Of a DNA stretch of 42,242 bases, positions 1 through 42,242 are shown piece after piece. Every line of letters begins with the position of its first letter. Position 1 is the stretch's first letter. Origin of the DNA: Candidatus Iainarchaeum sp. (lineage in GTDB: Archaea; Iainarchaeota; Iainarchaeia; Iainarchaeales; JAAZKV01); NCBI GenBank assembly GCA_028702895.1, contig JAQVNZ010000004.1, forward strand, positions 1 to 42,242. The letters are read 5' to 3'. Under the pieces are notes generated by a model. The model searched no databases. It was not told where the DNA came from and saw only the letters and a program-made list of their open reading frames with translations. The position numbers and the translations under genes were made by a program.

Positions 1-2
1 CT

Positions 3-716
3 CCAGATGAAATTATTTTAGGCCAAAGAGCAAAGATGAAAATTAATATTAAAAATTCAGGATCAAAAAAAGCAGATGTGTTTGTTCAATTTGTTGCAGA
101 AGATTTAAGATCTATTATAGATATTACTAGTTTTGATATTGTTGAAGGAAACGCTAGTGCTAATACAAGTCTTAATCCTGGTGAATCAAAAGATTTTATT
201 TTTTTTATAAAACCTCTTTTTGTTAGTCGCTATAATTTGCCATCTTCTGAATTATTTTTTAATAATATTTTTGGAGAATCGCAAAGAATTATTAGTAATC
301 ACCCACAATTAACTGTTTTAGAACCAAACCAAGCAAATATTACTATTATAGGTAGAGAAATAATTGATGATAAATTTAATTTTATTATAAATGTTAAAAA
401 CAATTGGGGCGAACAATTAACTGGAGAATTATTTATTTATCCATTTGATTTAGTTGAAAATTCTAAAATTAATTTAAATTTAAATTCTTTTTCAGAAAGA
501 GAATTTAAGTTTGTTACAAATAATTTATTTCAAGGAGATTATGTTGTTTGGGCTCAATTAAATACTGTTGATTATAATTATAATTCTGAAAATATTTCTT
601 TTTCAATAGTTGAAAATAATTATTTATTTGAAATCATTTTTTCAATTATTGCAATAATAGTTACGGGTATAATATTTGTTTTTATTTATTTTGAAAAGAA
701 CATTAAACGTTTATAA
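3..716 (+). CDS. C-terminal part of a membrane-anchored CARDB-like/beta-sandwich surface protein (5' truncated by window)
   Basis: Reading frame is open upstream of the tracked ATG at 36 (PDEIILGQRAKMKINIKNSGSKKADVFVQF...), so the gene starts outside the window; C-terminal TM helix followed by basic tail (IIFSIIAIIVTGIIFVFIYFEKNIKRL). Confidence 0.6.
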   Translation, partial: PDEIILGQRAKMKINIKNSGSKKADVFVQFVAEDLRSIIDITSFDIVEGNASANTSLNPGESKDFIFFIKPLFVSRYNLPSSELFFNNIFGESQRIISNHPQLTVLEPNQANITIIGREIIDDKFNFIINVKNNWGEQLTGELFIYPFDLVENSKINLNLNSFSEREFKFVTNNLFQGDYVVWAQLNTVDYNYNSENISFSIVENNYLFEIIFSIIAIIVTGIIFVFIYFEKNIKRL

Positions 717-739
717 TATGATAAATTTTTAAATTTTTT

Positions 740-3700
740 TTATTCATCCCATTGTTCAAGAACTTGTTTTTTTAAATTTTCATCTTTTTGTTTCTTTTTT
801 GAAATACTTATTTTTAAAACGCCTGCAACAAAAATAATTAAAATTATTGGTATTATTCCTAAAATTAAATTATCTTGGTTAAAATCAGTTTTTAACAAAA
901 TTAATGCTTGTATATAATTGTTTAAATCTAATTCTGTTTTTGCTTTTTCTAATGTTGAGTAATTAACATTATTATCAATTGAAAAATTATATTCTTTTAT
1001 AACATTTCTTTTTAATTCAGTTATTGATTTTGTTAATTCATCATTAATATTTTGTAGTTGAATAAAATCTTTTTCATTAAATTCTTCATATTGCATGATA
1101 GTTTCTTTGATTTTTTCAAGTCTGCTTTTTGTTATTGGAAAGATTATTCGTAAAGTATTAGTTTTTTCAAAGTTATCTAATTCCTTTTCTAAAAAAATTA
1201 TTAATAATTTTGTTTGGGTTAATATTAAATTAAATTCTGTCTGTTTTTCTTCTACTTTTATTTCATCGTTTGTTTTTATCAATATTAATTTTTTGTTATA
1301 TTGTTCAAATAAATTGTTTATTTCTAGATAAGCTTTTTTTGATTCAACTGGGTAATATGCAATATTTTCTTCAATATAATTTATGTTTTTTATTATTTCA
1401 TTAATTATTGTTTGTAATTCTTCATTTTTATTATTTTTTTCAGTATTTATTTCTTTTTTAATTTCTTTTATTTTGTTTAATATTTCAACATCTATTTTGA
1501 AAACTTTTTTTTCTATAGTTAGCATGGCTTGATCAAATTGATTTAATTGTAATTCATTATTTGCTTGTTGTATCAATTTTTCAATTTCTATTGTCGTTTT
1601 TTCTAATCCTAATTTTGTTGATTCTATTAATTGTTCTTCTAATAATAATATTTTTTGTTTTATTGTTTGAATTTTTAATTGTTCGTCAATCATTTTTTTA
1701 AATTCATTTTCAAGTTCAATTATTTTTTCATTTCCTGTTTTAATCAATATTTCATATTCTTTGATTAGTTTTTCATTAAATTCAATTAATAATATTTTTT
1801 CTATTTCTTTAGAAATAATTGTTTCGTTGTGTTGGTTTAATTTTAATAAGATTTGTTTTAGTTGTTCTATATAATAATCTTCAACAGAATCAATATCTAT
1901 TATTAATAAATATTTTCTTTCTTGGCCGGGTAAAAAAGCTTGGTTTTTTAAAACTAAATTTCCATTCAATATTTCTTTTTGTTTGTTTATCATTTCTTCG
2001 TCAAAAATATTTATTTGTTTTATTTTTTCATTTGAATTAAGCGGAATAATTATTGTTCCACTTATTTTTTCATTTGTTAAATTTTTTGTTATTATTGTGT
2101 ATTCTAATTTTTGATTATTTTTTGTTAATAATTTTTCATTTTTTAAAATTTTTTCTAATTTTATTAGTTCTTTTGTATAAATAAATACTAGAATTTCTGT
2201 TTTATTATCCACATTTTCTGCAACAAAAATTATTTCGTTGTTTTGTATAATGTTTGTTATTTCTTTTTGATTAATAAAAACTATTATGTTTGTTTGATTA
2301 GAGGGAATATTTGTTTTAATTAATAATTTGTTTATTTTTTCAGTATTTGCAATTATTTTTCGTTGTATTAAACCAGCTTGGGTTGTTGCATAAATTATTT
2401 TGTCTGTTTGACTTATTTCTATATTTTTGTTTATTTGTATTAGTATTTCAGTTAGTCCATTTGGCGTGTTAGTTAGACTAATAAATCCTGTTTCGCCAAA
2501 ACATATATTTTCAAAATTTGTTGGGATTTCAATAAGTTTTCCTTCATCGATTTTAATAAAATATGTTTCGTTGGTTGTTATAGTTTCAAATGGATTATTA
2601 ATTGTGATTTTTAATATTATGTTGTTGTCAATTCCAACTTGGGTTAAATTATAATTAATATATTCTTTTTTTATTGTTTTTTCAATTGCTATTTTTTTAT
2701 ATTTATTATTTTTTTCAGTCAGTGTTTGAATTTCATTTTTTAATTCTTCGAATAATTTTTCTTTTTTAAATAATATTTTATCATAGTGTATTGTATTATT
2801 TGAAAAATAAATATTTAGTTCTTGGATTCGTTTTTCTAAGACATCAATTTCTTTTTGGATATTTTTTTCATTTAAATAATAATTGATTTGTTTTAACTCA
2901 ACAGTGAGTTCGTTTATTTTTTTGATGTTTTCAACAATATTTTTTATAAAATAATCATCTTCTAATGTGTAATGTAATTGATTTTTTATTGATTCGCAAG
3001 CATCATTGAAATAGAAAATATTTTCTGGAGTAACTTCTTCGTTTTTTAAATTTTCAAATAATATTATTAATTCAAATTCGTTTGAGTAATTAATTATTTT
3101 ATTTAAATATTCAAAACAATTTTTTGTTAAATCTAATTTTTTCAATTCTAATTTTTCATAATCATTTATCCCATCAATTAAAATTTGTTTAGTTTTTAAC
3201 ATTTCTTCGCAATAATATAGCATATCATTATTTTTTTTAATGACATTTGTTGTAAAAAAAGACAAATCTTGTTTTATTAATATTAATTCTTTTTTTTCAG
3301 TTTCAAATTTTTCTTTTGTTATTTTTTGTGCTTGTTCAAAACATTTTTCTTTTAAAAGCACAATGTTTTTTTGCTTTTTTATTTCTAAATTGATATTTAT
3401 TTCTTGTAATATATTAGTTATTTGTTTTATTTTTTGTAATTCTTCACCAAGTCCAATATTATTTTTTGCTTTCCTATTTTTTAATTCAAAAATTTCTTTT
3501 CTAGTATCTTCAATTATTTTTTCATAATCTATTTGTTTGTTAATTCCTTGTAAAAGTAATTCTTGTTCTAAAAAAGTAAATTGTTTTGTATTATTTATTT
3601 CATTTAATAAATTTGTAGTAATAATTTCAGTTTTTTCTAATGTTTCCCAATATTTGGGTAAATCTTTTTTGATTTTTGCATAATCTTTATCTATTTTATT

Positions 3701-4570
3701 TATTAAATCTGCAAATCTTTTTATTGAAGAATTTTTACTTCCTGCTAAATCAGAATATAATTTCATAAATTCTTTCGCTGGTAAATTTTTTAATTCATCA
3801 ATACTTTCGTATTTAAAAAAAACATTTTCTAATGTATTAAATAAGTCATAAAAATAATTACTTAGAAATGGGAATTGTCCTTCTCTTTCTAATCCTAATT
3901 GTGTTAATATTGATCCTTCTACAATTTTATATGATTTTATCCAAAATGAATTTCGCTCTATTAAATATTCATATTTTTTTGATGCGTTTGAAGCATTATA
4001 ATTTTTTATTTTTTCTAAATAATATCCGACATAATTATTGTTTGTAGTATTATTATTTTCTAAGTCTGATAATATTTGTCGTAATTCGATTAACGAAAAA
4101 TAAATTTCTTCTTCTTTTAAGAGATCTATTTTTTGTTCTGTTAACATTTGTTCTTGCAAGGTTATGACCTCAAAACTATTGTTTATACCAAAATCAAGTT
4201 CTCTAAATGCTTGTTCTAAATAAAATCTTGTTTGGTTTATTGTGCCTGGTAATTCTGGGTTGTTGCCATCATTACACAATTTACTTATTTTTTTTAATTC
4301 TTCAACACCTTTATTATAATAAAACCAACTTCTACCAAAATTATTTTTTAATTCGTATAATTTACTTTCTTGTTCATATCCTAAATTAGTGCTTATCATT
4401 AAATTAATTTCTTCAAAACAAGTGTTTTCAGTTTTACAATTTGTAATATAATCATAACTTTGGGTTGTTAGGGAATAACAAAGATTTTTTTCTTCTCTTG
4501 ACATTTCAGTACAACCAAAAAAGAAAAATATTAAAATGATTAAAATTAAAATGATTTTTACTTGCTTCAT
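740..4570 (-). CDS. Giant (1276 aa) coiled-coil lipoprotein-like membrane protein with C-terminal TM helix
   Basis: N-terminal signal plus lipobox-like Cys (IIILIFFFFGC), long Glu/Lys/Leu/Ile-rich heptad-like segments, C-terminal hydrophobic helix (LILGIIPIILIIFVAGVLKI) followed by charged tail. Confidence 0.7.
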   Translation of the reverse strand: MKQVKIILILIILIFFFFGCTEMSREEKNLCYSLTTQSYDYITNCKTENTCFEEINLMISTNLGYEQESKLYELKNNFGRSWFYYNKGVEELKKISKLCNDGNNPELPGTINQTRFYLEQAFRELDFGINNSFEVITLQEQMLTEQKIDLLKEEEIYFSLIELRQILSDLENNNTTNNNYVGYYLEKIKNYNASNASKKYEYLIERNSFWIKSYKIVEGSILTQLGLEREGQFPFLSNYFYDLFNTLENVFFKYESIDELKNLPAKEFMKLYSDLAGSKNSSIKRFADLINKIDKDYAKIKKDLPKYWETLEKTEIITTNLLNEINNTKQFTFLEQELLLQGINKQIDYEKIIEDTRKEIFELKNRKAKNNIGLGEELQKIKQITNILQEININLEIKKQKNIVLLKEKCFEQAQKITKEKFETEKKELILIKQDLSFFTTNVIKKNNDMLYYCEEMLKTKQILIDGINDYEKLELKKLDLTKNCFEYLNKIINYSNEFELIILFENLKNEEVTPENIFYFNDACESIKNQLHYTLEDDYFIKNIVENIKKINELTVELKQINYYLNEKNIQKEIDVLEKRIQELNIYFSNNTIHYDKILFKKEKLFEELKNEIQTLTEKNNKYKKIAIEKTIKKEYINYNLTQVGIDNNIILKITINNPFETITTNETYFIKIDEGKLIEIPTNFENICFGETGFISLTNTPNGLTEILIQINKNIEISQTDKIIYATTQAGLIQRKIIANTEKINKLLIKTNIPSNQTNIIVFINQKEITNIIQNNEIIFVAENVDNKTEILVFIYTKELIKLEKILKNEKLLTKNNQKLEYTIITKNLTNEKISGTIIIPLNSNEKIKQINIFDEEMINKQKEILNGNLVLKNQAFLPGQERKYLLIIDIDSVEDYYIEQLKQILLKLNQHNETIISKEIEKILLIEFNEKLIKEYEILIKTGNEKIIELENEFKKMIDEQLKIQTIKQKILLLEEQLIESTKLGLEKTTIEIEKLIQQANNELQLNQFDQAMLTIEKKVFKIDVEILNKIKEIKKEINTEKNNKNEELQTIINEIIKNINYIEENIAYYPVESKKAYLEINNLFEQYNKKLILIKTNDEIKVEEKQTEFNLILTQTKLLIIFLEKELDNFEKTNTLRIIFPITKSRLEKIKETIMQYEEFNEKDFIQLQNINDELTKSITELKRNVIKEYNFSIDNNVNYSTLEKAKTELDLNNYIQALILLKTDFNQDNLILGIIPIILIIFVAGVLKISISKKKQKDENLKKQVLEQWDE

Positions 4571-4709
4571 AGTTTGTTTGTTTGGTTTTTTTATTTAAAA
4601 ATAGTTCTAATTTTTCGTCAAATGTCTAAACTAGAATAAAAGTATTTGGTAATAAAAAAGAGTTGTTAATTTTTTATTGGTTTTTTTAAGCTATCTTGTT
4701 TATTTATTT

Positions 4710-5009
4710 TCATTTTTGTTTGCATTGTTCTATTACTTCTTGGGGATTTTCTATTGCTGAATATAAACAATAATTTTCTGTTGAAAGTATTTCTTTTATA
4801 GCAATACAATTTTTTAAAGTATTTGGTGTTGTTTCTTCAATAAGCGGGGTTATGAAATATTGTCCAAAGATTATTCCTAAAATCATTCCAATAATTAAAA
4901 TAATTAATACAAATTTTGTTTTTGAAAAAAAATTAGTTAATTTACTTGATTTGCGTCCTTTTTTTGTTTGAATTTCATTAATATATTCTTCTTGTTCTAT
5001 TAAAGACAT
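4710..5009 (-). CDS. Small single-pass membrane protein, unknown function
   Basis: 99 aa with one TM segment (FVLIILIIGMILGIIFGQYFI). Confidence 0.5.
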   Translation of the reverse strand: MSLIEQEEYINEIQTKKGRKSSKLTNFFSKTKFVLIILIIGMILGIIFGQYFITPLIEETTPNTLKNCIAIKEILSTENYCLYSAIENPQEVIEQCKQK

Positions 5010-5334
5010 ATTATAATTAGGATTGATAGATTAAAAAGTTTTTGTTTTTTGAATTATTTTTTTGTGCATTTATAAAGTTTATATATTTTTGGAAAAAATT
5101 TATTGTTGTGGTTAGTTTTTAATTTTTGACTGTGGAGAATCGTCGTTAATTTTGGCTTTTTTTATTTTTTTAGTTAAATAAAGCATATATATACATAATT
5201 ATTTTTTAAAGTTAATTCGCACTCTTGATAATTTCTTATTTATACATAATATCTTTTTTAATTTTATTTTTTTAAAGAAATATTTATAAAGGAGTTAGAC
5301 ATTCTATTAGTAATAACAAATAGGTTGGTTTAAA

Positions 5335-5610
5335 ATGTATAAATACACTATAGCAAGACAATTAGCTTCTAAAAGAGTTATAACTAATCGTGGCGACGAA
5401 GTAGGCAAGCTTTCTGATATGATTGTTGCTGAAGTTGGCGGCGAAATAGAATCGTTAGTTGTTGAAATAGATAGAAATTCAAAAGTTCTTTCAAAAGCTG
5501 GTAAATTAGGTAAAACAATAGAAATCCCATATTCGGCAGTTACTGCGGTTAGTGATGTTTTTATTGTTGATGAAAGAGAATTAATAGAAGAAATTTCTAA
5601 AAAAGAATAA
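5335..5610 (+). CDS. PRC-barrel domain protein
   Basis: MYKYTIARQLASKRVITNRGDEVGKLSDMIVAEVGGEIESLVVEIDR... typical archaeal PRC-barrel small protein; upstream TATA-like AAATATTTATAAAGG. Confidence 0.8.
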   Translation: MYKYTIARQLASKRVITNRGDEVGKLSDMIVAEVGGEIESLVVEIDRNSKVLSKAGKLGKTIEIPYSAVTAVSDVFIVDERELIEEISKKE

Positions 5611-5773
5611 TTTTTTTTAAATTTTTTTCTTTTCTTTTTTCCTTTTCTAGTTAATATAATTATTTACTTTAAACACTATCATTTAAGTTAAAATTTAGTA
5701 AAATTTATTTTTCTTACACCTTTTATTTTAATCCTGTTTTTTAAAATTATTTTTTTTGAGAGTCTTATTTTTG

Positions 5774-6835
5774 TTAAATTTCAATTTTAATAATATTTTT
5801 ATCAATATTAATTTCTTTTATTTTTATAATTTTATTTTCTAATTTTTCTTTTATTTGTTTTTCATTAAACCCGTTTTTTATTAGTTTGTTGATTTGTTTA
5901 ATTAATTCATTTAATTCTTGGTATTTTAAATAAATCATATTTCCTTTTTCTTTTAACTCTAGTTCTAATTGTTCGAAGTCTTCTTGTTGTTTTTTGTAAT
6001 CTATTTTTTTTTGTTCTTTTTTAACAACTTCTTTTTGTTCAAAATTTCTTTGAGTTAATTCATTTAATGCTTCATTAATTGAAGAATATTCTTTTTGGAT
6101 ATTTTTTTTTAAATCAATTGTATATAGTGTATTTTCAAAAACAAATATTTTTTGTATTGGGGATGAATATAGTTCTTGAATAAAAGAAGAAATTTTTTTA
6201 AGTTCTTCGTCGCTTGTTGTATTTGAATCTTTTTTTTTGTCGATTTTTAGTTCATCAAAAATAAATTCTAATATTAAAGGGGCAATATTAATTAATTCTA
6301 ATGTTGCACCAAAAACAGTTTTAGTGTTTTGCTTCATTTTTTTTATATATTCGTTTTCATCTAATTTTAGTGGGTTTTGTCCCCTAGAACTTGGAAAATT
6401 ATATTTTTGTTCTTTTGCTAATTCTCGATCTTTCCATTTTTCTTTTCGCATGGCTTTGAGTATTCGCATTTCTTTATCGCATAAAATAATATTTCCTTTT
6501 GCGAATAATTCTAAAATTAAATAAACGCTTGGGAATTCAAAAATAATTATTCTATCTAATTCTTGTTGGGTTATTGAAATTATTCTTTGATTAAATAAAT
6601 ATTTTTTTAAAAATGCTGAAAAACCTCCTGGGTTTTGTTTTGCTGGTTCGCTTTTATTTGATATAAAAAAAGAGTTTTGGGTTATTAAAATATTTTTATC
6701 TCCTTCTTTAGTGTGTATTTTTAATTTTAACAAATTATCGTCTGTAGTTTGTATTTTATTTATAAATCCATTAATAAGAATTTGATTTTCTTGAATAATA
6801 TGTTTTAGGGTCAGGTTAGAAATATTGATTTGCAT
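5774..6835 (-). CDS. NFACT-N domain protein (RqcH/Rqc2/NEMF family), C-terminally short
   Basis: NFACT-N-like motifs: LDRIIIFEF, KGNIILCDKEMRILKAMRKEKWKDRELAKEQKYNFPSSRGQNPL; coiled-coil follows, but the protein stops before any NFACT-R domain. Confidence 0.75.
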   Translation of the reverse strand: MQINISNLTLKHIIQENQILINGFINKIQTTDDNLLKLKIHTKEGDKNILITQNSFFISNKSEPAKQNPGGFSAFLKKYLFNQRIISITQQELDRIIIFEFPSVYLILELFAKGNIILCDKEMRILKAMRKEKWKDRELAKEQKYNFPSSRGQNPLKLDENEYIKKMKQNTKTVFGATLELINIAPLILEFIFDELKIDKKKDSNTTSDEELKKISSFIQELYSSPIQKIFVFENTLYTIDLKKNIQKEYSSINEALNELTQRNFEQKEVVKKEQKKIDYKKQQEDFEQLELELKEKGNMIYLKYQELNELIKQINKLIKNGFNEKQIKEKLENKIIKIKEINIDKNIIKIEI

Positions 6836-6930
6836 ATAAAATAGAATAGTGTAATGTTTAATAAGAATTAATTTTTCTTAAAAAACATTATTTTTGACAT
6901 TATTTTAAATTATTTGCATAATTTTGGAAA

Positions 6931-8130
6931 TTAATCTTTCGCATAGTCAATCATTAATTTTAATAATTTTGGTCTGGTTACCAATTTTTTTGTTATTAAA
7001 ACTGCTTTATCTTTTTTTGTTAGAGTTCCGTTTCCAATTCTTAATGCTTCGTCTATTGTGATACTTTCGGCTAGATAATTAAAATCATCGTTGTTTAATT
7101 TTTCAAGGAAGTGTCTTCCTTTTAATCTTCGTTTTAAATCATTTCCACTTAATGTGTACCATTCTTTAGTATATTCTTCTAAATCTTTTTCTAAAAATTT
7201 GTTTGATTTTAATGCTTTTATAGCGTGTTTTGCGGCTAATCTTCCGCCTTCCATTGCTATGCCTATTCCTCCGCCATGTATTGGATCAACCATGTGTCCA
7301 GCGTCGCCTGCAACTAATAAATTATCTGCTTGCATCTTTTCTATGAATCCGCCAACGGGTATAACTCCAGCATTAACTTCAATTATTGAACCATCTTTTA
7401 TTCCGTCTTGTGTAGCAATCCATTTATCCAAATAAGATTTTGCAGTTTCTTTTTCGTATGCTCCTATTCCAATTCCAACATTAGCAGTTCCTTTTCTTTT
7501 TGGAAAAATCCAAATGTATCCTCTTGGTGCAACGTCTGTTCCAAAAAATAAGTGTAGTAAATTTTCATCATAACCACTTATTCCTGTCATTTCGTATTGG
7601 TATCCCGAATCAGTTTCCCTTAAATCTAATTTAGTATTTAATCCTAGCATTTTTGCGGTTAGTGAATCTACACCATCACAAGCTATTACCATTTTACACG
7701 TTAATTTTTTTAATTCTTTATTTTCTTCAATAGTTAATTCTACTTCGTTGTTTTCTCTTTTCGCAGACATAACTTGATTTTTCATTAAAATTTTAGCTCC
7801 TTTTTTTACTGCTTCTATTGCTAAATATTTTTCAAACATTTTTCTTTCTAAAACGTATCCTTGCGCTTTGTCATCTTTCATTTTTATGCTTTTTCCATTT
7901 GGAGAATATAATTGTGCGCCTTTTATTTCTTGTACTGCCCATTCTTTTTTTGGTGTAAGATTCATTTTCTCAAACCATCTATTGCTTAATCCTTCAGCAC
8001 ATCGTTTTGGACAACCAATTTCTTGTTTTCTATCTACTACTAATATTTTTAATTTTTCTTTCATTAATTCGTGTGCAGCGCATAATCCTGCTGGTCCAGC
8101 ACCTACAACAATTACATCATAATCAACCAT
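6931..8130 (-). CDS. Geranylgeranyl reductase family FAD-dependent oxidoreductase (archaeal lipid saturation)
   Basis: N-terminal GxGxxG FAD motif (VIVVGAGPAGLCAAHEL), CPKRCAEGL, LLVAGDAGHMVDPIHGGGIGIAMEGG. Confidence 0.9.
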   Translation of the reverse strand: MVDYDVIVVGAGPAGLCAAHELMKEKLKILVVDRKQEIGCPKRCAEGLSNRWFEKMNLTPKKEWAVQEIKGAQLYSPNGKSIKMKDDKAQGYVLERKMFEKYLAIEAVKKGAKILMKNQVMSAKRENNEVELTIEENKELKKLTCKMVIACDGVDSLTAKMLGLNTKLDLRETDSGYQYEMTGISGYDENLLHLFFGTDVAPRGYIWIFPKRKGTANVGIGIGAYEKETAKSYLDKWIATQDGIKDGSIIEVNAGVIPVGGFIEKMQADNLLVAGDAGHMVDPIHGGGIGIAMEGGRLAAKHAIKALKSNKFLEKDLEEYTKEWYTLSGNDLKRRLKGRHFLEKLNNDDFNYLAESITIDEALRIGNGTLTKKDKAVLITKKLVTRPKLLKLMIDYAKD

Positions 8131-8143
8131 TCAATCACCAATA

Positions 8144-8332
8144 TTATTTTTTTATTTCCATTGCTCCAACTGGGCAAATACTTACACAAGCTCCGCAATT
8201 AATACATTTTTTTTTGTCAACTATTATTCTAGTATCTTTTAATACTAGCGCTTGTGTGGGACAAACGCCTACGCACCCTCCGCAATAAACACATTTATCT
8301 GGATCATTTTCTACAACCATTTTTATCACCAA
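8144..8332 (-). CDS. 2x[4Fe-4S] ferredoxin
   Basis: Two CxxCxxCxxxCP motifs: CVYCGGCVGVCP and CINCGACVSICP; directly upstream of and co-oriented with geranylgeranyl reductase, with a GGTGAT SD between. Confidence 0.92.
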   Translation of the reverse strand: MVIKMVVENDPDKCVYCGGCVGVCPTQALVLKDTRIIVDKKKCINCGACVSICPVGAMEIKK

Positions 8333-8465
8333 TTAAGTATTAATGATAATAATAGTTTTATTTAAAAAACATACTTTTTTCATAATTTTTTTTATTTTAT
8401 AAATTATTTTATTTAGTTTGTAAATTATTTTTTAGCATATTAATTAGTTTTTGATTATATTATTT

Positions 8466-9053
8466 TTAATCTAAAAATTGTTCATATTTTTCAGAGTTAA
8501 ATCTATATAAAAATTTTTTTATTTTTTGTTTATTAAAGGTATATTCTCTTATAATTTCTGTTTTTTTACCAAAAAATGTTTCAAATTCTTTTTTTTGTGC
8601 CGGGTCTAATATCAAAAAATTTTCGTTTATTGTTGTTACAACAAACGCGTGTGTTTTTAGGTTATCTAATTCTGCAATAATTACTTCTGCGTTGTTATCG
8701 CCTAATGCTTTCATAAATGCGCAAGTTAATACTGCTAAATCTTCATCGTCTGATATTTTTAAATTTATTATTTCTTTTGCGGTTAACCAATAATTTATTC
8801 CAAAATTAACATCTATAAAATCAACTTCTTTTTTTATATAATCATAAATTTTTTTTAGAGTTTCCAAATAATTATCTTCAAAAGTATATTGATTTCCTTT
8901 GAATTCTTCTGTTATATTTTGTATAGTTAAATCAGTCCCGTCGGTTAATGCTTTTATTTCACCAATTGTTCGTTGCTCCCGCTCATTAATTATATCTGAA
9001 TATTTTTGTAGCAAGAATTTGCAGAGTTTTATTTGCATATCACTATCATTCAT
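8466..9053 (-). CDS. Transglutaminase-like cysteine protease-fold protein
   Basis: Putative C-H-D arrangement: DLAVLTCAFMKALG ... KTHAFVVT ... FLILDPAQK. Confidence 0.6.
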   Translation of the reverse strand: MNDSDMQIKLCKFLLQKYSDIINEREQRTIGEIKALTDGTDLTIQNITEEFKGNQYTFEDNYLETLKKIYDYIKKEVDFIDVNFGINYWLTAKEIINLKISDDEDLAVLTCAFMKALGDNNAEVIIAELDNLKTHAFVVTTINENFLILDPAQKKEFETFFGKKTEIIREYTFNKQKIKKFLYRFNSEKYEQFLD

Positions 9054-9109
9054 TATGTATATTTTTGCACATAAGCCTTAAAAAATAAGATTTTTTTGTT
9101 TTTTTGAAC

Positions 9110-10468
9110 TTATTCGGCCAATATTATTTTTTTATTTATTATTTTTTCACTATTTTCCACTACTTTTTTGGTTTGGATAGTTATATTTTCTAAAATTTTC
9201 TCAATTTTGATTTTATTAGTGTTTTGTAAATCTAAAATAATTTCATTTTCTTTTATTAGTTCTGAAATTTGTTTTTGTAAATCATTTATTTTTATTAAAT
9301 AAGTGTTATTTTTTAATTCGCTTTCTATTTCGTTTTGTCTTTTTTGAATTACATTTAATTTCCAAAACACTTTTTCAAAAAAATCAAACGCAATTAATTC
9401 TTGTAAAGCATCTAATCTTTTTTCTCGTTCTTTTTCTTTTAATTCTATTTTTTCATCTTCAATCGCTTTTTTTACTTCTCCTAGAATTTCTTTAAATTTG
9501 GTGCCACTCACATCTTTTTTTATTGCGATCAGTGGATTATTAATAAATCCATTTAATAGGTCTTCTTGATCTTTGCTTATTTTCCATCGCCCACTTTTTA
9601 CTAAACCATTAAATCGTTGTAATGGTTTTTCTATTGTAGAAAGCATTGATGATATTTCTGTTTTTAAGTGTTGTTTTTCTTCAGCAATTTCTGATTTTTC
9701 TTTCTCTAATTTAATATATATTTGATATTCTTCGTTTTTTAAATTTTCTTGTATTTCTTCTTCTAGTTTTTTTACAAAAATATTTTTTTCGTTTGTTTGT
9801 TTTTGATAAGTTATATTATTTTTTTTCATTAAATCAATTTCTTTTTTTTGATCATTAATTTCATTAATCAAATTCTTTGTTTTTTCAAATTCAAATAAAT
9901 GTTTTTTTTCATTAAATAGTTTATTTAGTTTTTCCAAGTTATTAATTATTTCTTGTAATGTATTGCCTAATAATTTCATTTCTTCTTTAAGGTAAACGCT
10001 AGTATATGCAATATTTTTTCTAAAAGAATTTATTTCATTTAATATTATAATATGACTTTTTGATGAATATGCGCGAATTTGATTTATGTTGGAATCAATA
10101 TTTTCTGGATTTATTTTTTCAAGTGTTTTTAATAATTGTATTTCTATTTGTTTTTTGGATGTTAATGCTGCTTTATTAAATCTATTATTTTGTGTTTCTT
10201 CAATTTCTTTTTCTTGAATATTTAAAAGAATTTTTTTAGATTTTTCATAAGAATATTTTATTTCACTAATAAGTTTTGCAGATTCTAATTCTGTGTATTT
10301 TATTTCAGCATCAAAGTTTTTTTGAATTAAAGTGGGTAATAAATCAAGACTCGTTTTTATTTCTTCAACATTTTTTTTTCTATTAAAGATGTTTTTTAAA
10401 AAACCCATATAATTAATGAGTGGTGAAAGTAATTTAAAGAACAGGTTTTTTAGGTTTAACGGCATCAA
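9110..10468 (-). CDS. Coiled-coil protein of unknown function
   Basis: 452 aa ORF with pervasive heptad-like E/K/L/I; divergent from the RecJ-like gene. Confidence 0.6.
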   Translation of the reverse strand: MMPLNLKNLFFKLLSPLINYMGFLKNIFNRKKNVEEIKTSLDLLPTLIQKNFDAEIKYTELESAKLISEIKYSYEKSKKILLNIQEKEIEETQNNRFNKAALTSKKQIEIQLLKTLEKINPENIDSNINQIRAYSSKSHIIILNEINSFRKNIAYTSVYLKEEMKLLGNTLQEIINNLEKLNKLFNEKKHLFEFEKTKNLINEINDQKKEIDLMKKNNITYQKQTNEKNIFVKKLEEEIQENLKNEEYQIYIKLEKEKSEIAEEKQHLKTEISSMLSTIEKPLQRFNGLVKSGRWKISKDQEDLLNGFINNPLIAIKKDVSGTKFKEILGEVKKAIEDEKIELKEKEREKRLDALQELIAFDFFEKVFWKLNVIQKRQNEIESELKNNTYLIKINDLQKQISELIKENEIILDLQNTNKIKIEKILENITIQTKKVVENSEKIINKKIILAE

Positions 10469-10510
10469 ACTAATGTCATATTTATAATATAATTTAAACC
10501 TAATTTTTTT

Positions 10511-11932
10511 ATGATTGAGCGTAATGAAAATGATTTTTTTTTGAGTATAAAAAAAATGGCTTTAGAATTAATTAATCGTGATGATATAGTAGTAATCCAC
10601 CATTATGATGCTGATGGTTTAACTAGTGGGAGTATTGCGATTAAGGCCCTTGAACGAGAAGGAAAAAAAGTAAATCATTTGTGCCTTAAACAACTTTACA
10701 AAGAAAATATTGATGAAATAAAAGCTTTGGGAAAAAATTATTTGTTTGTTGATTTTGGTAGTGGTCAAATTGATTATCTTAAAGAAGATCTTGGTGAAGA
10801 AAATACTTTTATTTTAGACCATCATGAACCAATCAAAATTGGTGAAAAATTTATTGAAATGAAATACCATATAAATCCTCTTCTTTTTGGTATTGATGGT
10901 GGAAAAGAAATTAGTGGTGCGGGGGTTACATTTTTTTTTGCTATTGCATTAAATAAAAAAAATGTTGACTTAAGTAGTCTAGCAATAGTTGGTGCGCTTG
11001 GGGATATGCAAGATTATAATGGTTCATTAATCGGACTTAATAGGAAAATACTAGATATTGCAATTAAAGAAAACGTTTTAGAAATAAAAGAAGATTTGCG
11101 ACTTTATGGTAGAATTTCGCGTCCGCTTGTACAATACTTGCTTTTTTCATCTAATCCGATTCTCCCTGGATTAACTGCTAATAGAGAAAATTGTGTTAAT
11201 TTTTTAAAAGAAAATAATATTCCTGTTCAATTCGCAGATGAATGGTTATCATATGAAGATTTAACTCCTCAAGACAAAATAAAATTTTCTTCAGCTTTAA
11301 TTACTTATCTTGCAATGCGTGAAGTTTCGGAATGGAAAATAAAATCTTTGATCGGAGAAGTTTATACTCTTGTTAATGAGGATGAAAAAAGTCCACTTAG
11401 AGATGGTAAAGAATTTGCGACTGTTTTAAATTCAACAGGTCGCCACGCTCGACCAGAAGTGGGGTTAGAAGTTTGTTTGGGAAATCGCGATCCTGATGGG
11501 GTTTATGGCGAAGCCCTTGCTTTATTACACGAACATCGAATTGCACTTCGTAAAGGAATTGAATATGTTGAACAAAACGGTGTGGAAGAAAAAAACGCTT
11601 ATTATTTTTTTGACGCGGGTAAAGAAATACAAGATTCTTTAGTTGGAATAATTGCTGGCATGCTTTATGGGTCAGTTATAGATGAAAATAAACCTATTAT
11701 TGCTCTTGCAAAAAATGAAGATGATACCATAAAAATTTCTGGAAGAGCTACTATGCAACTTGTAAGAAATGGGATTAATTTAGGCGGAGCATTTAAAGAA
11801 ATAGGGAACGAAATGGATGGTGTGCAAGGCGGGGGCCACAAAATTGCAGCCGGGTGTAAGGTGGATTCTGATAAAATAGAATTATTCTTAAAAAAATTAG
11901 ATGAAAAGTTATATGAACAATTAAATAACTAA
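10511..11932 (+). CDS. DHH/DHHA1 phosphoesterase, archaeal RecJ-like (GAN-type) nuclease
   Basis: VVIHHYDADGLTSG, FVDFGSG, FILDHHEP motifs and C-terminal GGxxxAAG-like GGGHKIAAGCKV. Confidence 0.88.
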   Translation: MIERNENDFFLSIKKMALELINRDDIVVIHHYDADGLTSGSIAIKALEREGKKVNHLCLKQLYKENIDEIKALGKNYLFVDFGSGQIDYLKEDLGEENTFILDHHEPIKIGEKFIEMKYHINPLLFGIDGGKEISGAGVTFFFAIALNKKNVDLSSLAIVGALGDMQDYNGSLIGLNRKILDIAIKENVLEIKEDLRLYGRISRPLVQYLLFSSNPILPGLTANRENCVNFLKENNIPVQFADEWLSYEDLTPQDKIKFSSALITYLAMREVSEWKIKSLIGEVYTLVNEDEKSPLRDGKEFATVLNSTGRHARPEVGLEVCLGNRDPDGVYGEALALLHEHRIALRKGIEYVEQNGVEEKNAYYFFDAGKEIQDSLVGIIAGMLYGSVIDENKPIIALAKNEDDTIKISGRATMQLVRNGINLGGAFKEIGNEMDGVQGGGHKIAAGCKVDSDKIELFLKKLDEKLYEQLNN

Positions 11933-12011
11933 AAACAAATTTTATTTTAAAATAATAACCTTTTTAATCAATTCTTTTTATTAATTAATTATAATATTTT
12001 TGTTGATTAAA

Positions 12012-13097
12012 ATGATTAGTGATATTGAATCAAAATTGTCTATAAAAGAATTTCTTGTAAAAAAAGTTGGTTTAGTTGAAAAAGAAATTGAAAATTATAT
12101 TCCTAGAAAAGCTAATCAAGAATGGATTGAAAACGCGCTAGGAAAAACTATTTTTGAATTAGATTTAGAAGCATACTCTCAAGGAGTAAATATTCCAGTG
12201 TGGGATTTACTGGATAGGGGCGGAAAAAGATTTCGTCCAATTTTAACTTGTCTTTGTACTGAAGCAGTTGGTGGCGAATGGGGTGAAGGTTTAAAAGTTG
12301 CACCAATAGTAGAAATAATTCATAATGGAACTTTAATGCAAGATGATTGTGAAGATGATAGTCAAGCTAGGCGAGGTCAACCTTGTACACATCATAAGTT
12401 TGGAGTTGATACTGCAATTAACACTGGCACAATAATGTATTTTTGGCCAATGATAAAAATAATGAATGATGATTTTTCTTTAGGTAACGAAAAAAAATTA
12501 AGAATTTATGATTTATTTATTAGTGAATTATTAAGAGTTTGTTCGGGACAAGTTTGGGATATAGCTTGGCATCATGGGGGGTTCACACCAAATGAATCAC
12601 AATATTTGAATATGTGTTTGTCAAAAACAGGGGTTTTAACAAAATTTGCTTGTCAGTTAGGAGCAATAATTGGAAACTCTGATGAAAAACAATATGTTGC
12701 TTTAGGAAAATTTGGGCAAATAATCGGTGTTGGATTTCAAATACAAGACGATATTCTTGAATTAACTGAAACTTCATTTAAAGAAAAAAAAGGTAGTATT
12801 GGCGGGGATATTCACGAAGGCAAAAGAACATTGATTGTTATTAGGACTCTTGAAGTTGCAAGTGAAAAAGATAAAAAACGGTTAGTTGAAATTCTTGATT
12901 CGCATACAAATGATGAAAAAATAATCTTGGAAGCATTAGATATAATAAATAAATATGATGGGATTTCATATGCGAAAAAAAGAGCTGAAGAGTTAGTTGA
13001 ACAAGCTTGGGATGAAATTAATCTAGTTTTAAAAGAATCTAATGCAAAAAAAGTTTTGAAAAAATTCGCAGAATATTTAGTTGATAGAAAAATATAA
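12012..13097 (+). CDS. Polyprenyl (geranylgeranyl/farnesyl) diphosphate synthase
   Basis: First Asp-rich motif MQDDCEDDSQARRGQPC and second QIQDDILE; GGKRFRP motif. Start refined to ATG 12012 (track starts at TTG 12000). Confidence 0.92.
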   Translation: MISDIESKLSIKEFLVKKVGLVEKEIENYIPRKANQEWIENALGKTIFELDLEAYSQGVNIPVWDLLDRGGKRFRPILTCLCTEAVGGEWGEGLKVAPIVEIIHNGTLMQDDCEDDSQARRGQPCTHHKFGVDTAINTGTIMYFWPMIKIMNDDFSLGNEKKLRIYDLFISELLRVCSGQVWDIAWHHGGFTPNESQYLNMCLSKTGVLTKFACQLGAIIGNSDEKQYVALGKFGQIIGVGFQIQDDILELTETSFKEKKGSIGGDIHEGKRTLIVIRTLEVASEKDKKRLVEILDSHTNDEKIILEALDIINKYDGISYAKKRAEELVEQAWDEINLVLKESNAKKVLKKFAEYLVDRKI

Positions 13098-13129
13098 TTT
13101 TGTTTATCTTATAAACTAGTAATTTAAAA

Positions 13130-13630
13130 TTAATTAATTTTGGTTAGCGTTTTAATAGAATTTGCTCTTAACCCAATTGTTTTTTCACCTATTTTAATAT
13201 AAATGGCTCCACCAACAGAATCAATAATTTGGCCGGTCATAATTTTATTTTGATTCGTGTGTATTTTTATTTTATCTTTAATTTTTATTCCTTTAAGAAT
13301 TGGATGAATTTTATGAAGTTGTTTTTTAGGTAAATTACTTTTATTATATTTTTTTATTGCTAACACTTTTTTCATCGCAGTTTTTCCAAGTATTGTTCGA
13401 GTTAATCCTTTTAATCCAGTTTTTCTTTTATTCATTTGATTAGTTAATTCTTTTTTAGCATTAACTTGCAGTTCCATTTTTTTAGAATCTGTGCTTAATA
13501 CTTTGCCTTTTTTTATTACGCGTGAGTGCCTAGCATCCATTTTTGTTTTTGTTACATTAGTTGCTGCTATATTAACATTTTTTCTAAAAACTGTTCCATT
13601 AATTTTTCTTTTTAAATTTGGCAGAGGCAT
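13130..13630 (-). CDS. Basic protein of unknown function, possible C-terminal SH3/KOW-like barrel
   Basis: 166 aa, highly basic; C-terminal IKIHTNQNKIMTGQIIDSVGGAIYIKIGEKTIGLRANSIKTL. Confidence 0.5.
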   Translation of the reverse strand: MPLPNLKRKINGTVFRKNVNIAATNVTKTKMDARHSRVIKKGKVLSTDSKKMELQVNAKKELTNQMNKRKTGLKGLTRTILGKTAMKKVLAIKKYNKSNLPKKQLHKIHPILKGIKIKDKIKIHTNQNKIMTGQIIDSVGGAIYIKIGEKTIGLRANSIKTLTKIN

Positions 13631-13720
13631 AAGTCATTATTAATTTTTTTATATTTAAATCTTTTTATTTGCTTTTTTTTAAATAAATACTTTTAAATTA
13701 AGTTAAATCCTAATTTTATT

Positions 13721-14764
13721 ATGGTTTTACAAACTGAGAAAAGAAAAAAAGAACATATTGATTTATGTGTTAACAAAGACGTTTCTTTTGATAAAAAAAC
13801 TACTTTGCTTGAGTGTATTGAGTTAAATTATTCTTCTCTGCCAGAAATTGATTTAAGTGCTGTTGATTTATCCACAATTTTTTTGGGCAAAAATTTTTCT
13901 TTTCCTTTTATTGTTTCAGCAATAACTGGAGGTGCACAAGTATCAAAAAAAATTAATCTACAAATTGCAGAGGCTTGTAGCGTGGTTGGAGTTGGAATGG
14001 GTTTGGGTAGCATGCGTGCAATGATAGAAAAACCTAGTTTAAAAGAAACTTATAATGTAAAAAAAGATTTTGCTAATATTTTCGTTTCTGGAAATTTAGG
14101 TGTTGCACAACTAGAAAATTATTCTATTAAAGAAATTGATTTAGCTGTTCAATCCATTGAAGTTGACGCTCTTGCAATACATGTTAATTCAGCACAAGAA
14201 GCAATGCAACCAGAAGGTGACACAAACTTTTCTAATCTTATAACAAAAATTTCTGATGCTAGTGATTCGTTATCAATCCCAATTTATGTTAAAGAAGTAG
14301 GTCATGGAATTAGTTTTGATATTGCTAGCAAACTAGCAAAAACAAATATTACAGCAATTGATGTTCAAGGTGCTGGTGGTACTTCTTGGACAAGAGTTGA
14401 TTCACTAAGACACAAAAAAAGTTTTGGAAATGTTTTTAGAAATATTGGTTTGCCAACAGCTGTTTCAATAATTAAAACAAAAAAGGCACTTATAGGACAT
14501 AATAAAAAAATTATTGCTAGTGGTGGAATTAGAAATGGTTTGGATGCAGTAAAATCAATTGTTTTAGGTGCAGATTTGGTTGGTAATGCTTTGCCAGTAT
14601 TACAATGCCAACAAAAAAACGGGGTTAGGGGAGTAGTAGATTATTTAGAGAACTTTAAAAAAGAAATGGAAATTGCATCATTCTTGGTTGGGTGTAAAAA
14701 TATTTCTAAATTACAAGAACAAGAATATTTTGTTATCGGACAATTAAATGATTGGTTAAAATAA
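13721..14764 (+). CDS. fni: Type 2 isopentenyl-diphosphate delta-isomerase (FMN)
   Basis: PFIVSAITGGA, GVGMGLGSMRA, HVNSAQEAMQPEGD, VKEVGHGIS, VQGAGGTSWTRVD, ASGGIRNGLDAVKSIVLGADLVGNALP. Confidence 0.95.
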   Translation: MVLQTEKRKKEHIDLCVNKDVSFDKKTTLLECIELNYSSLPEIDLSAVDLSTIFLGKNFSFPFIVSAITGGAQVSKKINLQIAEACSVVGVGMGLGSMRAMIEKPSLKETYNVKKDFANIFVSGNLGVAQLENYSIKEIDLAVQSIEVDALAIHVNSAQEAMQPEGDTNFSNLITKISDASDSLSIPIYVKEVGHGISFDIASKLAKTNITAIDVQGAGGTSWTRVDSLRHKKSFGNVFRNIGLPTAVSIIKTKKALIGHNKKIIASGGIRNGLDAVKSIVLGADLVGNALPVLQCQQKNGVRGVVDYLENFKKEMEIASFLVGCKNISKLQEQEYFVIGQLNDWLK

Positions 14765-14837
14765 TTTTTTAATTTAATTATTTTTTATTTTATTAATTAG
14801 AAAAAAATATTATATTTTAAATTATCAATTTATTATT

Positions 14838-15302
14838 ATGGTTATTAAAGCACAATCTACAATGGAATATTTGCTACTTCTTGGTATAATTGTTGTGGTT
14901 GCGCTTATTGTTGTTGGAATTTACACTAATTTCTTCGTATTTTCAGAACCAGTGACTACTATGCAAAACAAACAACTTTGGGCAAACGGGCCTATAAAGA
15001 TACTTGATGTAATTACTGATGATCAAGGTAATTCTAATTTTATTATACAAAATAAATTATTATATTCTATTAATTTTTCAGGGTATTCTGTTTTTGGGAA
15101 AAAAATAGTGTTTGATGAAAATGTATTGTTTTTGCCCGAACAAACCAAAAACGTGTTTATTCCAAAAGTTAATGAATGTGTTGGAAATTGTGTTTTTAAA
15201 AATTTTTTATTATATTATTTTGTGAGTGATTATTCTGAAGAATTTTCTTACGGTGGGTTTGATTTAATTCCTGGAAAATCTGTTAATTTAATTAGTGAAT
15301 AA
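14838..15302 (+). CDS. Class III signal peptide (pilin/archaellin-like) protein
   Basis: N-terminus KAQSTMEYLLLLGIIVVVALIVVGIY fits the class III (QxSxEY) signal. Confidence 0.8.
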   Translation: MVIKAQSTMEYLLLLGIIVVVALIVVGIYTNFFVFSEPVTTMQNKQLWANGPIKILDVITDDQGNSNFIIQNKLLYSINFSGYSVFGKKIVFDENVLFLPEQTKNVFIPKVNECVGNCVFKNFLLYYFVSDYSEEFSYGGFDLIPGKSVNLISE

Positions 15303-15345
15303 ATTTGCGATTTTTTATTGAATGTTTAAATTAAAAAAACAATCT

Positions 15346-15390
15346 CGTCAATTGTCGTCTCAATCTTCGTCTTTTGGAAAGGTTTTTATA
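15346..15390 (+). promoter_or_regulatory. Candidate three-box operator plus BRE/TATA of gltD-like/HMGR operon
   Basis: CGTCAATTGT-CGTCTCAATCTT-CGTCTTTTGGAAA-GGTTTTTATA; same 0/+10/+22 spacing recurs at 18111 and 27297. Confidence 0.65.
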
Positions 15391-15465
15391 CTTTAATTCT
15401 AAAAAGTATAATACGATTGGTGAGTCAGTTATTGATTTATTCAATGAATTGTATAGTGATAAAAA

Positions 15466-16803
15466 ATGCAGATTCCAAAAATATCCATTGGCGAAAGAAA
15501 AAATTCTTTTAAAGAAGTAGAAATAGGTTTCACTGAAGAAGAAGCACTCAAAGAAGCAAACAGATGTTTAAATTGTAAAAATCCGTTGTGCGTTGAGGGT
15601 TGTCCAGCAAATGTAAACATTCCTCTTTTTATAAAAGCGTTTAAAGAAGGAAGATTACAGGATGCTGCTGAAATAATTCGTGAAAAAAATTTTTTCCCAA
15701 GTATTTGTGGAAGAATTTGTCAACATGAAAAACAATGTGAAGGAAATTGCATACTAGCAAAAACAAAAGAAGGTGCTGTGAATATTGGTGGAATAGAAAG
15801 ATTTATTGGGGATCAAGCAAAACTTTCTTCTCCAAGAAAATTAAATGGAAAAAAAGTAGCTATTGTTGGTTCAGGCCCAAGTGGATTAACTGCCGCAGCA
15901 TACTTAGCATTAGAAGGAGTAAATGTTTTTGTTTTTGAAACAACAAATTCTTTTGGTGGAGTAATAAAATATGGTGTTCCCGAATTTCGTTTACCTAAAG
16001 AAACCGTTTCAAAAGACTTAATAATGTTACACGAACTTGGAATTGATTTTGAACCAAATTCAAAAATATCTGAAGATTTAATTGAAGAAGTTTCAAAAAA
16101 TTATGATGCTATTTTTGTTGGTACTGGAGTAGGTGCAACAAAAAAATTGTCAATTCCAGGATCAGATTTAAAAGGAATTATTTCAGCAATGAAATTTTTA
16201 GTTAATTTAAATCAAAGCGGAGTACCAATGGTTTCACCAGGTGAAAATGTTGTAGTTATTGGCGCAGGATATGTTGGAATAGATGCGTCTAGAAGTGCAA
16301 TTAGATTGGGTGCAAACGTAAAATGTATTACTGCGGCAACTAGGGAAGATGCACAAAAAAGTGTTTCGCCAAAAGATTATTTAGATGCAGAAGAAGAAGG
16401 AGTGGAATTTTTATTCGGTTATAATGTGGATAAATTTGAATCTGACGAAGACAATGATAAAGTAAAAAAAATATTTTATACTAATGGAGAAAAAGGAAGT
16501 GTGCAAGTAGACAAAGTAATAATTGCAATAGGTCAAGAGCATGATAAATCAGAATTAAAAAATCCGTTAAGAAACCCAGAATTGGGTTGTATTGAAGTTA
16601 ACAAAAAATATCAGACTAAAATAAAAAATGTTTTTGCAGCAGGTGATTGTGTACATGGTCCAAAAACAGTTATAGAAGCAATTGCTAATGGTAGAGATGC
16701 TGCTAAAGAAATATTACATTATTTTAAAAAAATAGATGAAGAAATAGAATTAAAATCTCAAAAAGATTTAATAGAAAAAGAGGTATCAAAAAATAAATTA
16801 TAA
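15466..16803 (+). CDS. Glutamate synthase small subunit-like / NfnB-like NADPH oxidoreductase (FeS + two FAD/NAD(P) domains)
   Basis: ANRCLNCKNPLCVEGCPANVNIPLFI, CGRICQHEKQCEGNC, KVAIVGSGPSGLTAAAYLA, VVVIGAGYVGIDASRSA, VFAAGDCVHGPKTVIEAIANGRDAA. Confidence 0.9.
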   Translation: MQIPKISIGERKNSFKEVEIGFTEEEALKEANRCLNCKNPLCVEGCPANVNIPLFIKAFKEGRLQDAAEIIREKNFFPSICGRICQHEKQCEGNCILAKTKEGAVNIGGIERFIGDQAKLSSPRKLNGKKVAIVGSGPSGLTAAAYLALEGVNVFVFETTNSFGGVIKYGVPEFRLPKETVSKDLIMLHELGIDFEPNSKISEDLIEEVSKNYDAIFVGTGVGATKKLSIPGSDLKGIISAMKFLVNLNQSGVPMVSPGENVVVIGAGYVGIDASRSAIRLGANVKCITAATREDAQKSVSPKDYLDAEEEGVEFLFGYNVDKFESDEDNDKVKKIFYTNGEKGSVQVDKVIIAIGQEHDKSELKNPLRNPELGCIEVNKKYQTKIKNVFAAGDCVHGPKTVIEAIANGRDAAKEILHYFKKIDEEIELKSQKDLIEKEVSKNKL

Positions 16804-16808
16804 AAAAG

Positions 16809-18095
16809 GTGATAAAAATAAATAAAAAAAGTTTTGAAGGATATTATAAAAAAAGCATTAAAGAAAGACAAGAAATATTATCAAAAGAATTATTATTAAC
16901 AAATGAAGAACAAAAACTTTTAGAAAAAGAAAGTTCTCTTTCATTTGATATTGCAGATAGAATGATAGAAAATGTTATAGGAACATTTCCTTTGCCATTA
17001 GGTTTAGCAACAAATTTTGTGATTGATGAAAAAGAATATGTGATTCCCTTTGCAATAGAAGAACCAAGTGTAATCGCAGCTGCTAGTAATGCTGCAAAAT
17101 TATCAAATGGGTTTATTACAGAAAATGATGAACAAATAATGATTGGCCAATTACAATTAATTAATTTAGAAAATGCTTGCGAATCAAAGAAAAAAATTTT
17201 AGAAAATAAAGAAAAAATTTTAAAAGAAGTAGAAAAAGTAGATCCAATACTCGTAAAATTTGGTGGGGGCCCAAGAGACTTAAAAGTAAATATATTAGAC
17301 ACGCCTCGCGGAAAAATGATTGAAGTGCAATTATTAGTTAATGTTGGAGATGCAATGGGTGCTAATGCAATAAATACTATGCTTGAAAAAATAACTTCTG
17401 TAATAGAAGAAATTTCTGGTGGAAAACATGTTGCAAGAATAATATCTAATTTAGCAATTTATAGACGAACCCAATCAAAAACTATTTGGACAAAAGAAAA
17501 ATTAGAAGAAAGTGTTAAAGGAACAATGAAAGGTGAAGAAATAATTGAACGAATATTAGATTTATATGAGTTTGCAGTAGCAACACCATTTAGGTGTGCA
17601 ACGCATAACAAAGGAATAATGAACGGAATCGATTCAGTTGTAATTGCAACAGGAAACGATTTTCGCGCAATAGAAGCAGGAGCACATGCTTATGCAAGTT
17701 ATAAGGGAAAATATTCTCCGCTAACAAAATACTATAAAAATTCTAACGGTGATTTAGTAGGTGAAATTGATATTCCATTAGCATTAGGATTAGTTGGTGG
17801 CGCAATAAAAGTTCATCCAATAGCAAAATTAAATGCAAAAATCTTAGGATTAAAAAAAGTACAAGATCTTGCTAGTGTGATTGCATCAGTTGGATTAGCA
17901 CAAAATTTTGCAGCAATGAGGGCTATTGCAACAACAGGAATACAATCAGGGCACATGAAATTACACGCAAAAAATATCGCAGTACAAGCAGGAGCAATAA
18001 AAGAAGAAATTGAATTAGTTGCACAAAAAATGATTGAATTAAAAGAAGTAAATCAATTAACAGCTGAAAAAATAATTGAAGAAATTAGAGAATAA
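16809..18095 (+). CDS. Hydroxymethylglutaryl-CoA reductase, class II-type
   Basis: FEGYYKKSIKERQEIL, RMIENVIGTFPLPLGLATNFVIDEKEYVIPFAIEEPSVIAAASNAAKL, VGDAMGANAINTMLE; GTG start 3 nt after the preceding stop region (the only plausible start near the conserved N-terminus). Confidence 0.93.
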   Translation: MIKINKKSFEGYYKKSIKERQEILSKELLLTNEEQKLLEKESSLSFDIADRMIENVIGTFPLPLGLATNFVIDEKEYVIPFAIEEPSVIAAASNAAKLSNGFITENDEQIMIGQLQLINLENACESKKKILENKEKILKEVEKVDPILVKFGGGPRDLKVNILDTPRGKMIEVQLLVNVGDAMGANAINTMLEKITSVIEEISGGKHVARIISNLAIYRRTQSKTIWTKEKLEESVKGTMKGEEIIERILDLYEFAVATPFRCATHNKGIMNGIDSVVIATGNDFRAIEAGAHAYASYKGKYSPLTKYYKNSNGDLVGEIDIPLALGLVGGAIKVHPIAKLNAKILGLKKVQDLASVIASVGLAQNFAAMRAIATTGIQSGHMKLHAKNIAVQAGAIKEEIELVAQKMIELKEVNQLTAEKIIEEIRE

Positions 18096-18110
18096 ATAAA
18101 TAATCTATTA

Positions 18111-18154
18111 CGTCAATGAGCGAACCTTTTTTCGTCAATCAAAAGGTTTTTATA
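18111..18154 (+). promoter_or_regulatory. Candidate three-box operator plus BRE/TATA of HMGS operon
   Basis: CGTCAATGAG-CGAACCTTTTTT-CGTCAATCAAAA-GGTTTTTATA. Confidence 0.65.
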
Positions 18155-18216
18155 GATTAAGTAAGAGAATTTTTTTGTATTAAGTTTTTTAAATTTAAAA
18201 AAAGGTGTTTATTAAA

Positions 18217-19254
18217 ATGGCTGGAATAATTGGGTGGGGAGCATATATACCAAAATACAGAATAACTGCTGAAGAAATAGCCTTAGTGAATAATGATAAT
18301 GCGAATGCGATAAAAGCGGGTTTAGGTTTAACAGAAAAAAGTGTTCCTGGAAAAGACGAAGATACAATAACAATTTCACACGCTGCTACAAAAAATGCTA
18401 TTCTGCGAGCAGGAATAAAAACAAAAGAAATTGGTTCAATTTATATTGGTTCAGAAAGTCACCCTTATGCAGTAAAACCATCTTCAAGTATTGTTGGCGA
18501 TGCAATTGATTTAGGAAATGATTACATGGCCGTTGATACTGAATTTGCTTGTAAAGCAGGTAGTGCAACAATACAATTCAACATGGGTTTTGTTGATTCA
18601 AAAATGATAAATTATGGTTTAAGCATAGGTGCTGATACTAGTCAAGCAGAACCAGGAAATGCGTTAGAATATTCCGCTGCTGCTGGTGGCGCAGCATTTG
18701 TAATTGGAAAAAATGAAGAAGCAATTGCAACAATAGATTACACTTGTTCGTTTACTAGTGATACTCCTGATTTTTGGAGGCGAGCAATGCAACCTTATCC
18801 ATCTCATGCTGGGAGATTTACTGGTGAACCTGCTTACTTTAAACATGTTGTTGGTGCAACAAAAATGATTTTAGAAAAAACTAAAATGGAAATGAAAGAT
18901 TTCAAATATGTTGTATTTCATATGCCTAATGGAAAGTTTCCTGAACGCGTTGCAAAAATATTTGGGGTAACAAAAGAACAATTAGAACCAGGATTAATAG
19001 TAAAAAAAATTGGTAATACTTATTCGGGTTCAGCATTACTAGGATTAACTTGTGTATTAGATATAGCAAAACCAGGAGATAAAATTTTGATGACAAGTTA
19101 TGGTTCAGGGTCTGGGTCAGATTCATTTATTTTAACATGCACAGAAAAAATTGTTGGCGCGCAAAAAAAAGCACTAACAACACAAGATTATGTTGATAGA
19201 AAAGAATATTTGACATATTCAAAATATCGTAAACATATGGAGACAATACATTAA
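18217..19254 (+). CDS. Hydroxymethylglutaryl-CoA synthase (archaeal)
   Basis: GIIGWGAYIPKYRI, EFACKAGSATIQ, HMPNGKFPERVAKIFG, GNTYSGSALLGL. Start refined to ATG 18217. Confidence 0.94.
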   Translation: MAGIIGWGAYIPKYRITAEEIALVNNDNANAIKAGLGLTEKSVPGKDEDTITISHAATKNAILRAGIKTKEIGSIYIGSESHPYAVKPSSSIVGDAIDLGNDYMAVDTEFACKAGSATIQFNMGFVDSKMINYGLSIGADTSQAEPGNALEYSAAAGGAAFVIGKNEEAIATIDYTCSFTSDTPDFWRRAMQPYPSHAGRFTGEPAYFKHVVGATKMILEKTKMEMKDFKYVVFHMPNGKFPERVAKIFGVTKEQLEPGLIVKKIGNTYSGSALLGLTCVLDIAKPGDKILMTSYGSGSGSDSFILTCTEKIVGAQKKALTTQDYVDRKEYLTYSKYRKHMETIH

Positions 19255-19282
19255 AATTTTAAAAAATTTTAAAAAATTAAAA

Positions 19283-19340
19283 TTTTATTTTAAAAAAATT
19301 TGTTTTTAAAAAAATTAATAAAAAAATTGGTGAAAAAATG
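19283..19340 (+). repeat. AT-rich leader copy 1 (before thiolase)
   Basis: ttttattttaaaaaaatttgtttttaaaaaaattaataaaaaaattggtgaaaaaatg closely matches 23902-23973. Confidence 0.5.
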
Positions 19341-20495
19341 AAAATAGGTGTAATAGGAATTGGAATTACTCGATTTGGAGAAATTTGGGATAGGGGTTTA
19401 CGCGAATTACTTTTAGACTCACAACTTCGTGCACTTAACGATGCAAAAATTGTTCCACAACAAATTGACGCAATGTTTACTGGAAATATGTTAGGTGACT
19501 CATTATCTGGCCAAGTTCATATTGGAGCAATGGCTACTGAAAACTTAAATTTAGATAAACCAAGTATTCGCGTTGAAGGAGCATGTGCTTCTGGAGCATT
19601 AGCATTACGACAAGGAATAAAAGCAATTGAATCTGGAGACGCAGAAATTGTAATGGTTAATGGAGTAGAAAAAATGACTGATGTTGACACGGGTCAAGTA
19701 ACAACCGCATTAATGGGAGCGGGAGATGAAGAATTAGAAGGGTTTCATGGGTTAACATTTCCTGGATTATATTCATTATTAGCAAACGCATACATGCACA
19801 AATACCCTAGTCTTACAAGAGATATTTTAGCAGAAGTTGCAGTAAAAAATCATTTTCATGGTGCAAGAAATTCTTATTGTCAATTCAAAAACGAGATAAC
19901 AAAAGAAACAGTAATTAATTCTACAATGGTAGCAGACCCTTTAACATTATTTGATTGTTCGCCAATAACAGATGGTTCTGCAACAATAATAATTGCAAAA
20001 GAAGAAATTGCAAAAAAAATGAATTCAGAAGTTTTTATTACAGGTTCAGGTTTAGCAACAGACACATTATCCTTAGCTAGAAGAAATACGCTAACAGCAA
20101 TTCCGGCTGGACAAAAAGCTGCAAATCAAGCATATGCACAATCAAATATAACTTCAAAAGATATTAGTTTCGCAGAAGTACATGATTGTTTTACTATAGC
20201 AGAAATAATGGCAGTTGAAGCATTAGGTTTTGCAAAAGAAGGAGAAGCATTTAATTTATATAAAAATAAAGAGACTTATTTTGATTCAAAACATCCAATA
20301 AATACTTCAGGTGGATTAAAAGCTTGTGGCCATCCTGTTGGAGCAACTGGAATAAAACAAGCAATAGAAGCAACAATGCAATTAAGAGGCGAAGCAAAAA
20401 ATAGGCAAGTTTTAAACGCAACAGTTGGAGTAACGCATAATGTTGGTGGTAGCGGAGCAACAGCATGCGTGCATGTTTTTAAGAGGTTGAGATAA
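19338..20495 (+). CDS. Acetyl-CoA acetyltransferase (archaeal thiolase)
   Basis: VEGACASGALALRQGI, FAEVHDCFTIAEI, NTSGGLKACGHPVGATGIKQ. Confidence 0.93.
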   Translation: MKIGVIGIGITRFGEIWDRGLRELLLDSQLRALNDAKIVPQQIDAMFTGNMLGDSLSGQVHIGAMATENLNLDKPSIRVEGACASGALALRQGIKAIESGDAEIVMVNGVEKMTDVDTGQVTTALMGAGDEELEGFHGLTFPGLYSLLANAYMHKYPSLTRDILAEVAVKNHFHGARNSYCQFKNEITKETVINSTMVADPLTLFDCSPITDGSATIIIAKEEIAKKMNSEVFITGSGLATDTLSLARRNTLTAIPAGQKAANQAYAQSNITSKDISFAEVHDCFTIAEIMAVEALGFAKEGEAFNLYKNKETYFDSKHPINTSGGLKACGHPVGATGIKQAIEATMQLRGEAKNRQVLNATVGVTHNVGGSGATACVHVFKRLR

Positions 20496-20894
20496 ATGTT
20501 TAGAGAAAGCCCAATTATAAGATGGAGAAATTATTCGGATAGATACAAACTTTCGGGCCATAAATGTACTAAATGTGGTGCAAATTATTTTGAAAAAAAA
20601 GGTATGTGTGTTTGTGGAAACTTAATTTTTTCAGAAATGTTTTTTTCAGGAAATGGAAAAATTGTTTCATTTACAAAAATACATTCTGGTCCAAGTGTTT
20701 TTGAAGAACAATCTCCTTATTGTGTTGCAATAATTGATTTAGAAGAAGGTGCAAGAATAACTGCCCAAATAGTTGATTGTAAATATGATGAATTAAAAAT
20801 TGGTTTAGGAGTAGAAGCAGTTTTTAGAAAATTATATAAGAGTGGAGAAAAAGGAATAATCCATTACGGAACAAAATTTAGGTTAAAATTATAA
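20496..20894 (+). CDS. DUF35 OB-fold/zinc-ribbon protein (partner of archaeal thiolase/HMGS)
   Basis: Zn ribbon KCTKCGANYFEKKGMCVCG followed by OB-fold; starts directly after the thiolase stop. Confidence 0.9.
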   Translation: MFRESPIIRWRNYSDRYKLSGHKCTKCGANYFEKKGMCVCGNLIFSEMFFSGNGKIVSFTKIHSGPSVFEEQSPYCVAIIDLEEGARITAQIVDCKYDELKIGLGVEAVFRKLYKSGEKGIIHYGTKFRLKL

Positions 20895-20944
20895 TTTTTA
20901 TAAATTCTTAATGTTTTTAATGGGTTCTTATCACATTATTTATT

Positions 20945-21883
20945 ATGGGTTCTAGTGGGAAAGGATTTGCAAAAACAATTCTCTTTGGAGAACACTTTGT
21001 AGTATACGGTTTACCAGGCATAGCTGCGGGATTAGATAAATTTGTTCAAGCAGACGTGCAAACATTAAAAGATTCTAAAGAAATTATTTTTGATGATAAA
21101 GTTTTTGGAGAAAAATTTTCTATTAGTGAACAACCAGAGCATATTAAAAGTCAATTATTTAATGCAATGTTTTCAAAAGAAGATTTAAATGAAAAAGGAT
21201 TAAAAATAAATATTACAGCAAATTTTCCACACGGTGCAGGATTAGGTTATTCAGCAGCATTAAGTGTTGCTATTGCAAGAGCAGTTTCAACTGAATTGGA
21301 TTTAGATTTAAAAGATGAAGAAATAAATGATTTGGCATTTAAAGCAGAAAAAATCGCACATGGTAATCCTTCTGGAATTGATAATGCGTGTGCAACTTAT
21401 GGTACAACAATTTTATTTGAAAAAGATTTTAAAACAAATGAAAACAAATTAAAACAATTAAAAAATTCTGCAAAATTATTTTGTTTACTAGTTGATACTG
21501 GAATAAAACATAATACAAAAGAAGCAATCAAAAAAGTTAAAGAAAACAAAGAATCTAACCCGCAAGAATTTGAAAGAATATTTTCTGATTATAAAAAAAT
21601 TATTGTGAAAGCAAAACAAGAATTAAAATTTGGTGGAATAAAAGAACTTGGAAAATTAATGAATGAGAATCAAGAATTATTAAAAAAAATTGGTGTTTCT
21701 TGTAAAGAAGCGGAAGACATAATACGAACAGCCACATTTGAAAATTGTTTGGGTGCAAAAGTAACAGGGGCTGGTTGTGGCGGAAACGTATTAATTTTAT
21801 GTGGGATTGAAAAAGAATTGGATAAAATAGCAAATATTTTACAAGCAAAAAAATATTCTATAATAAAAACAAAAATAAGTTAA
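20945..21883 (+). CDS. mvk: Mevalonate kinase (GHMP family)
   Basis: GFAKTILFGEHFVVYGLPGIAAGL, FPHGAGLGYSAALSVA, KVTGAGCGGNVLILC. Confidence 0.95.
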   Translation: MGSSGKGFAKTILFGEHFVVYGLPGIAAGLDKFVQADVQTLKDSKEIIFDDKVFGEKFSISEQPEHIKSQLFNAMFSKEDLNEKGLKINITANFPHGAGLGYSAALSVAIARAVSTELDLDLKDEEINDLAFKAEKIAHGNPSGIDNACATYGTTILFEKDFKTNENKLKQLKNSAKLFCLLVDTGIKHNTKEAIKKVKENKESNPQEFERIFSDYKKIIVKAKQELKFGGIKELGKLMNENQELLKKIGVSCKEAEDIIRTATFENCLGAKVTGAGCGGNVLILCGIEKELDKIANILQAKKYSIIKTKIS

Positions 21884-21934
21884 TGTTCTAAAATTTTTTA
21901 AAAAATAAAATAAATTATTTTTAATTTGATTATT

Positions 21935-22501
21935 ATGAATAATAAAAAAATTATTGTCGCAGTTACTGGGGCATCAGGAACAAATTATGCACTAGCTTTA
22001 CTTACAGCGTTAAAAAAACAAGAAATAGAAGTTCATCTTATTGTTAGTGACTGGGCAGAAAAAGTTTTAAAAGAAGAAACTGGAAAAAAAGTTATTGAAT
22101 TAAAAAAACTTGCGACAAAAAATTATTCTAACACAAATTTAGCTGCAAACATTTCTTCAAGTTCGTTTCTAGTTGATGGTATGATAATTATTCCATGTTC
22201 AATAAAAACATGTTCTGAAATATTACATGCGCATACTTCAAATTTAATTACTAGGTGTGCGGATAATATGTTAAAAACAAAAAATAAATTAATTGTTGGT
22301 GTTAGAGAAACACCATTGAGTGGGCCCACATTAGAAAATCTTTGGAAACTTTCAATATATGGTGCAACAATATTTCCGCTAAGCCCTGGATTTTATCATA
22401 ATCCTAAAAAAATAAGTGATTTAGAAAGTTTTATAGTTGGAAAAGCATTAGATTTACTAGGGATTTCAAACAAAGAATATGTTAGATGGGAGAATAAATA
22501 A
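21935..22501 (+). CDS. ubiX: UbiX-like flavin prenyltransferase
   Basis: VAVTGASGTNYALALL, SFLVDGMIIIPCSIKTCSEI, NLITRCADNMLK, VRETPLSGPTLENLWKLSIYGATIFPLSPGFYHNPKKISDL. Start refined to ATG 21935. Confidence 0.93.
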   Translation: MNNKKIIVAVTGASGTNYALALLTALKKQEIEVHLIVSDWAEKVLKEETGKKVIELKKLATKNYSNTNLAANISSSSFLVDGMIIIPCSIKTCSEILHAHTSNLITRCADNMLKTKNKLIVGVRETPLSGPTLENLWKLSIYGATIFPLSPGFYHNPKKISDLESFIVGKALDLLGISNKEYVRWENK

Positions 22502-22595
22502 TTTTTAATTTAAAAAATAATTAAATTTAAATTAATTTAAAAAAAAGTTAAATTAAAAAAAATTAATTAATAAATAATAATTTTGGTGATTGATT

Positions 22596-23870
22596 ATGAG
22601 TTTTCGTGAATTTGTAAAAAAAACAGATTATGTTATTGATAAAGCAGTTTCAAAAAATTTACAAGCGAGTGGAATAATTTATTCTGCTAGTGATAAGAGT
22701 ATATTATTTAATAAAATAAAAGAAAATGATTACAAAGTTGCTGCTAATGTTTTTGCTTCAAAAGAAAAAGTCGCAAAATATCTTAATTGTGAAACCAAAG
22801 AATTAGTTCCATTAATGATAAACGCATTAAACAATCCATCTACTCCAGAACTTATTTTGAATACCGATCATGTGGAAATAGATTTAGATTTAGAAAAAAT
22901 ACCAATATTAATCCACACTGATTCAGATGGTGCGCCTTATGTTACAAGTGGGGTAATAATAGTAAAGGATTCGATTGTTGGGCAAAATGTTTGTTATCAT
23001 AGAGGTAGAGTTATTTTTAAAAATAAATTTGCTTTAAGAATACTTGAAAGAAATACTATGGAATTACTAAAAAAAAATAATGGTGAATTAAGAGCTGCTT
23101 ATTGTATTGGAATTGGGGCAGAAATTGCTTTAGCTGCAGCAATGGCTCCGGCATTAGGAGTTAACGAATTAGAAATAGCAAATACATTAAAACCAATAAA
23201 AGTTATTAATGCAAAAACATTTGATGCGATTTTACCTGCTGATGCAGAATTTATTTTAGAAGGAAAAATAAGTTTACATGAAAGACATAGCGAAGGCCCG
23301 TTCGTTGATTTGACTGGCACAAGTGATATTATAAGAGACGAACCAGTTTTTACAGTTGAAAAAATTTATGCTAGACCAAATGCAATATATCACGCGTTAT
23401 TACCTGGCGGGTTTGAACACAAAATATTAATGGGTATGCCAAGAGAACCAACAGTATTTGATGAAGTAAAAAAAGCGGGCGTTGATATAATAGATGTTAG
23501 TATTAATCCTGGTGGAAGTTCATGGTTTCATGTTTTAATTAAGATTAATAAAAAAACAGAGGAAGATGGAAAAAAAGCAATTGTGGCTGCTATGAAAGGA
23601 CATACTAGTGGAAAACATTTTTTTGTAGTTGATAATGATATTAATATTTATGATCCATTAGAAGTAGAATGGGCGTTTGCAACAAGATTTCAAGCAAATA
23701 AAGATTTTTATAAATTTGAAAACCAAAAAGGATCTTCGTTAGATCCAAGTGCTAATCAAGTAACAAGAGAAACTACTAAAGCTGGATTTGATTTAACAAT
23801 GCCATTAGACAGAATAAGTGAAATGAAGAGAACAAAATTCCCAGAAAATAATATAAAAGATTATTTGTAA
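22596..23870 (+). CDS. UbiD-family decarboxylase; candidate trans-anhydromevalonate-5-phosphate decarboxylase
   Basis: UbiD-like: GAEIALAAAMAP, FILEGKISLHERHSEGPFVDLTGTSDIIRDEPVFTVEKIYARPNAIYHALLPGGFEHKILMGMPREP. Specific substrate inferred from neighbours. Start refined to ATG 22596. Confidence 0.85.
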   Translation: MSFREFVKKTDYVIDKAVSKNLQASGIIYSASDKSILFNKIKENDYKVAANVFASKEKVAKYLNCETKELVPLMINALNNPSTPELILNTDHVEIDLDLEKIPILIHTDSDGAPYVTSGVIIVKDSIVGQNVCYHRGRVIFKNKFALRILERNTMELLKKNNGELRAAYCIGIGAEIALAAAMAPALGVNELEIANTLKPIKVINAKTFDAILPADAEFILEGKISLHERHSEGPFVDLTGTSDIIRDEPVFTVEKIYARPNAIYHALLPGGFEHKILMGMPREPTVFDEVKKAGVDIIDVSINPGGSSWFHVLIKINKKTEEDGKKAIVAAMKGHTSGKHFFVVDNDINIYDPLEVEWAFATRFQANKDFYKFENQKGSSLDPSANQVTRETTKAGFDLTMPLDRISEMKRTKFPENNIKDYL

Positions 23871-23901
23871 ATTAATTTGCATGATGATTAAAAGTCATAA
23901 T

Positions 23902-23973
23902 TTTTATTTTAAAAAAATTTTGTTTTTAAAAAAATTTAATAAAAAATTGTTTAAAAAAATTGGTGAAAAAATG
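23902..23973 (+). repeat. AT-rich leader copy 2 (before AcnX large subunit)
   Basis: ttttattttaaaaaaattttgtttttaaaaaaatttaataaaaaattgtttaaaaaaattggtgaaaaaatg; near copy of 19283-19340 with a short insertion. Confidence 0.5.
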
Positions 23974-25164
23974 TTATTAACAAAAGAAGAACAAGAAATG
24001 CTCAAAGGAAAATATGGTAATGCTGTTAAAAAAAGCATGGAAATACTTGTCGCATTAGGCGAAATTTATGGTGCTGAAAAATTAATTAGGGTTTCATCAG
24101 TACAAGTTGCGGGGGTAAGTTATGATAATTTAGGTGAATCTGGATTAGAATATTTATCTAATCTTTCAAAAGATGGTAGAGTAAAAGTTTTAACAACATT
24201 AAATCCTGCAGGAATGGATTTAGAAAATTATGAAGCATTAGGAATATCAGAAGATTTTGCAATAAAACAAAAAATGGTAATTGATTCATTTGCAAAAATG
24301 GGGGTAATAACCACTTGTACATGTACACCTTATTTGATAGGGAATACTCCAAATTTTAATCAACATATTGCTTGGAGTGAAAGTAGTGCGGTTGCTTATG
24401 CTAATTCGGTTCTTGGTGCAAGAACAAATAGAGAAGGCGGGCCAAGTGCATTGGCATCAGCATTAACTGGCCGAACACCTTTGTATGGATTGCATTTAGA
24501 TGAAAATAGAATTGCTAAAATAAAAATAATTGTAAAAACGCAAATAAAAGGAACTCAAAATTTTGGCGCATTAGGGAAAGTTATTGGTGAAAAAATAAAG
24601 TCAACTCCTTGTTATATTATTGGAATAAACGAAGCGAGTATGGAAGAATTAAAATCATTTTCTGCAAGTATTGCAACTTATGGTGGCGCAGGAATATTTC
24701 ACATGGAAAATATAACTCCTAATAAAACAGTTATTCCGTTAGAAGAATTAATTGTCACAAAAAAAGAAATAGAAAAAGCTTTAAACGAAATGAATATGGG
24801 TGATTGTGAAGTAGATTTTGTTAGCGTTGGATGTCCACATGCGAGTATCGCTGAAATAGCAAAACTAGCTGATTTATTAAATGGAAAAAAAGTAAAAAAA
24901 GAATTTTGGATAACAACTGCAAGACCAACAAAAAAAATTGCTGACATGAGCGGTTATTCTAAAATAATTGAAACTGCTGGGGCAAAATTCGCGTCAGATA
25001 CTTGTTGTGTTGTTGCGCCAATAAAAGGAAGATTCAAATGTCTTGCAACAGATTCTGCAAAAGGGTGTTATTATGCATATTCAAAAAATCAGTCAAAAAT
25101 AAAAATAATGTCAGTTGAAAATTTAGTGAAAGAAGCGTGCAAAGAACCAAGCGTGGTGAAATAA
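23971..25164 (+). CDS. Aconitase X large subunit; phosphomevalonate dehydratase large subunit
   Basis: MLLTKEEQEMLKGKYGNAVKKSMEILVALGEIYGAEKLI, TCTCTPYLIGNTPNFNQHIAWSESSAVAYANSVLGARTNREGGPSALASALTGRTP. Start refined to ATG 23971 with GGTGA SD. Confidence 0.93.
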   Translation: MLLTKEEQEMLKGKYGNAVKKSMEILVALGEIYGAEKLIRVSSVQVAGVSYDNLGESGLEYLSNLSKDGRVKVLTTLNPAGMDLENYEALGISEDFAIKQKMVIDSFAKMGVITTCTCTPYLIGNTPNFNQHIAWSESSAVAYANSVLGARTNREGGPSALASALTGRTPLYGLHLDENRIAKIKIIVKTQIKGTQNFGALGKVIGEKIKSTPCYIIGINEASMEELKSFSASIATYGGAGIFHMENITPNKTVIPLEELIVTKKEIEKALNEMNMGDCEVDFVSVGCPHASIAEIAKLADLLNGKKVKKEFWITTARPTKKIADMSGYSKIIETAGAKFASDTCCVVAPIKGRFKCLATDSAKGCYYAYSKNQSKIKIMSVENLVKEACKEPSVVK

Positions 25165-25556
25165 TGGCGAAATTAATTGGGCGAAAAATTTTTGGTGGAA
25201 TCGCGATGGGCGAAGCACTTGTTACAAAACAAGGAATAAGTTTTTTTGGGGGGATAGACCCATCTACTGGAGTAGTGACTGAATCAGGTCATGAATTAGA
25301 AGGAAAAAGTATTAGTGGAAAAATACTTGTTTTTCCCCAAGGTAAAGGGTCAACAGTTGGGAGTTATGCATTATATAGAATGAAAAAAGAAGGTACTGCT
25401 CCAATAGCATTAGTAAATAAAGAATGTGAAACAATAGTTGCTGTTGGTGCAATAATTTCAGAAATTCCTTGTGTTGATAAAATTGATATTCTACAAATAA
25501 AAAATGGTCAAAAAATAAAAGTTGATGGTGAAAAAGGAATTGTGATTTTTGATTGA
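25164..25556 (+). CDS. Aconitase X swivel/small subunit; phosphomevalonate dehydratase small subunit
   Basis: GRKIFGGIAMGEALVTKQGISFFGGIDPSTGVV, LVFPQGKGSTVGSYALYRM; ATG overlaps the large-subunit stop (TAATG). Confidence 0.93.
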   Translation: MAKLIGRKIFGGIAMGEALVTKQGISFFGGIDPSTGVVTESGHELEGKSISGKILVFPQGKGSTVGSYALYRMKKEGTAPIALVNKECETIVAVGAIISEIPCVDKIDILQIKNGQKIKVDGEKGIVIFD

Positions 25557-25572
25557 TATTTAAATAGTTTGA

Positions 25573-25977
25573 ATGAATAACTTGATTATGCGAATTTTAG
25601 ATATAATTAAACGAAGAATGATTTTGCAACGTAATAAAAAAACAGGCATTTCTCCTTACGTACGAGGAAAAACAAAAATAAATAATGTTTTAAATTTAAA
25701 AATTAGTAAATTTTCGCATAGTGGAAAAGTGCATAATGTTGTTACTCGGCGTGATGTTAATTCATTAATAAAAATTTCAAAAGGTAGATCACAAATTGCT
25801 AAAAAAGCAGAAGGAGTGCTTTTTAATTTACAACGAAGAAAAGTTTTAGTAAAAGAAAAAAGGTTTGGAAAATTTAGAGAAAATTCACAATTGGGTTTAG
25901 TTTGGTTTGATAAACTTACTGGGCCAAATGAAAATATTGGTGCAGTTAAACGTGCTGCAAAAACAAAATTAAAATAA
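25573..25977 (+). CDS. Basic protein of unknown function embedded in isoprenoid cluster
   Basis: 134 aa, Lys/Arg-rich; no family recognised by eye. Confidence 0.45.
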   Translation: MNNLIMRILDIIKRRMILQRNKKTGISPYVRGKTKINNVLNLKISKFSHSGKVHNVVTRRDVNSLIKISKGRSQIAKKAEGVLFNLQRRKVLVKEKRFGKFRENSQLGLVWFDKLTGPNENIGAVKRAAKTKLK

Positions 25978-26016
25978 TAATATGTTATTTTTAAAAGTAA
26001 CTTAAAGAGATTTATT

Positions 26017-26817
26017 ATGAAAGATTTAATAATTTTAAAAATTGGCGGTTCTTCAATAACCAAAAAAGCCGAAAACAAATTTGAAATGAATGAAGAAATA
26101 TTAGAACGCGTGGCAAAAGAAATAGCAATTGCAAAAAAGAAAAAAGATTTTGATTTAGTTTTAGTTTGTGGTGTTGGGCCATTTGGACATACTAATGTTG
26201 TTAATTATAATTTAAATGGAAAAATTAAAACTCTTGCACAAAAAGAAGGTGTTTTAAAAACAAAAAAAGATTGTGATTTTGTTGCGTTAAAAGTAATAAC
26301 TGCGTTAAAAAAAAATGGTTTAATTGTTAATCACTTGCCTGGTTATAAAGTTTGTAAACAAGATGAAAGAAAAGTAATTTTTTTTGAAACGAATTCTTAT
26401 AAAAAATTATTAGAAAAAAATATTATTCCTGTTACAACTGGTACAATGGTGCATGATAAAAGTTTTAATTGGAGTGTTATGTCTGGAGATACAGTTATTT
26501 CAGAATTATGTAAATCTTTAAAACCAAAAAAAGTTTTAATAGGAACAGATGTTAACGGGATTTTTACTTCTGACCCAAAATTAAATAAAAAAGCAGAATT
26601 AATTGAACTAATAACAAAACAAAATTTAGAAAAAGTTTTAGAACAATGCGGTGAATCAAATTCAGTTGATGTTACTGGTGGAATGAAAGGAAAATTAGAC
26701 AAATTAGGGAAACAATTAGGAAATGTTCCTGCTGAAATATTTTCATTATTTATCCAAAAAAATTTAGAAAATGTTTTAAGTGGAAAAGAAATAAAAAGTA
26801 CAAAAATCAAGTTATAA
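26017..26817 (+). CDS. Isopentenyl phosphate kinase
   Basis: AAK fold: LIILKIGGSSITKK, VCGVGPFGHTNVVNYNL (conserved His), GDTVISELCKSLKPKKVLIGTDVNGIFTSDP, DVTGGMKGKL. Confidence 0.92.
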   Translation: MKDLIILKIGGSSITKKAENKFEMNEEILERVAKEIAIAKKKKDFDLVLVCGVGPFGHTNVVNYNLNGKIKTLAQKEGVLKTKKDCDFVALKVITALKKNGLIVNHLPGYKVCKQDERKVIFFETNSYKKLLEKNIIPVTTGTMVHDKSFNWSVMSGDTVISELCKSLKPKKVLIGTDVNGIFTSDPKLNKKAELIELITKQNLEKVLEQCGESNSVDVTGGMKGKLDKLGKQLGNVPAEIFSLFIQKNLENVLSGKEIKSTKIKL

Positions 26818-26819
26818 TT

Positions 26820-27305
26820 ATGATTCCAAACGCAAGAAAAAAAATTTCAAAAATGCATGTTGCTATTGCACAAAAAAAAGGTAGTGTAAAATTAAAAAAT
26901 GATATTCAAAAAATTCGTTTTGTTGAAAGAAAAATATTTGGTGTTGGAAAAACAATTTCTCAAAAAACATATTTTCATCCTAAAAAGAATTTGATTAAAA
27001 TTAAATTAGAAAGAGCTGGAAAAGAAATCGGAAAATTAGAAATTGGAATTAAAAAAATTGGAACTTATAAAGAAGCATTTTTTTCAGACGCGTTTATAAA
27101 AAAAACTATGCGTGAAAAAGGACTTTATTCACAAGTGGTTGCTCAAGCACTGGATGTTTTAACAAAATCGGGAGTTAATACAGTTAGATTTGAAGCTACT
27201 GGAGGACATTCTGTTTTAAAAAAAATGGGGTTCGAATCAAAATCACAATTTGGTAGTAGAATTTATTACAAAGAATTAAACCCACAAAAACAAGTTCGTC
27301 AATAA
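26820..27305 (+). CDS. GNAT-like acetyltransferase domain protein
   Basis: Motif A-like MREKGLYSQVVAQALDVLTKSGVNTVRFEATGGHSVLKKMGFE. Confidence 0.6.
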   Translation: MIPNARKKISKMHVAIAQKKGSVKLKNDIQKIRFVERKIFGVGKTISQKTYFHPKKNLIKIKLERAGKEIGKLEIGIKKIGTYKEAFFSDAFIKKTMREKGLYSQVVAQALDVLTKSGVNTVRFEATGGHSVLKKMGFESKSQFGSRIYYKELNPQKQVRQ

Positions 27306-27341
27306 ACGAAGCGATTTTCGTCTAAATGTAATGTTTTTAAA
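27297..27341 (+). promoter_or_regulatory. Candidate three-box operator plus TATA of por operon
   Basis: CGTCAATAAA-CGAAGCGATTTT-CGTCTAAATGTAA-TGTTTTTAAA. Confidence 0.6.
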
Positions 27342-27398
27342 CTTTATTGGCAGATAGTTTTTTATAATTCAAAAAACTATTTTAATAGTTGTGATATA

Positions 27399-27944
27399 AT
27401 GAAGCAAATAATTTTTTTAGGACGCGGTGGACAGGGAGCAGTTACAAGCTCACAAGTTCTTGCAATTTCTGCGTTTATTGATGGTAAACAATCACAAGCA
27501 TTTCCAAATTTTGGTGTTGAAAGAACAGGTGCACCAGTAAGAAGTTATTGTAGAATAGATGATAAAAAAATTAATTTAAGAGAACAATTAAAAGAAGCGG
27601 ATTATGCGTTAATTTTAGATCCCACATTAACAAAAAATTTAAATGAAAAGATAACTTCACTAATAATTGTTAATTCTAATAAAAAACCAGTTGACTTAGG
27701 CTTACAAACAAATGCGAAAGTAATTTGTATTGATATAACAAAAGTTGCAATGGAAAAAATTGGGAAACCATTTGTAAATATTTCAGCGCTAGGTGCTTTT
27801 GCAGCATTAACAAATGAAATAACTTTAGAATCATTAGAAAAAGCAGTTTTGCAACAAATGGGTGCAAAAGGAAGTATTGTAGAAAAAAATATTGAAGCAG
27901 TTAGAGAGGTTTATAAAATTTCTAAAAATGATTTGCAAAAATAA
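27399..27944 (+). CDS. porG: Pyruvate:ferredoxin oxidoreductase gamma subunit
   Basis: GRGGQGAVTSSQVLAISAFIDGKQSQAFPNFGVERTGAPVRSYCRI. Confidence 0.93.
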   Translation: MKQIIFLGRGGQGAVTSSQVLAISAFIDGKQSQAFPNFGVERTGAPVRSYCRIDDKKINLREQLKEADYALILDPTLTKNLNEKITSLIIVNSNKKPVDLGLQTNAKVICIDITKVAMEKIGKPFVNISALGAFAALTNEITLESLEKAVLQQMGAKGSIVEKNIEAVREVYKISKNDLQK

Positions 27945-27985
27945 TTTTATGATTTAAATAACTAAAAGATTAATGATTGATTTTT

Positions 27986-28279
27986 ATGGATAAAGAACTA
28001 AAAAGTAAAGATGGTGTAATTCTTACAAAAGGTGCGGTTATACGTGAGCCTGGATCAACAAAAAAATATAAAACTGGAGATTGGCGAACATTCAAACCAA
28101 GTATAGATCAAGAAAAATGTATTAAATGTGGGAAATGTTGGTTAAATTGTCCCGATGCTGCAATATACAAGGATAAAGATGGGAAATTTCAAATAAATTA
28201 TGATTATTGCAAAGGTTGTTTAATATGCGCGAAAGTTTGTCCTGTTAAAGCAATTGGTTTTGTGGTAGAAGAAAAATAA
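27986..28279 (+). CDS. porD: Pyruvate:ferredoxin oxidoreductase delta (ferredoxin) subunit
   Basis: GDWRTFKPSIDQEKCIKCGKCWLNCPDAAIY...DYCKGCLICAKVCPVKAI. Confidence 0.93.
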   Translation: MDKELKSKDGVILTKGAVIREPGSTKKYKTGDWRTFKPSIDQEKCIKCGKCWLNCPDAAIYKDKDGKFQINYDYCKGCLICAKVCPVKAIGFVVEEK

Positions 28280-28341
28280 TTTTGTTTAAGCGAATATGAT
28301 TTTTATTTGAAATGATTTAAGTTTATTTGGGAATGATTTTT

Positions 28342-29487
28342 ATGGTTGAAAAAAAAGTAATGTCAGGTTCAGAAGCAATTGCATTAGCAGTAAAATTATG
28401 CAAACCATTAGTTTTACCAATGTACCCAATCACACCTAGTACACTTGTTCCAGAAAAATTATCTGAATTTGTAGCTAATGGTGAATTAAACGCTCAAATG
28501 ATTTATGTTGAATCAGAACATTCTGCAATATCAGCTTTATATGGAGCATATGCTACGGGAGTTCGATCTTTCACAGCTACTGCTTCTCAAGGTTTAGCAT
28601 TAATGCATGAAATTATTCCAATAGTTTCTGCTTCAAGATTTCCAGCTGTAATGTTTATTGCAAACAGGGCTTTATCTGGGCCATTAAGTATTTGGAACGA
28701 TCATTCAGATTCAATGAGTGAACGCGATCAAGGTTGGATACAATTATTTTGTGAAGATATTCAAGAAGCATTTGATACTATAATAATGGCATACAAAATT
28801 GCTGAAAAAGAAAATGTTTCCTTACCTATAATGGTTTGCGCAGATGGTTTTATTTTAACACACGTTTACGAACCAGTACAAATAGAAGAACAAGAAAAAA
28901 TAACTGATTTTGTTGGAACATATAATCCAAAAGATTTTTTGGACACTAAAAACCCAAAAACATTTGGTGCATTCGCACAACCAAATACTTATTTTGAATT
29001 CAAAGAACAAGTACAAGACGCAATGATGGAAGCATTAAAAGAAATAAAAAATGTGAATGAAGAGTTTGGAAAAAAATTTAAAAGAAAATATGGTGATGGA
29101 TTAATAGAATTAATAGAAATGCAAGATGCAGAATATGCACTATTGATTGCAGGAAGTACTATTGGAACTGCAAGAGAAGTAGTAAAAGATTTAAGAAAAA
29201 AAGGTAAAAAAGTTGGGTTAATAAAATTAAAATCTGTTCGGCCATTTCCAACAAAAGAATTAATTTTAGCTTCAAAAAAATTAAAAGGATTAGGAATTAT
29301 AGATAGACATATTTCTTTAGGATATGAAGGCGCATTATGTACTGAAACAAAAGCAGCATTAGTAAAAGAAAAAGTTAATGTAACAGGATTTATCGCGGGA
29401 TTAGGTGGACGAGATATTGATAGAGAAAGAATAAGACACGCTTTTGATTTAATAATAAATGGAAAAGAAGGCGTTTGGTTAAAATAA
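28342..29487 (+). CDS. porA: Pyruvate:ferredoxin oxidoreductase alpha subunit
   Basis: YPITPSTLVPEKLSEF, ESEHSAISALYGAYATGVRSFTATASQGLALMHE, ANRALSGPLSIWNDHSDSM. Confidence 0.94.
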   Translation: MVEKKVMSGSEAIALAVKLCKPLVLPMYPITPSTLVPEKLSEFVANGELNAQMIYVESEHSAISALYGAYATGVRSFTATASQGLALMHEIIPIVSASRFPAVMFIANRALSGPLSIWNDHSDSMSERDQGWIQLFCEDIQEAFDTIIMAYKIAEKENVSLPIMVCADGFILTHVYEPVQIEEQEKITDFVGTYNPKDFLDTKNPKTFGAFAQPNTYFEFKEQVQDAMMEALKEIKNVNEEFGKKFKRKYGDGLIELIEMQDAEYALLIAGSTIGTAREVVKDLRKKGKKVGLIKLKSVRPFPTKELILASKKLKGLGIIDRHISLGYEGALCTETKAALVKEKVNVTGFIAGLGGRDIDRERIRHAFDLIINGKEGVWLK

Positions 29488-29503
29488 TTTATTGGTGAAA
29501 TTT

Positions 29504-31513
29504 ATGGCTATAATTGGATTTGAAGAAAAAGAGTTTTTTGCACCAGGGCACAGAGCATGTGCTGGTTGTGGGGAAGCACTTGCATTAAGACACGTGTTAA
29601 AAGCAGCAGGACAAGAAACAATTTTGGTAATGGCAACAGGGTGCATGGAAGTAGTTTCAACACCATATCCTGAAAGTGCTTTTGAAATTCCATGGGTGCA
29701 TTGTGCATTTGAAACAGTTGGTTCAGTAGCAAGTGGAGTAAAAGCTTCATTAATCGCGAAAGGTGATACTAAAACAAATGTTATTGGAATGGGTGGAGAC
29801 GGAGCAATGTTTGACATTGGTTTTGGAGCATTAAGCGGAGCGTTAGAACGCGGACACAAAATATTATTTGTTGTAACTGATAATGAAGCTTACATGAATT
29901 GTTTAGCTTTAGACTCTTTAATAATGACAAAAGAGGGTCTGAAAAAGATTACTGAAATAAATGTTGGTGATGAAGTATATGCATTTAGTCAATCTACTCA
30001 TGAATTAGTTTTAAAAAAATGTAGTGGAGTATTTGACAATGGAAAAAAAAGAGTTTTTGAAATTAATACGTCTTCAAACACAATAAAAGCAACTGGAAAT
30101 CATCCTTTTTTAATTCTTCAAAGAAATGGAAAAGAGGGAAAAAATAAATTTGTTTGGAAAATGGTTGAAGAACTAAAAGTTGGTGAAGAAGTTGTAACTT
30201 TAAAAAAAGGTCTTGAAGGCAAATCCTATAACTTTTCAAATATTAAATTATCTAAAAAAGGAGATTATAAAGTTAACAAAATAAACGAAGTAAATTTACC
30301 AGGTAAATCTTCGCCCAAAATAATGAAATTATTTGGAATTTATGTTGGTGATGGCTGGACAAGAATAAATAAAGCTGAAGTTGGATTTGCACTTCCAAAT
30401 GGAAAAAAAGGAAGAAAAGAAGCAAAACAATTAATTGAGAGTTTATCTTGGAATAACTGTTTAAGTGAAAACGAAAATGAATTGCAACTTAGATCAATAA
30501 ATATTGCGCGATTTTTTGATTCACAAGGATTTGGCAAAGGTGCAAAAAATAAAATTATTCCACAATGGGTTTTCACATTACCACTAAAAGAAAAACAAGC
30601 ATTTGTTGAAGGATTATTACTCTCTGATGGATATACTATTGGTAAAAGTCATCGATATGTTTCTGCTAGTTATGAACTTCTTAGAACATTAAGATTATTA
30701 TTACAAACAATGGATATGCAAGTTGGTAAAATTCACCAACAAACAAAAAAGAAAGGAGTTCTTGTTGTAAAAAAACAATTGCTTGCAGATTCAACTTATG
30801 GTTATGTTTGTTTTAGTGGAAAACAAGGCGCGATGTTAAAATATGCTAATCAAAATAAACAAAGAAATTTTTTATTTGGAAATGAGCATTTTGAAACAAA
30901 GAAAATACTTTCAATAGAAAAAAAAGGTATTGAAAAAACACTTGATTTAAGAGTGGATGGAGAACACAATTTTGTTGCAAATGGAGTTGTTGTTCATAAT
31001 ACTGGAATTCAAAGAAGTGGTGCAACATTTCCTTATGCTAATACTACTACTTCGCCAGCAGGAAAAATAATTGTTGGAAAACAAGAACCAAAAAAACCTT
31101 TAACTTTTATTGCAGCAGCACATGGGATAAAATATGTGGCCTCTGCATCAGTATCAAACTTATTTGATTTAAAAACAAAAGTTCAAAAAGCACTGGCAAC
31201 AGATGGGCCATCATTATTACACGTTTATGTTCCTTGTATTCCTGGGTGGAAAATGGATTCTTCTTTAACCATAGATATTTCAGTAAAAGCTTTTGAAACA
31301 AATGTTTTTCCATTATATGAAATAGAAAATGGTGTGCTTAAATTAAATCAAAAAGTTCCTCAAAAAAAAGGAATTGAAGAATATTTAATGATGCAAGGTA
31401 GATTCAAACATATTACTCCAGAAATTGCTCTAAAAATGCAAACGTATGTTGATGCACGATACAAATTTTTAGAAGAAAATAATGGAAAAAAAATATTCGA
31501 TACATTATTTTAA
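29504..31513 (+). CDS. porB: Pyruvate:ferredoxin oxidoreductase beta subunit, interrupted in-frame by an intein
   Basis: FFAPGHRACAGCGEALALRHVLKA, GMGGDGAMFDIGFGAL...DNEAYMN^TGIQRSGATFPYANTTTSPAGK; intein between N and T. Confidence 0.95.
   Translation: MAIIGFEEKEFFAPGHRACAGCGEALALRHVLKAAGQETILVMATGCMEVVSTPYPESAFEIPWVHCAFETVGSVASGVKASLIAKGDTKTNVIGMGGDGAMFDIGFGALSGALERGHKILFVVTDNEAYMNCLALDSLIMTKEGLKKITEINVGDEVYAFSQSTHELVLKKCSGVFDNGKKRVFEINTSSNTIKATGNHPFLILQRNGKEGKNKFVWKMVEELKVGEEVVTLKKGLEGKSYNFSNIKLSKKGDYKVNKINEVNLPGKSSPKIMKLFGIYVGDGWTRINKAEVGFALPNGKKGRKEAKQLIESLSWNNCLSENENELQLRSINIARFFDSQGFGKGAKNKIIPQWVFTLPLKEKQAFVEGLLLSDGYTIGKSHRYVSASYELLRTLRLLLQTMDMQVGKIHQQTKKKGVLVVKKQLLADSTYGYVCFSGKQGAMLKYANQNKQRNFLFGNEHFETKKILSIEKKGIEKTLDLRVDGEHNFVANGVVVHNTGIQRSGATFPYANTTTSPAGKIIVGKQEPKKPLTFIAAAHGIKYVASASVSNLFDLKTKVQKALATDGPSLLHVYVPCIPGWKMDSSLTIDISVKAFETNVFPLYEIENGVLKLNQKVPQKKGIEEYLMMQGRFKHITPEIALKMQTYVDARYKFLEENNGKKIFDTLF
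29900..31000 (+). mobile_element. Intein (367 aa) with LAGLIDADG homing endonuclease in PorB
   Basis: Cys1 (CLALDSLIMTKEGLKKITEINVGDEVYAF), TxxH block B (KATGNHPFLIL), LAGLIDADG-like helices (LFGIYVGDGW; AFVEGLLLSDGY), C-terminal block VDGEHNFVANGVVVHN followed by Thr+1. Confidence 0.95.
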
Positions 31514-31542
31514 AATTATTTTTTTTAAATAAATTTTTTTAT

Positions 31543-31660
31543 TTAATTAGTATTTTTTATTTCTTTTAATTTATTTAATTAGCGTTATTTATTTTCTTTT
31601 AATTTATTTATTTAGTAATAATTAATTTATTTTCTTAGTATTATTTATTTTCTTTTTTTA
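31543..31660. repeat. Imperfect ~32-33 nt AT-rich tandem-like repeats downstream of porB
   Basis: TTAATTAG(T/C)... units starting near 31543, 31575 and 31608, plus a degenerate unit near 31630. Confidence 0.45.
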
Positions 31661-31747
31661 AACAATTTTTTTATTAAATGATTTTAAAATTTTTGTTTTC
31701 ACAAAATTATATAATTGTTCTGTATTATTTAATATTTGTGATAAAAA

Positions 31748-32356
31748 ATGCGGGTTTATTTAATACGACATGGACAAACTACTAGTGATGTTGAAGAAAA
31801 ATACAATGGTTGGTATGATGATCATTTAACTAATAAGGGTAAATTACAAGCTAGTGAATTAGCAAAAAAATTAAGCGAAAAATTAATTGAAAAAGTATTT
31901 GTTTCTCCAAGAATTAGGACTATTGAAACAGCTTTAATTATTGCAAAAGAATTGCCTGTAAAATTTGATGTGGTTAATGAGTTTGGCGAAAGAAATTCTT
32001 ATGGCGTACTAACCGGTTTAACAAAAAAAGAAGCTTTAGAAAAATTTCCTGATGAAGTTGAGGAATTAGAAGCTAATAAACCATATCAAAAAGTTAAAGA
32101 TTGTGAAGATTATTATGATTTTGCTCAAAAAGTAATTTCAAAATTTAATGAAATGATTGAAAATGAATTTTTTATGGAAACACAAGGCCTTGCAATAATA
32201 ACTCATGGTGCAACAATTAGTACTATTTTTAGAGAGGTTTTGGGATTTGAAATAAATGGGATTAAAGATTGTGCTATATTCGAACTAGAATTTGATGGCG
32301 ACGGATACGAAATACTTTATGCAAAAGATGTTCTAGAAATGATTGCTGATAATTAA
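31748..32356 (+). CDS. Histidine phosphatase superfamily (phosphoglycerate mutase-like)
   Basis: RHG motif VYLIRHGQTTSDVEEKYNGWYDDHLTNKG and TIETALIIAKEL, IITHGATISTI. Confidence 0.88.
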   Translation: MRVYLIRHGQTTSDVEEKYNGWYDDHLTNKGKLQASELAKKLSEKLIEKVFVSPRIRTIETALIIAKELPVKFDVVNEFGERNSYGVLTGLTKKEALEKFPDEVEELEANKPYQKVKDCEDYYDFAQKVISKFNEMIENEFFMETQGLAIITHGATISTIFREVLGFEINGIKDCAIFELEFDGDGYEILYAKDVLEMIADN

Positions 32357-32408
32357 AATAATTATTTAATTTTTTAATTATAATTTGAATGCATTAAAAA
32401 ATATTTTT

Positions 32409-33170
32409 TTATTTTAACAATCTTTGAACTCGCTGGAATGGTAATCCTGATTTTTCACAAAGAAAAACAACTTTTTCTTTATTTCCTTTTAATCCTTTCC
32501 AATCAAGAATAATTTTTGTAGCATTAGTTTTTACAATCATTTGTTCTAACAAATCTTCATCTAAAAAATCTAGTTGGTACTTTGGACAAATATGACCAAA
32601 AGAGAAATTTTGTCTTAAAGCAAGTTTAGTAAAATCAGGAGTATAGTGGCCACCGCCTATTCCAATAACAATTTCGTCATTATTTTCTTTTAACGTTGAT
32701 TTTACAATTGTTTCTGCGATTATTTTTGCATATTCTTGATTAGTCCATTCTTTTATTGAACTCCCAATTTCTATAAATGAAACATTTTTTGGTGTGAAAG
32801 GGCCGTGATGCGTAGCCTCATAACAAATCACGAAATCATTTTTTAACAAAGAATTTCGTTCATTTAATTCTCTTAAAAAATTAGTATTAATTCTTGCTAG
32901 CGAACCACATAATTTTTTTTCAATTCCGCCACATTCGGCCTTAGAATAATTTCCAATTGAATGTGTAGTTAGACTTTTTGTGCCAAAAACACTCTGATGT
33001 TTTGAAATAATAATAATATTATCTTCTTTTACTTTCTCTAATGGTAAATAAACAGAATCTTCTTCAAACTCATAAAAATTAACCCATTGTGGTAAACCTA
33101 TTTTATGTAATTGTTCTGCAATATTTTTACTAGCTTCATCTATTTTTGAGCTAACAATTGCTAATTTCAT
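32409..33170 (-). CDS. dtdA: Archaeal D-aminoacyl-tRNA deacylase
   Basis: ISKHQSVFGTKSLTTHSIGNYSKAECGG, CYEATHHGPFTPKNVSFIEIGSS, IGIGGGHYTPDFTKLAL. Confidence 0.92.
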   Translation of the reverse strand: MKLAIVSSKIDEASKNIAEQLHKIGLPQWVNFYEFEEDSVYLPLEKVKEDNIIIISKHQSVFGTKSLTTHSIGNYSKAECGGIEKKLCGSLARINTNFLRELNERNSLLKNDFVICYEATHHGPFTPKNVSFIEIGSSIKEWTNQEYAKIIAETIVKSTLKENNDEIVIGIGGGHYTPDFTKLALRQNFSFGHICPKYQLDFLDEDLLEQMIVKTNATKIILDWKGLKGNKEKVVFLCEKSGLPFQRVQRLLK

Positions 33171-33319
33171 AAATAGTTAATGTTAAATTAAATACTTAAA
33201 TTTAATTAATTTTTTGATTTGGGTTAGTATATTAAATTATTTTTAAAAAATTTAGTTTTAATTAACCTTTTAAAAGTTATTTGAAATAAGTTAATTATAA
33301 TTAATTGAGGTGTTATTAA

Positions 33320-33472
33320 ATGGTAGTTGAATACGGTGAATTTAAAGGAAATAAATTAATAAAATTAATGCGAAACGAAACAGATACTTACCCATTTCAG
33401 TTTGGGAAAGGGAAAGCAAAATTAATAGTAGAACATTTTGATGCGATAAAAGCTTTTGCAGAAGAAGAATAA
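33320..33472 (+). CDS. 50-aa small protein (below track cutoff)
   Basis: ATG after SD-like GAGGTG; MVVEYGEFKGNKLIKLMRNETDTYPFQFGKGKAKLIVEHFDAIKAFAEEE then TAA. Confidence 0.65.
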   Translation: MVVEYGEFKGNKLIKLMRNETDTYPFQFGKGKAKLIVEHFDAIKAFAEEE

Positions 33473-33493
33473 TGTTTTTTAAAACAATATTTT

Positions 33494-33540
33494 ATTTTTT
33501 ATTTTTTATTTTTTATTTTTTATTTTTTATTTTTTTTTTT
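33494..33540. repeat. Heptanucleotide microsatellite (ATTTTTT)n
   Basis: A residues at 33494, 33501, 33508, 33515, 33522 and 33529 at exact 7-nt period, separated only by T. Confidence 0.85.
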
Positions 33541-33627
33541 ATTTTTTTAATTTCTTTTTTTAGTTTTTTTATAAGAAACCCTCTTTTTTATACTATATAA
33601 ATTGTTACAGCTTTATTTTGTGATTGC

Positions 33628-33636
33628 TTTTAAATA
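33628..33636 (+). promoter_or_regulatory. TATA-box candidate (TTTTAAATA) for ALS leader transcript
   Basis: Centre ~26 nt upstream of the leader-peptide ATG at 33658, the spacing expected for a leaderless archaeal transcript. Confidence 0.55.
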
Positions 33637-33657
33637 GAAAAATTTACTAATCATAGT

Positions 33658-33711
33658 ATGGATTTTAAGACAATGTTGAATCTTCTTTTAGTTGTCTTAG
33701 TCTTACAATAA
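33658..33711 (+). CDS. Candidate Leu/Val-rich leader peptide upstream of acetolactate synthase
   Basis: atg gat ttt aag aca atg ttg aat ctt ctt tta gtt gtc tta gtc tta caa taa = MDFKTMLNLLLVVLVLQ*; 8 consecutive Leu/Val codons. Confidence 0.7.
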   Translation: MDFKTMLNLLLVVLVLQ

Positions 33712-33745
33712 GCAACGCCTAATAAAAATCTTTTTTGGTGGTTGC
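33712..33745 (+). promoter_or_regulatory. Candidate SD-sequestering hairpin (possible attenuator) of ALS gene
   Basis: GCAACGCC pairs with GGTgGTTGC (one bulged G), with A5/T6 tracts in the loop; the 3' arm contains the GGTGG SD-like sequence before the ALS ATG at 33756. Confidence 0.55.
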
Positions 33746-33755
33746 GAAATAATTT

Positions 33756-35471
33756 ATGGTTGTGTTAAATGTGGATGGTGCGAAAAAAATAGTTCAATCT
33801 TTGATTGAAAATAAGACAGAAATAATTTTTGGTTTTCCTGGTGCTAGTATAATGCCAGTTTATGATAAACTATTAGATTATCCCGCAATAAGACATGTAT
33901 TAGTTAGACATGAACAAGCCGCTGCACATGCAGCTGATGCTTATGCAAGAATAAAAAACAAACCCGGAGTATGTATGAGCACTTCAGGGCCAGGTGCAAC
34001 AAATCTAGTAACAGGAATAATGACTGCTTACATGGATTTTGCTCCTCTTATCGCATTATCCGGAAATGTTTCAAAAAGTTCAATGGGTAAACGCTCATTT
34101 CAAGAAACAGATATGGTTAGTATTACAAAAGCGATTACAAAAAAAAATTTTAGAATAAATGAAACAAGTGAAATTGATGATATAATAAAAAATTCTTTTG
34201 AAATTGCGATGAGTGGTCAACGTGGACCAGTTTTTATCGATATTCCAAAAGATATTCAAACAAGCAACGCAGATTTTCAAGAACAAAAAAATTATTTCAC
34301 AAAACCAATGGCGCCGCGCAATTCAAAAATAAATAATTTAAATTTAAATTTAGCTGCAAAAGAAATTTTATCCGCGTCTAGACCAATAATACTTGTTGGT
34401 GGGGGAGCAATTTCTTCAAATGCAATAAATGAAATAAACAAAATTTCAACAGGATTAAATATTTTTGTTGCAACTACACTAATGGGTAAAGGAGCATTTG
34501 ATGAAACTAATGTATTTTCTTTAGGCGTTATTGGAATGCATGGAAAAAAAATTGCTAATTATGCAATAAGTGAGGCAGATGTTATTCTAACAGTTGGTTG
34601 TCGTTTTAGTGATCGAATTACAGGGGACACAAATTTTTTTGCAAAAGATGCTAAAATAATCCAAATAGAAATAAGCAAAAATGAAATTAATAAAAACATT
34701 AAATCTACTATTGCGCTAATTGGAGATGCAAAACAAGTTTTAATCGAATTAATAAAAAGAATTGATTTTAAATCAAGAAAAAATTCTGTTTGGCAAGACA
34801 AAATGAAGAATTTTGTTAAAGAATGTAATTGTAATATTAATATTAATTCACCAAAAATAGACCCGCGAAAAATAATTCACGAATTAAATAATACAATTAA
34901 AAAACAAGATATTATTACTACTGGCACTGGCCAACACCAAATGTTTGCAATGCACTTTTTGAAAAGAAGTCTTCCAAGAACATTTATTACATCGGGGGGA
35001 AGTGGTACAATGGGATATGGTTTTCCAGCATCAATTGGAGCAAAAATCGCGTCTCCAGAAAATAATGTTTTTAACATTGATGGCGATGGCAGTTTTGCAA
35101 TGGTTAGCCAAGAATTAGCTACTTGCAAAGAAGAAGAAATTAAAACAACTCAACTAATATTTAACAACGCATATCTTGGAATGGTTAGGCAATGGCAAGA
35201 ATTATTTATGGATAAACGCTATGCGCACACGCATCTTAAACGCACACCGAATTTTGCAAAACTTGCAGAAGCATACTCGCTTTATGGTGAAACAATAGAA
35301 CGGCCAAGTGAAATAAACCAAGCAATAAAAACAGCTATTAAAAACGATTCAACTACAGTACTGGATTTTTTGATTGATGAAGAATCAAATATTTTGCCAA
35401 TGTTTGGTGCGGGTGATAAATCAATTAATATGTTTGGAAATTGTATTCAAAACAAAGGAATGTTATTCTAA
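33756..35471 (+). CDS. ilvB: Acetolactate synthase large subunit (ThDP)
   Basis: IFGFPGASIMPVYDKL, RHEQAAAHAADAYAR, STSGPGATNLVTGI, GGSGTMGYGFPASIGAK, DGDGSFAMVSQELATC, NNAYLGMVRQWQELF. Confidence 0.92.
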   Translation: MVVLNVDGAKKIVQSLIENKTEIIFGFPGASIMPVYDKLLDYPAIRHVLVRHEQAAAHAADAYARIKNKPGVCMSTSGPGATNLVTGIMTAYMDFAPLIALSGNVSKSSMGKRSFQETDMVSITKAITKKNFRINETSEIDDIIKNSFEIAMSGQRGPVFIDIPKDIQTSNADFQEQKNYFTKPMAPRNSKINNLNLNLAAKEILSASRPIILVGGGAISSNAINEINKISTGLNIFVATTLMGKGAFDETNVFSLGVIGMHGKKIANYAISEADVILTVGCRFSDRITGDTNFFAKDAKIIQIEISKNEINKNIKSTIALIGDAKQVLIELIKRIDFKSRKNSVWQDKMKNFVKECNCNININSPKIDPRKIIHELNNTIKKQDIITTGTGQHQMFAMHFLKRSLPRTFITSGGSGTMGYGFPASIGAKIASPENNVFNIDGDGSFAMVSQELATCKEEEIKTTQLIFNNAYLGMVRQWQELFMDKRYAHTHLKRTPNFAKLAEAYSLYGETIERPSEINQAIKTAIKNDSTTVLDFLIDEESNILPMFGAGDKSINMFGNCIQNKGMLF

Positions 35472-35515
35472 AAAATAAACGGAAGTCTTTAATATTAAAA
35501 AGCTTTTATTTTATA

Positions 35516-37546
35516 ATGTTAGAAAAAATGTTTTATCCTAAAAGTATTGCCATAGTTGGTGCAAGTAATACTCCTGGAAAAGTAGGGTATTCGGTAGTGC
35601 AAAATTTAATTGAAGCAAATTTTTCTGGGCCAATTTATCCAGTTAATTTAAAAGAAGAAAAAATCCTAGGATTAGAGTCTTTTCCTAGTATTACTAAAAT
35701 AAATAAAATAATTGATCTTGTAATTATCGTTGTTCCTGCAAAATTTGTTTTAAGTATAATAGAAGAATGTGCCAAAAAAGGAATAAAAAACGTGGTAATA
35801 ATAACTGCGGGTTTTAGTGAAACTGGTGAAGAAGGAAAAAAAGTAGAAGAACAAATAAAACAAATTGTGTTAAAAAATAAAATGAATGTTGTTGGACCAA
35901 ACACATTAGGGATAATTAACAGTGAAAATGGTTTAAACGCATCTTTTTCAGCAAATTTTCCAGCTAGTGGAGAGATTGCATTAGTTTCTCAAAGTGGAGC
36001 ATTATGTACTGCAATACTTGATTGGGCTAGAAGAGAAAACGTTGGATTTAGTAAATTTATTTCAACAGGTAATAAAACTTTTTTAAGCGAATGTTCTTAC
36101 TTTGATTATTTATCGAACGATCCAAAAACAAAAGCAGTTTTCGTTTATATGGAATCCGTTAAAAATAATAATGATTTTTTAAAATCAGCTTATGCTCTGG
36201 CTAAAAAGAAACCAGTAATTTTATTAAAATCTGGTAGAAGCAAAGAAGGAGCAAAAGCAGCATCATCACATACTGGAGCAATAAGTGTGGATGATAATAT
36301 TTTTAGTGTTGCTTGTAAAAAATCAAATATACTTCGAATGAATTCCGTAGAAGGATTTTTTGATATGGCAAAAATAATTTCAAAAATAAAAAAACCAACT
36401 GGATTTAGATTAGCAGTTGTTACAAATGCTGGTGGTCCTGGAGTAATTGCAGCAGATTCTGCATCAAATCATGATTTTGTTTTACCAGAATTTAGTAAAA
36501 AAACAATTGATATAGTGAAAGAAATAAATCCGCACCCGTCTAATCCACTAGACTTAATTGGGGACGCAAAACCAGTTGATTATAGGACTGCTTTAACTGT
36601 TTTACAAGATGATTCTAATGTGGATTTATTATATGTTTTATTAACACCACAAAGCATGACTGATCCAGATAGAGTAGCAGACATAATAGTAGAATTAAAT
36701 TCACGATTACCAATAATGTGTTCTTTTTTAGGAGGGACTGCAGTTAGTAATGCAAAACAACTTTTTAGAGAAAAAGGAATAGTAGAATTTTCTACGCCTG
36801 AAAGAGGAATAAAAGCATTGGCTAGATTAAAATCTTATGAAGAATCAAAAAAAATAGTGAAAATTTTTGAACAAAAAATTAATCCGAATAAAGAAACATT
36901 AAATTTAATTTCGAAAAATGATAAACTAAAAATGCAAGACGCTTTTAAAATATTAAAAGAATTTGGGATTAAAACTTGTAAAACAGAATTTGTTGAAAAC
37001 GAGTTAGAATTTGATAAGATAATAAAAAAATTTAATTTCCCAGTAGCATTAAAAGCATCTTCTGGAATAGCACATAAAACAGATTTAGGATTAGTAAAAT
37101 GGAATATTAAAAATGAAATAGATGCAAAAAATATTTTTATTGACATGCAAAAAATATTAGTGAAAATGAATAAACCATTACAAATAGCAGTGCAGGAAAT
37201 GATTGAAGGACAAGAAGTTATTGTTTCAAGTATAACAAACGAATTTGGAAAAATAATTACATATGGTTTAGGCGGCATATTTGTGGAAGTAATGAAAGAT
37301 GTTTCACAAAAAATTGCTCCAATAAATGATAGTGATATTGATGAAATGTTTGATGAAGTAAAAGGAACAGCTGTTTTAAAAGGGGCAAGAACAAAAAAGA
37401 ATTATGATATTGACTCATTAAAAAAAATTATTAAATTAGTTTCAAACATAGCCCTAACTTATCCAGAATTGCGTGAAATTGAAATGAATCCAATTATTGT
37501 TAATGAAACTGGCGCTTATGCAATTGATGCAATGATGACTAAGTGA
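35516..37546 (+). CDS. ADP-forming acetate/acyl-CoA synthetase, fused alpha-beta
   Basis: MFYPKSIAIVGASNTPGKVGYSVVQNL, VSQSGALCTAILDWA, AASSHTGAIS, VALKASSGIAHKTDLGLVKWNI. Start refined to ATG 35516. Confidence 0.9.
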   Translation: MLEKMFYPKSIAIVGASNTPGKVGYSVVQNLIEANFSGPIYPVNLKEEKILGLESFPSITKINKIIDLVIIVVPAKFVLSIIEECAKKGIKNVVIITAGFSETGEEGKKVEEQIKQIVLKNKMNVVGPNTLGIINSENGLNASFSANFPASGEIALVSQSGALCTAILDWARRENVGFSKFISTGNKTFLSECSYFDYLSNDPKTKAVFVYMESVKNNNDFLKSAYALAKKKPVILLKSGRSKEGAKAASSHTGAISVDDNIFSVACKKSNILRMNSVEGFFDMAKIISKIKKPTGFRLAVVTNAGGPGVIAADSASNHDFVLPEFSKKTIDIVKEINPHPSNPLDLIGDAKPVDYRTALTVLQDDSNVDLLYVLLTPQSMTDPDRVADIIVELNSRLPIMCSFLGGTAVSNAKQLFREKGIVEFSTPERGIKALARLKSYEESKKIVKIFEQKINPNKETLNLISKNDKLKMQDAFKILKEFGIKTCKTEFVENELEFDKIIKKFNFPVALKASSGIAHKTDLGLVKWNIKNEIDAKNIFIDMQKILVKMNKPLQIAVQEMIEGQEVIVSSITNEFGKIITYGLGGIFVEVMKDVSQKIAPINDSDIDEMFDEVKGTAVLKGARTKKNYDIDSLKKIIKLVSNIALTYPELREIEMNPIIVNETGAYAIDAMMTK

Positions 37547-37550
37547 TTTA

Positions 37551-40500
37551 ATGAATTCTAATCAAAAAGAAAAAATTTTAAAGGCAATTAAACTTGGGGT
37601 TAATAAATTCGAGTTAATTGATGCTTTTGATTTAGAAAAAGATGATTTAAAAGAATTAAATGATTTTTATGATATTGCTTTAAAAGTTAAGAAAAGTATT
37701 GAATCTAATAATAATTTTTTAACAGAATTATATGCTAGTGAAGTTGATGAAGAAGATTATAATTTAATATTAAATTTTTTTAATAAAAAAAAGGTTTTTG
37801 TTAAACAAAAAAAATTACAGATTAATATTAAAAAAGGGGTTAAAATTATTTTAAAAAATATTGGGATATTAATTGTTCTCATTTTTTTAACAATAATTCT
37901 TTTTTTTATTTTTAGTAATTTTTTTCAAATAGATTTTAATTTTGGTAATTTAGATTTTAGTTCTATAAATTTTAATCCGCTTAATATTTTTTTGCCTAAT
38001 AATCAAAAAGAAATTATTATTTCTGGATTAATTATTGGAGAATTAACTGATTTTTCAAAAACCAAAATTAGTGTAAATGGTGCGAACCTTTCTAGTTTTG
38101 ATTTTAATAAAAATAATTTTGAAATTAAAGTTAAATGCGTTGATGATTTTGTAATTGATTTTTCTCTTGCAGATTTTGTTCCAATTCACAAACAAATAGA
38201 TTTTTGTGTGAATCAAAAAATAGGTATTTTCATGACAAAAATAAGTAAATTTGAAAATATTGATTTAACTAAAAAAAATATTGTTTCAAATAATAGTGTT
38301 AGTGTTGATTTAAACGGAGCTGATTTAGTGATTTTTGGAAAAAATATTTCTCCAAAAGATGCGAAGATTTCTGTCACAGGATTTAATCCAAATAATGTTG
38401 AGGATCTAAAATATTTTCCTGGCGAGTTAGAAGGAATTGATGAAAATGGTGTCAAAACTAGTTTTGTGAGTTTTGGGTTTGCTAAGATTCTTGCAACCGA
38501 TTCAAAAGGAAATAAACTTGATTTTAAAAATGAAAATGCTCGCATTAGTTTTAGTATTGATCCTATTCATGCCGATTTAGCTCCAACGAAGGCTATTCTT
38601 TGGAATTATAATGAAAAAAAAGGGATTTGGGAATACGTGGGAGTCGCAATTAAAAATTGTGATACTAAATGTGTTTATGATGCGAATTTAACAAAAATTG
38701 GTTCTTGGTTTAGTGTGGGATCTAAAACTACTTCTCAAGTAAATATTGCTATTAATGGTTTTGATTTTTCTGCAACTAATAATAGAGTTGATGTTGCAGT
38801 AGCGCCAACAATTGTACCAAGTGGTACACCAACAGTAAATCTTAATCCTAATGAAAAAATTGAAAATTTAAGTGAAATAAAAACCGACATGGTTTGTACA
38901 AAAGAAGAAATCAGTGGATATGATAGAAAAAAAATTGGTGATGCATATAACGATACTGTAATGGATTTTGTTTTAACATCTAATAGCAAAACTTTGTATA
39001 TTGGAAAAGGAGTTGCACAAGTAGTAAAAGATGCTGAAGGAAATATTGTTCGTGAAATTGAAACCGACTGTACTTGTACTGAAGATATATCTACAGAAAA
39101 TAGATATTTATATGATTGTGATGGGTATAATGAAAATGGTTATTATGATTGGTGTACTCGAAAATGGGTGAGCTTTTCTTGTGCGGGGGCAAAAGTTGAA
39201 AATGCTGTTAATCCTTATTGTAAAAATTATAACGACCTTGAAAATAAGATTTATGAAATATATCTTAATGCTTATAGAGATTCTATTTTAAAATATTCAA
39301 CTCAATTTCATATTGATCCCAGATTAGTAGCAGCTATTGCTTTAGTGGAAGTAAATAATCAATTTCGTGATGAATATTCAAATATATTACATTCTAGAGA
39401 TGCAGGTGGGGGATTTTTTAGTAATTTAAAGAAAACTATTGAAAACGGATTGGGAGATATTGAATTAAAGCTTAAAGCCTGTTTATCTGATAGGAGTGAT
39501 CTTGATATAGGTAACATGCATATTCCTTTTGAGATAGCATATATAATATTTGGTGCAGACGAAAAGAAAGCTTCAATTATTCTTGACACCTGGAATTATC
39601 CTGAAAATATTGTTAATTATAAACATTTATTAGAGTCAGAACCGGGATTCAAAGAATTAATTGAAAGCAAAATATCTGAAAAAGATTTTGCAAAATTATA
39701 TTCTTCAAGTAACCCTGTAAATTTAGACGGCCAGGTGTTAGTTTTAACAGCTTATCTTGCTGCTCAAGATCAATTATGGCTTAATAATCCTAAAAGTGAT
39801 TTTCAAAGATTGAGTGAACAAAATTTAGAAGCGTTTGGTCATTTATATAATATTGGTTGGAAACATTTTAATCCAAAAGAAAATCCCAAAGCGGTAAAAA
39901 TGTCTTCAAGTTCATTTTCGACGATTGTTGATGGGGAGGCTTACAAAACGCCACAGTCTTTTGGTAAACGATTTGAAATGTTTTATAATTCTGAGAAGAT
40001 GGCTTATTTCTTTAGTAATGATTGGAATGGAATGATGCCTGATTTTTGGGGTTGTGGAGATGGTGAAGATAATTTAAAAAAAATTAGGTTTGCAGTAGAA
40101 GAAGTTAATTCATTTAATGAATGGTTAAATTCAGTTCAACCTGCTAAAATTAATTTGAATAATATTTCAGGAAATTTTGTTTTGGGTGTTAATAAAGGTA
40201 ATGATGATATTTCAATTTATGATGGAGTTGATTTAATTAGTGGTCAAATATTTTATCCGATAAATGATTTTGTATATTATTCAGAAGTGCCAAGTATAAC
40301 TGAAAAACTTTTCGGTGATCTTGTAGTTTATGATTCTTTTATTGTTGATCAAGGTGGAGGTTATTCTATTGGTAATAATGATGGTTTGTTTAAGTTAGCA
40401 AATAATTCAATAATACAAAAGAGTGGAGAAAAATTAATTATTCAAAATGGAGATTCGATATTTGATTTTGGTGAAAAAGTTGGGAATATTTATTTTATAA

Positions 40501-41474
40501 CAAAATCAAAAAGTTCAAACATAAAATCAGAAATAAATTATTCTTATGAAAATGGTTTGCTTAAAGAAATAGATTTTGGTGATTCAAAAACAACTTTTAA
40601 TTATGCTGGTAACACACTTGAAAATGTTGTTTATGAATCTAGTGGAAACGATGTTCTTACAGAAGAATTTGATTACTTGGAAAATAAACTTTCACAAATT
40701 TTATACAAAGTGAATGGAGAAATAATTTCAGACATAAATTATATTAAAAATCAGAATTATTTTGAAGTAAAAAATTCACTTTATTCGCAAAAATTTAATT
40801 TAATAAATAATCAAGTAACAAAGATAGAAAATTCTTCTTTTGATTCTAATGGTGATTTAGTGACTATAAATACTGATTTTGAGTATTCTAAATATTACAC
40901 TTATATTACAAGTGATGGTTATACTAACACTTGCTTTATGGGGATTTGTTTTATTGATGAACTTTTAAATAGTATTACTACTTCTGCTAAGTGTGTTGAT
41001 TATTATTCTGATTCTGCGCAAGTGAATGATTTTGATAAATTTGTTTTAGTAATAAATGGGCTTGATGAAAACAAAAATAATTTTGTGATTAGAGAAGATG
41101 TTGATAAAAGCAAAATAAGTAATATGGTGTCAGTAAAAGTTCCAATAAATTCAGATTTAAATTTGTTTTTAGAATTAAATGGTGTACCGTCAGATCCAAT
41201 AATAACTGAACTAGGAAATGATTCAATTAATGTCTCTGATTTATTAGACTCTCCAAAAAATTGTTCAAACACTATGATTTCTTTTGGTGGATTTTCACTT
41301 GATAATTGTGCGGTTTATGCTCAAGATGAAAACAAGTTAATTAATTGTTTACTTGGAAGTGTTGGAATGTTTGATACAAATACAAGTGATTTAATTAATT
41401 TTATAAGCGGCCTTGATACAAATAATGCGTTAAAAGAAACTGTGATAAGTTTTATTGAAAATAGGTTTAAGTAA
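37551..41474 (+). CDS. Giant membrane-anchored extracellular protein with lysozyme/transglycosylase-like segment and YD-like repeats
   Basis: TM at ~105-125 (ILIVLIFLTIILFFIF); ILWNYNEKKGIWEYVGVA...GSWFSVG beta domain; Cys-rich linker; STQFHIDPRLVAAIALVEVNNQF lysozyme-like; NYSYENGLLKEIDFGDSKTTFNYAGNTLENV YD-like repeats. Confidence 0.6.
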   Translation: MNSNQKEKILKAIKLGVNKFELIDAFDLEKDDLKELNDFYDIALKVKKSIESNNNFLTELYASEVDEEDYNLILNFFNKKKVFVKQKKLQINIKKGVKIILKNIGILIVLIFLTIILFFIFSNFFQIDFNFGNLDFSSINFNPLNIFLPNNQKEIIISGLIIGELTDFSKTKISVNGANLSSFDFNKNNFEIKVKCVDDFVIDFSLADFVPIHKQIDFCVNQKIGIFMTKISKFENIDLTKKNIVSNNSVSVDLNGADLVIFGKNISPKDAKISVTGFNPNNVEDLKYFPGELEGIDENGVKTSFVSFGFAKILATDSKGNKLDFKNENARISFSIDPIHADLAPTKAILWNYNEKKGIWEYVGVAIKNCDTKCVYDANLTKIGSWFSVGSKTTSQVNIAINGFDFSATNNRVDVAVAPTIVPSGTPTVNLNPNEKIENLSEIKTDMVCTKEEISGYDRKKIGDAYNDTVMDFVLTSNSKTLYIGKGVAQVVKDAEGNIVREIETDCTCTEDISTENRYLYDCDGYNENGYYDWCTRKWVSFSCAGAKVENAVNPYCKNYNDLENKIYEIYLNAYRDSILKYSTQFHIDPRLVAAIALVEVNNQFRDEYSNILHSRDAGGGFFSNLKKTIENGLGDIELKLKACLSDRSDLDIGNMHIPFEIAYIIFGADEKKASIILDTWNYPENIVNYKHLLESEPGFKELIESKISEKDFAKLYSSSNPVNLDGQVLVLTAYLAAQDQLWLNNPKSDFQRLSEQNLEAFGHLYNIGWKHFNPKENPKAVKMSSSSFSTIVDGEAYKTPQSFGKRFEMFYNSEKMAYFFSNDWNGMMPDFWGCGDGEDNLKKIRFAVEEVNSFNEWLNSVQPAKINLNNISGNFVLGVNKGNDDISIYDGVDLISGQIFYPINDFVYYSEVPSITEKLFGDLVVYDSFIVDQGGGYSIGNNDGLFKLANNSIIQKSGEKLIIQNGDSIFDFGEKVGNIYFITKSKSSNIKSEINYSYENGLLKEIDFGDSKTTFNYAGNTLENVVYESSGNDVLTEEFDYLENKLSQILYKVNGEIISDINYIKNQNYFEVKNSLYSQKFNLINNQVTKIENSSFDSNGDLVTINTDFEYSKYYTYITSDGYTNTCFMGICFIDELLNSITTSAKCVDYYSDSAQVNDFDKFVLVINGLDENKNNFVIREDVDKSKISNMVSVKVPINSDLNLFLELNGVPSDPIITELGNDSINVSDLLDSPKNCSNTMISFGGFSLDNCAVYAQDENKLINCLLGSVGMFDTNTSDLINFISGLDTNNALKETVISFIENRFK

Positions 41475-41514
41475 AATCAATTTGTTTATATTTATTATTT
41501 TGCATAATTTGTTT

Positions 41515-42190
41515 ATGAAAATTGATTCACTTAAAATTAAAGATGGGGCAATGCTTGCTCCAATGGCCGATTTTACAAATATTGCTTTTCGTTCTTTGTG
41601 TAAAGAGTATGGTTCAATTCTTACTTATACTGAATTAATTTCTTGCAAATCCATTATTTATAAAAATAAAAAAACTAAAAAAATGCTCAAAGTTAATGGA
41701 AAAGAAAAACCTGTTTTTTTACAATTGTTTGGAAATGATCCAAAAGATTTTTTTGACGCAATTTCTATTATAGAAAATGATAAAGAGTTAAATAATTTTG
41801 ATGGTTATGATTTGAATGCTGGGTGTAGTGTTCCTAAAGCAGTAAAAGGAAAATATGGTTGCTACATAATGCAGTTTCCTAAACTAGTTGGAGAAATTAT
41901 AAAAGAAATGAAACGTGCAACAAAAAAACCAATTACAATAAAAATGCGTTTAGGATTTGAAAAAGAAAATTTTGTAGAAGTCGCAAAACAAGCTCAAAAA
42001 GCAGGGGTTAGTGCTATTTGTTTGCATGCAAGATTAGGTTCGCAAGGGTATGGTGGGAAAGCAAATTGGGAAAAAATAAAAGAATTAAAAAAAAGTGTGG
42101 ATATTCTAGTAATTGGTAATGGGGATGTTAATACAATAGAAGATTATATTAAAATTAAAAAAGAAACAAATTGTGATTTTGTCATGATTG
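41515..42190 (+). CDS. tRNA-dihydrouridine synthase (Dus), 3' incomplete
   Basis: GAMLAPMADFTNIAFRSLCKEYG, YDLNAGCSVPKAVKGKYGCYIM, ICLHARLGSQGYGGKANWEKIKEL, LVIGNGDVNTIEDY, CDFVMIG; not in the ORF track because it runs off the window. Confidence 0.88.
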
Positions 42191-42242
42191 GGCACGTTTG
42201 CGGCCGGAACGCTGACAGGTGGCGAGGGTTTGCAAGCGGCCA
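42191..42242. other. GC-rich terminal segment, probable assembly chimera or foreign junction
   Basis: Hand count 35 of 52 G+C in an otherwise strongly AT-rich window; Dus homology stops at MIG. Confidence 0.6.

Follow-up and report, generated by a model that had tools for sequence, protein, structure and literature searches.

A putative operator shared by pyruvate:ferredoxin oxidoreductase and archaeal mevalonate-pathway promoters in Candidatus Iainarchaeum and related Diapherotrites

The 42,242-nucleotide stretch of Candidatus Iainarchaeum sp. DNA analysed here, referred to as the window, carries ahead of a GltD-like oxidoreductase gene the motif CGTC at positions 15346, 15356 and 15368, followed by GGTTTTTATA from position 15381. 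Does this arrangement form a regulatory element and, if so, which genes would it control and which protein might bind it? A preliminary description had read it as an operator made of three direct CGTC boxes that recurs before two other operons, and had judged such recurrence unlikely by chance. The letters and positions are as described there, and matching sites do lie before two other operons (Table 1). In the window, whose GC content is 27% and which holds 595 CG dinucleotides, CGTC-N6-CGTC-N8-CGTC with up to two mismatches was found three times; shuffled sequences gave 0.03 matches on average, and three matches in none of 100 shuffles. The reduced pattern CG-N8-CG-N10-CG, with a TATA-like box 9-15 nt further on, occurs exactly three times, at sites 1, 2 and 3, that is, only before the GltD-like/HMG-CoA reductase (HMGR), HMG-CoA synthase (HMGS) and pyruvate:ferredoxin oxidoreductase (POR) gamma genes. 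Against these three matches, 142 other CG spacings averaged 0.014 and never gave more than 1, which bears out the judgement on chance.

Table 1. Putative operator sites, core-promoter boxes and the genes behind them in the window
Feature	Position	Strand	Remarks
Site 1, distal full palindrome (boxes 1 and 2)	15344..15359	+	CTCGTCAATTGTCGTC, ideal form TTCGTCAATTGACGAA; clean form in f8/f9
Site 1, box 3	15366..15374	+	TTCGTCTTT; half of second site, 22 bp from box 1
BRE end (GG) and TATA box, GltD-like/HMGR operon	15381..15390	+	TATA box TTTTTATA
GltD-like Fer4_20 / pyridine-nucleotide-disulphide oxidoreductase	15466..16803	+	First gene of operon 1
HMG-CoA reductase, class II	16809..18095	+	TIGR00532, 423 bits (cut-off 260)
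Site 2	18111..18136	+	CGTCAATGAGCGAACCTTTTTTCGTC
TATA box, HMGS operon	18147..18154	+	TTTTTATA
HMGS operon	18205..27305	+	
Site 3	27297..27322	+	CGTCAATAAACGAAGCGATTTTCGTC; overlaps stop codon of 161-aa gene
TATA-like box, POR operon	27334..27341	+	TTTTTAAA
POR gamma, delta, alpha, beta	27399..31513	+	Intein in beta

Boxes 1 and 2 are inverted partners that make up one palindrome, TTCGTCAATTGACGAA, centred on AATT and reading CG.CAATTG.CG in the majority of cases. A second such site, 22 bp (two helical turns) downstream and adjoining BRE/TATA, has box 3 as its left half; only this half, TTCGWCAAT, is well kept, and the outer half is not palindromic. The palindrome of site 3 contains a stop codon (CGTCAATAA), which may explain its departure from CAATTG. 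The element is one complete palindrome with a half-site 22 bp further on, and not three equivalent direct boxes: the three phased boxes stand as first described, but box 2 pairs with box 1 in inverted orientation, it reads CGTC at site 1 only, and the part that is invariant across sites is CG. The element is upstream of TATA and so outside the transcript from that promoter, which led us to reject regulation at the RNA level.

The genes behind the three sites are those of the archaea-type mevalonate pathway plus its acetyl-CoA source, POR. The first six genes of the HMGS operon encode HMG-CoA synthase, a thiolase, an OB-fold protein, mevalonate kinase (MVK), and UbiX-like and UbiD-like proteins, and the remaining ones AcnX large and small, a 134-aa protein, isopentenyl phosphate kinase (IPK) and a 161-aa protein. 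The enzymes of the archaea-type (anhydromevalonate-phosphate) pathway have been described (PMC11052028) and, like the archaeal clusters for it, the window has HMGS, HMGR, MVK, AcnX large/small, a UbiD/UbiX-type decarboxylase and IPK. No site was found at the genes for IPP isomerase, prenyl synthase and geranylgeranyl reductase elsewhere in the window. As to other features of the region, the 134-aa (25573-25977, strongly basic) and 161-aa (26820-27305) proteins, both encoded inside the mevalonate operon, are without significant Pfam/NCBIfam match; the POR beta gene (TPP enzyme domain, 29492-31513) contains an intein with a LAGLIDADG-type domain; and a TPP enzyme of the pyruvate-oxidase/acetolactate-synthase type and an ADP-forming acyl-CoA synthetase are encoded after the POR operon (33756-37546), without an operator.

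Conservation was followed in family f1 of Ca. Diapherotrites (Iainarchaeota), comprising ten genomes (G000-G009, of which G000 is the genome of the window). Sites with at most one mismatch were found in eight of the ten, and the reversed control pattern gave 0 matches. Boxes 1 and 3 are 22 bp apart in 18 of 18 sites of the family, and TATA lies 14-17 nt after the third CG, starting 36-39 nt from box 1. All sites precede GltD-like, HMGS or PORgamma genes, with the exception of a gene for a 128-aa protein and of two matches that are coding or adjacent to a tRNA; a match in G003 (C38) was discarded, as it falls inside a coding frame. The rest of the own genome holds, at up to one mismatch, only two further places, C14:4780, which is a member of the regulon, and C41:79101, which was rejected as such, being at the 3' end of a LAGLIDADG ORF with a tRNA adjacent and TATA not at the right distance. 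This motif-like sequence (L005, C41:79101-79126) belongs to an ORF of 318 aa, and the tRNA beside it looks intron-containing when read by eye. Matches with three mismatches in the own genome were dismissed as noise (11, against 24 for the reversed pattern).

Orthologous promoters of family f1 were also fetched by protein search, independently of the motif. The element is present in the GltD-like promoters of all ten genomes, in the HMGS promoters of five (G000, G003, G004, G005 and G009) and in the POR promoters of G000, G003 and G008, plus that of G002 in a version shifted by one base (three to four in total). Among these orthologous promoters, G001 lacks it at both HMGS and POR, G002 at HMGS and G004 at POR; in G006 and G007, HMGS lies close behind an upstream gene. 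Across the ten GltD-like promoters the box columns are 96% identical, against 31% for the N7 internal spacer and 39% for the flanks. In the pooled loci of the family, 21 distinct matches were found at 0/+10/+22, where other spacings averaged 0.25 and never exceeded 3; the count is taken as supporting only, the loci having been partly picked for the motif.

A fourth target, in genus g1, is the gene for the 128-aa protein, a membrane protein without Pfam family that is not homologous to the products of the other target genes. In all four g1 genomes its promoter keeps the 0/+10/+22 spacing of the three CGs and, ahead of TATA, a box 3 of TCGACAATA type, with TTCGACAATAACC in the same register as box 3 of site 1, and TATA follows 11 nt after the CG of box 3, versus 14-17 nt elsewhere in f1. 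The motif led only to the copy in the own genome; the three others were retrieved by protein search and are therefore an independent test of the spacing.

Beyond these genomes, a sequence-only profile made from 15 sites gave values of 3e-9 for GltD of G006, 3e-7 for HMGS of G009, 9e-5 for POR of G002 and 1e-4 for GltD of G009 among held-out f1 promoters, and of 5e-7 for POR of f16, 3e-6 for HMGR of f16 and 2e-5 for GltD of f7 in other families. The GltD-like promoters of f7 show CG-N8-CG in 10 of 10 full-length cases, with TATA at 38-39, and box 3 is TTCGTT in four of them; the other six have a GACAATAACC-type sequence there, in the same register. GTDB r220 (85,488 species genomes, 264 Gb) was scanned for exact matches to a pattern of ~40-44 bp. 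Of the 19 found, 11 are scattered among unrelated bacteria and eight lie in Diapherotrites, all eight upstream of GltD-like/HMGR, HMGS or POR; at the bacterial rate ~0.004 matches would be expected in the ~90 Mb of the phylum, an arithmetic figure that AT-richness would raise somewhat. Where database matches with the same sequences carry a name, it is that of Ca. Diapherotrites (Ca. Forterrea among them), apart from one labelled Micrarchaeota. The pattern is far above background both genome-wide and database-wide and is kept upstream of orthologous operons, so that the claim of a recurring operator withstood the two checks.

Families f8 and f9 have the palindrome TTCGTCAATTGACGAA in clean form and on its own, ~6 nt before a TATA-like box (L218, L219, L220-L223, L229, L230). 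There it precedes class-III-signal-peptide (pilin-like) operons and a lipoprotein gene that is conserved across three genomes; both labels, pilin-like and lipoprotein, come from our reading of the N-termini and not from a Pfam match. The same palindrome at such genes in other families of the order suggests a rewired regulon. The GltD-like promoters of f19 (L073, L074) have in common a different element, TTTTTGWCGTAATGTTTTTATT, which may be the operator in diverged form.

The sequence itself shows the element, how it is spaced and conserved, and which genes are its targets, and the element would almost certainly be a functional operator of one regulon. Chance similarity, or the shared ancestry of neutral DNA, is refuted: orthologous promoters do have common descent, but spacer and flanks are down to 31-39% identity beside boxes at 96%, the same arrangement is present at four unrelated operons, and the matches of the database scan concentrate in Diapherotrites at the target genes, which leaves this explanation a negligible probability. 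The nearly fixed distance to TATA in f1 could also be expected of an extended core-promoter element that is constitutive, not regulated, and recognized by a TFB/TBP variant; this is highly improbable, since the 128-aa gene has its TATA at 11 rather than 14-17 nt, the element occurs at very few promoters, and there is a perfect dyad inside it that is also found alone at other genes. It can also be the case that the bound protein is a repressor, blocking TFB/TBP or polymerase when the demand for isoprenoids or acetyl-CoA is low. Box 3 ends only ~10-13 nt before TATA, and the palindrome of f8 and f9, ~6 nt before TATA, would overlap BRE; in f1, f7 and f16, however, BRE/TATA stays unobstructed, with the centre of the full palindrome ~31-33 nt upstream of TATA, in the position where archaeal activators are described to bind (PMC2995911), and we regard repression as rather unlikely. 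A place just upstream of BRE/TATA does suit an activator, as had been proposed in the preliminary description, and we infer that activation by the bound regulator, instead of repression, is reasonably probable. A dimeric winged-helix regulator would bind the palindrome TTCGTCAATTGACGAA (boxes 1 and 2), and a second subunit pair would bind, via box 3, the site centred 22 bp further on, so as to adjoin BRE/TATA on the same helix face, where it would most likely help to recruit TBP/TFB. POR, the GltD-like flavoprotein (ferredoxin/pyridine-nucleotide-type), HMGR and the remaining anhydromevalonate-phosphate pathway would be switched together, and the supply of acetyl-CoA and reductant would thereby be matched to isoprenoid (membrane-lipid) synthesis. 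To this reading as a whole, namely a proximal operator, an Lrp-type regulator and coordinated control of the flux from pyruvate to isoprenoids, we give slightly better than even chances.

As regards the protein, archaeal Lrp dimers recognize imperfect inverted repeats of 13-17 bp with AT-rich centres; neighbouring sites are separated by two or three helical turns, activators occupy a site directly upstream of BRE, and one of these proteins, Ss-LrpB, activates a POR operon (PMC2995911). Like the operators of Ptr2, LysM and Ss-LrpB, the element described here is an imperfect inverted repeat with an AT-rich centre (AATT in TTCGTCAATTGACGAA); as in Lrp-type activator operators, a second site lies two turns away on one helix face and the proximal site is a few bp upstream of BRE, the genome encodes an Lrp/AsnC protein, and a POR operon is among the targets, as for Ss-LrpB. 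It differs from them in the sequence of the palindrome, in its targets (HMGR, HMGS and the whole anhydromevalonate pathway), in a proximal site reduced to one clear half, and in that no site indicative of autoregulation, a common although not obligatory trait, was found upstream of lrp in nine f1 genomes; the binder is here a candidate only. In the Ptr2 consensus CGTC reads outward from the centre, whereas in the present element it reads inward.

The leading candidate, which we put forward tentatively, is the single Lrp/AsnC protein of the genome (C37:91244-91711), its one PF01037 protein, whose PDB relatives by sequence are PH1519 (FL11) and LrpA. An orthologue is present in 76 of the 79 genomes of the order, including families without detected motif, so that its distribution cannot tell the candidates apart; the HTH hardly varies within the order, and for this reason a comparison of recognition helices is uninformative as a discriminator. 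In f8, the palindrome is within ~25 bp after the lrp gene in the three genomes (3/3) that have both. The same operator and regulon might instead be served by a different binder, such as an ArsR-type winged-helix protein, a possibility of real weight although short of an even chance. Three PF01022 (HTH_5) matches in the own genome exceed the cut-off, the palindrome in f9 directly follows a gene for an ArsR-HTH plus transmembrane protein, and the Lrp orthologue is universal whether the motif is detected or not; but tandem sites two turns apart that abut BRE are described for archaeal Lrp proteins, and in f1 no ArsR-type gene was seen tied to the element.

The regulatory system is very probably real and undescribed. 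In the literature searched we found no transcriptional regulator or operator of the archaeal mevalonate pathway and no DPANN regulon whose operator has been defined. The sequence, its regulon and the use of the operator by this lineage appear undescribed there, and the kind is one already known, a wHTH-type operator abutting an archaeal core promoter. A more far-reaching proposal, which we consider speculative and on balance doubtful, is that of a dedicated DPANN system in which one operator would serve POR, redox supply and the whole archaeal mevalonate pathway, an ancestral palindrome would have been rewired within one order, serving pilin-like/lipoprotein surface genes in f8 and f9 and lipid precursors in f1, f7 and f16, and the universal Lrp would be a global cell-envelope regulator. 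The exact sites and a single candidate protein allow testing in vitro without culturing the organism. If true, the finding would provide a natural case of one operator palindrome with different gene sets in sister families, and an exact sequence from which to study how membrane-lipid synthesis in a minimal archaeon is matched to acetyl-CoA and reductant.

Follow-up and report, generated by a model that had tools for sequence, protein, structure and literature searches.

The 26-bp element at the HMG-CoA synthase (HMGS) promoter of our window (the whole analysed stretch of 42,242 nucleotides from Candidatus Iainarchaeum sp.) is an operator made of two overlapping dyads rather than three CGTC boxes, and its regulon takes in, besides the mevalonate genes, those of pyruvate:ferredoxin oxidoreductase and of a membrane protein with a 4-TM architecture. 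The element, its spacing and conservation, the regulon and the linkage to a regulator gene were established by computation. We hold it to be probable, with good though not full confidence, that this is a one-regulon mevalonate operator which is bound by an XRE/DRTGG-like regulator and sets pathway flux; that the protein binds, how its dimers are arranged, in which direction it acts and which ligand it reads are inferences.

Three copies occur in the window, all on the forward strand. Copy 2 (CGTCAATGAGCGAACCTTTTTTCGTC, 18111..18136; 29.2 bits with a PWM derived from family sites) belongs to the HMGS promoter and has the form CG-N8-CG-N10-CG. As the sequence-only reading had claimed, its boxes (CGTC, CGAA and CGTC at 18111, 18121 and 18133) reproduce the 0/+10/+22 spacing of copy 1, and its BRE/TATA block, GGTTTTTATA at 18145..18154, is identical to that of copy 1 at 15381..15390; the distance from box 3 to GGTTTTTATA differs by 1 nt (12 versus 13). 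The entire copy 2 block, CGTCAATGAGCGAACCTTTTTTCGTCAATCAAAAGGTTTTTATA (18111-18154), lies between the stop codon of HMG-CoA reductase (18095) and the ATG of HMGS (18217). Copy 1 (CGTCAATTGTCGTCTCAATCTTCGTC, 15346..15371; 33.9 bits) serves the promoter of a GltD-like gene and HMGR. The same reading had named two copies and missed a third, CGTCAATAAACGAAGCGATTTTCGTC at 27297..27322 (28.2 bits), located 5' of the pyruvate/2-oxoacid:ferredoxin oxidoreductase (POR) operon, whose promoter carries the TATA-like sequence TTTTTAAA at 27334..27341. In all three copies box 3 is 14-16 nt away from the TATA box, leaving the BRE free. A TATA-like A/T box with a purine-rich BRE (AAGGTTTTTATA) precedes the gene starts at copies 1 and 2 and is kept in relatives, as is to be expected of an archaeal promoter.

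The first gene 3' of copy 1 encodes the GltD-like FAD/NAD(P) oxidoreductase (15466..16803), followed by HMG-CoA reductase (HMGR, 16809..18095; PF00368, 352 bits). Copy 2 is followed by archaeal HMGS (18217..19254; TIGR00748 above cut-off), a thiolase (acetyl-CoA C-acetyltransferase, 19338..20495) and the DUF35/OB-fold partner of thiolase and HMGS (20496..20894; PF01796), then by genes for a mevalonate kinase-like GHMP kinase, UbiX, UbiD and the large and small aconitase-X subunits (20945..25556) and by an amino-acid-kinase family protein (26017..26817; PF00696) that from its context is probably isopentenyl phosphate kinase. We take this gene set to be the archaeal mevalonate pathway in its anhydromevalonate form, an assignment made from pathway knowledge. 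Copy 3 precedes the gamma, ferredoxin-like and alpha subunits of POR (27399..29487); all of these genes are on the forward strand. As a side observation, the gene for GGPP synthase is split after residue ~110 by an insert of ~0.5-1.4 kb, possibly an intein, in several relatives (L037:393-2864, L038:1579-4032, L168:9595-11184, L195:354-2819).

Alignment of the sites gives CGnCAATTGnCG(T/A)A-N6-TTCGnC, in which boxes 1 and 2 form a 12-bp palindrome, CGnCAATTGnCG, and boxes 2 and 3 a 14-bp dyad, CGAA-N6-TTCG, that overlaps the first. We rejected three independent CGTC words because box 2 is mostly CGAA or CGTA and the conserved pattern is that of two dyads. The middle box of copy 2 had been described as relaxed to CGAA: the letters are right, but it is not a relaxed CGTC, as CGAA and CGTA are common forms in relatives. 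Operators of 434-type XRE proteins are arranged like CGAA-N6-TTCG. Copy 2 has in addition a perfect 8-bp inverted repeat surrounding its box 3 (AACCTTTT/AAAAGGTT, 18124-18149), which is shorter in one relative (G004) and absent at the other copies.

At orthologous loci of relatives that share genus or family with the window genome, the copy 1 element is found 5' of GltD-like/HMGR in 10/10 family genomes, the window genome included, and the copy 2 element 5' of HMGS in five of nine. Four genomes (G001, G002, G005 and G008) lack copy 2, and copy 1 persists in every one of them. In G001 and G002 the gap between HMGR and HMGS is only ~40-80 bp, so that HMGS is probably transcribed from copy 1. Loss of the boxes with the genes still clustered, put forward earlier as a possible refutation, does therefore occur at copy 2, with copy 1 remaining. 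The copy 3 element is present 5' of POR (PORg) in four genomes, namely that of the window (G000), G003, G005 and G007; its retention in three relatives ties the supply of acetyl-CoA to the mevalonate regulon. Operator and TATA box also accompany the gene of the 128-aa 4-TM membrane protein (L055:4340-4805, minus strand), which carries the operator in three genomes of the same genus, G002 and G003 among them, and in G014 of another family. When a PWM trained on family sites only was applied to the mevalonate loci of other families in the order, the best matches at these held-out loci reached 17-26 bits and fell at GltD, HMGR or HMGS promoters; 15 of the 32 passed a Bonferroni-corrected p<=0.05 against dinucleotide shuffles. 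At the order loci the PWM detected no significant site in most of family f15, nor in f16, f18, f19 and f7, and f17 was mixed.

Unexpectedly, the PWM trained on the family also recovers the element in methanogens, Archaeoglobi, Diapherotrites and Micrarchaeota, where it sits 5' of a gene for an XRE-type regulator, with HMGS as the next gene (for example CGTCAAAAGACGAAACAAGTTTCGTTAAACTTATAAATT in the Archaeoglobales locus L308 and CGACAATAAACGAACTTGTATTCGTTAAATATATATG in Methanolobus vulcani, L332). It was present at p<=0.01 in 29 of 55 loci with linked regulator and HMGS versus 1 of 21 non-linked copies, and PWM scores at linked regulator promoters exceeded those of other windows (Mann-Whitney p=1e-20); these counts are not fully independent, as related genomes are included. 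With near-identical promoters removed, N8/N10 was the commonest of 143 three-CG spacings (21/51 promoters; grid mean 2.2). The operator is absent in three genomes that have HMGS without the regulator, and no site was found at the HMGR promoters of 13 distant genomes outside the order. The proposal that a shared operator coordinates the two mevalonate promoters is thus strongly supported, by the family, the order and the distant HMGS operons.

The candidate regulator is a 237-aa XRE-family protein encoded once in the window genome (G000:C2:4862-5572), unlinked to HMGS, and it is single copy in most relatives. In ten distant genomes of our domain sample a homologue precedes HMGS by 12-101 bp, both genes having the same orientation. 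Scanning named GTDB genomes yielded 80 regulator-homologue loci spanning Methanothermococcus, Methanoperedens, Methanolobus vulcani, Methanohalophilus, Methanosarcina, Archaeoglobi, Thermoplasmatota, Micrarchaeota, Diapherotrites, Hydrothermarchaeota and others, and in 58 of them HMGS follows the regulator gene on the same strand within less than 300 bp. The protein of the window genome scores 25.4 bits with PF01381 (cut-off 23), which 50/50 homologues match at E<=0.01, and the HTH region VSPSVISDYESGRRKSPG shows almost no variation between the window genome and methanogens. AlphaFold2, given 50 homologues, produced a model (pLDDT 90) whose N-terminal half is similar to the HTHs of P22 c2 repressor and C proteins, with weak PDB fold matches (E>0.02); the top PDB match of the C-terminal half is the DRTGG domain of AF1212 (prob 1.00, but a weak E=0.025). 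Pfam DRTGG was not matched by the homologues in the Pfam search, Pfam and NCBIfam recognise HTH families only, and no NCBIfam model exceeded its cut-off for either the first member or the window genome's own protein. NF003162 (PRK04140) matches 4/50 members weakly (best E=1.2e-4), which falls short of a clear match without formally excluding one; COG1395 was set aside as the regulator, the linked protein matching PRK04140 only weakly. Autoregulation in the window's family was likewise discarded, the PWM detecting no operator site at the promoter of the regulator gene there. Some genomes (families f20 and f22, genus g23) have the regulator without HMGS, so that it may control other genes. Together with the element-free distant HMGR promoters and the operator at the 4-TM gene, this means that the mevalonate role may not be exclusive.

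The mechanism that we consider best supported is inferred. The XRE protein, with its N-terminal HTH and C-terminal DRTGG-like domain, most likely binds the 26-bp operator beside BRE/TATA; dimers would occupy both dyads, whose centres are about one helical turn apart, and in this position could gate the access of TBP and TFB. The C-terminal domain may read a pathway metabolite or one related to acetyl-CoA, such that acetyl-CoA supply (POR), HMGS/thiolase and HMGR would be set jointly at the level of transcription. In many archaea the regulator gene is itself the first of the HMGS operon, and its promoter contains this operator too.

The sign of this control is inferred as well, and is most likely that of a feedback repressor, for which we have only a slight preference over an activator. 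Where the regulator gene heads the HMGS operon, box 3 directly adjoins the TATA box and abuts or overlaps the BRE (...TTCGTTAAATTTATA), which favours occlusion and autorepression. The operators of the window lie farther 5' of TATA with the BRE free, so that activation is not excluded. Bound there, the same regulator might instead recruit TFB/TBP at weak promoters, and the near-fixed 14-16 nt at all three window copies speaks for this; a position 5' of a free BRE resembles archaeal activator sites. Given the abutting arrangement in the linked operons, we regard activation as a serious possibility that nonetheless falls short of even confidence.

It is unlikely, in our judgement, that some other regulator, as yet unidentified, binds the element and that the XRE gene accompanies HMGS for another reason. 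Such a reading can draw on the XRE gene being unlinked in the window's own lineage, on the absence of biochemical data and on the existence of other HTH proteins in the genome. The HTH_3 proteins are few: besides the candidate there are a 67-aa protein on a small bacterial-looking contig, a 65-aa protein and a HipB-like one, their linkage having been considered for immediate neighbours only. (Contig C26 of the genome bin, L162, likewise has bacterial-looking genes, YetF-like and ComEC-like, and is probably bin contamination.) Against a different regulator stand the enrichment of the operator where XRE and HMGS are linked, its absence in the three HMGS genomes without XRE, and the near invariance of the HTH.

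We see very little room for copy 2 being an intrinsic terminator, or a hairpin in the RNA, that belongs to the HMGR operon before it. The inverted repeat AACCTTTT...AAAAGGTT is perfect over 8 bp and followed by T's, with an RNA fold z of -2.1, but copies 1 and 3 have no hairpin, the boxes are kept at promoters that are not 3' of HMGR, and conservation falls on the CG dyads rather than on the stem. The stem is A/T-rich where a terminator calls for a G+C-rich hairpin, and it exists at copy 2 only. This reading is largely refuted.

As for rarity, the loose copy 2 pattern has a single match in the window and none in 100 shuffles. Scanning 927 kb of the genome for CG-N8-CG-N10-CG with a TATA box within the next 3-16 nt returned exactly three sites (15346, 18111 and 27297), all in the mevalonate cluster; the mean over a grid of 121 spacings was 0.37, with N4/N10 the one other spacing also to reach three. 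The family PWM gave five high matches in the same 927 kb (33.9, 29.2, 28.2, 27.9 and 23.4 bits), the next non-self match scoring 15.2. That the boxes are chance occurrences or a generic promoter element of the lineage can be practically dismissed: GGTTTTTATA alone, with <=1 mismatch, is no commoner than chance, but element plus TATA is confined to one cluster in the 927 kb, and the element did not turn up at many unrelated promoters and is kept with the same genes from one phylum to another. Operator-like matches away from promoters were also noted (L125:19401-19426, minus strand, 27.9 bits; L166:2352-2377, 25.2 bits; L171:6747-6772, minus strand, 18.7 bits); all lie within LAGLIDADG or intein-like coding DNA, one adjoins an apparent intron-containing tRNA gene, and they may be due to chance.

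An operator, a regulon and a candidate regulator can now be assigned to a widely conserved family without known function, and the assignment is directly testable in methanogens and Archaeoglobi; it is also a rare instance in which a cis-regulatory element can be recognised in both tiny-genome archaea and methanogens. The regulator is presumably COG1709, an archaea-wide regulator of a similar kind. COG1709 (PAB0475) has been listed as an archaea-specific 'regulator', with no function, operator or regulon given (PMC1852104). In the open literature that we searched, subscription papers excluded, we found no description of this protein family, of an archaeal mevalonate regulator or of such an operator.

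The HTH of the candidate matches, in sequence and in the model, the XRE (PF01381) regulators 434, P22 c2 and the C proteins C.AhdI and C.BclI. Our operator shares with theirs the short dyads of 4-bp half-sites 6 bp apart and, as in C proteins, the placing of two dyads side by side close to the core promoter. What sets our system apart is that its promoter is an archaeal BRE/TATA one, its regulon biosynthetic, its half-sites centred on CG and the C-terminal domain of its regulator DRTGG-like; there are no binding data for it. TrmB/TrmBL1-type regulators of Thermococcales also combine a palindromic operator adjoining BRE/TATA with a metabolic regulon, but they belong to a different protein family and recognise a different motif. 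Archaea need the mevalonate pathway for their membranes. Eukaryotic SREBP resembles the candidate, by analogy only, in that HMGS and HMGR are coordinated by a single regulator to supply membrane lipids; protein and mechanism are unrelated. On balance, though with little to spare, we incline to see here a dedicated switch for isoprenoid-lipid homeostasis, shared by many archaea and a functional counterpart of SREBP, in which an XRE-DRTGG protein would sense a metabolite of the mevalonate pathway or of acetyl-CoA metabolism and, through one cross-phylum 26-bp operator, regulate HMGS, joined in some lineages by HMGR and by POR as producer of acetyl-CoA. A bacterial-type XRE regulator on archaeal promoters, its binding here being inferred, is of a known kind; the regulon is unusually broad and functionally clear.

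Follow-up and report, generated by a model that had tools for sequence, protein, structure and literature searches.

MsvR belongs to the ArsR-type winged helix-turn-helix (wHTH) family, and the Ptr2 operator is GGACGATTTTCGTCC. The MsvR operator of methanogens consists of TTCGTAN4TACGAA plus a third box in direct orientation, and the spacing of its inverted pair is TTCG-N7-9-CGAA (PMC3729527). SurR of the Thermococcales binds GTTn3AACn5GTT, and the electron-flow genes named among its targets by way of the same source include two ferredoxin:NADP+ oxidoreductases (PMC12162507). Archaeal Lrp-type activator sites lie a few bp upstream of the BRE and are helically phased (PMC2995911, PMC4046817). 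Context for the lower archaeal-type mevalonate pathway is given in PMC10040528, and in the literature that we searched we met no account of a regulon for mevalonate synthesis in archaea.

Here, a three-box element is described that precedes three transcription units of a Candidatus Iainarchaeum genome, namely the gltD-like/HMG-CoA reductase (HMGR) operon, the HMG-CoA synthase (HMGS) gene and porGDAB. We put the probability that it is a transcription-factor operator co-regulating these units at roughly 80%, judging from sequence and its conservation.

Results

The window is the whole 42,242-nt stretch of contig JAQVNZ010000004.1 that was analysed; it belongs to an Iainarchaeota (Diapherotrites) MAG, whose named relatives are Ca. 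Iainarchaeum and Ca. Forterrea MAGs, and was compared across the ten genomes of its family (G000-G009). Copy 3 of the element (27295..27322, + strand), upstream of porGDAB, comprises TTCGTC (27295-27300), an inverted AACGAA (27305-27310) and a second TTCGTC (27317-27322). Positions 27297-27341 read CGTCAATAAACGAAGCGATTTTCGTCTAAATGTAATGTTTTTAAA, and the CG-boxes start at 27297, 27307 and 27319 (0/+10/+22), exactly where the preliminary description of this DNA had placed them. That description spoke of a triple CGTC: there are indeed three boxes, but the second reads CGAA in copies 2 and 3 and is an inverted half-site, not a further CGTC. Box 1 does overlap the last codons of the preceding small ORF (26820..27305, +), at its Arg-Gln-stop, as had been noted; the GNAT-like label attached to that ORF is weak, since it has no Pfam GNAT match and is tied to GNAT only through a distant counterpart in G002 (34% identity), itself matching GNAT at E 4e-5, just under the cut-off. 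The predicted BRE/TATA of the por promoter lies at 27329..27341 (+), with the T-rich, TATA-like TTTTTAAA at 27334-27341, 11 nt past box 3. Within the window TTCG-N8-CGAA occurs once, at 27295, and copy 3 reaches a leave-one-out matrix score of 24.3 against a shuffle maximum of 4.4.

Copy 1 (15344..15371, +; CTCGTC AATT GTCGTC TCAATC TTCGTC) lies upstream of the gltD-like/HMGR operon, with a TATA element, TTTTTATA, at 15383-15390, and copy 2 (18109..18136, +) lies upstream of HMGS, with TTTTTATA at 18147-18154; their CG-boxes start at 15346 and 18111 respectively. When up to three mismatches are allowed the spaced pattern matches the window three times, at copies 1-3, against a mean of 0.13 in shuffled sequence, and none of 100 shuffles of the window reached three matches. 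Genome-wide, where the tests were pattern searches plus selected stretches, the 926-kb assembly holds three exact matches to the spaced pattern, all of them within the window, and none to its reversed control.

The first target unit opens with a gltD-like FAD/4Fe-4S pyridine-nucleotide oxidoreductase (15466..16803, +; Pfam Fer4_20 and Pyr_redox_2) that scores 360 bits against NCBIfam gltA, under the cut-off of 472. It is thus a GltA homologue below the cut-off, with a 4Fe-4S domain, and its role with ferredoxin or NAD(P)H is putative. The gene is followed by HMGR of the TIGR00532 type (class II; 16809..18095, +; 423 bits against a cut-off of 260). HMGS is of the archaeal type (18217..19254, +) and passes the cut-offs of both NF003274 (514 bits) and TIGR00748 (469 bits); behind it stand an acetyl-CoA acetyltransferase-type thiolase, recognised by profile, and its DUF35 partner, recognised by sequence and conserved neighbourhood (19338..20894, +). 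The lower archaeal-type mevalonate pathway occupies 20945..26817 (+) with mevalonate kinase (MVK), UbiX, a UbiD-family decarboxylase, AcnX large and small, an ORF at 25573-25977 and isopentenyl phosphate kinase (IPK). MVK, UbiD and IPK score over their profile cut-offs and IDI2 likewise passes its curated cut-off; AcnX large stays below cut-off, at 264 bits against cis-3-hydroxyproline dehydratase. The ORF at 25573-25977 encodes a 134-aa basic protein with no Pfam match. The third unit comprises porG (27399-27944), porD (27977-28279), porA (28327-29487) and porB (29492-31513), all on the + strand. The porB gene contains an intein (Intein_splicing, LAGLIDADG), which alignment lengths suggest is present in G001 and G008 and absent from G002, G003, G005 and G007.

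Across the family the order IDI2-[site]gltD-HMGR-[site]HMGS-thiolase-DUF35-MVK-UbiX-UbiD-AcnX-IPK-[site]porGDAB is broadly conserved, and por adjoins the mevalonate genes in most genomes. An NAD-kinase-like gene lies between gltD and HMGR in G003 (L105:8588-9391), a position that suggests reductant supply is part of the target set. Two genomes of one genus, G007 and G009, encode an MvaD-type diphosphomevalonate decarboxylase (L114:6353-10144, L117:335-1345), and G007 additionally a PMK-type phosphomevalonate kinase, whereas their relatives have the AcnX/UbiD route; these lower-pathway enzymes sit near por or upper-pathway genes. The gltD site is still kept where the lower pathway differs in this way, which points to a regulated unit made up of the upper pathway and its inputs. 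In genus g2, ORFs of about 280-300 aa with no Pfam match lie between HMGS and thiolase (L101:13495-14412, L110:14190-15044, L107:7153-7980); those of L101 and L110 are alike, and that of L107 occupies the same position.

The refined pattern, run with up to two mismatches on all ten family genomes with the reversed pattern as control, gave 26 matches against 8. Seventeen of the 26 fall exactly at target promoters (gltD-like 10, HMGS 4, porG 3) and not, as the preliminary description had allowed that such a scan might find, mainly at unrelated non-promoter positions. The other nine are at about the level of the reversed control and, with one or two exceptions, are found in coding DNA, inside or antisense to ORFs. 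One match lies at an ORF end (G000:C41:79101). An intergenic and perfect match to the refined motif (G000:C14:4780-4805; L024, L119) precedes the gene of a predicted membrane protein of 128 aa; the TATA-like element there stands about 4 nt nearer than usual, and the match marks a possible fourth target in G000 alone.

Promoters were also picked by gene instead of by motif and scored with a matrix from which each genome in turn was left out. Motif-bearing promoters score 16.5-33, above all of their own shuffles, and G007 por scores 11.0, above its shuffles by a narrower margin. The gltD promoter carries the motif in 10/10 genomes. Where HMGS has its own promoter the motif is present in 5/7 (G000, G003, G004, G005 and G009) and absent in G001 and G002; in G006 and G007 HMGS directly follows HMGR and so has neither promoter nor motif of its own. 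The equivalent figure for por is 5/8 (G000, G002, G003, G008 and, weakly, G007), with one extra base in the palindrome of G002. Only the left part or half-palindrome is kept at por in G001 and G005, and the G004 por promoter has no motif; in G006 por directly follows a kinase gene, with no promoter or motif of its own, and the G009 assembly yielded no por genes. Judged by this comparison the por copy is real and conserved in both genera, though less well than the other two sites.

From site to site, identity is 92% at core positions and about 31-39% in the flanks, and the three promoters inside one genome have the motif and TATA in common and nothing else, so they did not arise by promoter duplication. 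When box 3 and the BRE/TATA alone were used as a query against the ten whole genomes, 8 sites were returned, 8/8 of them at gltD or HMGS promoters. The pattern had been defined on the three copies, in a window chosen for holding them, so they might be look-alikes without a common function, arisen by chance or left by a shared promoter or mobile element. However, the motif was recovered independently at orthologous promoters of nine other genomes with diverged flanks, and paralogous promoters show no flank similarity; this conservation effectively refutes such an origin, whose probability is negligible. The motif is not chance. Outside the family there was no enrichment (in 83 genomes the motif had 18 matches and its reversed control 32), and the motif was not found in HMGS upstream regions there, where HMGS often directly follows HMGR.

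Family-wide comparison resolves the element into three half-sites, of which the second is inverted: TTCGTC-N4-GACGAA-N6-TTCGTC. The conserved positions give a half-site T[TA]CG[TA][CT], forward in boxes 1 and 3, and box 2, with the family consensus [GA]NCG[TA], forms a palindrome with box 1. TTCG-N7..9-CGAA is exact at por in G000, G002, G007 and G008 and at gltD in G008, whereas the remaining sites keep the CG and the spacing but not the full TTCG/CGAA. The CG steps of 0, +10 and +22 place the boxes near one helix face. Box 3 stands 10-13 nt from the TATA core at 18 sites, a fixed short distance to the BRE/TATA of the kind found at archaeal activator sites, and the distance from motif to ATG varies from 70 to 224 nt. 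The inverted repeat might also be taken for structure in a 5' leader RNA, but that variable distance to the start codon and the lack of any Rfam match in the window speak against it, and an element upstream of TATA would not be transcribed from its own promoter; such a reading is scarcely credible. The SurR motif GTTn3AACn5GTT was looked for in the window and 28 regions around target promoters and has no occurrence there; the Ptr2 site, in the form given above, and GACG-N5-CGTC are likewise absent from the window and target promoters.

Searches of the window and of the conserved cluster brought up no gene for a regulator. An ArsR-type protein of about 100 aa (98-119 aa) with 3-4 largely conserved Cys is encoded in 7/10 family genomes, in G000 on the minus strand near C37:48385-48528. 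It did not come up in G002, G003 or G006, all of which bear the motif, and search sensitivity or incomplete assemblies may account for this. Against the MsvR model the protein scores 33 bits (cut-off 220) through its HTH part alone, with no V4R domain, and it fits the general ArsR/SmtB model far better; its HTH resembles MsvR just as one ArsR protein among others. A conserved wHTH protein of about 170 aa, P0001, whose gene is close to the por cluster of G002 and of G008, was dropped as a candidate: it is beside grpE/dnaK/dnaJ in G000 and G002 (P0001-type genes at L121:4679-5221 and L122:1148-1654) and is therefore likely to be a heat-shock regulator of the lineage.

Meanwhile, a single Lrp ortholog scores over cut-off in 9/10 family genomes (in G000 at C37:91205-91714), and its recognition-helix stretch, LTDVAIKKR, is invariant. 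The operator might accordingly be bound by this single-copy Lrp/AsnC-type regulator, much as Ss-LrpB binds at Sulfolobus porDAB, with phased dimers beside the BRE activating in response to a metabolite, and 2-oxoacid:ferredoxin oxidoreductases are frequent targets of Lrp proteins in archaea (PMC2995911, PMC4046817). We consider this unlikely: the element has one palindrome and one half-site, and the positions after box 3 form no conserved second palindrome, so the arrangement of an Lrp-type operator, with at least two palindromic dimer sites spaced by 2-3 helical turns, is not found here, and the archaeal Lrp consensus used for Ss-LrpB, TTGCAAAATTTGCAA, differs and is of odd length. Furthermore, Lrp regulators often autoregulate, yet no operator was detected in the examined DNA flanking the Lrp genes, nor in that flanking the ArsR genes; both are unlinked to the mevalonate/por cluster.

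Discussion

The proposal in the preliminary description that a shared operator joins por, HMGS/HMGR and an NAD(P)H oxidoreductase is backed by conservation in the family (gltD 10/10, HMGS 5/7, por 5/8), and comparative genomics likewise lends support to its suggestion of a carbon/redox regulon for isoprenoid lipids. With three half-sites on about one helix face, abutting the BRE and ending 10-13 nt upstream of the TATA core, a winged-helix dimer could bind the inverted pair (boxes 1-2) while a second subunit or dimer takes the promoter-proximal half-site (box 3). From this position we infer that the bound factor would most likely recruit TBP/TFB and so activate transcription. Occupancy beside the BRE could instead block TFB/TBP, and a change of signal would then derepress the operons. 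For MsvR, whose operator comes closest in geometry, obstruction of the BRE has been proposed as the means by which it represses its own promoter (PMC3729527), so repression is conceivable here. Box 3 does not overlap the TATA core, however, and its position matches that of a described archaeal activator site, which leaves repression rather unlikely and activation favoured by about 2:1.

Among the three units, gltD-like/HMGR would turn reductant into NAD(P)H and take part in the committed steps to mevalonate, HMGS with thiolase and the mevalonate genes would contribute to the same committed steps, and porGDAB would produce acetyl-CoA and reduced ferredoxin. This suggests that one regulator could tune membrane-lipid synthesis to carbon and electron supply. 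The likeliest class of factor is an ArsR/MsvR-like wHTH protein with conserved cysteines, which would imply a thiol or redox signal, and the single conserved Lrp is the main alternative. More tentatively, and with the odds somewhat against the picture as a whole, a thiol-/redox-sensing ArsR/MsvR-like regulator in a DPANN-type lineage may tie the upper part of mevalonate synthesis to pyruvate:ferredoxin oxidoreductase and to the supply of NAD(P)H, as a dedicated membrane-lipid-precursor regulon kept whether the lower pathway is AcnX/UbiD or MvaD/PMK.

For uncultured archaea whose genomes are reduced, the motif offers a small, conserved and directly testable candidate regulon. It singles out genes that would be expected to move together, narrows the regulator to a few candidates and suggests how such cells might balance lipid synthesis against the supply of ferredoxin and acetyl-CoA.

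Among known systems, SurR is an ArsR-fold redox switch whose site likewise joins an inverted repeat to a third half-site in direct orientation, although both half-site and spacing differ, and to our knowledge mevalonate genes are not among its targets. The resemblance to Ss-LrpB at porDAB of Sulfolobus lies in the targeting of a por operon, in phased sites just upstream of the BRE and in a small local regulon, but Ss-LrpB sites are 15-bp odd palindromes (TTGCAAAATTTGCAA) and the Ss-LrpB gene adjoins its targets, a linkage not seen here. MsvR differs in that its half-site ends in A where that of the present element ends in C, in that its targets are msvR and oxidative-stress genes, and in being reported as unique to methanogens and equipped with a V4R domain, which the 98-119 aa ArsR candidate lacks. 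The element shares with MsvR operators the half-site TTCGT[A/C], the 6-4-6 spacing of the inverted repeat (with TTCG-N8-CGAA complete at some of the sites), the extra direct-repeat box and the location at the BRE/TATA.
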